Below, piece after piece: positions 1 to 61,168 of a stretch of 61,168 nt of DNA. The stretch is from the NCBI GenBank assembly GCA_019155205.2, contig JAHNZQ020003150.1:1920766-1981933 (forward strand). The letters are read 5' to 3'. Below the pieces are notes generated by a model. The model made no database searches and was not told the origin of the DNA. It saw only the letters and a program-made list of their open reading frames with translations. Within the stretch, counting starts at the first letter, position 1. Every line of letters begins with the position of its first letter. The stretch comes from Gracilaria vermiculophylla. Taxonomy: Eukaryota > Rhodophyta > Florideophyceae > Gracilariales > Gracilariaceae. A program made the translations under genes and the position numbers.

Positions 1-24
1 TCTTGTTATTTTCGAAAGAACGCT

Positions 25-846
25 TTAGTTTTCCGAGCTATCAGAACTATCACCATCACCTTCCGCAGTCAAAGCGGTTTCGATATTCGATACCGTCGCA
101 TTACGCTGCGCACCAGCACGATGCTTCCAGAGGCGGCATCCGGCTGTGTGACACTTAAAGCATGCGTTGTTGCGAATATCGATCAATCGTTGCTTCGAAC
201 GGTCTGTGCGGCGTACTTCGGTGTTGTCAATTTCCATAAGATCGGGTGCATCATTCGATGTGGAACCGGAGGCCAGGCCAGAGTTTTGCTCTTTGATGGA
301 GACACCTGCAAAAGCGGCTTCTACACGCATAGCAATTTTCGTGGCCTCTTCAAATTCCGCACAGTTGGACTTTCGCACTTCAAATTGAATTTTCGACTTA
401 AGGCCACTCACAAACTTGTCCCACTTCTCACTTGCACTCATATCTGGAATAGTGAGCACTATATTACGAAAGTCAGACAAGTAGCTTGCGACCGAGCCGG
501 TCTGCTTGCAGGCTCTGAGAGAATCTCTGGCTCTGCTTTCGTGATCTTCAGGAACAAATTCACGTCTGATTGCTGTAACAAAGCCATCCCATGACTGTGG
601 GACTTCATTAGCCTTCAATACCGTATACCACCAAATTGCTGCTGTACCAGTTAAAAGTGTTGTAGCAAAAGATATGCGGTTTGCGTCAGAGAGCACCACG
701 TTGGCATTTGCGACTTGAATTAAAACAAAGTACTGTTCCACTTTGTAGAGCCAAGTGTTCACAACGAGAAAGTCGCGCTTGCCACTAAAGCATTCCAGTT
801 TATTCGGCTTAAGGTTGATCGACACAGGGAGATTCTGAGCTTCCAT
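25..846 (-). CDS. LTR-retrotransposon Gag protein
   Basis: A 273-residue uninterrupted frame starts at an ATG whose complement is at 844-846. It has the usual Ty3/gypsy Gag layout: a conserved capsid-like N-terminal half (FATTLLTGTAAIWW, then a DHESRARDSL segment) and a basic C-terminal half with one zinc knuckle near residues 230-243. Gag packages element RNA into cytoplasmic particles. The knuckle is odd: cysteines and histidine are spaced C-x2-C-x4-C-x4-H (CFKCHTAGCRLWKH), so the usual third and fourth ligands look swapped. The tail is acidic and serine-rich (DGDSSDSSEN). Protease and polymerase would lie beyond the window's left edge. Family assignment rests on pattern recognition only. 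Confidence 0.75.
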   Translation of the reverse strand: MEAQNLPVSINLKPNKLECFSGKRDFLVVNTWLYKVEQYFVLIQVANANVVLSDANRISFATTLLTGTAAIWWYTVLKANEVPQSWDGFVTAIRREFVPEDHESRARDSLRACKQTGSVASYLSDFRNIVLTIPDMSASEKWDKFVSGLKSKIQFEVRKSNCAEFEEATKIAMRVEAAFAGVSIKEQNSGLASGSTSNDAPDLMEIDNTEVRRTDRSKQRLIDIRNNACFKCHTAGCRLWKHRAGAQRNATVSNIETALTAEGDGDSSDSSEN

Positions 847-1651
847 TGCAGCGATGCTACCAGTGCATCAAGGGTTATGAAACAAGGGGGCTAGGGTGGA
901 GAACGAAGGAAGCTTTATTCTCTCTGACTGATCGATGCCTCCCTTCCTCTGTGCTCCTCTCTCTTCAGCACGATGAAATGTAGCTCTTGTGATACTCTCA
1001 CGACCCTTACCCTGAGCCCAATTAAAAGTTCCTAGTACTCGACGCCCAATTACAGGTTCAGATGCGTTCAGTTGCGCTCCATCCAATTAAACACTGTTGC
1101 ATCAAACATCTCGCCTTGGGTGGGGACCGCCGAGGCAATAATGGTCACTGCAGTTTATGAGCCACACCTTCAAAGATACGTTCGGGGAGTTATTCACGAT
1201 CCCATTGGCAATTATGATGAGAAAACGTTCCAATAGGGCGGAGTTGTTTTGAAGCGACAAGAATCCGGGTCGGTCTCAGGTGTCGTTTACAACCATTTGG
1301 TGAGGTGGTTGGGCCATCACATTATAAACAATAACTACTATGATAAATAAAATAACTGCCGGTTTCGGTTGTCCAGAATCTTTCGGTAGTTTGTGCCGAA
1401 GAGCCTGGCCCACGAAGGCTATAAGAGTGCCCTTGTGGAGAGCAGTCCAATCGTTACGGCGTGAAATCGCCCTGACGGGCTCTCGAGCAGAGATATATTT
1501 CTTGATCTACACTGCAATCCTAGCCAGCAGATCGGCGCCGCAATGGCAGAGATCTCTGACCACCTCGTCGAAAGAACAACACAAAAATGAGGCAATTGGT
1601 CCTGCTCCCCAATACTTATCTATGAGAGCCGACGGCGGCAGTATTATTAAG
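847..1651. other. Probable 5' leader of the gag element and unassigned sequence
   Basis: Upstream of the gag ATG on the minus strand lies about 240 bp of purine-rich leader, followed by about 560 bp with no convincing gene. The 5' LTR of the gag element is expected here, but I found no second copy in the window to define its ends. Short frames on both strands look like chance openings. Confidence 0.3.
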
Positions 1652-1964
1652 TACAGTGCGTTTCAAAAACATATTACCCCTCGAAACTGCGCCAAAACTG
1701 TAATGTAGACTAGATTTTGCACATAGTCTATGTAGTATCGTTTCAAAAAGATATGTACATCGTCTTCTTTCTAGTGAAAATGGCTCGAGGCCCGCCACTT
1801 TCCAAGCAAAAACAGCTTCAAATCGTTAAGTTGAACGCCGAGAAACATTCTAAAAGTGCTATCGCTAAAACTTTAAAGCGTTCTAGGGTCACAATTGCTA
1901 CTTTATTCAAAAATCCGACTGTATATGGCTTAAAACGATCTACGGGACGCCTAAAGAAGCTTAG

Positions 1965-2518
1965 TGTAGTACAGTGGCTCCTACGGGAATATGGTGGTTT
2001 GGCCTTAAGGTATACTATTCCTAAGGAGGGTTCGTAATTTATTAGCTGGGCCACGTGGTGCATGATCGCGCCCGCGTGCGCTACAATATCCTTAAGGTAC
2101 GGTAGAATTTATTATTTATTTTAGATATTTTATGCGGGTAATTAGCGCAGTAGTGCGACCTGCCAAGGCGGGCTCCCGGCTTGATATTTAAGCTGCCGGT
2201 TGAGCTCCACCTCTGAGGAAGTAAAGACAAGCACCCTTGAGTCTTCTTCTACATTTTCCGGTTGGAGTCTCTTGTATGTTCTCGCAGGTTTCTAAGCCGC
2301 CGATCCCCAGGTCGCATCATAGCAGCGCCTGTAGGAGCATTGTCCGCCCAGTGAACCTCCCCCTCCGCTTGGTGTTTGCGGATCCCTTTCAGAATTCCCC
2401 CGGCTCGCGACAGCGGATACCGGAGGCTATCTTTAGGAATACGCGCCTTTGAAGTCACCAAAAACTCCTAACGGACGTTATGCTTTACTACCTCGACAGG
2501 AGGCCTGAAAGTACCACA
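1965..2518 (+). mobile_element. Solo LTR of the chromovirus family at 9547-20643
   Basis: A 554-bp LTR begins TGTAGTACAGTGG and ends AAAGTACCACA, and is exactly as long as both LTRs of the full element. It is flanked by a perfect 5-bp duplication, CTTAG, at 1960-1964 and 2519-2523. The sequence across the empty site matches the uninterrupted Tc1 copy (AAGAAGCTCAGCCCAGCAG near 34250). This is a textbook solo LTR: an element inserted, and its two LTRs later recombined and deleted the interior. The sense direction is the plus strand, opposite to the full element. Confidence 0.95.
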
Positions 2519-2970
2519 CTTAGCCCAGCAGATAAAAGAGGACTTAAAAGGAAGTTGTGTACAGGAAAAGTATCGTGCAAAACAATTGGAAAGAATCTCA
2601 ATCTCAACGTTTCGAAATCAACTATATGGAGGCACATAAACAGCACAAATTTATTTAAATATAAAAAAATGAAAAACAATTTCCGTCTCCAAGACCATCA
2701 CAAGCAAAAAAGGTTTGACTGGTGTGCTGGAAAAGCCTACTGGAAAAAAGAATGAGAAACTATTATGTTTACTGATGAAAAAAAGTTCAATTTGGACGGA
2801 CCAGATTGCTACAAATTTTATTGGCACGATTTTCGTAAGGAACGTCATGAGTTTTATACCAAGCATTCAGGTAAAGGCTCTGTAATGGTTTGGGCAGGCC
2901 TTTCTAAAAACGATTCAACGGAAATTGCCTTTATTGAAACAAACATGAATGCGGAAAAATATCAAGAAGT

Positions 2971-3040
2971 TCTATACAATTATTTGCTACCGTTTGGTTT
3001 ATGTTTTCATAAACCAAACGGTAGCAAATAATTGTATAGA
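2971..3040. repeat. Perfect palindrome with 33-bp arms inside the transposase gene
   Basis: The arms at 2971-3003 and 3008-3040 are exact reverse complements, with a four-base TTTT loop. The left arm is normal transposase sequence encoding the YNYLLPFG region. The right arm is a locally copied inverted duplicate that replaces what the sister copy at 34740-34780 has here. An AT-rich stretch (about 3037-3090) of short imperfect repeats follows. The structure creates a premature stop. Confidence 0.95.
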
Positions 3041-3550
3041 TATCTATACTATCTATATCATATATCTATAGATATAGATATATCATTATCAACAAGATAA
3101 TGCGTTTGTACACACTTCATCTTTAATCAAAGATTGGCTACAGGAGTCTGAAGTATCTGTTTTAGAGTGGCCGGGGCGCTCACTAGATTCGAATCCAATT
3201 TAAAACGTTTGCAGACTGCTGGTGAAGATGGTTTATGCACATGAAAAGCAATTTCAGACAGTTTTTGAACTCAAAACCTGTAATAAAAATTGCTGGAAAT
3301 CTATAACAGTTTCAACCGTAAAATAGTACATCCATTCGATGCCAAAACGTTGCATTAGCGGTATACAGCAAAATGGATGCAAAATAAACTATCGAGCATC
3401 GCGCAGTAAAGATTTATTATTGCTGATCATATGTTTTTGAAACGGTTTTTTGACTTTAATTTATCTGAAACCGATTTTTGTAGGCGTACAGTAGACATTT
3501 GGTAGTTTTCTGAGATTTCACAGTATGTCATATGTTTTTGAAACAGCCTG

Positions 3551-4788
3551 GAGTACTATAGTGCGCCCTTTGCAAAACATTTAAGTAAAAACCGTTTCGT
3601 AATCATAACACTAAATCATCAACACCCATTGTTATGGATCGAGGATCACCTTTTTCGTGCTCCAAACAGCTTGTAAGCATACAAATAAAAGCCAATAGAA
3701 AATTATATGTCGAAAATAGCCGACTTTTAAAACGTTATCCAGTCACAAATCCCCGTATCCTTAAAATTCCAGCAACTTGTAGAATAGAAACATTTACAGG
3801 GCGTTCACACCTTTTAAGTCCTGCAAATAGACGGGGTACAAAACAGAAACTGTGTCAAGGAAGAGTTTCATGCAAAACATTGGAAAACCTCTAAACCACA
3901 ATGTTTCTAAATCAACCGTGTTACATAAAATTTATAATAAAATAAGTTCAAGTATAAAAAAAGATTAAAACATTCCCTTTCGAAGATGGGCATAAATAAA
4001 AAAACTATATATATGTATGCAAACATGGCGTACTTGACAAATCAATGGGATACAGTTATTTTTTCTGACGAATAAATATTCAACATGGATGTTACAAATT
4101 GTTACAAATTTTATTGACATGATTTAAGAAAGAAACGCTCTGAATTCCGGACAAAAACCTCTGGAGGCGGTCTAAAATGGTCTAAGCTGGCATATCAGAA
4201 TATTGGAAAACAGATATTGCATTTATTAACACACATATAAACTTTGCATGTTATCAAAAAGTTGTTTCTAACTACAGACTAGCTTACGGATATTGTGTAC
4301 ACGGAAGGAGTTTTGTTTTCTAGCGAGATAGTTAATCGGTATACAAATCTAAACTTGTGTCAGATTGGCTGCAAGAAGCAATTATTACGGTTATGGATTG
4401 ATCAGCACGCTCATGAGACGCGAAACCCATTAAAAATGGATGTGATGTATAATCAATATTGAGTTATGGCCACAAAAGGCAATTGAGCGCATTTATTGAT
4501 TCGAAAACCTGTACTGAGAATGTTTGGGGCAATACTTTTATTTTGACAATTAATGACTACATCACTTCGATGCCCAAACGCTTTATTTTCGTTATTAAGC
4601 AAAAAGGTGGAAAAATTAGTTACTGAGTTGCCAAAAGACACATAAACTTAATAAAGTTGTTATGATTTTGAGACGGTTTTTGGACTTGATTTTTTTTTTA
4701 AATCTTGATCTTGTAGTCGTATAGGAAAGTACCAAAATCACAATTTTGGTACTTTGACACCGACGTGTTATGATTTTGAAACAGACTG
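3551..4788 (+). mobile_element. Tc1/mariner-type transposon, family B, copy 1, left end missing
   Basis: The sequence aligns along its length with the copy at 27060-28334 but lacks the first 50 or so bases that would hold the left inverted repeat. The right end (GATTTTGAAACAGACTG) is followed by TA at 4789-4790. It directly abuts the family A copy, so either the two share a deletion or one replaced the other's end. Confidence 0.8.
3634..4627 (+). pseudogene. Tc1-like transposase, family B, degenerate
   Basis: The frame opens at an ATG (MDRGSPFSCSKQL) and stays open for 86 residues through the DNA-binding region (RSHLLSPANRRGTKQKLC), then meets a stop. Downstream fragments in several frames match family landmarks: a dying FSDE motif near 4065, then a cysteine/tyrosine-rich segment (NCYKFY-like) and a GGGL-like glycine stretch. 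The second catalytic Asp region is destroyed; the FQQDN equivalent reads as a stop near 4320. Multiple frameshifts show long decay. Family assignment comes from homology to the copy at 27060-28334 and to family A. Confidence 0.65.
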
Positions 4789-4790
4789 TA

Positions 4791-6281
4791 ATGTAATGGG
4801 ATCTACTTAATCAATATGAAATACTTAAAATTATCCTGGATTTAGGCATCTACCCACCGTACACGTGTAACTGTCCGTAACTTGTGTTGTTGACCAATCG
4901 GTTTCGTGGGGGTTTTTCTTATTAACGGTGCGACATTCATCTGATTACCTCGGCGATTAATAAAGGGCCTTCCCACAACATGACCACTTTTAAGCGATCC
5001 GAACTAAGATAGAAAAAATGCTAAAAATATCATCATAGAAGTTTTTTCTGGAAGGTTTACGCTATTACTGAACGTAAAAGAATCTGAGTACAGGTGTAGG
5101 GAGTACCTGTATTTCAATAATATTTTGTTTTGTGAATCGTTGTCACGTGTGAAATATTTGCGGCATATAATTTGTGCAAATGGTCGTGACATTTACGTTT
5201 TTGTTAAAAGCAGACTAACCTCTATTGGAAAGAAAATGGAAAGAAAAGGAAAGTTAAGTTCTCAAAAATACGAAGTAAACCAAAAATAACTTATACTTTT
5301 AAGAGTTAGAAAGTACGTGGCACCAGATTGTGTCTGAAAAAGACACAATGTATTTTTTCAACTTGTAGTTTATCGAGTATATTTTCGGTGTTTGTGCAAA
5401 TTTTATAATCATGTATAACAGAAGACTATCTTATGTTCTTACGTGCTTTTTATTGTTTGAAGAATTGCTACTCTGTTGTATCGTTTTTTTAAACACTCTG
5501 GTTCGCGTTGTTAATTATTGTCCACGTTGCTACTCACTTTTGTCAGGGGTCATTCAATGGAGCGAAAATTCTCAAGACATGCAGAATGTGCAATAGGAAT
5601 GTGGCATCCCACGAATACTTCGATTCGAGTTAGTGACACATTTAGTTTGCATGTAATACTATAAAGTCCGCCAGAACCACTGTAACCGAGGTCTTTGCCC
5701 ATCCAGACTTTCCTCCAGAAATCTGGGTTACGTCGTGGTGGTCTCATAAAAAGTGACTATCAGTGGATATGGTAAATGTTTGATGATGATATACGAATTT
5801 ATCGAATAAAGATATTTGTGTCGCTCGTTAGTGTCATTCTTGAAACATGATTGCTATCGATTTCAATAGTTTTCGTTTTCTTTTTGATAAGATATCTCGA
5901 AACTCTTAGGAAAATAACATACTTCACAATTTTTCTACAACAGTAATACGCAACGAGGGGAACCACTTTTTGGCCATCACTTCACATTAATGATCAGCTT
6001 TTTATCGTCAATTGAGAATTTCGGCAACTATTTGTCCTACCAATAAGTATCGGAGTCTTTTGGAACGGCCAAAGCTCTAGAATACTTTGATTCATTTCTT
6101 TGCACCCACCAAAAATTTAATACATCTTGCCCTGCGGGAGAGCAGTGCAAACATGTTCAGGGAAAGATACAAATTAGAATGGATGCTATCGTGTTTGAAA
6201 TCTACTTATACTAGCTCCATTTTCCCATTATTTATATGCGTATGCGAACGCAAGTGACGTAAATCGAAGATACAATCCCGC
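4791..6281. other. Gene-poor AT-rich stretch
   Basis: I see no convincing gene. Frames here are short and lack recognisable motifs. A small hairpin lies near 5327-5350 (arms ATTGTGTC and GACACAAT around TGAAAAA), followed by a T-rich run. An in-frame stop at 6282-6284 precedes the next gene, so any promoter, 5' UTR or upstream exon of that gene would be in this stretch. Confidence 0.4.
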
Positions 6282-6323
6282 TAAGTGCTACAACTTTGCG
6301 CAACAGATTCACGAATCCAATCG

Positions 6324-8163
6324 ATGAGTTGGGAATATGAAGGAGCACTACCCATTTCAAATGCACAGATTTCGTGGTATCCTTTTTCGGAAGAGATTTC
6401 AAAGAAGCTCAGTGTTTTGTTTCAGAGGTATCATTCATTTGAAGAAAAAGAACATACAGTTATAATCGGTCTCAATGAAACTTTGTACACAGCTGACATA
6501 AAGGAATTTAAGATTACGCATCTTCAAAGAGAAACTGCGTCAAATATTCGCATGGCTAACCAGTCTTTATCCATCAAATGCATGTTTAATGGAGGATATG
6601 GGTACAAATGGGAAGAAACTCTTACGACCATGCTCGGCCATATGGAAAAAGCTGCATGTTTCATAGGTCCTCAAAGGGACAAGAGTATTGTTCCATTGAG
6701 AGAACTTACTTTTCAAGCTCTCAAGCCATTGAATCCAGAAGATTGGAGAGTCATCGTAGTAGCCCAGAAACCTGTTCGTTATTTTCTCCGTTTTTTTTGG
6801 GACCTGCGTTCTGGATAACACTAACTTGTCTCATAATTCTTATGATTTTCATAAACAAAAGTCTGGATCTATAGATTCCGCTGCAGGTTTGGCCATTTAC
6901 GACCCGACATTAATGAACTGGGACGACAAAAAACTTGGGACAATGACCTCTATGCGTTGCTTCTTCAAAGCAGCTGCGATGACAAAGTATGAAATTGATC
7001 CGAAAGTTAATCTAAATGACTTGCGATCTTTAGTATCCGCAAAAGAAGTTGTATCCCCACAAGAATTGTTTCAGAGCATGATTTCTCAGGGGGTTCTTTT
7101 TCTCAACGCTTCCTTTACCAATGGCGGTTCCTACTCCATTTCAGATCACACTGCGTTCTGGCTTCCTGTACTAAAATCTATCATAGGAAAAATATTACAT
7201 GCAAAAACCAAACTGCAGAATACTGACGAGCGCTTAGGTTTGGTGCTCTGCTGGTGGGGTGGCGATATGAAAAACACAAAAGTTCACTTTAAAAAGGTTT
7301 TGGATAGGTTTCCGCAGATTCCATTGCGTCAAATACATTGGTACAGCCCTGCCGCTCGTGGAGACTTGTTCTGCAAGAAACCGCTGCATTTGAACGAGGT
7401 TAATAAACATTTGGCAAATCTAGAAATGAGAACAATAGATTGGCTTCCCATCAAGAATCAGAGAAAAGAGAGAGGTCTAGTGCCGGCAGCTTTGAGAGAT
7501 TTTATCTTAAAAACAAGAAGCTGGCATGCTGTGCATCTTGGACATTTGCGTGGAATATTTGAGTTTGAAAAGGATGTTCAACCAATCACCGGAGTAAGAA
7601 GCACAACTCCGGAAAAGTTAAAGTTGTCTCATAAAACACTCCAGAATACGAATGTTACTACAGGAATAGATCGACAGAATGCCGGAAGCATCTTGATGTT
7701 ATGCAGTGACGAGATGAATGCTTTCAATGAGTACAGACGTTTACATGGGTATTTGAATTCTAGTATGAGGATGAAAACTTGTTACAAATACTATCCATTT
7801 CTGTCTCTCTTTCTGAAAGCTCATGACAAGCTCCGACCCGCTTCCGAGAATCTTCAACTATATCGCGGAATACGCATTAATCTTCGCGATACATATAAGG
7901 TTAACCAAATCGTAACTTGGTGGGGCATCAGTAGTTGCTCCTCGGACATTGCAATCTCACGAAGATATGCTCGACCATCTGGTACTATTTTTTTTATATC
8001 TGCGAGAAGTGCTGTGTCTATTACAGCGTACAGTGGAATTTCAATTCTGAAAGAATACTTACTTGCCCCTGGAACTCGGCTGCAGGTGATGAAAATAGAG
8101 CAGAGGAACAAATTTCTGCACATCTATGTACGCGAAATCCCTGGAGAAAGATTAGTGCGTTAA
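6324..8163 (+). CDS. WWE - uracil-DNA-glycosylase-like - ADP-ribosyltransferase fusion protein (one frameshift)
   Basis: The first ATG after an in-frame stop begins MSWEYEGALP. Residues 1-77 or so fit a WWE domain (WEYE; SWYPFSEE; YTADIKEF; NIRM), a fold that binds ADP-ribose polymers or ends. Next comes a family-1 uracil-DNA-glycosylase fold: VPLRELTFQALKPL, RVIVVAQKP in place of VVxGQDPY, then AAGLAIYDP (6880-6910), QGVLFLN, LVLCWWGG, HWYSPAARGDLF in place of HPSPLS, and IDWLP. The C-terminal 110 residues fit an R-S-E ADP-ribosyltransferase: YRG (Arg), GISSCSSD (Ser), KEYLLAPGT (catalytic Glu, but the first Glu of ExE is Leu). The glycosylase catalytic Asp is Lys, so base excision is unlikely. 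The reading frame shifts by one at a run of eight T's (6791-6798); one T fewer joins both halves. Role is inferred only: NAD-dependent modification targeted to nucleic acid or ADP-ribosylated sites. Confidence 0.75.
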
Positions 8164-9541
8164 AAAAGCCAGAGAGTATCTTTGAAAATACAACACATCA
8201 TTACACGTCAAAGCCTCTGCTAAGCTGTTTGGCATTAAATTGCTTTCCATATGACCTCACATATACAATATCTGTGTTTTCAAAGCATCGAAAACTGTAA
8301 ACCTCTCTTTTTCGTACACAGTGATCACAAATAGAGATATTGGGACATACAGAACCAGAAAGACAATCTACGAGGCACACTGTCGTCGAAAACTGTATCG
8401 AAGACAGTCTTCAAGCTACATTGTCTCCAAATATTCAAATGAATAAGGTATTGTCAGTTTAAGCAAGAATAGATATCGCAAGACATTTTCTACTAGTAGA
8501 GACATTGAGTCTGCTGTTCTCCTACGAGAATCAGTTAGGCTCTTCTTCGTACCGCATCTTCCGCGCCGTAGTGTTACGAACAGACTGCTAGTGAATGTGT
8601 AATTTTTTTTCTTCCAGTCCACAATCTTTGTTGAAATGAAGAAAAAAAGAGCGAGCAACTCCGAATTAGTACAAAAAGTCTTTCTGAGGCACAATAATTG
8701 CAACTTCGCAGGATACAGTGGTCTTCAGAAGGAAAATGCAATTATTCTGGAGTCAAGATCAACATTTTATGTAGGATTTATGCTCTAGCGTTAAGATTAA
8801 CGAAAACGATTTGTAAAAAAACCGGCGTTCATGCCCTGAATAGGTCCAGGCTGGGCGGTGGGAACATATCAGACAGTAAAACTGTACAAGCCTTTTACGG
8901 GTGTTTGAATTATATGACAGGAGGAGCTGTTTGAGTGGATTTTATGCACGTGATGGATTTCTTTTGTTTGAAAAAGCGCCTTGATTGATCTGCGACATCG
9001 ATTATTAAGGAAGCAGAAAATCGTGATATTAGAAGAAATCTCTGCGCCGGCAGGTAAGTTATTTAAGATGGATTTCAAGTCAGAACAAGATGCCATCCAG
9101 AGCGAATGATGATCCCTCTAATTGAAAAATATCTATAAAAAATAAAAACGTTCCAGGAGTGATAGTGGATATGCTCAGCCTTTTCTGTTGTCCACCCCTG
9201 TTTCGAAGATCCCACTGTGAGAGGCAAATATATTTCGCTCACCCTGTTTTCGCTTGACGTGAGGAATGGGTATTGTGCTGCTATCCTGCAGCTTGGATGC
9301 CGCCATAAGGCGCGGCATCCAATTACCGGCCGTCGTTCATGGCCGCTGAATTGTTTTGAGGCAGTCTAATTCCAGCCCTCCTTCGCTCCTCTGTCCACGG
9401 CACCGCCGGTCGGTACAGGGGCCTGAAGCGAGTGGTACGCACATCCACCTGGGGCGAGGAGACGAAGGCAGGCAAAGTTAGCGACCAGGACGCCGACTCC
9501 CCTCGCGCCGGCAAAAGCGGGAGATCTCCTTCTGCACTCTC
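8164..9541. other. Gene-poor stretch downstream of the fusion gene
   Basis: There are no supported genes. Frames on both strands are under 100 codons and lack motifs. Composition changes from AT-rich to GC-rich at about 9170, suggesting that the last 370 bp belong to the sequence (perhaps an older retroelement) into which the chromovirus inserted. Confidence 0.35.
9293..9322. repeat. 11-bp perfect hairpin
   Basis: Arms TTGGATGCCGC (9293-9303) and GCGGCATCCAA (9312-9322) surround an eight-base loop. It stands alone and has no following T-run. Function unknown. Confidence 0.7.
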
Positions 9542-9546
9542 ATTGC

Positions 9547-10100
9547 TGTGGTACTGTCAGCCCTCCTGTCCAGGTAGTAAAGCACAACGTCTGTTAGGAG
9601 TTTTTGGTGACTCCAAAGGCGCGTATTGCTAAAGTTGGTCTCCGGTATCCGCTGTCTCGAGCCGTAGGAATTCTGAAAGGGATCCGCAAACACCACAAGG
9701 AGAGAGCGGTTCACTGGGCGGACAATGCTCCTACAGGTGCTGCTATGATGCGACCTGGGGATCGGTGGCTTAGAAATCTGCGTGAATAGACAAGAGACTC
9801 CAACCGGAAAATGTAGAAGAAGAGTCGAGGGTGCTTGTCTTTACTTCCCCAGAGGTGGAGCTCAACCGGCAGATTAAATATCAAGCTGGGAGCCCGCTTC
9901 GGCAGGTTGCACTACTGTGCTAAGTACCTGCATAAAATATCTAAAATAAATAATAAATTCTACCGTACCTCGAGGATACTGTAGCGCACGCGGGCGAGAT
10001 TATGCACCACGTGGCCCGGCCAATAAATTACGAACCCTCCTTAGGAATATTATACCTTAAGGCCAAACCACCATATTTCCGTAGGAGCCACTATACTACA
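9547..10100 (-). repeat. Chromovirus 3' LTR
   Basis: On the plus strand it begins TGTGGTACTGTCAG and ends ATACTACA. In sense (minus) orientation it starts TGTAGTATAG. Length 554 bp, equal to the 5' copy. The 5-bp duplication ATTGC precedes it at 9542-9546. Confidence 0.95.
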
Positions 10101-10102
10101 TA

Positions 10103-10113
10103 CCCCCTTTCCT
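10103..10113 (-). other. Polypurine tract
   Basis: On the minus strand AGGAAAGGGGG lies two bases before the 3' LTR. It is expected to prime plus-strand DNA synthesis in the element's life cycle. Confidence 0.85.
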
Positions 10114-11000
10114 AAATTGCACCACGTCCTCGAGGAGCATCCTCCGCATTCTTGATCCCTGGGGTGGCTCCTGTCGGTGTTGCGGCAGGTTCGGCCTCCG
10201 GCGGCTCGCCCGTTCTCTCCTTCAGGCGTTCCTTCTCTTCTCCATACTCCCGCGCGGCGGGTTGCCGCGGGTTCGCGTTTCACTCCTTGCGGCGTTCGTG
10301 GGCTCAGCTCCTCCTTCACCCGGCGATATCCGCTCCTTCTTGGTGTTTACCCTCCAGTGCCCCTGCGCCAATCGGCAGCGCGAGTGTCCGCATCCTCAGG
10401 CGCACCGCGCAGCTTCCGTGGACGGAGCGTGGGCCAGTCCCGTTAGGATACCGACTCCCTGGAGGCGTTAGCCACTCTGACTCCTCCGAGGTTACTCCTT
10501 TTGGCAACACCTGCTTCTTCGTGTCCGCTCATCATATCTCCGTGAAGGCGCCGGACTCATAAGTTTCTCGTTCGCACCCCCGTCGTTCTCCGTTGGATAT
10601 GAGCGCGCGCCCAGCAATGGTGCTCCATGACTCGCCCGATGCCGGTCGCTCGGTTTCGCCTCGAATTCCACGGTGGCGGCTCGATACGACTCCCTCCGCA
10701 GTGGTGCGTATAGCAAATCGATCCCCGAGGGGTGTCAGGTCTCTCTCCTCAGGTGCAACCACGCTTTCTGTCGCCATCCATCCTGCTGCATACACCTTCG
10801 GAATGTCCTCTTCCACCCCGGCGTCGACATCCCCTTCCAATCCTGAGATGTATCACACCTCGACAGGAGGACCGTTCCGTCCAGGGTAGCACTTCGATCA
10901 TCGCGCCACGCGAGTGTTCGTCCCATTTCATGATAGGCACGTGAGTCTGCCGTGTCCAGTGGAGGATTAAATTCACCACTTTGGGCCGTACCTGCAGGCG

Positions 11001-13282
11001 ATGCGATTCCGCGCCGTCCCGGAGATTGCGTGGAGCGACCAGAAGCGGAACCGCGTCGATGCGTACCGGGCCCATTGGGTCCGCACTCCAGTACATGGTG
11101 ACAACGCTCCAACCACGGTCGGACACTGCGATACTCCTTATCTGAGGTGCTTCGACGAACGGGAGATCCAGGCGCGACTCCAAGTCTTGCTCCATAAGGA
11201 GAGCTCGCACCTGCGAGCGGGGCGAGAGGAAAGCCTTGCCGGTGGACGCTCCGCCCTTGCGGTGCTACCCTTTGATCCCCCATACGACCGCCTGTACTGG
11301 CTCAATCGGAATCGATGGGGGACGCATCTCGCGGACGAGACTCGCGTACGCACCTCGTTCGGGTACTTTTACGGATGGCACAACACGGAATTCCATGATA
11401 TGCCCTCCGGACAACGTCCAAAGTACTACCTGAAGGTGAACGACTCCTGGAGGGACCATTGGGTTTCCCCGCGTCTCTGTGTGGCGACTCCCATACCCTT
11501 TGCGTATCACACCTCGGAGGTTCTGCATCCACATGACTCCCTAGGACGGTTTGTTATGTCGGTCACCTCGACGGAGTTTGCGGTAGGCACCCTAATGGCG
11601 TATCTCCAAGCGGCGGACGAAGGCGTGACTTCCTATACCCGATGCCCCGACGGCCGCCTCTACTGGAGCTCGTCGTATCAGCCCACCGCCGGGCGGGTGC
11701 TCCCCTTGTCGGCATCCATAATACAAGTCCTGCGCTCCTTCGGTATCCAAAACCTGGTTAAGGGCACCGCATGGAGCGAGTCCGAAGCCGAGACGCCGTT
11801 GACTCGCGACAGNNNNNNNNNNNNNNNNNNNNNNNNNNNNNNNNNNNNNNNNNNNNNNNNNNNNNNNNNNNNNNNNNNNNNNNNNNNNNNNNNNNNNNNN
11901 NNNNNNNNNNNNGGGGACGCACCTCGCGGACGAAACTCGCGTACGCACCTCGTTCGGGTACTTCTACGGATGGCACAACACGGAATTCCATGATATGGCC
12001 TCCGGACAACGTCCAAAGTAGTACGTGAAGGTGAACGACTCCTGGAGGGACCATTGGGTTTCCCCGCATCTCTGCGTGGCGACTCCTATAACCTTCGCGT
12101 ATCACACCTCGGAGGTTCTGGATCCACAAAACTCCCTAGAATGGTTCTTCATGTCGGTCGCCTCGATGGAGTTTGCGGTAGGCACCCCTGATGGCGTATC
12201 TCCAAGCGGCGGACGAAGGTGTGACTTCCTTCACCCGATGCCCCGACGGCCGCCTCTACTGGGACTCGTCGTATCAGCCCACCGCCGGGCGGTTGCTCCC
12301 CTCGTCGGTGTCCATCATACGAGTCCTGCGCTCCTTCGGTATCCAAAACCTGGTTAAGGGTACCGCATGGAGCGAGTTCGAAGAGGAGACGCTGTTGGAG
12401 TTCAACCTCCAGGTGGGGTAGAATGACCCACCGGGTTTCCTCTGGTACGACTACGGCGAGGACAAGTTTCATCCCATTGTGAGGAGTCCGAACGGAGACG
12501 ATGACGGGCACGCATATCCTGCCTTTCCCAGTCTGTCGCCGTCTCGGGTTCCTCAGGTGCCGCGGCGTCGAATACCCGACTACGACCCTTTGATGGAGAG
12601 TCTGGCGTTTGATGCGCCCCGTCGGTTACCGGCTCCGTCCCAGGATATGGACGCCCCTCCTGAGGTGATACCTCCGCGACCCGCCGCGGAGCCGAGTGCT
12701 CCCGCAGTGGTCGCTGCCGTGTCTCCAATGGAAGAGGATAAGATTACTCCCGTCCCGATACGTTCCGCCCTCATGGTGCAACCCCGATTGCGAAGCGTCC
12801 CTGCGCCGAGTGCTCAACCTCGCCTGCGGAGCGTTCCAGTTCCCTCACCACCGTCACCTCCGGCGTCGCCGACTCCGCCCTTGGCATTGCCGTCCTCCAC
12901 TGCGGAGTCCGCGGAATCCCGTCGGAGAGCTCCTGCCTTGGCTGGTCCGCCGTCTGCAGCTCCCTCCGTGGCGGTTGTTGCGCCGTCAACGGAGGTGGCC
13001 GCATCGGGTGCACCGTGGGATGGAGTCTCCTCTGGGGCTCTGGAGGCTGCCTTCCAGGAGTTGGTGCAGGCGTGCCTGGTGACAGGTCGTCCTGCTCCGG
13101 CTTCTCCTGTGGAGGCTCTGCGCGAGGCGCGTGCTTGGGTCTTAGAGCTCCATAAGGCCCGGACAGACCGAGCCTCGATGGCGGCCCTCAAGGACAGCCT
13201 GGCGGAGTTCTTCGACAGCCAAGCTCTAACAGCGAAAGCGCGCCTCGAAGCGGAGTATTCAACGCGGTTCGGTGATCTGTAG
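11001..13282 (+). pseudogene. Convergent accessory ORF inside the chromovirus, tandemly duplicated
   Basis: The frame runs opposite to gag-pol, in the region between pol and the 3' LTR. The first part opens at ATG 11001 and is uninterrupted to the gap at 11813; it is rich in aromatic motifs (DRLYWLNRNRW, FGYFYGWHNTEF, GRLYW). From 11913 to about 12400 the segment 11317-11800 recurs as a diverged tandem copy, now with a TAG in place of a Tyr codon (about 12019), a one-base insertion near 12187 and a TAG at 12419-12421. In the same frame there follow FLWYDYGEDKFHP, a long Pro/Ala/Ser-rich stretch, and an alpha-helical C-terminus ending YSTRFGDL. I do not recognise the protein. Antisense or extra frames in the 3' region are known in some plant gypsy elements; homology is not claimed. 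Confidence 0.55.
11813..11912. other. Assembly gap (100 N)
   Basis: Exactly 100 N, so a placeholder of unknown true size. It lies between the two tandem copies in the convergent ORF, where repeat collapse is likely. Confidence 0.98.
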
Positions 13283-13557
13283 GTGATAGGACCCATAGCA
13301 ATAAACGATCCTTCGGATGGAGCAGAAACTCCACGAATGGTAGTTCAAACATGCATAGGCCGTGCCCGCAAGCTCAGCGACACGGAGCGCCGCAGTAGGA
13401 GCATGCGAGAAAGCGAGCACAGCATCCTGGAGGCGTAAAAGGTAACTCCAGGTGGGGGGTAGACAGCAAAGACGAGAAACATCTCCGTTTGGGGGCCCCC
13501 TCCCCCATTCCTAAACGGAAGCGCCTATGTGGAGAGGCGTTTCCGCACCAGATTGGC

Positions 13558-14928
13558 GTGGTATCGCCTAAGGAAGTTCTCCGGGATATATTCCGGAGGT
13601 TTTTCCGTATCGTCCTTCGAGGTGTACCCGTACCAGCGGACGCGGTACAGTAATCCTGCAGGGGTTCGTCGATGCTAGACAATATGATCAACCGCGTAGA
13701 GGATGTCACCTTCAGGGGTCATGATGGCATCGGGAGCCTCCAGGATTGGCTCACCAAGGGCGGTGATGCGGTTCCCAGTATCCCGTGGTGCCGCCGTGCC
13801 TGAGGTGGTGGAATAAGGAATCTCCGCGCGGTGTCCCTGAAGTGGGGTGGCGGGCATTCCTGGAAGGCTGGGCGTTGACTTTCGTCACCCTATCACCGGA
13901 GACGACATCCTTAAGCCCATTCATCTCAATGGCGACAGTATCCCTGTAGGTGGCGAGGACTTTGAAGGGCCCTGAGGTGGTAGGCGCTAACTTGCGCGTG
14001 GCATCCGGCGGTTCATCGGAGTTCTCCCCGGGTTTATTGAGGAACACCTCGTCGCCTTCCTTCAGGTGCGGACCTTCCATAACCTTTTGGTCGAAGTCCT
14101 GTTTTTATCTCCTCTGCGTGGCGTTGAGTCTCTCCTTCGCGAGGGAGAGAGCGTTCTCATATCGCCTTAAGATGGAGAGTTTGGCTTGTGCCGCTGTTGG
14201 CATCTGTGGCCCATCCGCCGAGTGCGCCGTGGCGCGTGCCGTGATGAAAGCACTTGGCGGAATGCGTGAAAGCACCAAATTAAAAGGAGCAGTCCCCGTG
14301 GGGCGGTGCACCTGTAGGTTGTATGCATACGTGAGGGGTCCCACATATGCGTCCCATTCCTTCTGGTGGTCCGCGACGTAGTGCTTCAGCCTCGAGGCGA
14401 TGGTTTTGTTGAAACTTTCCGCCTGGCCGTTCGTCTGCAGGTGATAGGCAGTGGTAAACAACTGCTTTATCCCCAGCATTCCGGAAACGGCGCTTAAGAG
14501 TTTCGCCGCGAATAGAGGCCATTGTCCGTAAGGAGGTACAACGGTATCCCGTAGGGATAAACCCACTGCTCCAGAAAGGCGTCGGCAATCACGGCTGCAG
14601 TAGTGCTCCGAAGGGGGATGGCACGCGTGATCTTGGAAAAGCGGTCCGTGATCACGAGGATAAATCGATGCCCTCGCTCCGTCTTGGGGAGAGGACCCAA
14701 GAGATCCATGGCCACAAACTCCAACGGTCCTGAAGGTGGGAACAGCGTGAGCGGCGTCCGGTGTTTCCGTATACTCCCCCTAGCGGCGGCGCAAAAATAG
14801 CAGTCCGCCACCATCTGGAAGACGGCGCTGGCCATGTTCGGCCAATAGGACTCCCTACGCATGGTGAAATACATCCGGGATCCACCGGGGTGCCCGGCGA
14901 GACGCGGATAGTGCGAGAGGTACAACAC
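13558..14928 (-). pseudogene. Chromovirus integrase with C-terminal chromodomain, frameshifted
   Basis: It continues in the RNase H frame after one TGA (RA-stop-VLYLSHYPR; the usual residue is Arg, so CGA to TGA is likely). The zinc-binding region is intact: HYPRLAGH, then CYFC. Core motifs FVAMDLLGPLPK and LLTDNG give the first two catalytic Asp residues. A frameshift near 14530 moves the rest, including the Glu in NGQAESFNK. Further on are a GPY/F-like module (TTSGPFKVLATY, frame opening at 14080) and a chromodomain: YAVDHIV, a frameshift at about 13680, then GLLYRVRWYGYTS and EYIPENFLRRY. Integrase inserts the cDNA into host DNA, and the chromodomain can tether it to modified histones. Inactive as it stands. 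Confidence 0.85.
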
Positions 14929-14931
14929 TCA

Positions 14932-16671
14932 CGCCCGTAACTTCGTCGGCACCACCTCTTGGAGCGCTCCATCCAGAGGGGCGCGGCGTACAAGCACGCT
15001 GTCACGGTTGACATCAAACGATGATGTCAAACTCCCCACAGTGGCGAGGCACTCATTGCAGTACGCATCCGTACTCTGCTCCTTCAGGAATTCCTCTACG
15101 GTAATAGGGAGGACTTCTTTCTCCCCCTCAACAAAAGCCATCACCTCAGGGAGTCCACTGTACTTTCCTCCAGGTTCACAGCATTCCAAACATTCTTCGT
15201 CGGATCCTTCTTTCCTGTTGGCAATCTGGATGACCAGACACGGGATGTTGTCCTCCAAAGGTGTTGTATCCTCCCCATCGGGGGAGATGCGCGAGAGCGC
15301 ATCCGCGGCTTGGTGTTTTATGCCAGGACGATGGAGGATTTCAAACTCGAACTCCAGAAGGCGCAACCTCCACCTTTCTAGGCGACCGGAAGCATCCGTC
15401 AAGGATAGTATCCACTTCAGTGGTGCGTGGTCCGTCCTCAAGGTGAAGCGCGCGCCTTTCAGGTATGGGCGTGAAAGCAAAACCGCCCTCACGATGGCGA
15501 GACACTCGCGCTCCGAAGTGGAATAATTCCGTTCCGTAGGGTAGAGGCTGCGACTCCAATACCCGATGGGTTGAAGTCCACCTTCAGGTTGTTCCTGCAG
15601 GAGGGCACATCGAACCTGGTATTTACAGGCGTCAGTGTCCAAGACCATTCGGCCGTGTCGCTTCGGCAATACCAAGATTGGTGGTTCTATCAGTCTCCTC
15701 TTCAGGGTGTCGAAGGCTTCAAACTCCTCGTCCGTCAAGAGAGCCAATTGCGTCGGTTTGTCCTTCTCCAGGAGGAGATTTAACGGCGCCGCTATACGGG
15801 AGAAGTTAGGGACAAACCGCCGGAAGACGTTACACAACCCAAGGAAGGAGCGGAGCTCCGTCTGGTTTGGGGGAGGGCGAGATTCCTTAATGGCGTCCTG
15901 AATTTTCCTAGAATCCTGTAGGTGGGCCGGGAGCACAACGTGCCCCAGGTAGTTCACCGACGGCTTGTAAAAGAAACATTTCTCCAGCTTCAAGGTGAGG
16001 CCAGCATCCTTTAGGAGTTGGAGCACGTGCTTCACATGAATGAAGTGCTCCTCCACGCTGCGGGAGTATATGATGACTTCATCGATATACACCAAGGCGT
16101 GGTGCCATTTCACCTTTGACAGGATAATGTCCACCGCTCGTTGGAACGTAGCGGGTGCATTCTTCAACCCAAATGGCATCCTTAGGAATGTGAAGATCCC
16201 ACAGTGCGAGGTGAACGTTGTCTTATCCTTATCGGAGTCGTCCATCTCAATCTGCCAGTAGGCGCTATTGGCATCCAGCGTGGAGAACACGGATGTATCG
16301 CCTAAGGAGTCGATACATTCATCCATCTGGGGTATCGGGTACGAATCGCGTACCGTCACCTCCTTAAGGCGCCTGTAGTAAATACAGAACCTTATGGGGC
16401 CATCTTTCTTTTCGAAAAACACCACCGGGAAGGCCCATTTGGAATTGGAAGGCTCTATAACGCTCTTCTCCAACATCTGGTAGATTTCATCGCGTTCAAA
16501 GTCACGCGCTTGGGGTCCGGCCCTCCTTGGGAGTTGATGTACGGGCTTAGCATCCGGTGTGAGATGGATCCTGTGCTTGGCCAGGCTGACCTGATCCAGG
16601 CGACCAGACCACATGTCCTCTAAGGCGGATAGCATCTCCACTATCCTATGGCGATACCTTCGAATTCATCG
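14932..16671 (-). pseudogene. Chromovirus reverse transcriptase and RNase H
   Basis: A frame of about 580 codons. The RT region has WAFPVVFFEKKDG, RFCIYYRRLK (usually C-V-D-Y-R), TLDANSAYWQI with the first catalytic Asp, and the active-site box YIDEV near 16085, where the normal second Asp of YxDD is Glu. RNase H follows with LDTDAC, a conserved Glu region (SERECLA) and TDHAPLKW. The substitution in the catalytic box argues for loss of polymerase activity. The upstream protease frame ends at 16707 and the RT frame opens at about 16671; an in-frame TAG then a shift separate what was once one polyprotein. Confidence 0.9.
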
Positions 16672-16706
16672 CCAATTTGGAGCTTCTCCTGCCAGGTGGC
16701 AGGAAT

Positions 16707-18038
16707 CTATTCCTCTGGAGCCGTCGAAGTCGCTTCCGCCTCCATGGTGGTGATAGCATCGCGGTCCGCAAGGTCTTCCGATCGAAGAAGATGAGCCAGT
16801 CCTGCAGGGGAGGGTAGTGCAAGTCCGACGACAGTTCTTTTCTGGAGCCGTAACGGCGACTCCTTGAGGTTAGCGAGTACGACCCTGAATGGAATGTTCG
16901 GTATTACTTCCATAACAGCGTTTGCCATCATGGAATGCTGCTTTGTCGTCAGGTGTGGACTCCCCTGTAGAAATAAAAGGCCAGATGCAGAGGTCTGCAC
17001 CCAGACTTCGGTCTGACTCCTCGCGGGTATTTCAATGCTCTTCACCACGCGGAGCTTATTCGACTGCGTCTCCTTCGGAAGGTTACCCACTTGATGCGCG
17101 TTCGCGTCCGGTCCTGGAGATGCGGACACAATACCTACAGGGGCACCGTCATGAAACGTCACCTTCCGCAGGCGTGGGCAGATTGCACGTACATATCGAT
17201 CCACAAAGGAGGTACCCAATATGCACTGTGCGGCCAAGTTGGTCGCCACGAGGAAGCAAACTTTCACCTGTAAGGAGCCCAACCAGAGGTACAAGGGGAT
17301 TGCGCCGAGGATGGTCAATGCTCGTCGCGACGCATCGCGTACCGTCGGGAGCTTGCCAGTCCTCAAGGAGCCGAGAGCAGACCGCGGGAGCACGTCGGCG
17401 TGCACCAGATTGGGGCCAGCTCGGGTATCGAGGATAGCGCGCACCGTGGTGGTGGCGAGCGGGGAAAATCCTATAGAGGCGAATACCCTGTAGTTCTCAC
17501 GGCGAAGCGTGCAAACAAAATCCTCGAAGGTGTCGAATGCGTCCAATGGGATTGGGGGGCTCGCCGATTCTGCGTCGACGGAGAAGACGGCCTCTCCCCC
17601 TTTCCTATAGGCGACCTCCGTGGAGCTGAGGCTCGATGTTGGAGAGCCACGCGGAGCCTCTACGCGTGGCTCTGAGGGATTTCCTGGTTGGAGAGGGGCT
17701 GGTTTCCAGTCGGGTATGGCGTCTGCGGTTGTGCATGGCGGTTCGACGTGCTTCCTGGAGGTGCAATCGGTTGGGACACCGGGACCTGCGTGGCGGGTGC
17801 AAGTGACAGTGGGGCAGGCTGCACTCCCGGTGGAGCACGGTAACCGTAGTTCACTTGAGGGGAGCGGATGTCGCGATAAGCGATTCGATAACTTCCGCTC
17901 TCCGTTGGTGTGTCCTTCAGGTCCTGGAAGTTTTCCTCCCTTTCCTGTAGGATGGCGACCCTCATTGCCGGGGTTAGAGTCGTACAGTGTACGGGCTCTC
18001 GTGGCAAGCAAATCCTGCAAGGCGGTGGGTAGCCTCAA
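16707..18038 (-). CDS. Chromovirus Gag-Pro extension with aspartic protease
   Basis: A 443-codon open frame, displaced by -1 relative to gag and overlapping its stop codon. The N-terminal 140 residues are Pro/Ser-rich linker. The protease lies in the middle: ILDTRAGPNLV carries the catalytic Asp, although the usual D-T/S-G motif reads D-T-R, and CILGTSFVDRY fits the second conserved box. The protease would cut Gag-Pol into mature proteins. Entry into this frame is probably by ribosomal frameshifting, because it has no ATG at its start (first codon after the slip is TTG). The Arg inside the active-site motif makes activity doubtful. Confidence 0.75.
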   Translation of the reverse strand: MRLPTALQDLLATRARTLYDSNPGNEGRHPTGKGGKLPGPEGHTNGERKLSNRLSRHPLPSSELRLPCSTGSAACPTVTCTRHAGPGVPTDCTSRKHVEPPCTTADAIPDWKPAPLQPGNPSEPRVEAPRGSPTSSLSSTEVAYRKGGEAVFSVDAESASPPIPLDAFDTFEDFVCTLRRENYRVFASIGFSPLATTTVRAILDTRAGPNLVHADVLPRSALGSLRTGKLPTVRDASRRALTILGAIPLYLWLGSLQVKVCFLVATNLAAQCILGTSFVDRYVRAICPRLRKVTFHDGAPVGIVSASPGPDANAHQVGNLPKETQSNKLRVVKSIEIPARSQTEVWVQTSASGLLFLQGSPHLTTKQHSMMANAVMEVIPNIPFRVVLANLKESPLRLQKRTVVGLALPSPAGLAHLLRSEDLADRDAITTMEAEATSTAPEE

Positions 18039-19837
18039 GGGTTTGCAAATCTGATGCTCCTGAAAGATCCTGCCGAGGCGTACGAAGTGAGAGACGAGGA
18101 TGTACTCGTCCTAGACGGTGCTCCCTGAGAGGAGGCGTATGAGAGGGCAAGGGCCTCTTGTTCTCCTACGAGCGTGAGCTCGTCGACGTCCTCCGAGGTG
18201 CTGGAGTCCAACGTCAGGGCGGATGCCCGACGTGTCCTTAAGGAGGCCGGTTTGTCCGAAAGTGGAGCATGATTGCGGCGAGCGTCACGATGGGTATCCC
18301 CGTAGGATTCCACGAAACGTGCTAACTCCGTATAGGTGGTCTTCGGGTGCGTGGTCAAATGATTACGCACCCTCGTGCGTATTGAGGGAAGGAGTTCTTC
18401 GACAAATAGCGACTGCAACCGCCGTTCGGAGTACACATTCCCACACCGCAGAGCCTTCGTCCACAGCTTCTGTGAGAACTCTGTCTCGGCCATTCCGGTG
18501 TTCTGCATGTAGGAGGTGACTTCAGCATCGGCATCGGCTATCACCTCGTCCATGGCGTACCTTTTAAGGAGGAAATTGACTACCTCCGGGTACGTCGTCA
18601 AGATCGCCGTTCCAGGATCATCCACAATGGTGCTCTCCCCAGTGAGACGCGGCTGCACCAGCGAGTGCGCTTGGACTGTGAGGTAGAACTGAAAGCACCA
18701 GACGGCGGCACCTTCATGGACACCATTGGTGTTACACGCCGAAGGGAAGCGTGTGAGAAAATTCAACACCGAGATGGGGTCTTCGCCTGAGAAGGAGTGC
18801 TTCTTCATTTAAATATCCATACGGCGCTGCACCTTCGTGAGTCGTTTAGCGACCGACGCGTCGTACAGCGTGGAGCGATCATTCAACCTGTAGGTGTCAT
18901 AATCCACCACTTTGGCGAAGAGGTCGTTAAGCGGGACGACCTTCCTGACCCTTCTGCTCTTCTCCTTGGGAGTTGTTCTGTCCTCCGAGCTGGAGCTGTT
19001 AACGGATTCGAAGTCTGAGCTTCTCTCCAAATCGGTGTCGCGCTTGCGTCTTTTCTCCCTCCGTTTCTTTCTTCTTCTTTTTTTGAGGTGGTCTGGGTTG
19101 CTGACGATACCCCCGATATCGCGATCAACCCGAGGAGTATCCTGTCCTTCTCTCCTTAGGTGGACTTCGTCGCGACCGGTATCCTGTCCTCCTCCGTGGG
19201 GCGTCAGGTCCAGACGGTTCATAGCAAGATTCCTGAGGTGGTTCCGTTTCCCTACGGCAATATCCTTTCCTCCTCTGGCATAGGGGGCGGCATTATTCTT
19301 TCCTTCTCTGCCCGGGGTCACATTAGGTGTTGATAGAGAGAACCTCTCCTGTACGGATGAATAACTTTGAAACGCCGCTGCGTGGAGCAGCTGCGCGGTT
19401 TGGGAGCGAACCTCCGCACGGATAACATCTGAGATCACCTCGAGGAAAGGATCGGAATCCAGCAAAGCATCCACAGCACGGTGAGCGCTCTCCGATGCGA
19501 TGTCCTCCACAAGGGCGTGGCGGCGCGCTCCGGAGTGGGCTTCAACACCTGCAGGAATTCTTTCGACCAGCTCCTGTGAGAGCCAATCCGTAAGGCGCGG
19601 GGCCAGGGACTCCAAGAGGGTGTTAGCCTCCAGATGTTCCCGTCCCTGCAGCTCCTGAGGTAGCGGCTGCGATGCCGTGTGCGGTTCTTCAACCTCCACG
19701 TCGGCGTTCTCCAGAGGTGCTGCGGGTGATTCCGCTTGCCTCCGATCATGCATTCTCCTAAGGCGATTCCTAAAACGCTCCACAGAGGAGCCAGGATTCC
19801 GAAGGAGACTTTCAGGGTCCTACAGGGTGGCGGCCAT
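18035..19837 (-). pseudogene. Chromovirus gag with two premature stops
   Basis: The probable ATG is at 19837-19835 (MAATL), followed by TAG at codon 6. The frame then runs to a TAA at 18809-18811, directly followed in frame by ATG, and on to TGA at 18035. The sister copy at 24512 has GAG at the first stop and CAG at the second, so both stops are later mutations. The first 300 residues are charged and end in a Lys/Arg cluster (KKRRRKKRREKRRKRD), likely RNA-binding. The last 257 residues look capsid-like: SVLNFLTRFPSAC, WCFQFYLTV, EVVNFLLKRYA, ERRLQSLFVEELLP. No CCHC zinc knuckle was seen. Confidence 0.8.
18038..18044 (-). promoter_or_regulatory. Probable -1 ribosomal frameshift site at the gag stop
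   Basis: On the minus strand the heptamer A AAC CCT sits in the gag reading frame immediately before the gag TGA (18035-18037). It fits the X-XXY-YYZ slippery rule. A -1 slip gives AAA CCC TTG AGG and enters the protease frame. I did not establish a downstream stimulatory structure. Confidence 0.6.
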
Positions 19838-20071
19838 CTTCTGGGGAGCGCTGCGCGTGCTGCGCCCACCAACAGAGCTGGTTGCGTGAGGATCCTGTAT
19901 GAGGGTTTCCATGGGATGTTCTGAGGGGTCCATAGAGGAGTAGGTCGGGGGTGATTTGCTTCCACTTCTGGATCACCTTAAGGAAGAATTCCACTGTTGG
20001 AGGTTGGTCGGTGCAAACTAGAAACGCGGTTCTGCTGCGACTTGTGCGAATCTTTTAGGAACTGTGATTTT

Positions 20072-20087
20072 CTAAGTCGGGAGACCA
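20072..20087 (-). other. Primer binding site
   Basis: On the minus strand TGGTCTCCCGACTTAG begins two bases after the 5' LTR. It would pair with a tRNA whose 3' end is CTAAGTCGGGAGACCA. The fragment at 23709-25722 keeps TGGTCTCCCGA in the same place. I cannot name the tRNA with certainty. Confidence 0.75.
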
Positions 20088-20089
20088 GT

Positions 20090-20643
20090 TATGGTACTGT
20101 CAGCTCTCCTGTCGAGGTAGTAAAGCACAACGTCCGTTAGGAGTTTTTGGAGACTCCAAAGACGCGTATTCCTAAAAGTGGTATCCGGTATACGCTGTAG
20201 CGAGCCGGGGGAATTCTGAAAGGGATCCGCAAACACCGAGCGGAGGGGGAGGTTCACTGGGCGGACAATGCTCCTACAGGCGCTACTATGATGCGACCTG
20301 GGGATCGGCGGCTTAGAAACCTGCGTGAATAGACAAGAGACTCCAACAGGAAAATGTAGAAGAAGAGTCAAGGGTGCTTGTCTTTACTTCCCCAGAGGTG
20401 GAGCTCAACCGGAAGCTTAAATATCTAGCCGGGAGCCCACCTCGGCAGGTCGCATTACTGTGATAATTACCTGCATAAAATATCTAAAATAAATAATATA
20501 TTCTACTGTACCTCAAGGATACTGTAGCGCACGCGGGCGAGATTATGCACCACGTGGCCCAGCCAATAAATTACGAACCCTCCATAGGAGTATTATACCT
20601 TAAGGCCAAACCACCATATTTCCGTAGGAGCTACTGTGCTACA
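20090..20643 (-). repeat. Chromovirus 5' LTR
   Basis: 554 bp. Plus strand begins TATGGTACTGTCAG (first dinucleotide mutated from TG to TA) and ends GTGCTACA, followed by ATTGC, the right-hand target duplication. Confidence 0.95.
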
Positions 20644-20648
20644 ATTGC

Positions 20649-21680
20649 GGGGAGGCAGTTGCCCGTGGCAAGACACAAGCTTCGTAGTCTAGCTTCCGCA
20701 CCGCGCTCCGCCTCCACCTCTCGTTGCGCCAGCCATGTGGATCGACACGCAACAGGTATAACTGGCGCTGCCCACTACGCTGGTTCTATTCAACATGAGC
20801 TCGGAAGGTATGAGCCCTGGTGCCGGTAGAACAGCTCATTTGTTCGCACCTGTTCAAGCCCCGCGCTTGACATCTATTTCGCGCAAAGCTATTCAGGACT
20901 TTCTCGCCGATCGAGAAGCCTACGAGGATGCCGTCGCCGCACAGCCAAGTCTCAAGCCTGTGTCTTGGCGATCCTGCTTTCCGGCCACATTCCTACGATC
21001 TCTCGTCCGTGCACGCATGTTTGGTGCCGAAGTCGCTAAAGTCTCTCAGCTGCCGATCGAACTGATGAGATCAAAGTCGGAATCATTCGCTGCAGGAACA
21101 AAAACCGTTTCTGCCGAAGAAGCTCTCGCGGATGTGAAGAAGCACGTCCTCTTTGACGCCTCCGGACTCCGAAGAATGACAAAGAACGGCTCATATCTCT
21201 TCCATACGATAGACTGGGCTAGTAATAAACAGTGCAGAATGAGCAACTCACCATATGAGGCCAAAATTTAGGCTTGTGCAGACGCGGATGACCGTGGTTT
21301 TTACCTAAAGCAATGACAGATCGAGATGTTTGCGCACACCAATGCTTGCCGTGAATGTCACACCGACTCTCGATTCCTATACGACACCATCATTACCCTA
21401 CATGAAGCAAGGGACTAGCGACTGCGCGTAACTGTTCAACGTTTACGAAACAGCTTCTACTCACAAGAACTGGTCGTGATGAAGGGGATTCCAGGAGATA
21501 CCGATCCCGCCAACGCACTCACCAAGTGAATCCCAAATACATAGCAGCTATTCGACCAGCTACTAGCGTTCGGAGTCATTTGTGTTTCCCTGGATTCTGG
21601 TTAGGCCGTCAACGGCCAGCTATCGAAGTGATATCCTAGTTCACGATCATAGGTTCGCGCGACCGGGGAGGATGTAACAT
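20649..21680 (+). mobile_element. Internally deleted copia-like element (gag joined to RNase H)
   Basis: A frame starting at ATG 20795 (MSSEGMSPGAG) reads a gag-like segment (SRKAIQDFLADREAYED, WRSCFPATFLRSL) and then passes directly into RNase H sequence: HVLFDASGLRRMTKNGSY, WASNKQCRMSNSPYEAKI. After one TAG it continues ACADADDRGFYLK, and near 21,480-21,530 comes KGIPGDTDPANALTK, the usual copia RNase H ending. Protease, integrase and reverse transcriptase are missing. The chromovirus at 9547-20643 inserted just upstream of this gag, so its 5' part should lie left of 9542. I could not define the LTRs. Confidence 0.6.
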
Positions 21681-22203
21681 ATTCGATACTGTTACTGTCA
21701 TGTACCAGGCGATTATGAGACATGCCGTAGATGTCATGAACTTAGAAAGTTTTCATAGAACACTTCGTAACTGCAGCTCTGTTTATGTCTAAATGCAACA
21801 CAGTTAATTCGATACCTAGGAGATCTTGCATTGCCGAAGAGACCTGCAACTCTAAACCAACTGCATCTCTGTATGGTACAAAGTCTTATACAACTGCATT
21901 TCCAATGCAGGTGATGAACTATAGTGATGCTAAAAGGGTGCGAGCGAACCCGACAAGTAGAGAGAACCGAGTGACGGATGAAATCATCGGGTTAAGCAAC
22001 AAGAAGAAATCCAGATAGTGCGATTTGTGGAGAGACGGAACTCCACGAGACATTTGTGCTCCACCACCTTGCCCATCAAGAGCATGAGCATCCATTACTT
22101 TAATTTCCCCCTTTATCAGCCAATCATATCGATCCTGTGATGGGGGATTGCACGGCTGTACTTTAGGACTGCTAAATCGAGTTTATAAATAATTTTAAGT
22201 TCA
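21681..22203. other. Unassigned sequence, possibly 3' LTR of the deleted copia element
   Basis: TGTAACATATTCGATACTG begins near 21675, right after the copia RNase H tail, and could start an LTR, but no partner copy was found. No gene is supported. Confidence 0.3.
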
Positions 22204-22700
22204 AACATCGTTTCAAAAACAGGACACCTTCATCAACCTTATGTCTCTTTTGGCAACTCAGTGACTAATGTTTCTCTCTTTTTGTTGCAAAAGGCTCATA
22301 AAGCGTCTCGGCATTAAATTATTGTAGCCACTTGTTTACAAAATTAAAAACGTTTTCTAGCAATTTGTAGTACAATTTTGCAATCATACAACTGTCTCAA
22401 ACTGCGTTGCATGGCCGTTACACATTATCGAAAATGAATTCCATACAGTTTTCATATGTTTTACGTTTGATAAGCCCGCTGGCCATTCCATTACGTTCAT
22501 GATTTCATTTAGTAGGTACTGTGCGCAGTTTAAAATTTTCCGTGCCGGTCCATTATTTTACAAAAACAAAGTTCTCCGTGAACGAAATTTTTACAAGCTG
22601 GCATATATTGATGAAAAAATTCTTTATGGTATGCAAAGGCAATATTGTTGTACGAAAATACAATATCAGGCTCTGATGGTCTGCATTACCAACTGATACC
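22204..22700 (-). mobile_element. Degenerate Tc1-like remnant (3' half)
   Basis: The reverse complement aligns with the 3' third of family B elements: the block near 22245-22285 (CTCTTTTGGCAACTCAGTGA) matches the element end, followed leftwards on the element by the GGCATTAAA block, the CTGCGTTGCATGGCC block and the CTGGCCATTCCATTACG block. Divergence is higher than among the other copies, so this is an older or separate family. No open transposase frame remains. Confidence 0.55.
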
Positions 22701-23708
22701 ACTTCTAAATCTTCTCTAGAGTATCATCTTCACATTTCCGACCATTTCGTCTCATTAAATACAGTTGGAAAGAAACCTCATGGTTTAGAATAGACCGTTG
22801 CCGACTTGACATACTTCAAAGCTTATTAGTAGCGAAAAAGTAGAAATAGTAGTTACTATTTGATGCCGTCATGCTAAAGTAAGCAGCGTACCGAAACCTC
22901 CCATGCTGGCACTGTCGCTACGTCGATTGTTTGCCGGGAATCGGAGCTCTGCACCATACTTGGCGAGGTGTGTGAGTTCCTTCTCCACTCTTCGGTATCG
23001 CTAAGCACCTTCTGGTTATATTTCTATCCCTGCGGGGCGTACAGTCGATATTCAGGTTCGCGAGCTTTACGAACAAGTGTCTACAGTGCAATGCCACAAA
23101 GGGGTGAGTACCACGAAGGATGTTCGAAACCTTCCTTTCCCAAGGTGGTTCAGAGGCAGAGCCTTCGCCAGATGAGACACAAGAACCGAGAGTAACTTCA
23201 GGGCCCAGCTTTCGCTACGGATGCAGGATGAAGACAAATGGAGAAACGGGGGATCCGGCTAGCCCTGTTATTGAGGAACTTTCGGTAAGTTCGGTGAGAT
23301 ATCCCTGTAATATATCAGGTTATCTCGGCGCTGCCGGGTATTATCTTGGGCCGCGCGTGTATCGGGCAAGCCGCTTTGAGAGGGTGAGGGATGTGGTCGG
23401 AAAAGGGATGAATTGGAGGTCCTGTGGGTTTAATCTCGTACGAGGAAGAACCTGAAGGAAGGAAATGATAGTCCAAACAATGCTCCTCGGCGTCACGGGC
23501 GGTTGACTTCCTAGTTCCCGGTGTACTTCCCCAGGATGGAATGGGTTAACGGCGTGGGCGTTAAGTTCAGACTGGAGATCTCGCTTGGTGTGGTTTACTC
23601 GTCGCGACGGGCGGAGTGCCGTCGCGCTAAATACTGTAGCGCTAAGGCCAAAATGGCCGAAATAACAAACTAAATAAATAGCAAAAATAGTAAAATATCC
23701 GTGCAAGG
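22701..23708. other. Gene-poor stretch
   Basis: No supported gene. A 121-codon minus-strand frame at 23341-23706 has no recognised motif and sits in GC-richer sequence that may be an old LTR. Confidence 0.3.
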
Positions 23709-25722
23709 TGTAGTACAGTGGCTTGTAAGGTGATATTATGGAGTAGCTTTATGGCGTGATATTTCTAAGGAGAGCTCGTATTTTATTAACTGAGCAGCGT
23801 GGTGCATAAGTCCGCACGCGTGCGCTACAATATCATTGAGGGACGGTAAAATTTATATTTATTTTAGTGAATTTGTGCCGGTAATTACTACAGTAGTAAG
23901 ACCTGCCGAGGCGGTCTCCTGGCTTGATACTTAATTTGCCTATCAAACTCCTCCTCTGGGTAGGTGTACCAAGATCCTTTGAGTCTTCATCTATTTTTTC
24001 GCTTGGTGACTCTCATGAATCATCCCAAGGTTTCTAAGACGCCGATTTCCAGGTTGCCTCGTAGCAGCGTCTTTAGAAGCATTGTCCGCCCAATAAATCT
24101 CTCCCTCCGCTTGGTGTTTGCAGATCCCCTTTCCAAATTCCCTGGCTGGTGATAGCGAATACAGGAGACTACCTTCAGGAACGCGCGCCTTAGGAGTCAA
24201 TAAAAATTCCTAACGGACTTTGTGCACTACCAACTCGAAGGGAGAACTGACGGTAGGGCAATTGGTCTCCCGAATAAGAAGGTCCGTTTCCTAAAAGAAT
24301 CACAAAAGTCGCGACAAAACAGTGTTTCTAGTTTGCGACGATCGGAACTCAACTAAGAAATTCTTCCTTAGGGTGATTCGGAATTGGAAGGAAATCACCA
24401 CCGACCTCCTCCGATATGGACCCCTCAGAACCCAAAATGGAAATCACCCTGTAGAATTCTCAACCAACCGACTCCGTTGCTGGGCGCAGCACAAGCAGCG
24501 CTTTCCAAAAGATGGCCGCTCGACTGGAGGACCCTGAAAGTCTCCTTACGAATCCTAGCTGTTCTGTAGAGCGTTTCAGGAATCGTCCTAGGAGAGTGCA
24601 CGATCGGAGGCAGGCGGAATTTTCCGTGACACCTCTAAAGAACGCCAAAGTGGAGATTGAAGAACCGCACACGGCCTCGCAGCCGCCAGCTCAGGAGCTG
24701 CAGGGACGGCACCAACCGGAGGCTAACTCCCACCTAGAGTCGCTGGCTCCACGCTTTACGGTCGGATCTCACAAGAGCTGGTCGAAAGAATACCTGCAGG
24801 TGTTGAGGCTCACTCCTGAGCCCGCTGCGACGTCCATAAAAAGGAAATCAAAACGGGGAGCGCTCACTGTGCTGTGGATGCTTTCCCAGATTCGGACCGC
24901 TTCCTAGAGGTGATCTCAGATGTTATCCGTGCGGAGGTTTGTTTCAAAACCACGCAGCTGCTGCTCGCAGTGGCGTTTCAAAGTCATTCTTCCGTACAGA
25001 AGAGGTTCCCTCTATCAACACCTAAGGTGATCCCTGGCAGAGAAGAACAGGATACTACCACCCCCCATGCCAGAGAAGGAAAGGATACAGCCATAGGGAA
25101 AGGGGACCACCTCAGGAAGATTGCTATGCACCGTCTGGCCCTAACGCCCTGCGGAGAAGGATAGGATACCGTTCGCGAAGTACTTCACCAAAGAAGAGAA
25201 GAACAGGAGAACTCTACGAGTAAATCGCGATAATAGGGGTATCTTCAGGCACCCAGATAACCTAAAGGAAAGACGCCGAAAGAAACGGAGGGAGAAAAGC
25301 AGAAAGGAAGACACCGACTCCGAGAGAAGCTCAGACTCTGAATCCGTAAACAGCTTCAGCTCGGAGAACAGTATACCTGTCAGGAAGAAAAGCAGAAGGG
25401 CCAGGATGGTCGTCCCGCTGAGCGAAATCTTCGCCATAGTGGTGGATTATGAAACCTACAGGTTAAATGATCGCTTCCACTCTCTACGACGCGTCGGTCG
25501 CTAAATGACCGACGAAGATCCAGGGCTGAACGGATATTCAGATGAAGAAGCACTCCTTCTCAGATGAGAACCCCGTCTCGGTGTTGCATTTTCCCAAACG
25601 CTTCTGCTCGGCGTCTAATACCAATGGTGTCCATGAAGGCGCAGCCGCCGTATAGGGCTTTCAGTTTTACCTCACAGGCCAAACGCACTCGCTCGTGCAG
25701 CCGCGCCTCACGTGGGAGACAT
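23709..25722 (+). mobile_element. 5' fragment of a second chromovirus copy (LTR, primer site, gag)
   Basis: An LTR of about 552 bp (23709-24260) starts TGTAGTACAGTGGC and is followed by AT and TGGTCTCCCGA, the same primer binding site as the full element. Gag begins at ATG 24512 (MAARLEDPESLL). It matches the full element's gag with several frameshifts (the frames change near 24880 and 25165). Homology stops at about 25722, where an opposed gypsy fragment begins. It preserves GAG and CAG codons where the full element has stops, so the two copies together show the ancestral coding state. Confidence 0.9.
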
Positions 25723-26906
25723 CATTTCTAGCAACTCCAGAGAAATTGGGATCTGCCAGTAACCGTGAGCGAGGTCGATATTAGTGAAACAAGTACTTTC
25801 GTCTACGTGCTGCATCTTTCAGTCCATATGAGGCATTTCCGATGTGATTGATACAGCGTTCGCATTCGGTCCGCGCATATGAACTGTAAATTGCAGCTTG
25901 TTCGTGCCTGGATTCGCCACCGCAAGATCTGGACAGGCCCAGCGCGCGAATGAATTCTTATAAATAGCACCGACTGCTTCGAGCTCCCTAATGGTCCTGA
26001 AGATGAACTATGAGTGCTCTAAGGTGTACCAGAGTTAAGGGGAGCGCTTTGATTTTGCATCTTTGACTGATGTGATCACAAGAGGCAGAAATTCAGAGAG
26101 AAGATCGTTGCAGAGCTGTATTCGAAAAACTTCGTGATATTCTTTGAGAATATCGGTTATGCGCCGCACACAGTTTTCGGACATTACATTCTTTCGAGCT
26201 TCAGCGGAGATGTTATCGAATATCTTCGTGATAGACTTGTCAGAGTCCTTACCGGTACCGGCAGCGAGTCAGTCGGTTTATTCAATAGGTCATCGCCGAC
26301 TGCCATGTACAATAGGACTTCATAGGCAGCTGCGGCGAGCTTGAGCCTCTACTTGTCTAAGGAGTTAATGTGCCAGTAGTTGATGAGCGGATGGACGCGG
26401 AGGAGATGTTTGTTGAGGTCGAAACTGAGAGCCTTCAGGAAAACCCGGCCGAGGAGAGTCTCGCCCATGCTGATGTCCACAATGCGAAACTGTACACTGC
26501 GTACTCGAACTGGTCCATTACAGCCAGGAAGGTAGACGTTGATGGTGAGTGAAGCCTTTGCAGATGCCGAGAAGAAATCCCTGTCGGTCTTGAACGCCCC
26601 CACCAACGCGATGGGCTCGTTGAGGTACTGCTCTGAAATTGAAAGCTTCGCTTCCTTCAAGTTTTGGAAAGAAGATTTGGTTATCGCGTTGAATTCGGAA
26701 CCAGAGTCTTCAAGGGCTGTGTCGAAAACAACGTTCTCAAGCACAATTCGGAAGAGACCGCCTTCGGCGTCCGGCACAAGTGAAAACAAAGAACTAGTGG
26801 TCGTTGCCTGCTTTGCTCGCTTGGAATCCTTTTTTTTGTAGTGCCCGTCGAAGAGTTTCTTTTTTTCGCATTTCGCTGGTATCTGGGCAATACTGACACG
26901 GGTCAT
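25723..26906 (-). pseudogene. Ty3/gypsy fragment: protease and start of reverse transcriptase
   Basis: A 185-codon frame (26349-26906) carries an aspartic-protease-like motif ALEDSGSEFNAI and the second box LLGRVFLKALSFDL. To its left on the same strand, broken by stops, are the RT start motifs VANPGTNKLQFTV, HMRGPNANA and TNIDLAHGYWQIPI, the last with the first catalytic Asp. The fragment ends abruptly near 25725 against the plus-strand chromovirus gag. This is a different gypsy lineage from the others in the window. Confidence 0.75.
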
Positions 26907-27059
26907 TAAACCATGGAATGAGTCTATGATTTTCGTTTGTTCCCTAACGTATCCTACGTACTAAGTGCTGTAACTGCTGTGTTTAACGAACTATCCAACA
27001 AATAACCATATGAGCGTTTGTTTGAACCCCCTTATACTGATAGTACACGATCCTATGTA

Positions 27060-28334
27060 CAGTGCGTTTCAAAATCATATCACGCCTAAAAAACGCGCCA
27101 ACGTAGCACTGTAGTGCGCCTTTTGCAGAACATATAAATAAAAACCGTTTCATAATCATAACACTGCATCATCAACATCCATCGTTATGGATCGACGTTC
27201 ACCTCTTTTGCTTGAATAGCTTGAAATCATACAACTAAAAGGTAATAGAAAATTATATGTGAAAATTAGCTTACTTTTAAAAGGTTATCTAGTCACAACT
27301 CCCCGTATCCTAGAAAATCCAGCAACCTGTAGAACAAAAAACATTTACAAGGCGTTCAAACCCTTCAAGTCCTACAGATAAACAGGTTAGAAAATAAAAC
27401 TGTGTCAAAAAATAGTTTCACGCAAAAAAAATTGAAAAAACCTTAAACCTCAATGTTTGCAAATCAACAATTGAACATATAATCAATGAAAAAAAATTTC
27501 AAGTATAAAGGAATGATTAAAACATTTTTTTTAGAAGATAACCATGAGGAATAAACTATATATTTGTGTGCAAACACGGCGTACTCAACAAAGCAATGGG
27601 ATACAGTTATTTTTTCTGACGAATAAATATTTAACATGGATGTTACAAATTGTTATAAAATTTATTTACATGATCTAAGAAAGGAACGCTCTGAATTCCG
27701 TACAAGAAACTCTGGAGGTGGTTCTATAATGGTCCGGGCTGGCATATCAGAAAATGGGAAAACAGATATTTCATTTATTAACACACATATAGACTTTGCA
27801 TGCTATCAAAAAGTTGTTTGTACGTATACGCTAGCTTACAGATATTGTGTGCACGGAAGACGTTTTGTTTTCCAGCGAGATAATTAACCGTTAAACAAAT
27901 CTAAAGTAGTGACATACTGGCTACAAGAAGCTATTATTACGGTAATGGATTGGCCAGCACGCTCCCTAGACGTAAACCTTATTAAAAATGGATGAAATTT
28001 ATTATGAAGAACGGTTTATGGCCACGGAAGGCAGTTTCGCGCAGTTTTTGATTTGAAAAACTATTTAAAGAATTGCTGGGACATTACTTCTATTTTTAAA
28101 ATTAATGACTACATCACTTTGATGCCCAAACGCTGCATTTTTGTTATTCAACGAAAAGGTGGAAAACACAGTTACTGAGTTGCCAAAAGACACTTAAACT
28201 TAGTATTGTTGTTTTGATTTTGAGATGGTTTTTGGACTTGAATTTATTTTAAATCTTGATCTTGTAGTCGTACAGTACCAAATTCACAATTTTTGTACTT
28301 CGACACCGACGTGTTTTGATTTTGAAACAGACTG
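27060..28334 (+). mobile_element. Tc1/mariner-type transposon, family B, copy 2
   Basis: Left end CAGTGCGTTTCAAAATCAT follows TA at 27058-27059; right end reads GATTTTGAAACAGACTG and is followed by CA, a mutated TA. At 1275 bp it is about the standard length for Tc1-like elements. The ends are inverted repeats of roughly 20 bp. The interior transposase is broken, so the element could move only with help from another copy. Confidence 0.85.
27187..28178 (+). pseudogene. Tc1-like transposase, family B, degenerate
   Basis: It starts at ATG 27187 (MDRRSPLL) and meets a stop within 12 codons. The longest surviving frame, 27636-27887, holds the catalytic-core landmarks: NCYKIYLHDLRKE, SGGGSIMVRAGISE, and RFVFQRDN, where the family's QQDN reads QRDN but keeps the second Asp. 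Many A-rich frameshifts precede it. The C-terminal MPKRCIF-like block is recognisable near 28120-28150. Confidence 0.7.
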
Positions 28335-30513
28335 CAAGTCTTGCTGGCAGCTTTAAATAAATATATCAAAAGCTATATTCACGAGAATAGAATATCTTTG
28401 TTTTTACTCTTTAATAAATAATGAATCGCTTGTCTTCATGTATTTCAAGAATTTATGGTGAGAAAAGTACATTTTGGTTTGAAAAGAAATATATGGATGA
28501 CTCAAAAAGGTTCCAAAGGTACTAAGCCATTTCCCATACCATGCTATCGTTTTTAAATGTAACTATTTCTCTGAATAGCTTCATAATTATTTGCAGTTCT
28601 TCTTGTACTCAAAAACTTTGTTTAAAAAGTATAGAAAACCCAAAATGTTGATGCAAATCATCGGTTGTAGCTCTGTAATACAACAGATATCAGATTTCGA
28701 AAGTTTTCGAGTTGCAAAACCGTTCCAGAATCATAGGAAGTTTTTCTTAAAAGCATAATTTTGGTTTCTTTAGTAGTTTGGTTTCGCTTCGTTTTATCGA
28801 AGTTTAGCAGTGTAACGCATTGGCATTGGGCTTCTGTAACTGTAGTATAATACTCACTATCATCCGTATTTAATGAAGCTTGAATAGAGTTAGCTTCATG
28901 TTGCGAATTGAAATTTATTAAAAAAACGTCAGTCATCAGTTTACCAAAATAATAGAGAATATTTTGACCTGCACTTGACGCAACTTCCGAAATATTATAA
29001 TCAAGTTCACATATATATATAATATTACTTATTACACTTAGTAGTGGTAGAAAATCTTGTTTATATAGGTAAACATGTTTTGGAATTAAAATAGCCGTTG
29101 AGAATTAAACATTGAACGTTTAACTAAAGTGGACATATCTTTTTGAACAGCTATAAAATTTACTGTTTTTATTGTAATGTTACAAAAATGTTTTATGAAT
29201 AATGTAGTGTGTTTTTTTGTTCTTGGGTTTTATTCGCAACTGTGCTGTGTAGTCTGCCTTAAAAAAAAGGGAACCGTGTTGACCACAAGCTGTATTTTGG
29301 GGGTGGTCCTATCTTCATGCACAGCACTTATCTTTTCGAAACGCGATGTTGAAAGAATTTAGTAGGAAAGACGGCTACAGTGGGCATCATTGCGCATTTT
29401 GGCGCGCTTTATGGATGTTGTATATTTTTGAGACGCATTGTGTATGAAGTAGGTTTTCTAGAACAGTGTTATGATTTTTTTGCGATTTGTTTCTGTTTAT
29501 GTTACAACTGTTTTCTGTTAACGTTGTGCAATGAATGCAAACAAAAGTTGACGAGAAGTGGTCTGTTAATGGTGGTCAAACTTTTCCACAGCAACTTATT
29601 TACACAGACCTCGACCTCGAATCTTGATTCACATTTGTTCAAAAAATTACAAAGGCCGCCTTCATACGTGGAGCGTTTCTTGTGGTGGCTGTTAATTTCT
29701 TCCAGCATCACAATGTCCATTAAATTGAAAGGCACGTCGTTCACTGTATCCCGTCATTTATACGTGGTGTGCAATTTTGCGTTTCACAACTAAGGACATG
29801 TCCTCAGCGGAATTATGCCTAGCACATTCGCTTGTTTCTGTCCTCAACTTCGGCATAAAGTATGTTACTGTGCTTGTCTTGTTTTGCTTACAATGTGAAC
29901 AATGGGTGCTTCCTGAAAACACAAATCGAGATTTTGTGTACCCCCCGAATTTGCGTTTCAACACGTGCTTAAATCATATATGTGTGTACACAATTTCCAC
30001 AAACGGATTACGCAAACCCTCACATGTAATAAAATGTGTACCGACACATATCGCTTTTCTCGCGCCAAATCGCTATAGTATGACAGTTTTCGTATTCGCT
30101 ATAATTTGCGTTCAATCTTTTCAAGTGCAAACGCGAATTTGTGCACGCCTATGTGTGATTGTTCACGAAAACTGTGACGGGCACATTTTATGATTTCAGG
30201 AAGCTCCCAATTACTAAGTACGCGGAAGCTTCTCGACTCTTTTCAACGGTCCAGCACCCGACCAGAGAAAAGGAAAACAGAGCTTTCTAAAGCTCAAACA
30301 ACTTCACAAAAAACTGGGCCGGCTTTATGTAAATGGGCTCCTGAATGACCCTAAATGTCTTAATCACATCATGACAGCACGGCATGATGTGTGGATGTGG
30401 GCGCACTTAAGCGAATCGCAACTCCTGATTCCGTAGGCAAAATATCGTTGTTAAGAACATCCGCCGCAGCGTTCTCCTCCCCTTGATACGTTCCCGCACC
30501 CACCTTCGCCACC
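28335..30513. other. Gene-poor AT-rich stretch, with one possible transposase remnant
   Basis: Most of this interval has nothing I can support. A minus-strand frame at 29758-29976 contains CSHCKQNKTSTVTYF followed by spaced cysteines. That faintly resembles the zinc-binding tail of piggyBac-type transposases, but without the core domain the resemblance is too weak to name. An A+T microsatellite (ATATATATATAATATT) lies near 29012-29028. The last 250 bp would hold the promoter of the next gene. Confidence 0.35.
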
Positions 30514-31257
30514 ATGGCCGCTCGCGTGCTACTCTCGTGCGTAGCCTTTCTTTTTTTTTCTTTACCGAGTGCGGTAGTTACCGCGCAAAACACACTCGAA
30601 CTCACTCGCGTATTCGGCATTGGATCACGCAACTCGTACGCGCTGATATGCAAATCAGGGTTTGCAAGTTCAATTATGTCGGTATTCACTGCAGCTCCAC
30701 CTCCAGAACTCGATACCGTTGGTCGAAGTAATGCCACTCTGGACTGTATATCGGGAGACTATCATCGTCTATTAAGAATTTGCCAACGAAGGACACCCGC
30801 TCAATTCGAACGACACGCTCAAATTTCGTTGGATAAATGTGTCCTTCGTCCCACACTCTCCACGGAGGAGGCTTCTGATACAACGCCTTTCCAATTCAGT
30901 CGATCAAAATGCGCGGCCAAAGTTGCAGTGCAACAAAGTGTGATCCGAACGCTGGTGTCGTTTGTATGTGAGTGCAATCAGTTTTCGTTTTACGAAGTCA
31001 CCCCTGGTTGGTCGCGTCTCTTAATTAATGGTACACTTGAGAAGCGACTACAGGAGTCACAAGAAATTCGGGATTGTGCGTTGCGGAGCCTTCCGCAGTT
31101 AGGTGAGATTTGTCAACGGAGTCCGGGCAACTTTGATGTCTTGGGGCTACAGCAATTGCAGACGTGCTGCAAGCGCGTTCGGGTTGGGTCGGACGACAAG
31201 TTTGCATGTGAAGCTGCTGTTCCTAGCGATCTTCGCAACCTTAAGTATGAAGTATAA
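30514..31257 (+). CDS. Secreted cysteine-rich protein, unknown family
   Basis: A clean 247-codon frame. The start context GCCACCATGG is a perfect Kozak match. Residues 1-24 form a typical signal peptide: basic MAAR, hydrophobic VLLSCVAFLFFSLPSAV, cleavage likely near VTA-Q. The mature part has about 13 cysteines (for example KSGF preceded by Cys, LDCISG, RICQRR, DKC, VCECNQF, RDCALRS, GEICQR, QTCCKR, KFACEAA), suggesting several disulphides. NAT and NGT sequons could carry N-glycans. No membrane anchor is seen after the signal. The arrangement may be two similar half-domains, residues 45-115 and 125-235. It is not a mobile-element protein, and no homologue is recognised. It should act outside the cell or in the secretory system. 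Confidence 0.75.
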   Translation: MAARVLLSCVAFLFFSLPSAVVTAQNTLELTRVFGIGSRNSYALICKSGFASSIMSVFTAAPPPELDTVGRSNATLDCISGDYHRLLRICQRRTPAQFERHAQISLDKCVLRPTLSTEEASDTTPFQFSRSKCAAKVAVQQSVIRTLVSFVCECNQFSFYEVTPGWSRLLINGTLEKRLQESQEIRDCALRSLPQLGEICQRSPGNFDVLGLQQLQTCCKRVRVGSDDKFACEAAVPSDLRNLKYEV

Positions 31258-32875
31258 GTATGTTTTCTCCTTAAAGTTTTCAAACATCGAATCGTGGTAT
31301 ATACAAGATTAAAATATGAGAAAAATTTGTTTTGATAATTAGGAAGTAGTGCATGATTCGAACTCATGTCGTTTTTTATTATGCTTCAGCGATGTCACCT
31401 TCCGTTTGGGTTGCATTTCACTAGTTCTAGTTTACTATATGGATTGATTGCTGATTCACCGTAAGGCCTGCTGTATACGACAATGCTTAAGAAGGCACAT
31501 TTGATCGCGCAAGGGCCAGAAGACCCCTTTCATTAGGTGAGCAAGGCTGAGGACAGAATTTATCCGTCTAGCGCAAACTGCATCTGCAGTTTACGGTCAG
31601 CGAGCTTCGTCAAAGCGTCTCCAGCACGAAAGTGTGCGAGGACTAGCATTTGAGAGGTCGAAGAGAGTTGGCAGGGTGGCAGAACGAGCGAGATAAAGCA
31701 TATGAGGTTCATCTGGGGCGGGAAAGGTGAGGTTTCAAAGAGATTTAGGATCCAATTTTGGCTTGCTCCTTTCAAATAAATCTTGGGAAATTCTAAAGAT
31801 ACCAAAATGATGTGATCGTATCAGTTCTTTCACTTCGAAAAACGTGGGGTTCCGAAAATCGTTGAGAAATATATATCAATATTGTTTGGATGATAATACG
31901 CAAAATTTCTGTCATAGTTTCCCACTGTATTCTTGTCTCACACAGTACTGTACTTTGAACCGAGACAACAACACCGGAATCTCGAGGAATCCTTCAACTA
32001 GATTTATTCCATTGGATGCTTTTCTTCTCAACCACCGCGCACATCTCAAACTGTTGAGAAGCAAACGAACATCATATGGTGAGTGTGTCGTCGGGTTCTT
32101 TGGTCACAGCTGATACCGCAGCCTTTCACGGAATCGGTGACCTAGAGGCTCACATTTCTGTGGTCTGCCAAGGCGAAAAACCACACCAACTTCAAGATGG
32201 GGGAGCACAAGCTCTAGATCGCTTTATGTCTTACGCATCTCTGCAACTTGTAGACTTCTGCTGCCGCATTTCATGTCTGCGTCTCGTGGGAACCACCAAC
32301 ACAGTTTGCGGGCGTCTTCTTCATTTTGTTTATTGGCATCGTGCGCCGAGAGGGAGAGAACATCACGGCAATCGCGAGTGTCATGTCACTCGCCTACACT
32401 GTCTACTCCCGGAAGAACACCGATAAAAGGCGTAAAATCGTCGATCGCGAAGCCGTGGTGTTGGGACGCTGGTCAGGGGGGAACATTTTCAGTCCGTTTG
32501 ACCCTAAAAAACTTGACAGGAAGTCCATGGAGAAGGCTGTCAACTCCATAGGTGTCCTGGTCGAGGAAAAAGTCATGAACTAAAGGGAAAGACTATTAGC
32601 CTAATTTCAAGCTCCAATCATTCGCTTCAAGATCCGGCATCCTCTTTTGCTTGCTATGCGCTTCAATAATGTCTTAGTGATTCTACGCGACTCGTCACGT
32701 TTTCCGTAAGAATCTGAAGAAGCACTACGGCCATTCATTCGTAGCTGTGGCTTTCCACTCAATTGCAAACGAGACCCTGCTGTCAAAATTTGCCATGGCC
32801 AGTTCCTACCTCCATGCTTCATCGCCTTTACAAATTCAGCAAAGAAGAGTTGCAGTCCTGAGTTTTTGAGCAAAA
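31258..32875. other. Intergenic stretch with an unsupported open frame
   Basis: The plus-strand frame open from about 32254 to 32583 contains a hydrophobic segment (FAGVFFILFIGIV) followed by a basic tail (SRKNTDKRRKIVDRE) and ends EEKVMN. It has no clear start and could be a 3' exon. A second frame, ATG 32076 to 32426, overlaps it. I could not link them by a convincing splice or single indel, and I do not recognise either. Confidence 0.3.
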
Positions 32876-33716
32876 TGTCTGACCTGATGGAGGTAGTCAA
32901 GGGTCCTGCTCTCGGCTTCCTTCCCGACTGCTCATTGCTGCCTCAACGTTACTCTCCTACCTTTGATGTGGCAAGCCTTAGACAGTTGTATGGCAACCTT
33001 TTTGCAATTGAGTTTGCTTCGAGCTTGGGAGAAAAATCCAGCAAAAGCACGCAAAGTATTAACGCTGCAAATAAATCTAAGATGAGGTTTGACCCCATGG
33101 AGTCAGATGCAATTCTCGGATACCACCAATGTGGGATATTGATATATCCTCCGGAGTCCAAAAGGGTCAAATCAACCATGTCGCACGCTGAAAAGAGTTC
33201 AACCTTATCACGAGGGCGATCGCAACAAATGCGCACATCATGTGAAAGCTACTTCATTTCACTGCATGGAGAACTTCTGATGTTGTTTCAAACAGTGGTT
33301 GAACTCGAATCACAATGCCTGACAGACCCACAAAAGGCAGATGAGGAGACGCTGAGAAAAGCATATAAAGATTTCACAGAATATCTTTTAGTTCATGCAT
33401 ATGTTGAGGAACACGTGCGGTTCAAAAAGCTTTCCGAACGCGTACTGAAGGTCACTGAATCCCATTCCGTGGATCTTGGGCTACAAAACAGAAAATGGAT
33501 GAGAATGCGAACATCATGCGAGATATGAAACCTCAAAAGATTGCAGATCTTTTCCTGAAGATATCCGAACTTGTCGTAGTGCACAAAGCCTATTTTGGCA
33601 AGGAAAATTTTTACCTTCTCTCATACTTTCTAAAACATTTCAGCGACGAAGAGATAATTCATTTGATCAGACAATCCCAGGAGACTTTTCATCAATACGG
33701 TGCAAACTGTAAATAG
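32876..33716 (+). CDS. Hemerythrin-like (HHE) domain protein, one frameshift
   Basis: It starts at ATG 32876 (MSDLMEVVKG). The first 130 residues are not recognised. From about residue 135 the four-helix HHE pattern appears: SLHGELLMLF, LLVHAYVEEHVRF (H-x3-E), VTESHSVD, and after a one-base shift at 33488-33495 VVVHKAYFGKENFYLL (H-x3-E type) with KHFSDEEIIHLI, the usual last helix. The frame changes in the A-rich ACAGAAAATGG. Hemerythrin-like domains bind a di-iron or other metal centre through these His and Glu residues and sense or store oxygen or iron. The domain ends at a TAG, but the same frame stays open to 33902 beyond a second nearby stop, ending LIEEMYR, so the true C-terminus may be longer. 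Confidence 0.6.
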
Positions 33717-34832
33717 GGAATCCAGTAGAGAATATGGTTATTGGATCCACGACATCAAAGGGCCATCGAAGAAGCATTTGTAGTTGCTAGAATTCTTGTT
33801 CAACTCGATAGAATAATAGATTCACGTCACCAAATTAATGCTCGCGGTTTCAATGAAGATCCTGATGCAGTTATAGATCTAATAGAAGAGATGTACCGGT
33901 GATTCAGTTCTCAGTGTTGAGATTGAAGATCGTTCTTGTGATTTGTAAGTACAGTGCGTTTCAAAAACATATTACCCCTCAAAAGTGCGCCAAAACTGTA
34001 CTATAGGCTAGATTTTGCACATAGTCTATGTAGAATCGTTTCAAAAAGATATGTACACCGTCTTCTTTGTAGTAAAAATGGCTCGAAGCCCGCCACTTTC
34101 CCCGCAAGAATAGCTTCAAATCGTTAAGCTGAACGCCAAGAAACAATCTAACAGTGCTATCGCTAAAACATTAAAGCGTTCTAGGGTCACAATTGCTACT
34201 TTTCTCAAAAACCCAACTCTACATGGCTTAAAACGATCTCCGGGACGCCCGAAGAAGCTCAGCCCAGCAGACAAAGAAGGAATTAAAAGGAAGTTGTGTA
34301 AAGGAAAAGTATCGTACAAAGAAATTAGAATTAATCTCAATCTCAACGTTTCTAAATCAACTATATAGTGGCAGATAAACAACACAAAGTTATTAAATAT
34401 AAAAAAATGAAAAAAAACTTTTTTTCTCCAAGACTATTATAAGCAGAAGACGGTTGACTGGTGTGCTGGAAAAGCCTACTGGAAAAAAGAATGGGAAAAT
34501 GTTATTTTTACTGATGAAAAAAGTTCAATTCGGACGGACCAGATTGCTACAAATTTTATTGGCACGATCTTCGTAAGGAAAGTCATGAATTTTATACCAG
34601 GCACTCTAGTGGAGGCTCTGTAATGGTCTGGGCGGGCATTTCTAAAAAAGGTCTAACGGAAATTGCTTTTATTGAAACGAACATGAATGCAGAAATATAT
34701 CAAAACGTTCTATACAACTATTTGCTACCTTATGGTTTATGTTTACATGAAGAAAACTTCATTTTTCAACAGGATAATGCGCCGGTACACACTGCATCTT
34801 TAATCAGAAAGTGGCTACAGGAGTCTGACGTA

Positions 34833-35088
34833 CAGTCTGTTTCAAAATCATAACACGTCGGTGTCCAAGTACAAAAATTGTGAATTTGGTACTGTATGAC
34901 TACAAGATCAAGATTAAAAATAAATTCAAGTCCAAAAACCGTTTCAAAATCATAACAACTCTGTGAAGTTTAAGTCTCTTTTGGCGACTCAGTAACTAGT
35001 TTTTCCACCTTTTTGCTTAATTACGAAAATACAGCGTTTGGGCATCAAAGTGATGTAGGCATTAATTGTAAAAATAGATGTATTGTCC
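34833..35088 (-). mobile_element. Nested family B transposon end
   Basis: From CAGTCTGTTTCAAAATCAT rightwards the sequence is the reverse complement of the 3' end of the family B copies (compare 4600-4788 and 28150-28334). It sits at a TA inside the family A transposase just after the QESDV codons. The remainder is lost in the assembly gap, so the full insert could be 1.2 kb or only this fragment. Confidence 0.85.
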
Positions 35089-35188
35089 NNNNNNNNNNNN
35101 NNNNNNNNNNNNNNNNNNNNNNNNNNNNNNNNNNNNNNNNNNNNNNNNNNNNNNNNNNNNNNNNNNNNNNNNNNNNNNNNNNNNNNNN
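35089..35188. other. Assembly gap (100 N)
   Basis: Exactly 100 N. It replaces the rest of the nested family B element, a place where near-identical transposon copies would confuse assembly. Confidence 0.98.
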
Positions 35189-35476
35189 GAACTCAAAAAC
35201 TGTATTAAAAATTGCTGGAAATCTATAACAGTTTCAACTGTGGAAAAGTACATCAATTCGATGCCGAAACGCTGCATTAGCGTTATACAGCAAAAAGGAT
35301 GCAAAATAAACTATTGATCGTCGCACAGTAAAGATTTTTTATTGATGATCATATGTTTTTGAAACGTTTTTTTGACTTTACTTTTTTCTGAAACCTATTT
35401 TTGTAGGCATACAGTATACATTTGTTCGTTTTTTTGAGATTTCACAGCATGTCGTATGGTTTTGAAACAGTCTGTA

Positions 35477-36637
35477 TGTCCATCTTTTGAAGCCGCAAAA
35501 ACGATCGTGTGAGGTGTACTGATGTTCCTAAAGAATTCGGAGGCTACTAGCCATTGTACGAAGTATTTGTCGTCATTCTGATTTTCTTGTTTTTCATAAA
35601 ATTTCAAAGGTGTGAAAGCATTCCGTTTGCTGACCTTGTGGAGAAAACTATATTGCCGCATCATCGACGCTGGGATCTCGTTGGGATTTTTCACCAAGTT
35701 TTATCAGACTTGTAGTATATCGCACCAGGGACATCGTGTAATCAGATCGCTGAAACCAGTTGTGAAGGTAGCATACCTTTTCTGGTTTCGGAAAGCTTGC
35801 GTGAGATTGAAACACGACTTCTGCGGATCTATTTTTTCGAAACTTGTGCGAAACATAGGTCACGCGATGATTTGCGGTATTTCTCTCACAGCAAGACCTT
35901 GTATTGAGCCCTTTTCCGTGCCTGGACCGTGTCATTCGACAGCATATTTTTATATGTCTCATGAGCAGTGAAACACTAAGTTCATCACAATTAAGCGGAA
36001 TTGATTTTATGGAATTCAAACGCTAATGAGATTTTGTTGGGCCCCATCAACATATTCAGTTTCGAAACAATGCAATCATTTTGATCATATAGGCTGCAAC
36101 GCATGACGGGAAAGATTTCCCAGCGCTTTGCGTGTCAGTTACACGTAGAGTGTGTCGTAATAGAAATGCTTCAATATCAGGACGAAGGTGTGGAAGATGT
36201 CGCGTCATACGCCCCTTGACTGATACAAGATAACAGATCATGTTAAAGTTGCGCGTCGCCATTTTTGAAGAGCCAGAGAGAGTCATTTTATGATATTGTG
36301 TACATTTAAGCGCGAGAGTTTTTTTAAGGCTTTCAATGAGTACTTCAACGTTCTGTACACCAATTGAAGGCCGTAAAATTAGACAACAGCTCCATCGTTC
36401 TATATATATTCACAACAATAAACATTCTTTTGTTTCAATCTGTTCAATATCAATTCTATTGTTCCCTTCATCAGTTGGATTTTCGTTCCTCGCCCGCAAT
36501 GAAAACTCCTTGATATCCTCTCGATCTTACGGACTGATGACGAGTGTCGGTGTCTACGTGCTCGTGCGTAGTCAATGATCGCGAACTAAAGGAGTGCGAA
36601 TGGCTCGCGCACGTGGTGGAAAAGAACGGGCACACTG
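35477..36637. other. Unassigned sequence at the Tc1 target
   Basis: A minus-strand open frame (35395-35697, running into the transposon) contains KYFVQWLVASEFFRN and could be the end of a gene disrupted by the family A insertion; a second minus-strand frame, 35648-36019, is shifted relative to it. Neither is recognised. The rest looks non-coding. Confidence 0.3.
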
Positions 36638-36951
36638 TGAATTGGTCGACAAAGATGAAATAGAACGACACAACTCGCCTTGGACAGAAGTCACATAGGC
36701 AGTACACCTTGTGTACGAGGTAGTTGTTTTTTTGGATGCCTCTTTATTATAATGAGTGTAGAGTTTTTATGCACTTCAGCAGCGCAATTATTTCATAGAT
36801 GTAGGAGAGTAAATGAGATTAAATTCCAGGAGAGGCACGAATACCTAGTGGGAGAGGAGGAAAGGAAATACTTATGCAAATAATGGGAGACCAGAGGAAA
36901 TATTTAGGGTGAAAGGAGAAGGCTGTCTCTTATCTTTCAACCCACCATTCA
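36638..36951 (-). repeat. Copia 3' LTR
   Basis: 314 bp. On the minus strand it follows a purine tract (GGGGGAG, plus-strand 36954-36960) that would serve as polypurine tract. Confidence 0.9.
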
Positions 36952-36972
36952 TACTCCCCCGAATAAACCAAA

Positions 36973-37815
36973 TTAACCAATTGGTTTCTTGGAATGGTTG
37001 ACAAGACACTTGCTCAAGTCAACAGAAATGAGACCAGAGTATAGAGTAAGCTGGAGACTCTTTCCAAGAGGACTATCTCGCTTAGTCATGGGATCTGCGA
37101 GATTGAACTTAACCGGTATCCAGATAATTTCGTCGATTGCTCCAATCCCAAAGTCGTATAGGAGAGATGCAACATCACCCTTGATGGTCTTGTCTGTAGG
37201 CAAACGTTTCGTAGAAATGGTTTCAAATAAATTCTTGGTGTCCACAATGACATACAGTCCAACATTAACTCCAAACAGCTTACTACAAGCATTCTTCAAC
37301 AACATGCCTTCATCAGCAGCAGCACTCGTCCCAAGGATCTCAGCAGAGACAACGGACCTCACTGCTCTCTTTGCGCGTTTGGAGAACCAAGTCAGGGCAT
37401 GAAACACTGCACCGGTAGAAAGGTTTCCAATCATTAGTTCAGTTATCATTCCATGTTGTCCTTTGTCGTCAGTCTTACTGGTATCAGCAAAGCATACAAT
37501 GTTCAAAGGAAATTTCCCTTTGCTTTCCGGGCGTACACACTTCGTCACAGTCCCAGGTTCCTTAACACCACGCACAAGTGTGTTTTGTAATACCAAGTCA
37601 CAAACCGTAGCAGTAGGGGATCTTCGCACAATATAACTCGCAGGAAATGCACAGAAAGGAGAGGAAATCCCACCAATCCAACACAACTTGCCATTGATGC
37701 TCTGATAGTGGGCTCTCTCAATCTCATTGAGGCTTTCATGTGGTTGTTTATGCCGTGCATGGTCAATGGATATCTCTGTTATGTTGTCAAGTTTCTTGTC
37801 TGAAGACACAGTCAC
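36973..37815 (-). pseudogene. Copia RNase H region
   Basis: A 280-codon open frame matching the copia polymerase C-terminus: HYQSINGKLCWIGG (connection region), CFADTS with a catalytic Asp, SAEILGTSAAADEG, YVIVDTKNLFETI and the terminal IIWIPVKFNLADPMTKRD, the usual ending motif. RNase H removes the RNA strand after reverse transcription. It is out of frame with the upstream reverse transcriptase, which breaks up between 38079 and 37816; KVVDDILIAAP, holding the V-D-D active-site box, is still readable near 37950. Confidence 0.85.
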
Positions 37816-38078
37816 GACCGTGTCACTACCCTGATCAATCTTAAGTCCCTAAAACTTGAAGCAAACAGGTCCATAAACGATCGTTACTAGCTTGAAATGG
37901 GAGCAGATGTGCGCCACCAGACTATTGGCTCGCGATATAGGAGCGGCAATGAGAATATCGTCAACAACCTTAGCCGCAACAAGTAAAAGCTCACCACCAG
38001 ACCTCGCAAAGAATAACTGAGGCACTCAGGAAGATATTGTAGTCCGTAATCATACAGACAATCATCACTTGCTGCTTG

Positions 38079-38582
38079 CTACTTGGAGTTAGCGTTTACA
38101 AGTCCATATGAGGCTGTCAAGAGCAGCCAATAGAACTTCACGCGAGTCTCAGACTCCTTCGGGGGGCGTACGTAGACATCACGTGTACTGGCTCCACTCT
38201 GCAGAAACGCCGAATCAAAATCAGCCTTAGAAAGAGGCCATGATAGCGTAGTAGCAATACTGCAAACTAGTCGCAAGCCAATCGGAGAACAGCTGTTCGA
38301 GTCAGTTTTCAGCAATGACTTCATACGGTAACGGATACTGTGGGAAACGATCCGAGCATTGATGCACAGCTGTCCGTTGTCATTTGATTTGACCTTGTAC
38401 AGTGTGTGGCTTGATATGATGTTCGCAAACTTGGGTATCTTGGGCACATGAACTTTCTTCGCATGGTCCAAGTATGATTTCTCTTGCGCAACATACGCAT
38501 TGTGAAGCACGCAACGCGGTAGATCCTGAGCCTGAGATGATGTAAATTCCTTGAAGCCAAAGTGGTCGCGATATTGTTTCAC
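38079..38582 (-). pseudogene. Copia reverse transcriptase, first half
   Basis: A 167-codon frame following the Tudor-like domain. Motifs: KVKSNDNGQLCINARIV (the K-x-R-x3-G equivalent), SWPLSKADFDSAFLQS, where the first catalytic Asp sits in ADFDSAFL, DVYVRPPKE, and the LLTASYGLVNA segment. The frame ends at NSK-stop just before the active-site box; the rest is frameshifted. It would copy the element RNA into DNA if intact. Confidence 0.85.
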
Positions 38583-38693
38583 AACTGACTCGCTTTCACT
38601 GGATAGTTCACAAGTCGGAGTTATCTCAACATTACTTGCTACGGCATTACGCTCGCTCTCAGTTTCACAACGATCAGGGCCATTGTGAACAAC

Positions 38694-40889
38694 TTAATAT
38701 TGTTCTTTCTTCATATCCAGTGTTTCACTGTCGCCATCGTCGTAGCGGATGGTATGTGTATCAGTACGAGAATTGTGGCGGGCAACAGTTCCTTCATAAA
38801 ACTGGTTATTATCTGGCCAGAATACTTTCACACGATCTCCAACGTTCAGGGAAACATTTTCAATGAGCTGGGCAGGTTGGCTATCATCGAAGTTGACATC
38901 CACACCTGTAGTGTCAGCAGTATCAATGGGCTGCGCAGGTTGAATTTCATCACAATTGATATCATCACCTGTTGTGTCAACAGTGTCTTCGGCATCATTG
39001 TCATTGGAATCATCACATGTTGTGTCAACAGCGTCTTCAGCATCATTATCTGATAAAATGTCATTCTCGGTAGTAAAAGGTTGAGCGATGGACATATCTT
39101 CAACAACTTCATCCACATTCTCATCAACAAGAGCATCTAAGTCATCATTCGCAACTTGTAACTGCCTGGCGAGAGATCCATTCTCAAGTGCAATACGAAC
39201 ATCTTCAAGGGCAGCAGTGCCAATCTTTCCTCGCTTTCCAGGGTGAGTGATACATTGGGTATCAGCATTAACAGATAATACTCTCTTTGGACCAATTCAC
39301 TTCCCCCTTTTTTGATGACTTGACTTGACGTACACATCCACAAGGTCACCAACAGAAATGGGCGGTAACTTCACAGTCTTTGATCTCAATATCACATTGA
39401 GTTTGCGTTTTGCTTTAAGCACATTGTGTGCCTCGATCAGGTCAGGAGGGACTTGAAGCATAACACGATCATCAACCAGAGGGAGTGTGTAGCCCTTTGC
39501 AAGCTCATAGGCACTTACAACATCATTTCCATAAAGGTTGTTGGCAATGCAAAATACTTGCTGAACAACCATTTGGTCTGTTGAGTCAGAAGTAGAGTTA
39601 CACTCCTTGATTCGCATGAGAATATCACGGAATACACGATGTATCGATTCTAACACATTCTTGTTGTGTCGTCGCGATGGTACAGGTAGCACCTTAATAC
39701 CAACTGAATCAGCATACTCTTGAAATTCATCTGTGTTAAACACTTGATCGGCAAGGAGAGTTTTCGGATAGCCATACCGAGATACCCAGATCATTTCAAA
39801 ATGATCAATTGCTTCACGAACAGTCCTAGTTGTAACGATAGCACCTTGAGAAAGACGAGTAGATGAATCCATAAGGTGTAAAATAACATGCTTGTCGAGA
39901 AATACATGAACTAAACACACACGGTCATTTCAAGAGCTACTCAGATCAGGTAAAGAAACCTTTCGCATATCCTTCGGCTCATCGGTCACCTTAAATTGAT
40001 GGCAAACATTAGCGGTTTGGTGTAAGTAGGCCTTCACCTCATCAGACCAGATATCATTTCGATCCAGCAGGATCTGCATATCTCTTACAGAAGCATGGCC
40101 ACAGACGTGCTTATGCACCTTATCAACAATGGCCTTGGTTTCTATCCAAGAACGTTGAGAGGCTTTGGCAGAGAAGAAGGCAACTACACAATATGCCTGA
40201 GCGCATTCGCAGACATTGCCGAATGCCGAAAGCGGAACATAGGAAAGCAGGTCATGGTCAACCAAAGAAATGGTTATCTGAGCACCAGAATCCTCAAAGG
40301 CTGGTAGTTCCAGTCTGTTGGCATTAATGTGTTGAATATTACTATGCCTTGTGATATTCCGACCAACAACCCATTGACACGACCCTTTGATCACCAAATG
40401 TCTTATGTGGACAGTGTTGCCTTTATCGGATCTGACATCTATCAATACAGAACCAATAATTCGTCTAGGCTTGCTCGCATGATTTCCATTACCATATTGC
40501 CAATAAGGCCTGTGAGCAATTTCCGTTGGCAGCTCATCAAAATTACCACAGTAGTTCGTTTTGAGCTTAGAACGTAGAATGTGAAATTGATTTTCTCCAA
40601 TACCGGAGTACGGAGCACCATCATTGAGAAAAGGTCTGGTTTTAAGAGAAGAGTCCATGTCAAATGATCCACTTAAGCATGCAGTGACCTTAGCCATATT
40701 GAAAGTTACAGCTCCCTTATCAGAAGAATCTTCTTTGGCATCTCTACATGGCGTATTTGGCTTGAGTTTGCTGTTATCGAGATGGTCGGAGTCCCAGTGA
40801 CCCCACTTGTGACATTTTGCGACATTTTGAATTACACTTCTTCCTAGCCAACTGCTCAGGTGCCAGCTTCGGCCGGGATGACACAGCAC
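38694..40889 (-). pseudogene. Copia protease, integrase and Tudor-like domain
   Basis: One frame interrupted by a few stops (for example at the SSS-stop-NDR and RGK-stop-IGP positions). After CHKWGHWDSDH (zinc knuckle) come the protease (FLNDGAPYSGIGENQF; LPAFEDSGAQI is a second candidate box) and the integrase: HKHVCGH, then CHQF, the HLMDSSTR Asp, LLADQVFNTDEF Asp and NKNVLESIHR Glu. An acidic low-complexity stretch follows (D-T-T repeats near 38900-39080). The end is a compact barrel-like motif VGDRVKVFWPDNNQFYEGTV followed by HTIRYDDGDSETLDM, a Tudor/Agenet-type module that may read chromatin marks. A TAA then precedes the reverse transcriptase. Confidence 0.8.
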
Positions 40890-41616
40890 TCACAGTAACT
40901 GAGGATAATTTTGAGGTTTGCTTAGATTTGCATTGACGCAACAGTCCAGCAAAGTTTTCATAGAACACACCCATTATAAACTCATCATTGGTTTTTGGAG
41001 TCGCTACAGAAGATGAAGCAGAGCCAGCACTGCTTATTGGAACTTCTTGTTTGGCTTTTGCACTGCCATTTCATGCGGAAAGGATGGAAACCTTTTGAGA
41101 ATTGTCAACAGAAGCATTACTCAACACCAGAAACGCTGACAAGGCTTCGCACAGGCACGTTGAATCTGCATACGAATTGAACTTCGACAGTTTCGCAGCA
41201 AAACGAGATTCGTAATTCTCAAACGACTCATTATCATGTCTACGGGTAGACACTAACCCGTTGAAAAGAGTGTAAATGTCGTTAACCACGGAAAGGCCAT
41301 CACGTTCGAGCACGGTATCAACAATAGCTCGTGATCCATTTTCAGACACCAACACATCATGTGGTAACGAACGAGCTGGATCCCTTGCTCTGCCATTCAA
41401 CTGGGATTTCAACACAATTCCTTGCAACGTCTTCAGAATTTGGCCCGACGTGTTATCAGGTAATGTGTCATGATACAGTTTCCACAGAGACACAGCCTCG
41501 GCATATTACTCTTGAGAACCCTTCCCATCCGTCCACAGAGCACTCCTCAGGTCCCATGAAAACTTGGGTCTCATTGGCAAATCAGCACCTCGGTAAGCAG
41601 AGCCATCTGGGCCCAT
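40774..41616 (-). pseudogene. Copia gag with zinc knuckle
   Basis: The first ATG (41616-41614) lies within the primer binding site: MGPDGSAYRGADLPMRPK. In-frame stops follow GKGSQE and SILSA, but homology clearly continues in the same frame (YAEAVSLWKLYHDTL; NSYADSTCLCEALSAFLV; VFYENFAGLLRQ). The C-terminus carries a zinc-knuckle-like C-x2-C-x4-H motif split by a one-base insertion at about 40830. Gag forms the particle that houses reverse transcription. Confidence 0.75.
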
Positions 41617-41621
41617 AACTC
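41607..41621 (-). other. Primer binding site for the initiator tRNA-Met anticodon arm
   Basis: The plus strand here reads CTGGGCCCATAACTC. The first 13 bases equal the anticodon-arm sequence of eukaryotic initiator tRNA-Met (CTGGGCCCATAAC). The site abuts the 5' LTR end at 41622. Drosophila copia and some relatives prime from an internal initiator-tRNA fragment in just this way. Confidence 0.75.
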
Positions 41622-41935
41622 TGAATTTGTCGACAAAGATGAAATAGAACGACACAATTTGCCTTGGACAGAAGTCATGTAGGCAGTACACCTTGTGTAC
41701 GAGGTAGTTGTTTTTTTGGATGCCTCTTTATTGTAATGAGTGTAGAGTTTATATGCACTTCAGCAGCGCAATTATTTTATGGATGTAGGAGAGTAAATGA
41801 GAGTAAATTCCAGGAGAGGCATTAACACCTAGTGGGAGAGGAGGAAAGTAAATAGTAATGTAAATAATGGGAGACGAGAGGAAATATTTAGGGTGAAAGG
41901 AGATGGCTGTCTCTTATCTTTCAAGCCACCATTCA
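41622..41935 (-). repeat. Copia 5' LTR
   Basis: 314 bp, same termini as the 3' copy. It is followed on the plus strand by TCCACACCCCC, which is unlike the purine-tract complement after the other LTR, so the outer boundary at 41935 is well supported. Confidence 0.9.
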
Positions 41936-43863
41936 TCCACACCCCCTGGCGTCTGGCTTCTCCCTAACATCGATCGGTGACGCCCAACAGGTTCCTTTTA
42001 TAGGGTGTACCAGGTCGTTTGTTCCTCACAAAGTAACGAATAGAAAATCGAATCGGACAGGCCGGTCCGCGTCTAGTAGACGAGGGCCTCGGGTTAAAGA
42101 ACCGGCGCGCAAGGTTCAAGCAGTTGCCGTGCTGCATTCTGTACGTTCTGTTAACTCCCTTATTACAGGACGAAGTGCAAATGCGCATCCAAGCGCTAAA
42201 CCAGTAACGCACATTGAGTACGTTACAACACGGATCCCTCTTAATCTCATTCATCAACAACCACATGTTCCGTCTACAGCAGCATGCGGCGCACTCTCGT
42301 GCAGTTTTAATATACGATTCTTTGCTACTCCGCATACATTGTTCATAATGATTCACAGAACCCGCAGCTGCAATGCGTCCTACATGCCGTGATACACGAA
42401 CATTTGACTCAGAACTGCCACCCGTTGTCCGTGAAACGTTTCTGTTCCACCAATACCTCGGTTCATTCACAAAACTCTCAAATACTTGAGTCCGGCGGCT
42501 TCCACCGTGTTTCCCTTCCTTTCTTCCCTGCTATCCACTTTTCCTCTCCATACCCACTGAATCCCACCCTGCCCTCACGAACCTGCTCATATCTTTCGTT
42601 TCATCTTCTCTGCCTTTTTCAGTTTCTTCAGATTTTTTTCCTTTTCTTCTTTTTATCTCAGCTGTTTTTCTCTTTCTTTTGCCTCTGCCCCTCGCGATCT
42701 GAGATAAAAACTCTCGTTATATGGCTAAACAGACTACTCTCCTTTCGGATCGGGCATCCTCAGGGTGTCCAATAATGTCGATAGAGTTTCTGGTGCGTAA
42801 CTACCATTTTTGTCCAATGAAAAACTCGTCGCTGGCTTTTCTCTCTCAGCAAACGAAAATCTATGCAGAGCTCTAGGTGGTCCCGGTGCCTTACTATCGG
42901 CAATTTTATCAAGTGTGATCCCACCCGGGGAACCACGGAAGCAAATGGGCAATCCCGTTGGCTTCCACTGATGAAGAGGACGCACCAAGAGCAATTAATT
43001 CTGCACATCGAATGCGATTGCACCCGTCGGATTCTGGCCAACAAATTTCAAACCTCTCGGCGGCTCCTGTTTCAGTGATATTAACGGCAGTGGCGTATTT
43101 GGGAGTGAAGACAGTGGAGCAATCAGTGGCATCTGTGGGTTTCAGGGCGGTGGAAAAGGCACTGGCGGAAGCAGTGGAGGAAGTAAAGATGGAGAATTTG
43201 GAGGTGTGTCCGCTTGATCCGCCATTGCAGACAGACCTTCGTGCACAGCGTCTGCTACCGAAGCAGATGCCTCATATTGGTACGAAAGTCAATCCAAGGC
43301 CCAATTGTCTGGCGCAGCCGTCTCCGCATGAGACGCAGCTGATTCTGCAGCCGATGCCCCCTTCAAAGGCCGAAATACGTTCTTTGCAGTAACCACCGTT
43401 TTACCCACGTAGGAGCCAAAAAAAAGCATCATCGGGCCGATATGTAAACGTACCCACCAAGTGCGATATTCGTCCACGATGTCTATCCGCGATGGCTACG
43501 GCTTGTAGTGGGGACGGATTGTGGAGGCGATGGCTGGTAGATGCGGCGGCCTCTAATCCATTGGATAACTCAAGACGGAATACGTTTTCAAGAATAAAGT
43601 AGATCTATTCTAGGCATCGTGATAGACACTCGGTATTGCTCTACAGCAATTGATCAATTTACTTAAACTATAAAAAACACTTGGATGCTTGAGCAAAACA
43701 AAAGAAAAAAAGACCGGGTTTAATGTGACTAGAACGCCCTCTTCTAGTTTAAACCATTCGGGTTAAATCTGTTAACGAACACAAACAACCTAACTCTCTC
43801 AAGAATTTACTGAATGAGTGCGATTGAAGCTTTTAAACAATATCACAAAGCTCACGAAAACAA
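41936..43863. other. Unassigned sequence between two copia elements
   Basis: Frames here (a 168-codon minus-strand frame at 41964-42470 and a 144-codon plus-strand frame at 42958-43392) have no recognised domain. The interval 42499-42705 is strongly pyrimidine-rich on the plus strand. Such tracts often lie in promoters or 5' UTRs, or precede 3' splice sites, but no gene could be tied to it. Confidence 0.3.
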
Positions 43864-43868
43864 TATAG

Positions 43869-44157
43869 TGTTGGACTCCAGGTCGTTTTCAGATATGGAG
43901 AAGACTGCATCTGAGTAATGGATAGTTTTTATTCGATAACGACTAAATTAGAAAGTAACCATTTCGATATTTGGAAGTCACTATTATCTGTCATACCAAG
44001 TTCCAAAGAGTATATAAGGTAGTCAACCACCTTTCGATAAATAATTCATTATAAAAAACACCGAGCTCTCATCCCCACCTGCCACAGCTGTGTGAAAGAC
44101 CTCAGCCCTTTCTATCTGAGAAGATTTACCAGCATCCTTAATCTTTCGTTTTCTTCA
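43869..44157 (+). repeat. Copia 2 left LTR
   Basis: 289 bp, flanked on the left by TATAG. Contains TATATAAG near 44010, a likely TATA box. Confidence 0.9.
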
Positions 44158-44192
44158 GATTAACAGTCCCGTTTGGCCCGTTCTTTCTTTTG

Positions 44193-45023
44193 ATGGCTTT
44201 AGTTGGCACGAAAATTGCATTGCTGAAGCGGGCCAATTGGATTACATAGAGAGATTTTATGCTCTCTCTTTTGAAACCTCAGAGTCTTCATCACTTCTTA
44301 TACAAAGACGATGAAGCACCTGAAGAAGAATATGATGACGAAGCAAAAGCCTCTTTTCTGAGTAAGAAAAATATTGCACGAGAGGTCTTCTATCTCGTAA
44401 GGTATTTGTCACGTCCTCACGAAATTTGGGTTGCACTACGGCGACATTATGGATCTACGAGCAAGCGAAATATTCAAATGTGCAAACGAGCTCTTCGAGA
44501 TATCACCGTCGAGTAATGCTCGTTGGATATTGCGACGTATTTGCAGAAGAAAGCTGATGCTATTGATGCACTTATCGATCTTGATATCAACGTGGCTGGC
44601 AAAGACATGTCCAACCACATTTTGGAAGGTCTGGAAAAGGATTTTCGATTGACTGATTTTCTGTTCTTTAAGTCAACGCAAGACAACTCAGATTATCATC
44701 GTTTGATATATGATATTCAAGTGTATGTTAATTCTCCTTCATTAAATATTAAGTATGGAAGGCTTCATCAGTCACACAAGGCTAATGTGACTTCCAAGTT
44801 TCAACACAAGAAGAAAAATTCGTATTATAGCGACTTACGCAATACGTCTGGACATACTGCTGCTTATTGTTATACCAATCCAAAGTCCAAGAAAAAAGAG
44901 GGCAATAACGAATCTGGAACACCAAAAGTTCAGCTTCACGCCTCTGCTGCCCCGCATGGTGGACTCAGAGATCTCTACAATCAGCTTTTAATTGATTCTA
45001 GAGTATCTGATCACTTTTTCTGA
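44193..45023 (+). pseudogene. Copia 2 gag and protease start
   Basis: From ATG 44193 (MALVGTKIALLKRANW) one frame runs to 45023 with stops at 44250 and 44514. The first stop falls where copia Gag usually has Trp (TGG to TAG). Landmarks include LLKPQSLHHFLY, EVFYLVRYLSRPHEIWVALR and YLQKKADAIDALIDL. A degraded zinc-knuckle region follows (NTSGHTAAYCYTN). The protease start IDSRVSDHFF corresponds to the copia L-D-S-G-A-S-D-H box, with G and A lost. Inactive. Confidence 0.8.
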
Positions 45024-45317
45024 AATCGAAAAGTGTTTATTGGGGATATCCGACCGCACTCTAATTCTCTTGAGTAAGTAGCTGGTAATCTTGCTGGTAC
45101 TAGATTTGAGACTATTCTACTCGAGACTTCGAAAATTTCTATGACTATCAAAAAAATGTCTTCTTTGTTCCAGAACTCAGTCTAAATCTTGTATCGCTTT
45201 TCAAACTGGAATCCAAAGGTGTTCGATATACATACCACTAAGGTATTCGAAGCCTTAACCTTGGGTCTTGTACCCTTGAGAATTTGACTGTTTCATCTCA
45301 TTTAAGTATCTTCAAGC

Positions 45318-45980
45318 TTGTATCCAAAAGATGTGCATTCACTACGAGTACATCGGAAAGCTCTGCAAGGAACTATCAGTACATCAATTCTTCACTTGGA
45401 CTCTTTTCTTTTGAGAAGAATTAGCATATGTGAATCCAAACAGATATTGGATCTAACTACCTTTGCGATGTTTGCAATGCAACAAAAACGGCTCGAAACG
45501 TTCCGAGAAAAAAATTGAAGAAACCACATCGACATCTTTATGAACGACTTCACTCTGATATTCTTGAAGTGCCAATTATCTCAGTTGATGGTTTTAAGTA
45601 CTTTGCTTTGTTCATTTATGATTCCTCAGAGTACTTCCATATTGTACCTTTACGAAAGAAATCTGATATTTACCGAGGATTTTCTGAATTTCTTGAAGAT
45701 GGGTCAATCCATATTTCCACTATACGCTCAGATCAAGATTCTGAGTAGCTGAGCAAAACGTTTCAGTCCCTTTGTATGTCAAATGACATTCGACAAGAAT
45801 TCTCATCCCTCGCCATACTTGGAGAAATGGGCTTGACTGACTGACTAAACCGCACGATGCTGGAAAAGGTGCGACCAATGCCTTTGTAGTCTACGCTCCC
45901 TAGTACGTTTTGGTCATTTTCATTTCTACAAGCAAACCTATTGTACAATAAGTCAGCTTATTCATACCTTGAACACCAAA
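45318..45980 (+). pseudogene. Copia 2 integrase, N-terminal part
   Basis: Open stretches in two frames include a cysteine region (the CDVCNATKTARN segment near 45467-45500) and the core YERLHSDILEVPIISVDGFK with the first catalytic Asp, LFIYDSSEYFHIVPLRKKSD, and IHISTIRSDQDSE with the second Asp. The gene is cut at 45980 by the chromovirus; it resumes at 52364. Confidence 0.7.
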
Positions 45981-46332
45981 TGTAACGAATCCAGCCATAT
46001 GTCCTAGCCATTCAAGCAAGTCGCGCTTAAAACTACAAGCCTTGTCCCTGCACGTCGCAACTCGGCGCACAAGAACGTTGCAGTTTGTCAGCACGACGCT
46101 TGGTTCAAGCCACTTCGCAACATTGCGTCGTGTGCTTCAAGCACTTCAAGCACGCATCGCATAGTTCAAGCGCACGACGACATAGCGCCGTGCGCTACGA
46201 ACATACAAGTAGATAGAGTAGATGGTAAGACGCTCAACGTCCAGTTTTCAGAATCACTATAAAACACAGCCAGACCCACCCTGGAGAAGAGCAAAGGCCT
46301 GGCTAGACTTCTTCCAACTCTCCTGTGTTACA
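45981..46332 (+). repeat. Chromovirus 2 left LTR
   Basis: 352 bp, ending CTCCTGTGTTACA. Contains near-repeats of CTTCAAGCA at about 46135-46155. Its sequence recurs, interrupted, at 51455-52363. Confidence 0.9.
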
Positions 46333-46783
46333 TTCGGTAGCATCTTTTTACGGCCCTCTCGCTGGAGCCTCCCCGTCTCCTCCGGTTTTTCCCCCTTTTT
46401 TCCCCTTTTCCCCGTGTTTCATGAGCTCTAATGATCCCCGTTTGTGGACGATATCTGCCACGTCTAGTTCAAGTCTTTCACCACGTCGTTCAACCCCGCC
46501 AGCCGGAAACGAATGAGATGGACCACGTACCCAAGCTGCGACAGCCGCGCCGGTTACTGCTTTCACTGCTGCGGCCGCTGCTGAAATAGAACCGGCAGTG
46601 ATCGACCACGCAGAGGCTGGCCAACACCAACACTCGCCCTCTGAGGAGATTGCTCTCTTGCCGCTCTCCAAGCCCCGAATGGTGCATGAGGTCGAGCATG
46701 GGTCAGGGTCGAGAGACTCAATCCCACTCGGTACAATCCTTCGCTCTCTGTACAGCCAACAAAACATCATGTAGGCACTGGCT

Positions 46784-47921
46784 GTGCAGATGCAACACTG
46801 GACGACACGGATGTCGGGGCAAGTAGAGACTCTCGAACGTCGTTTCGAAGCTTTCGAGTCCTACGAGGTACCCCAAAACCGCACATATTCGCTCCCCACC
46901 ACCCCAACCGCGGTGGCCCTCGACGTGCCTCAGCACAGGATTCAGGAAGACTCCCGTCGAAGCCCACCCGGATGCCCCGGTGGTTAGCCCGGAAACCCAA
47001 GTAGGGCAGACAGTCGCCGAAACGCATGCTCAGCCAACAGCAATGGCGGCTGAGCTATGTGCCCAAGTAAAACGGCCTACCAACCGCTCTGATATTGCAA
47101 ACGCTGCGAAAGCCGCATGCAATATCACATACGCCGCACAACAGGATGAAAGGTCTTCTGTGTGCGTGAAAGACTTCATTTTGGGCATCCAAAAAGTCAC
47201 ATTACTTTTTCCTGCAGTAATGGCACCCCAGGAAGTGCACATAGCGGTCTGCAAACTCCGAAAGGCAGCGGACCGCTGGTGTGATCGAGCAAGACGCCAT
47301 GGAAAACCCTTCACGTCTTTGGAGGCTCTCGAAGCCGGACTACTGAAGGCCTTTGTCCCCACAAACGAGCTGGCGGAGGCACGCTTGAAACGTATCCAGT
47401 TTCGTCTCCACGGCCCCATGGAAGACCATCTCAATCGATTCATATACCTCGTTGAGACATGTGAAACTCCTCTTTCCGAGGCCTATTACTATCTCCAGTT
47501 GTCCCTCCCGACGTCCTGCAGATGCAAAGTATCGGAGAATTACCCCACGGGATCCCCTCCCGATCTTAAACACGCCTTAAACTTTGTTCGTACGCCCCAT
47601 ACAGCTAATAAATGGGGCACGACGGCTCCCAGCGCTTCTGAGCAGTCTGGAAAATATCGCCAGAGGGGCAGTCGTAACCACCAAGGGCGTCGCTCCGGAA
47701 CGAGCTCGACAAACCTCTTCGATCCCGCCGCTATCAATAAGTACGCCTATGCGCAATCGTTGGGTGCAGTGGAGATGTTCAATGAAGACCACAACAGCAT
47801 TTATCGGGCTCATGACGGGTGTATGCGCTGTGGGCAGCGTTCGTGGAGTGGTGCGAACCACTTCTGTCGCAAACGCCTAGTTCATGCTTCGCGTGATAAG
47901 CAATCGCGGGCAAAAAACTAA
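46784..47921 (+). pseudogene. Chromovirus 2 gag
   Basis: An N-terminal frame (46784-46987) with a short helical segment (VETLERRFEAFESYEV) shifts into the main frame, which is open from before 46980 to 47921. The core has typical Gag helices: RKAADRWCDRARRHGKPF, EALEAGLLKAFVPTN, RLHGPMEDHLNRFIYLV. The C-terminus carries a basic Arg/Gly-rich stretch and a zinc-knuckle-like Cys/His cluster (CMRCGQRS, then HFC). One indel separates the two frames. Confidence 0.75.
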
Positions 47922-47986
47922 AGCCGCCGCGCATCGGTGCGGCTCCCCGCAAATTTTCTGCTCTCCACCCTCCCTCCCCGCAAAAC

Positions 47987-50870
47987 ATGGCATATACATC
48001 CCACACCACTATTCCTACCCTTTCAGCGGTGGATTTGAACCCCACGGAAGAGATGAAGTACGAAGCTACTCTGAATGGCCACAGCGTTACCTTCCATCTC
48101 GATCCTGGCGCTTCTCACGCCCTCCTCTCCCCCGGTGCCGCCAAATTGTGTAACCTCCCTTGCAAACCCTTGCGCTTCTGCCAAACGGTACTCAGAGACA
48201 GCTCCACCACCCCGATTTCGGCCGAAGCAGAAGCAACTATCTTTATGAAAGATTGCTGCGCATCAATAACAGCGTACGTAATCAAGATGAAGTAGCACAG
48301 CAATAACCTACCCTTGATCACGATAGGCCGTGACTGGCTCCGTCAGACAATACAAACCATCGATTTGTCGTCACACTCGCTCTCCTTCAGGCGCGCCGAT
48401 GGATCGAGCTTCACCATACACCCTCGTCGCTCCGTATCCCCTAACACGCGGGCGAACACGGAAACGATACCGACGATATCCTTCAAAAGACTCCGCAGAT
48501 TGGCCAAGAAGCGATCCTGCGAACTGTACACTATTCGACTCAGCCCGGCTTCCTCCGTCAACTGCCATTCCGATCGAACGGAAGTTGTTGAGGAGTTTTA
48601 ATATGTTTTTCGGGAAGAACTCCCCGATACTCTGCCGCCATCTCGCGATTTCGATGTTGAAATCAACCTTAGGAGCGACGAACCGCCCCCTGTGCGACCC
48701 GTCATTCGGCTCTCTGCACAGGAACTCCTCGTCCTCCGCAACACATTGGATGCCCTACTCCGAAAAGGCCTCCTTCGTCTTTCATACTCCCCTTATGGAG
48801 CACCCGTCTTCTTCGTTAAAAACAAATCCGGCGAGCTCCGAATGGTCTGCGACTATCGCGGCCTCAAGCGCATAACCATCGCGGACTCCACTCCACTTCC
48901 CCTCATCGATGAAGCGTTGGATCAGATGGCGGGCGCGAAATTCTTCTCTCAGATCGATTTAGTGAGCGCCTACCACCAAATGCGCATCAAGGAGAAGGAT
49001 TGCCATGAGACGGCCACAAGGACCCGATTTGGATATTTCGAGTGGCGCGCCCTATGCTTTGGACTCACCAACGCGCCAGCCCCCTTCTCACGACTGATCG
49101 CCTCCGTCCTACGTCACTTGAATGGCTATTTTTTTGTACTGTATCTGGATGATATTCTCGTCTACGGTAGTTCACTGGAGGAGCACAAGTTGCATTTGCG
49201 TGCCGTCCTCGAGGTACTTCGGAAAACTCAGCTGTTCGCAAAATTGAGCAAATGTGCATTTGGTGTTCGCGAAATGGACTTCCTTGACTTCAAAATATCT
49301 GCCCAGGGCATCACCGCGCAGGAACATTTTGTCACTGCGGTTCGCGGCTGGCCAACATCCCGGAATATCCGCCATGTGCAGCCGTTTCTGGGCCTCGCCA
49401 ACTTCTATCGGCGTTTTGTCAAGGGCTATGCACACGTTCTCTGCCGAATCTCGGATCTACGGCACTCACGCGTTTTCCAACGGGACTTAGACCAGGCCAA
49501 TGCCTTCACCATCATTGAGGACTCTTTGACATCAGCGCCAGTTCTGGCACACGCGTACCCCTCCAAAGAGTTCGTTTTGGCTACCGACGCTTCCCAATTC
49601 GCCGTCGGTGCCACGCTGTCGCAAGCGGGGCATCCCATCGCCTTCTTATCCCACCGCCTCTCACCCACTGAGACCCGCTGGGATACCGGCGATCAGGAAC
49701 TCCTCGCTGCAATGATTGCACTCCGCACGTGGAGCCCTTACTTCCGCGGAAGGCACTTCACGCTCTTGACGGATCATGATTCGATCAAGTACCTCCAGAC
49801 AAAACCCAAGCTGTCCGGTCGCCAATGTCGCTGGTTGGACGAGATCCAGGAATTTTCCTTCGACATTAAGCATGTCATTGGGACCAAGAATGTCGCCCCC
49901 GAAGCCCTCAGCCGCCGTCCTGACCACGAACCCTCGCGTCTGTGCGCTCTCATGGCACAGTTCGACGACCTCCAGAACCGTGTGCGGGCTGCGTATGCTG
50001 CGGATGCTCTTGCTACAAAACTACTCAAATCAGACACTTCTCCCAACCAATCCACCACACGCCTACCGAACAACTTCAACTTCAATGATAGGGTCATCTA
50101 CTGGACTTGCACTCTCCCAGCACGCATGTACATCCCCGAAAGACCATTACGCACGGAGCTAATGCATCACGTTCATGGACTCGGGAATCTCGGAGCTGAT
50201 AAGACGTATTGCACAGTTATGCGCCACGCGTATTGGCCCCAGATGTACCGGGATATCTTTAATTTCGTGCGCAAACGCCGTTCATATCAGGTGAACAAGA
50301 CACCCAACGTCGCTCCGCCAGGACGCCTACAGCCACTTCCGATCCCTCAACGATGTTGGCACATCATCTCCTTCGATTTCCTCACGGAGCTCCATCGCAA
50401 CAGAAACGACCAGGATGCCATCCTTGTGATTGTGGACAAACTCTCAATGCGAGCCCTTTTTATCCCAACCTCCAAGGCCGCATCTGCGCAGGAGACGTTT
50501 GGGCTCTTCGACACACACTTGATTTCCAAGTATGGAACACCACCCACGATGATCTCAGACCGCGACCCCAAGGTCACTTCCCACTTTTGGCGATCCCACT
50601 TTTGGCGATCCCTCACCCGGCTGTTGCCTATCCGGAACAATATCTCGACCGCTGACCACCCTGAGATAGATGGACAGTCTGAAAATCTAATCCTGACGCT
50701 CTCGTCGGTGCTACGTTCCTCCATACAAGCAGCGCCAGCCGATTGGCACCTCGCCCTTCCAACACTGGAGTTTGAATACAAATCCTCCCGTCATGGCAGC
50801 ACCCGTCTTTCCCCTTTCGAAGTCAGTCTTAGCTACATCCCGCACTCGCCACCCGCGCTCTGGACAACAC
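47987..50870 (+). pseudogene. Chromovirus 2 protease, RT, RNase H, integrase core
   Basis: One frame with only two stops, TAG at 48293 and TAA at 48599. Protease: FHLDPGASHALL (D-P-G in place of D-T-G) and LITIGRDWLR. RT: FFSQIDLVSAYHQM and VLYLDDILVYG, an intact Y-L-D-D box. RNase H: LATDASQFAVGATL, GDQELLAA, TDHDSIKYL. Integrase: HHVHGLGNLGADKT, but the C-x2-C reads RRSYQ, so both zinc cysteines are gone; ISFDFLTEL and MISDRDPKVT keep two Asp residues and IDGQSEN the Glu. A 15-bp tandem duplication (CACTTTTGGCGATCC) repeats HFWRS next to the second Asp. A frameshift near 50870 ends the frame. Confidence 0.9.
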
Positions 50871-51426
50871 TACAGCGCAGGCTGCAGTCGACTATGATTC
50901 TCTGCGCCAGGCGCTCACAGCCCTGGCTCGCGACAACTTGGCCCTCGCTGTCACCCGACAGAAGCATTACGCCGACCGCCACCGCTCCGAACTACACCTG
51001 GAACAGGACGACCTCGTCCTTCTGCGCGCCGACCGCCTCACGACAGCGCGATGAGCTACAATCCTACGAAAGTAGTAGCCCCGCTTCATAGGACCCTTTC
51101 GCGTCCTCAAAAAACTGGGACTAGTCACGTATCGCCTTGAGCTCCCGCCAACTATGTGCCACGCGCACGACGTGAACCACATATCAAAGCTGCGCTGATT
51201 TTACGGAGATCCACTAGGCCCTCTGGATATCGTTATCAATAATGACGGCGTTGTCGAACAGGAAGTTGATCGCATTCTGGACAAGCGACGCGCCAATCGG
51301 CGCATCTACTACCTCACGCAGTTTTGCGGCGATCGCGAATCCGATGCCAATTGGCTACCACGCGCGGCGCTTAAGAACTGTTGCGCGAAAGTCACAGAAT
51401 TCAACCTACAGCAGAAGCCTCACTGA
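50871..51426 (+). pseudogene. Chromovirus 2 integrase tail and chromodomain
   Basis: After the frameshift the other frame reads on through TRQKHYADRHR and DDLVLLRADRL to a stop near 51050; further along are FIGPFRVLKKLG (GPY/F module) and HAHDVNHISKLR. A stop precedes a last segment, GVVEQEVDRILDKR, IYYLTQFCGDR, NWLPRAALKN, which has the spacing of a chromodomain (E-V-x-x-I-L-x-x-R; Y-Y-L; W-x-P). It closes with LQQKPH-stop at 51424-51426. Confidence 0.75.
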
Positions 51427-51454
51427 GTACAGTTTCATCCAAAAGGGAGGCGAG

Positions 51455-52363
51455 TGTAACGAACCCGGCCATATTGTGGTACTGTCAGCCCTCCTGTCGA
51501 GGTAGTAAAGCACAACGTCCGTTAGGAGTTTTTGTTGACTCCAAAGGCGCGTATTCCTAAAGGTGGTCTCCAATATCCGCTGGCGCGAGCCGGGGGAATT
51601 CGGAAAGGAGATCCACAAACACAAAGCTGAGGGGGAGGTTCACTAGGCGGACAATGCTCCTACAGGCGCTGCTATGATGCGACCTGGGGATCGGCGGCTT
51701 ACAAACCTGTGTTGATCTACAAGAGACTCCAACCGGAAAAGTAGATGAAGACTCAAGGGTGCTTGTCTTTACTTCGCCAGAGGTGGAGCTCAACCGGCAG
51801 ATTAAGTATCAGGGCGGGAGCCCGCCTCGGGAGGTCTCGCTACTGTACTAATTACCTGCATTAATTATCTAAAATAAATAATAATTCTACCGTGCCTCAA
51901 GGATACTGCAGCGCACGCGGGCGAGATTATGCACCACGTGGCCCAGCTAATAAAAATACGAGCCCTCCTTAGGAATACTGTACCTTAAGGCCAAACCACC
52001 CTATTTCCGTAGGAGCCACTGTACTACACATATATCCTAGAGGTTCCAGCGAGTTGCGCTTCAAACTGCAAGCCTTGTCCCTGCATGTCGCAACGCGGCG
52101 CAAGAACATTGCAGTTTGTCAGCACGACGCTTGGTTCAAGCCACTTCGCAACATTGCGTCGTGTGCTTCAAGCACTTCAAGCACGCATCGCATAGTTCAA
52201 GCGCACGACGACATAGCGCCGTGCGCTACGAACGTACAAGTAGATAAAGTAGAAGGCAAGATGCTTAACGTCTAGTTTTAAGAATCACTGTAAAACACAG
52301 CCAGACCCACCCTGGAGAAGAGCGAAGGCCTGACTAGACTTCTTCCAACACTCCTGTGTTACA
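51455..52363 (+). repeat. Chromovirus 2 right LTR, interrupted
   Basis: The left 20 bp (TGTAACGAACCCGGCCATAT) and the right 330 bp match the left LTR. Between them sits the 554-bp solo LTR of the other chromovirus family. The split point corresponds to GCCATAT-GTCC in the intact copy at about 46000. Confidence 0.95.
51475..52028 (-). mobile_element. Solo LTR of the first chromovirus family
   Basis: 554 bp, plus strand TGTGGTACTGTCAG to GTACTACA, with a perfect 5-bp duplication CATAT at 51470-51474 and 52029-52033. It is the innermost and therefore youngest insertion of the three-level nest. Confidence 0.95.
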
Positions 52364-53810
52364 CGAAATACCTTTCCTCGCCCTATATAAGCTATTTGAG
52401 GACTATGAGCGATTGATCCTGTTTGGGTGCAGAGTCAATATATATATCCAGAAGGAAAAGAGAGGGAAAATGAATAATACGATCAAGCCCGGTATAATGC
52501 TTAAATACATCTCCAATTCTACTAAACGGATTGTACTGGACTGTAAACCAGCCAACCTCGTCACTGCACCGTCGACTTCTACTTATAACCCGAAAGACTT
52601 TCCTGCTGCTCTTCATGAAACTTTCAGGAACTTCATTTTAAAAAGGGAAGGTCTCATTCAACGGGATGAAGGAGACGAGAATGATTTCTTAGAAACTGTT
52701 GTGAAAGGGTCCAACTCAAAAATGATGTTTATGACTAGAATCGAAGTTTTAACTTCAAACATGGATAACGCATTGAAGATGCATGACTGAAAGAAATGGC
52801 TTGCTGCAATCAACCTTTATTTAAAAATTTTGCAAAATTTTGAAGCGTATGAACTCGTGAAAATACCTCATGAGCATGACCTAGGCCTTCTAACCGAAGC
52901 TTTGGGAATTCGAATCAAACGATATGAATCAGGAATCTACTTATCCACAAAATAAAAGTAGGTCAAGATTGTTGATGAATTTGAAATGAGAGATGCTGGC
53001 ATCCTGAACACGCCGCTTCCTCCTGGTCTGAAGTGTCCATCTCTGAAAAAGGTCCCAGATTCTGTCGTTATAGATAAATATAGAAGAATTATTGGAAAAC
53101 TTCTTTACCTATCACGATGTGTGCGCTTTGATATATCCTATGCTGTTAATTACCTATCAAGGTATTCAACGAACCACAATAAGTCAATGTGGAATCATAT
53201 GAAAGGCATACTAAGATACTTGAAGGGGACTTGCATGGAAATTATTTACAAGTATAAGAAGTATACTACAGTTCATGATGCTCACGTAACTGTATGGAGT
53301 AATGCTTCTTTTTCTGATGACTTCATTACCACAAGAAGCACTATTGGACATTTCGTATTTTGGGAAAGATACTTAATATCCTGGAGCTCCTCAAAATCTA
53401 AGAATGTCGCGATGAACACTACTGAGTCAGATTTTATTTCTGCAGCTGAAGAACTGAAGACGGCCTTCTACATGAAAAATATTAACAAAGAAGTATTTCA
53501 CTACAATTTATCCCTATCGCTGCTTGAAAACAACCAAAGTTGTATCAAATGGCTTAAGAATGCTACTGGATATCATGCAAGAACCAAGCATGTTAATATA
53601 CCGTATCATTTTGCGCGTGAGATGTTCCAAGAAAAACTTCTAGACATCAAATATGTTCCGTCATCAAATCAAATTGCTGACATTCTGACCAAGTCTCTTC
53701 CTGCCGTAACACATAAAGCATTACTTGAACTTATCTCAAGCTTCTCGATTTCAGGGAGAATGTTGGACACCAGGTCAGTTTCAGATCTCGAGAAGGCTGC
53801 ATTCAAGTAA
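52364..53810 (+). pseudogene. Copia 2 integrase end and RNase H, RT core deleted
   Basis: Coding resumes right after the nested element: ILFGCRVNIYIQKEKRG (the G-C-x-V-Y integrase tail) and MLKYISNSTKRIVLD. The connector then jumps, near 52795, to the thumb-like YELVKIPHEHDLGLL, so the RT palm and its active-site box are missing. RNase H is an intact 274-codon stretch (52986-53810): SRCVRFDISYAVNYLSRY, VTVWSNASFSDDF (usual Asp replaced by Asn), SWSSSKSKNVAMNTTESDF, and VPSSNQIADILTKSLP at the end. Without RT the element is dead. Confidence 0.85.
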
Positions 53811-54048
53811 CGAATAATTTTTATTCGATAACGGGTAAATTAGAAAATACCTGGTACGATATTTAAAAGTCACTATTATCTGTCATACCAAGTTCGAAAG
53901 AGTATGTAAGCTAGTGTACCACCTTTCGATAAATAATCCTTAAAAAAAACACCGAGCTCTCACCCCAACCCACCACAGCTGTGTGAAACACCTCAGCCTT
54001 CTCTGTCTGAGGAGAACTACCAGCAACCTTAATCTTTCGTTTTCTTCA
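53761..54048 (+). repeat. Copia 2 right LTR
   Basis: 288 bp. It starts inside the last part of the RNase H frame, so the final 50 bp of coding sequence overlaps the LTR, and it is followed by TATAG. Confidence 0.9.
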
Positions 54049-54053
54049 TATAG

Positions 54054-54439
54054 TACCAGTTAAAAGAAGCACGGAACAACTATATGCCAACTGCAACACA
54101 TCCGAAGTAAATTCATTGATACGTGCTACGCCCTCAACTTCCTTTCTTGTCCTTTAAACCTCAAAAGCCTCATGTGCTTGATAAGATTGCTCACATTTTG
54201 ATATACGCAATACGCTAGAGAGGATCGTGAAGTAATACCGGACCGTTCACGGATGGTGAAAATTAGTCTGGATGAAAGAAGGAATAAAAAGTAACCTGTT
54301 CTGAAGCATCTGTGGAGAACTGCGGTGAAAGAATGGAAGTGATTTAGGTTCGCTGTTTACATTTTGTAGACAACTTATCGTCTTCATTTTAGAGAAGAGG
54401 TATAGATGGCGATGATTGTCTTGGACTTCGGCATTTAGA
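54054..54439. other. Unassigned sequence
   Basis: No gene supported. It may be the degraded 5' part of the following gypsy fragment. Confidence 0.3.
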
Positions 54440-55537
54440 TTGGTTGGCGTGTCCAACAAGGTTAAATCAGCAAAGATATGGATCGTGCTGCAGATCGAAG
54501 TTTCGCAAACGAGTGATGCCGTCCCTTGAGATGAAGAATGAAAATGACACAACTTCTGAAGTGAAATTAAGGGCTCTATCACTGAATACTGTCACGGATA
54601 AGTGCAACATATTGTATGAATGCACCGTGTATGGACAGAGAGTAATCAGGGACCTCAACCCATGTGCAACTCACTGTTTAATAGATCCAAGAGTGGCTTA
54701 ACGACTTGTCTTATCATTGTGCGCATAGAAAATGACGTTGAGCTCGAAAATGGATCAATGACCACAGTTCAATGTAAGATAATGGCTACAATGAAGTTTT
54801 AAAACGTCACAAGCACGGAAGAAATTTATATTTAACTATTGAAGGGGGATGTAAATTTTGTTATTGAAATGAAATGGTTGAAGACATCCAACTCGGATAT
54901 CGACTGGCGCAGAGGTTGTGTCCGAATCAAGCAAGCTCATGGTTCAACGAAGATACTGCGCCCTCAAAGTGCAAAACCAAGCAAGAACGCGATCACGTTC
55001 AAAAGGATTGCGAGCAAGACAATGAAAAAGCTCGTGCAGAAACGGAATGCAGAGCTGTTCGCAGTTATGATTCAGCCAACAAAGAACAGTATGACTTTGT
55101 CCTCTGACGTTTCCGACATGGTGACAGAATCCCAGGATGTTTTTCTAGATGAAATCCCAGACACACTGCCACCAAAGTGTGGAGTTGACTTTGAGATCAA
55201 CTTGAGGAAGGACCAGGCTTCTCCTGTAAGGTCGGTGATCCGTGTTTCTCAAGATGAGTTAGTACAACTCAAAAAAGAGTTGCAGTCGCTTCTATCCAAA
55301 GAACTTATCCACCCATCAAGCTCGCCGTATGAAGCCACCGGAATTTTTGTGAAGAAGAAGGAGGGCTACCTTCGAATTGTATGTGACTACCGGGCGTTAC
55401 ACAAGATAACCATACCAGACTCTAACCTCATACCGTTGATTTCTGAAGCAATTGGTCACGTTTGTGAGGCAAAGATCTTTTTTAAGATAGATCTATTATG
55501 GACCTATCATCAGATGCGGATCAGAGAAGAGGAAATG

Positions 55538-55822
55538 TTGTAGAAGCATCTAGAAGCTTCTAGGAAGCAACTAGAAACTGTTAATATCTAGAAACTTCTA
55601 GAAGGTTCTATAGAAGAAATTTTGTAGAAGTAAGTGTTTTATGATTTATGATAGAAACTATTGGAAGTTCTAGAAGACTATAGAACATTATGAGAACACT
55701 ATATAAGAAAGAATTGCAGACCAGGTTTGATAAATGATAGAAGTCAAGCCGAGTCATCGAGATAAAACAACATTGCGTTTACTCAAGTTTATCCTAAGCT
55801 CCGTAATACACCTATTTACAAT
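55538..55822 (+). mobile_element. Solo-LTR-like insertion with heat-shock-element arrays
   Basis: About 284 bp interrupt the gypsy RT between REEEM and TAIRT codons. Ends TTGTAG and TTTACAA are inverted (TTGTA and TACAA). Candidate duplications are uncertain: GAAAT occurs at 55532-55536 and 55825-55829, a few bases outside those ends. Length and terminal symmetry fit a copia-like solo LTR. No other copy is in the window. Confidence 0.55.
55541..55707 (+). promoter_or_regulatory. Heat-shock-element-like repeats and TATA box
   Basis: Alternating GAA and TTC units at 5-bp spacing occur in three clusters: TAGAAGCATCTAGAAGCTTC (55541-55560), GAAACTTCTAGAAGGTTC (55591-55608) and GGAAGTTCTAGAAG (55663-55676). 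TATATAAG follows at 55700-55707. The order, HSE arrays then TATA, is that of a heat-shock promoter. Confidence 0.65.
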
Positions 55823-56490
55823 AAGAAATATCAGAAGACAGCGATTAGAACGCTGTGAGGATCATTTGAAAGGAGGGTTTTTTGCTTTGGATTGATGAAT
55901 GCGCCAGCAAGATTCTCAAGACTATTGTCCACACTACTGCGAGACTTAAACGGAGATTGTTTGGTCTCGTTTGTGGATGACGTGTTGGCCTACGGTAGGT
56001 CAAAGGAGAAATATGAAAAGCACCTGAGGCGGCTTTTTGAAGTTCTTAGAGCATACAAACTGTACGCAAAATACTAGAAGTTTGTTATTGGAGTTAAAAA
56101 AGTCAAATTTCTTGGCTACACTGTCCCAGCAGACGGCATTGCCATGCAGGATCGTTTGAGGAATGCAATGCGGGAATGGCCAACACCTGTATCCGTACGA
56201 GAGGTGCAGCAGTATACGGGCTTGGAAAATTACCACAGGAAGTTTATCATGGTCTATGGTAGGATGATGCGGCCAGTAGGCGACATCGCTCGAGAAAAAC
56301 AATTCGAATGGGGGGATGAACAACAGAAGGCGTATGAAAAACTCAAAACTGCCCTCCCATCCGCCCCCGTATTGGCTCACCCATCGTCAGAGAAAGAATT
56401 AGTATTATCTACTTACGCATCGAAGTACGCCTTTGGTGCTACGCTTGGGTAAGACGACCGGCCAAAAGCATACCTCTCACATAGACGCAA

Positions 56491-57559
56491 ACAGCGTAGG
56501 AGGGCGCGCAACAGTGTGACGCGCACCGCTGTGCTTTTAACTGGCTGAGACTGCGGGCTGAAAAAGCGGCGCGAGGCGGTGCCGCTGCGGCTGCGGCGAG
56601 TCGGGCGAGCGGGGGATGTGAGGCACGCGCGCGCGCTACGTCGGGCAAGCGCGCGTACGAGCATTGGCAACGCGGTGTAATGAGGAGGCGTAGCGGTGCG
56701 GCAACTGGGCAGCAAAGCAAAACGGACGTGGCAAGGGGTTCGGGGCGCATCACGAGACTGCGCGCGCGATCACGAGGTTGCTCGCGAGCACGCGCGGCAC
56801 CCACGCAGCGGCGGCGGCCACGCCCGTGGGGCTCGGCACTGCCGGTGCAGAGCCGGCCGCGGCGGAGCTTGGCGGTGGAACGCCGTGCTGTCCGTGCGGC
56901 GGCGACTACGGCGGCTGCGGTGGCGCGTACCACCGGCGCGCCCGAGGTGGGGGCGGCCATAGCGCGCAGACAGCTGAGCGGGACGCCGCACGCGCGCGGC
57001 CAAAGTGCGCCTGGTGGCGCAGCGGCGCGAAAGCCCCGCGAGGCGCACTAATGCGCAGTGAGCGACACGCTGGGGTTGGCAATCGCAATAACGCGCGTGT
57101 TGCGCGCATGTGCTGCGCGCGCGCGCCGCCGCAGCGCTCACCAGCAGACAGCGCAGCCGCATCGCGCCGCCGCCGCGCCACTGCGTGGACAGATCACCGC
57201 GACGCACACGGCGCATTGCTTTTTCACTGCTTTTCCCCTGCTTTTCCACTGCTTTTCGACGGCGCCGCTGCGCGCACGCGCGTGCTTTGTTTGGCCGCCA
57301 TCAAGCCGCGCGCCGCGCGCGCCTGCAGCCGGGGCCCCGCCGCTGCCTTTGAAAGCGGCGCCGCGGCGCCGCGGCGCCGTCCGCTCTCTGTCACCGCCCG
57401 CACTCACCGCACCGCCGCGTTGCCATTCGCCTGCTGCACTCGCTCTTCCTCAACTGGGCGCGCCCAGTTGTTTCAGAGCGAGGAGCCGTCTTCCACCGCA
57501 TGGTGCGGGGGCGCCCGCCGCGCCCGCCCTCCAGCCCTACCCATCTGCCGCGCAACCAC
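56491..57559. other. Very GC-rich sequence of unknown content
   Basis: GC content is so high that nearly every frame stays open, so open frames are not evidence of genes. No motif is recognised. It may hold the promoter or N-terminal coding part of the next gene. Confidence 0.4.
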
Positions 57560-58196
57560 TGCCGCGGCCCCCCTACGCCGCTGCCGCCGATCCGCAGCCG
57601 CCGCGACCCCTGTCGAGCGCCACCTGCCCCTCTCGCTGCCTGGGCACCGCCGCGCCTCCGATCTCCCGCACGACGCCTCCATGCACCGTCCGCGCCAACA
57701 GACGCAGCTGCAGCCGCACCGCACCTTCTCTGTGCGCCGCCACAACTCACACGCACAACTGCAGTCGCGCACGCTGCCCGGCCTGGACATCCTCTCGCAC
57801 GCCGCGGTGCATTATGACGACTTTTTGCAAAGCTCCAACGGCTCTAATTCGTCCGCGGATCCGCAGCGTCCGGAGATATCGGTATACACACCCATCTCAC
57901 ACGCCGCACGGCGTCTAGTGGATCTGTTTGGCATGGAACGGCAAAAGCAGAAGTAACAGGAGCAGCTGCAGCAGCACTACTGCTGGGGTAGCAACTGGAG
58001 CAGAGGCAACTGGAGTACATGGAGAATCAGTGACACTTGGAGCAGCAGCAGTTGGAGCTGCTAGAACAGCAGCGCTTGAACCAGATGGAAAAGCAACCGC
58101 AGCAATGGAAGCAGCAGCAGTCACAGGAGAGCGCGCACAGAGCCCTGGAACCGGCGGTGCCGCACAAACTTCGACCAAACTTCCCGGACCCCAAGG

Positions 58197-58257
<61 letters not shown>

Positions 58258-58826
58258 CCCCACCCAACAAGACGCCTGCATCGGTTCAGGCGCCGAGAGG
58301 CAGTCAATCGACCGAACAGCAACCAGCGAGAGTTATAGGATCGCAAGAACGGCCATTACCGCTTCTCGATCCCGCTGGTGCCGCCCCGCGCGCGTGACGG
58401 CGGACGTCAACACTTGTTCCAACCGCCACGCCACGCAACACGGATGGCGGATGAGCATGTGCAGTACGTGGTGGCCGTGCCCAGCGTGGAAGACGCGCCG
58501 GCGCCGCGCGCGCTGTCGCCCGCCGTCAGTCCAAATGCACGACATCCCGTGGGGGAACCCGTCGTGAATGTGCCGGCGCTGCCGTGGCGCCACGCCACGC
58601 TGAAACTGCACAAGAACGGGGTGGCGTGGCAGCCCGCGCTGTGGGAATTCATGCTGTAGCGGCGCGAGCGCATGGAGCGCAAGCTGAGTTGCGCAAGCCG
58701 GCGCAGCGCACGCTGGCGATGATGCCCGTGGGCTTGGCGGTGGGCGCGGGCGCGGCACAGCCGCCCACGGGCGCGCCCATGGCGCATGGCGCCACGACCT
58801 ACCTGGCCTCAAGCTGAGGGTGCGCG
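57560..58826 (+). pseudogene. Unknown GC-rich gene, left (plus-strand) copy
   Basis: Comparison with the inverted copy at 59345-60570 defines the coding frame. Conserved segments in order: HRRASDLPHDASMH, HRTFSVRRHNSHAQLQSRTL, HYDDFLQSS and ADPQRPEISVYTPI (frame 0); a Gln/Glu-rich coil-like region (QLELLEQQRLNQMEKQ); a proline run encoded by the poly-C tract; CIGSGAERQSID; and RARDGGRQHLFQPPRHATRM with VQYVVAVPSVEDAPAPRA. Frames change three times and a TGA is shared with the other copy. The gene is not recognised. Differences between copies are often conservative, which argues it was once protein-coding. Confidence 0.5.
58198..58254 (+). repeat. 57-base poly-C tract
   Basis: 57 consecutive C's, then T and more C's. 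The inverted copy has only six C's at the matching place (near 59901 on the minus strand). Confidence 0.98.
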
Positions 58827-59323
58827 CCGCGGCGCGCACGAGGAGCGCGCCAGAGTGTCAAGAGCGCGCAAGCGCTCAGATCTTCTTGCGGTGGTTGCAG
58901 CTGCGCGAGCTACGGTGCTTGAACATCTGCAAGCACCAGGTGCTTGCAGTTCTACCGCTCTCGGCGTTGAGCGCGATGGTGCGCGCCGGATGCCTCGAGG
59001 TGCCCGGCGGGAACCTGAAGTCGTCGTTCAGGATCGTGCGCCAGTGGCGCTCCCTCATCGCCAGAATGTACATAGGCAGCCGCTCTAGCTGCATGCACAG
59101 CGTCAGGTGAAGCTGCGCCGCGCCCGCCGGTGCCCACCGCCCAGCGGCAGCGGCACCAGCGGCGGCGCAGAGCTTGCGGGCGTTGCCGCCGTGCCATGCG
59201 CCAGCGAGGAGCCCATCGGCAGCATGTCCCGCTGCACGCCCAGCCACTGCCCCAGCTGCGCCGGGCGCGGCGCTGCCAGCTCCGAGATGGGCGCGCGCGC
59301 CGCGCGCCGCCGCCACCGCCGCC

Positions 59324-59344
<21 letters not shown>
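58827..59344. other. Centre of the inverted duplication
   Basis: Unique sequence between the two copies. Both strands have long open frames: plus-strand LKSSFRIVRQWRSLIARMYI and, on the minus strand, MYILAMRERHWRTILNDDF. They are antisense to each other, so at most one is real; the minus-strand one continues the right-hand gene copy. Confidence 0.4.
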
Positions 59345-59354
<10 letters not shown>

Positions 59355-59360
59355 CCACCG
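59306..59360. repeat. GCC trinucleotide tract
   Basis: A run of CCGCCGCC with occasional CAC, encoding an alanine/valine run on the minus strand. Not present at this length in the left copy. Confidence 0.9.
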
Positions 59361-60570
59361 TCACCATGCGTAGCGTCATTGCGCCGTGCGCCATCGGCGC
59401 CCCCGTGGATGGCTGCGCCGCGCCCACGCTCACCGCCAAGCCCAAGCCCACGGGCACCATGGCCAGCGTGCGCTTCGCCATCGTGCGCTGCTCTGCTATC
59501 CGCTCTGCGCGCTCGCGTCGCTTTAACATGACTTCCGCCTGCCCTTTTTCTCGTGCAGGTTCAGCATGGCGCGGCACCGCGGCAGCATCAGCGCGTTCAC
59601 GACGGGTTTCACCACGGAATATTGTGCAGTTGCGCTGACAGCGGGCAATGGCGTGCGCGGCGCCGGCGCGTCGTCCACTCCAGACACGGCCACCACGTAC
59701 TTCACGCGCTCTATTGCCAGTCGCGTCGCGTGGCCCGGCGGTTGGAACATGTGCTGGCCTCCGCCGTCTCGCGCGCGCGGCGGCACCAACGGGATGTAGA
59801 ACCCGTACGGGTGGTTCTGTTGCTTTCATCGCTCCCGCTAGTCTCTGCTGGGTCGATTGACTTCCTTTCGGCGCCTGAAGCAATGCCTGCGTCTTTTCGG
59901 GGGGTTCCTGTGGTCTGAAAAGCTTGGTCGAAGTGTCTACGGCACCACCGGTTCCAGGGCTCCATGCGCGCTCTCCTGTGACTGCTGCTGCTTCCTTTGC
60001 TGCAGCTGCTTTTCCATCTAGTTCAAGCGCTGCTGTTCCAACAGCTCCAAGTGCTGCTGCTCCATGTGTCACTGATTCTCCAAGTCATCCAGCTGCCTCT
60101 GCTCCAGCTGTTACTCCAGCAGCAGGTGCTGGTGCTTGTTCTCCTGTTCCTTCTGATTTTGCCGTTCCATGCGTAAAAGCTCCTCTACACGCCGTGTGTC
60201 GTGCATGATGAGTGTATAGACCGATATCTCTGGACATTGCGGATCCGCGGATGAATGGGAGCCGTCGAGATTTTGCGAAAAGTTGTCATAATGCGCGGCG
60301 GCGTACGAGGGGATGTCCAGGCTGGGCAGCGTGCGCGACTCGAGTTGAGCGTGCGAGCTGTGGAGGCGCACAGAGAAGCTGCGGTGCGGCTTCGGCTGCG
60401 TCTGTTGGTGGCGATAGTGCACGGAGGTGTCGTGCGGCAGATCGAAGGCGTGGCGGTGGGCAGGCAGCGAGCGTGGCAGGTGGTTCCTGACGGGTGGTTG
60501 CGGCGGCGGCGGATCGAGGACGGCGGCGGAGACGGGCTGCAGAGGCAATTGCGTGGCGGTGGGGCGCCGC
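59345..60570 (-). pseudogene. Unknown GC-rich gene, right (minus-strand) copy
   Basis: Homologous to 57560-58826 in opposite orientation. Segments: HRHAFDLPHDTSVH, HRSFSVRLHSSHAQLESRTL, HYDNFSQNL, SVYTLIMHDTRRVEELLRM, RQNQKEQENKHQHLL, then the Gln-rich region with TAA, TGA and TAG stops, GIASGAERKSID, and RARDGGGQHMFQPPGHATRL with RVKYVVAVSGVDDAPAPRT. It then reads on to AKRTLAMVPVGLGLAV and TGAPMAHGAM, matched by QRTLAMMPVGLAV in the left copy. No initiating ATG was found; an in-frame stop lies upstream near 60570. Likely a decayed paralogue, or exons of a spliced gene. Function unknown. Confidence 0.5.
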
Positions 60571-60942
60571 TAAGGTGGTTTCGCGGCGAAGGGGCGCGGC
60601 GGTGCGTGCGCGTCGTAGTAAGGTGACGGCGGGTGCTGCGGGGCGTAGGCATGCGGCGGAGCAGACGCGGCGTACGGGAGTGGAGTCGGATGCACTATGT
60701 ATGGTTGTTATTAGTGATGCAAAATGTACGTACAATCGCCTACTACTTCATAGGTCCACACTCGATTTTATGTCCCAATGGATGCTTTGTTGTGGAAGAT
60801 ATTGCTTCTGGGCAGCGTTGCTGCTCTTGTTGTTTCAATGATCTGCACGCATTCTGCTTCTCGCATAAGTGACATACTTTGTTTCGGTGCTTGGTTTCAA
60901 GCCATGGAGAAACATGTATTTCCGAACACTGCATGATTGTTG
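60571..60942. other. Spacer before the 5S-like gene
   Basis: GC-rich until about 60690, then AT-rich. No gene supported. A small plus-strand frame near 60770-60870 with paired cysteines has no family match. Confidence 0.35.
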
Positions 60943-61060
60943 ACAAGATGCGATGGTGTACAAGTTGCGCCGCATCCCATCTCGAACTGCGAAGCTAAGA
61001 CACTTTGAGCTGGGCTAGTACTGACATGAGGGATCGGTCTAGAATCCCCAATGCTGAATG
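60943..61060 (+). rRNA. 5S ribosomal RNA-like gene
   Basis: 118 bp that align without gaps to eukaryotic 5S rRNA over the core. CATCCCATCTCGAACTGCGA matches the helix III and loop region, GAAGCTAAG the internal control A box, CTAGTACTG the loop E region, then GGGATC and GAATCCCC the helix IV/V region and GCTG near the 3' end. A T-run follows directly. 5S rRNA is made by RNA polymerase III and joins the large ribosomal subunit. The 5' and 3' ends pair poorly in the middle of helix I, and the C box (GGATGGGAGACC in vertebrates) is divergent, so this may be a derived or pseudogene copy. Confidence 0.6.
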
Positions 61061-61070
61061 TTTTTTTTTT
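61061..61070 (+). terminator. RNA polymerase III T-run
   Basis: Ten T's immediately after the 5S-like 3' end, followed by a longer pyrimidine tract to about 61100. Confidence 0.7.
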
Positions 61071-61168
61071 CTTTTCTTTTTCCTCTTTTTTCACTGTCTT
61101 CTTTTCTGCTCTTCACCCCTCGGTCGTCATCTTTTACATACCCACTCTATTATCCTTTTCAAGCTTCG
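61071..61168. other. Pyrimidine-rich window end
   Basis: A C/T-rich stretch with no gene seen. Confidence 0.4.

Follow-up and report, generated by a model that had tools for sequence, protein, structure and literature searches.

A red-algal gene predicted to join WWE, uracil-DNA-glycosylase-like and ADP-ribosyltransferase domains, and its macrodomain-linked bacterial relatives

The gene at positions 6324 to 8163 (+) of a 61,168-nucleotide stretch of Gracilaria vermiculophylla DNA (the window, i.e. the whole stretch that was analyzed) is, judging by sequence comparison, a red-algal member of UDG-ART, a large family whose members combine, in one protein, a family-1 uracil-DNA glycosylase (UDG) fold and an R-S-E ADP-ribosyltransferase (ART). 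The explanation towards which we lean, by a modest degree, is that UDG-ART proteins combine a lesion-finding UDG fold with a marking ART and that, in actinobacteria, the mark is reversed by a macrodomain protein under a damage promoter. A broader proposal, to which we give somewhat less than an even chance, is that of an undescribed, damage-induced and reversible pathway of bacterial ADP-ribosylation that red algae and dinoflagellates share, the members with WWE or SAP domains being PARP-like but of independent origin.

Gene structure

The gene spans two open reading frames, ORF 1 (6285-6818, +, with a Met at 6324) and ORF 2 (6763-8163, +), and the frame break between them fits a spliceosomal intron, predicted from the alignment to relatives at 6774..6861 (+; 88 nt, phase 0, GT-AG), in which a branch-point-like CTAAC ends 36 nt before the intron end. 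In this splice model, exon 1 (6324..6773, +; 150 codons) carries the WWE domain and the start of the UDG-like domain, and exon 2 (6862..8163, +; 433 codons plus stop) the remaining UDG-like domain, a linker and the ART, for a predicted protein of 583 residues. The N-terminus of exon 1 (MSWEYEG) matches that of the relative P0123 (MKWQYYL), with identical W3/W18 spacing. Twelve GT-AG pairs restore the frame without a stop; among these, only 6774/6861 joins gap-free when aligned by eye, giving VIVVAQKP+SGSIDSAAGLAIYDP against FGQNPYPRVESATGIAMFD in the relatives, with the AQKP to SGSIDSAAGLAIYDP junction falling on the relatives' GQNPYPRVESATGIAMFD, likewise by eye and without a gap. The homopolymer error that the first-pass annotation wished to have corrected is the less simple reading, because the intron yields a gap-free join whereas a frameshift would insert 29 or 30 residues in the UDG active-site loop compared to the aligned relatives; the predicted intron would account for the frame break and no correction is required. 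That annotation had also read AQKPV in place of the UDG motif GQDPY: the motif is indeed altered, but its fifth residue becomes Ser after splicing (AQKPS). The gene model of the nearest named relative, from Gracilaria domingensis, starts just past the point that matches the 6774/6861 junction, and we infer that its upstream exon was apparently missed in annotation.

The gene is single-copy in the alga's genome (44.8 Mb, 27 contigs), so it was rejected as a mobile-element gene although retroelement-like frames lie around it. By eye, long frames in the window resemble Ty3/gypsy reverse transcriptase-integrase (14105-16665, −; 48602-51091, +; 54836-55543, +), and others resemble pieces of Ty1/copia polyproteins (36973-40889, −; 52338-53810, +). 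The window also holds a 5S rRNA gene at 60946-61062 (+; Rfam RF00001, 45.9 bits), two runs of 100 N that are probably scaffold gaps (11813-11912 and 35089-35188) and a region at 56001-60000 where GC reaches 64-68% and both strands carry frames rich in proline and alanine. Elsewhere in the genome, 17 phycobilisome-domain matches, which like the nearest named relative indicate a red alga, include two gene sets (C17:3.0-3.18 Mb and C20:15-103 kb), perhaps plastid sequence inserted in, or misjoined to, a nuclear contig.

Domains of the algal protein

Every motif named in the first-pass annotation was found in ORF 1 and ORF 2, and its central claim, that three domains occur in one gene, is borne out by Pfam scores near the cut-offs, by a family profile and by a collinear relative. 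For the WWE domain (PF02825; residues 2-76, 6327..6551, +), ORF 1 scored 20.1 bits (E 8.7e-4), just below the cut-off of 21.1, the first 90 residues by themselves scored 22.5 (above the cut-off), and the full protein after splicing fell below it again, at 17.6. The ART domain (PF01129 type; residues ~383-583, 7558..8160, +) scored 21.9 bits on ORF 2 (E 1.2e-4), just below the cut-off of 22.3. The UDG part (residues ~82-346, 6567..7449, +, with the intron inside) did not reach the Pfam threshold, and the NCBIfam ung models matched it with E 8e-4 and 0.017, far under their cut-offs. Both ORFs lacked a match to the PARP domain PF00644 up to E 10 (Pfam).

The domain identity is settled by the relatives, whose profile and predicted model show both folds. 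A 50-row family profile that excludes the window matched solved UDGs with 3.2e-17 and solved ARTs with 4.3e-12 (50 of 201 proteins were used in the alignment for structure work), and the predicted model of P0123, an independent relative with the same WWE-UDG-ART order, contains both the UNG fold of family-1 UDGs and the ART fold. The comparison and the search for the same domain order that had been suggested as checks place a UDG fold between the WWE and ART parts of this relative. Structural support for the WWE domain itself was not obtained: the prediction for exon 1 (14 rows) had a pLDDT of 52 with no confident WWE, and in the P0123 model the first 30 residues are poorly predicted and WWE is absent among the fold matches listed. 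By Pfam, however, the WWE domain of P0123 scores 37.4 bits.

Signature residues are changed in all three domains of the window copy. In the WWE domain, a signature Gln and Arg, kept in P0123 (MTQRN..TVRGIRR), are replaced in the window (aligned by eye); these residues we take, from RNF146, to serve in iso-ADP-ribose binding. Because of these replacements, it is doubtful that the WWE domain of the window reads ADP-ribose, as had been claimed. In the UDG-like domain, Lys stands for the catalytic Asp (AQKPS); the base-pocket Asn is kept (LFLN, 7096..7107, +), as is IDWLP; and the site of the catalytic-His loop, of the HPSPLS type, has Trp for His (IHWYSPAA, 7333..7356, +), as in Gracilaria domingensis, whereas 192 of the 202 aligned rows have His. 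The earlier description of a UDG fold with altered catalytic residues is therefore upheld, as is the R-S-E layout of the ART: the Arg motif LYRGI (7858..7872, +), the Ser motif WWGISSCS (7918..7941, +) and the catalytic Glu (in KEYLLAPGT) are all present. The first Glu of the arginine-specific E-x-E is replaced by Leu in the window (L-K-E, 8047..8055, +; E-x-E in 200/202 rows) and by Gln in Gracilaria domingensis. The window copy may thus act on a different acceptor or as a scaffold and, given the residue changes, we regard such a role in the alga as just as likely as the ancestral one.

The UDG-ART family

The first-pass annotation knew of no described family with this architecture. That view is overturned, since the algal protein, with a UDG-like domain followed by a PF01129-type ART and collinear with its relatives, falls in a large family. 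The nearest named relative is 'Uracil-DNA glycosylase family 1' of Gracilaria domingensis (48% identity, E 1e-123; 48-49% across the shared part). A five-row search returned 1169 proteins with E <= 0.001, of which the 120 listed all have PF01129, with query coverage of 84-100%; a search that included the window and Gracilaria domingensis returned 982 (120 listed). Named sources among the matches listed are Streptomyces, Nonomuraea, Micromonospora and kin, Gemmataceae, Myxococcota (Sandaracinus) and Symbiodinium natans (P0136), with further eukaryotic entries from MMETSP and EukProt, and the source databases label the proteins 'uracil DNA glycosylase' or 'ADP-ribosyltransferase domain-containing protein'.

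Additional domains occur among the matches listed, i.e. Macro PF01661 (e.g. P0157) and SAP PF02037 (P0131 from MMETSP, and P0143). In P0033, an HDAC-like (AcuC) domain, PF00850, precedes UDG-ART, and this protein is one of the 10/202 rows without the UDG His. P0134, P0136 and P0138 share an N-terminal region without a Pfam match and have Ser for the UDG Asp; P0046 has its own extra N-terminal region (residues 1-75), also without a Pfam match.

In a quick tree of 51 of the 202 rows, the window and Gracilaria domingensis pair (SH-aLRT 100) and the window clusters with WWE and Symbiodinium-like proteins (18 rows, support 99), the other set comprising 33 rows, namely named bacteria plus two SAP proteins. 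The tree is midpoint-rooted, with the window flagged as a long branch. Bacterial distribution is patchy, with the gene in 36/150 genomes of the Streptomyces family and 2/198 genomes phylum-wide (the starting genome is in both counts); UDG-ART is thus an accessory gene. In a plasmid collection, 14 records matched, four of them at full length and all four on large actinobacterial replicons. Among phages, 31 records have UDG-only stretches, none covering >80% of the query, and a single pattern scan of viral contigs yielded no confirmed member.

Macrodomain partner and promoter motif

A genome scan confirmed 204 loci, of which 80, all actinobacterial by title, were kept. By tblastn, a macrodomain gene lies upstream of UDG-ART in 79/80 loci (66 divergent and 13 same-strand), the aligned parts being 49 to 540 bases apart; in the one remaining locus, the start of the UDG-ART gene lies 25 bases inside the contig. 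Pfam identified Macro in 5 of 9 guessed neighbour stretches and in none of the other 4. The partner (12 of 79 aligned) is, by profile comparison, a distinct macrodomain, given that its best matches to solved structures are weak: macroH2A1.1 at E 0.0011 and DarG (5m31/5m3e) at E 0.032. SCO6735 was rejected as the partner: it adjoins a permease gene according to PMC9411070, and its name is absent from the rows of the partner's PDB comparison. An exon-wise search of the algal genome detected no Macro domain.

For divergent pairs the promoter region was taken to be the interval separating the two genes, and for same-strand pairs the 300 bases that precede the macrodomain match; these regions contain the motif TTGTCRGTG-N8-TANNNT. 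Its core, with at most one mismatch, occurs in 65/79 regions compared to ~4.9 in shuffles, and the T, A and T of the −10 element, which were outside the core search, are nearly invariant (64, 65 and 64 of 65). The composite motif was found 72 times in 64 loci (19,130 bases), whereas the remaining 1,573,842 bases of the 80 loci contain it 5 times. LexA-type patterns showed no clear excess between the UDG-ART and macrodomain genes. We take the letters of the motif to be the RecA-NDp consensus, with the recA genes of these genomes as a control: in 6/6 genomes tried (of 80), the motif precedes the RecA-domain match by 84 to 99 bases on the recA strand, in four exact copies and two with one mismatch, and in one genome the recA start codon could be placed, 66 bases downstream of the motif. 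The DNA-damage setting that the first-pass annotation had proposed thus gains support by way of the bacterial relatives, through the motif and the macrodomain neighbour. RecA-NDp promoters are targets of the damage activator PafBC, as stated in PMC6789036 and PMC8223512, and PMC5087735 reports that SCO6735 has such a promoter and is UV-inducible.

Of the 66 divergent loci, 50 have the motif directed at the macrodomain gene, 2 have it directed at UDG-ART and 14 lack it; in the same-strand loci, it faces the operon in 13/13. Since most divergent motifs face the macrodomain gene, only at the 13 same-strand and 2 divergent loci does the motif suggest that the ART itself is damage-controlled.

This arrangement recalls a DarTG-like toxin-antitoxin or anti-phage module, whereby a DNA-modifying ART would poison its own cell but be kept harmless by the macrodomain protein, itself raised on DNA damage. 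The near-constant adjacency, the patchy distribution and a damage-type motif that mostly faces the macrodomain gene, as expected of an antidote raised on damage, all fit, and SCO6735, a homologue of DarG, shares this promoter type and acts against DarT, according to PMC9411070 and PMC5087735. However, the ART is of the PF01129 type and in PADLOC gave no DarT match (P0066, P0157 and P0123); the macrodomain is a weak match to DarG (PADLOC E 0.037, in addition to the PDB value above); in 13/79 loci and in the fused forms, one promoter seemingly is common to both parts; the viral-contig scan confirmed no member; and the alga yielded no macrodomain. We consider this reading unlikely. The anti-element role suggested by the first-pass annotation found no direct support, as the three relatives had no PADLOC match and the same scan gave none.

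Proposed mechanism

Among 202 rows (the window and 201 homologs), the position of the UDG catalytic Asp is occupied by N in 173, S in 23, G in 2 and K in 1 (the window), with a gap in 3, so that Asp is present in 0/199 rows with a letter there. The pocket Asn is kept in 199 rows, His in 192, the ART Arg, Ser and catalytic Glu in 202 each, and the first Glu of E-x-E in 200. The 80 genome loci are more uniform: GQNPY was found in 79 (one was missed by the pattern), and LLLN, His, the ART Arg and Ser, and E-x-E in 80 each.

Because most members lack Asp yet retain the pocket Asn and His, their UDG domain is probably base-recognizing. In the mechanism that we prefer, this domain, with its general base replaced by Asn in most members, would flip out and recognize a base, which could be uracil, thymine or a lesion, or else an abasic site, and would aim the ART at that place; the ART would then attach ADP-ribose to DNA, to itself or to proteins bound there. 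In actinobacteria, the adjacent macrodomain protein would probably take off the mark, and the pair would be wired to a recA-type DNA-damage promoter, whereas in other members WWE or SAP modules may widen the targeting; a nuclear role is also proposed. A UDG fold that finds a base or lesion, with an ART to mark it and a macrodomain to reverse the mark, is the reading that accounts for the most observations, namely the kept Asn and His, the replaced general base, the attached ART, the adjacent macrodomain and the recA motif.

Alternatively, the UDG domain could be an active glycosylase that excises a base, after which the ART caps the abasic site. Asn for Asp would presumably act as in TDG/SMUG1-type enzymes, and its presence in 173/202 rows, rather than a random residue, together with His and the pocket Asn in 80/80 loci, speaks for activity. 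Nevertheless, Ser or Gly occupies this position in 25/202 rows, including Symbiodinium P0136, the window has Lys and Trp at the Asp and His positions, and a canonical ung is also present in 6/6 host genomes tried (of 80); we therefore judge an active glycosylase improbable. A further alternative, in which decay or an artefact has produced the join (a pseudogene with a frameshift, or two genes taken as one), is very improbable: the algal gene has its frame broken at 6774-6861, with splicing predicted, it is single-copy and its signature residues are changed in all three domains, but the exact GT-AG fit with gap-free alignment, a frame that otherwise stays open for 583 codons and is 48-49% identical to Gracilaria domingensis across the shared part, and the collinear, independent P0123 all argue against it.

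Significance

As far as searched, the parts are known and the UDG-ART/macrodomain system is not: no account of a UDG-ART fusion was found by title or abstract in the open-licence literature. Of the few papers in which the terms occur together, among them PMC5726758 and PMC10452840, PMC11377751 and PMC8946771 mention UDG and ADP-ribosylation separately. If the preferred mechanism is right, those Streptomyces that have UDG-ART would possess in it a candidate for the missing protein ARTs, which PMC5087735 describes as 'yet to be uncovered'. Damage recognition and ADP-ribose signalling would then reside in one polypeptide of bacteria, red algae and a dinoflagellate, and the bacterial version would come with a putative eraser as well as a damage-type promoter. 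This would offer a simple bacterial model for lesion-directed ADP-ribosylation, accessible through two-gene constructs. In animals, base-damage recognition and ADP-ribose signalling are separate steps linked by PARP1.

Comparison with known systems

DarT/DarG and SCO6735 resemble UDG-ART in that an ART is met by a macrodomain partner, which in bacterial UDG-ART loci is adjacent in 79/80 cases, as in DarT/DarG, whereas none was found in the alga. Unlike DarT, the ART here is of the PF01129 type and fused to a UDG fold, and the partner macrodomain has no close solved relative. SCO6735, with its RecA-NDp promoter (PMC5087735), is matched by the recA-type motif of the actinobacterial pair but differs in adjoining a permease gene (PMC9411070).

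With family-1 UDGs, of which the nearest is Nitratifractor salsuginis UNG (5x3g), most members share the fold, the PYPR loop, the pocket Asn and the His loop; they differ in the catalytic Asp, replaced in 199/199 rows with a letter, and in the added C-terminal ART. A canonical UNG (L084) is encoded separately in the algal genome. The R-S-E mono-ARTs (ART2.2, and the ART of the toxin/immunity pair 6drh) have the same fold and Arg/Ser/Glu motifs, but lack the fused UDG fold, and the first E-x-E Glu is Leu in the window and Gln in Gracilaria domingensis.

PARPs with WWE or SAP modules are known architectures. The algal genome has one PARP-domain match (L087, C14:3940440-3941024), upstream of whose catalytic domain a WWE-like stretch is visible by eye. 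Such PARPs and the WWE- or SAP-bearing UDG-ART proteins both place a DNA- or ADP-ribose-binding module ahead of an ADP-ribosylating domain; UDG-ART, however, has no PARP domain match, and a UDG fold takes the place of the DNA-binding parts of PARPs.
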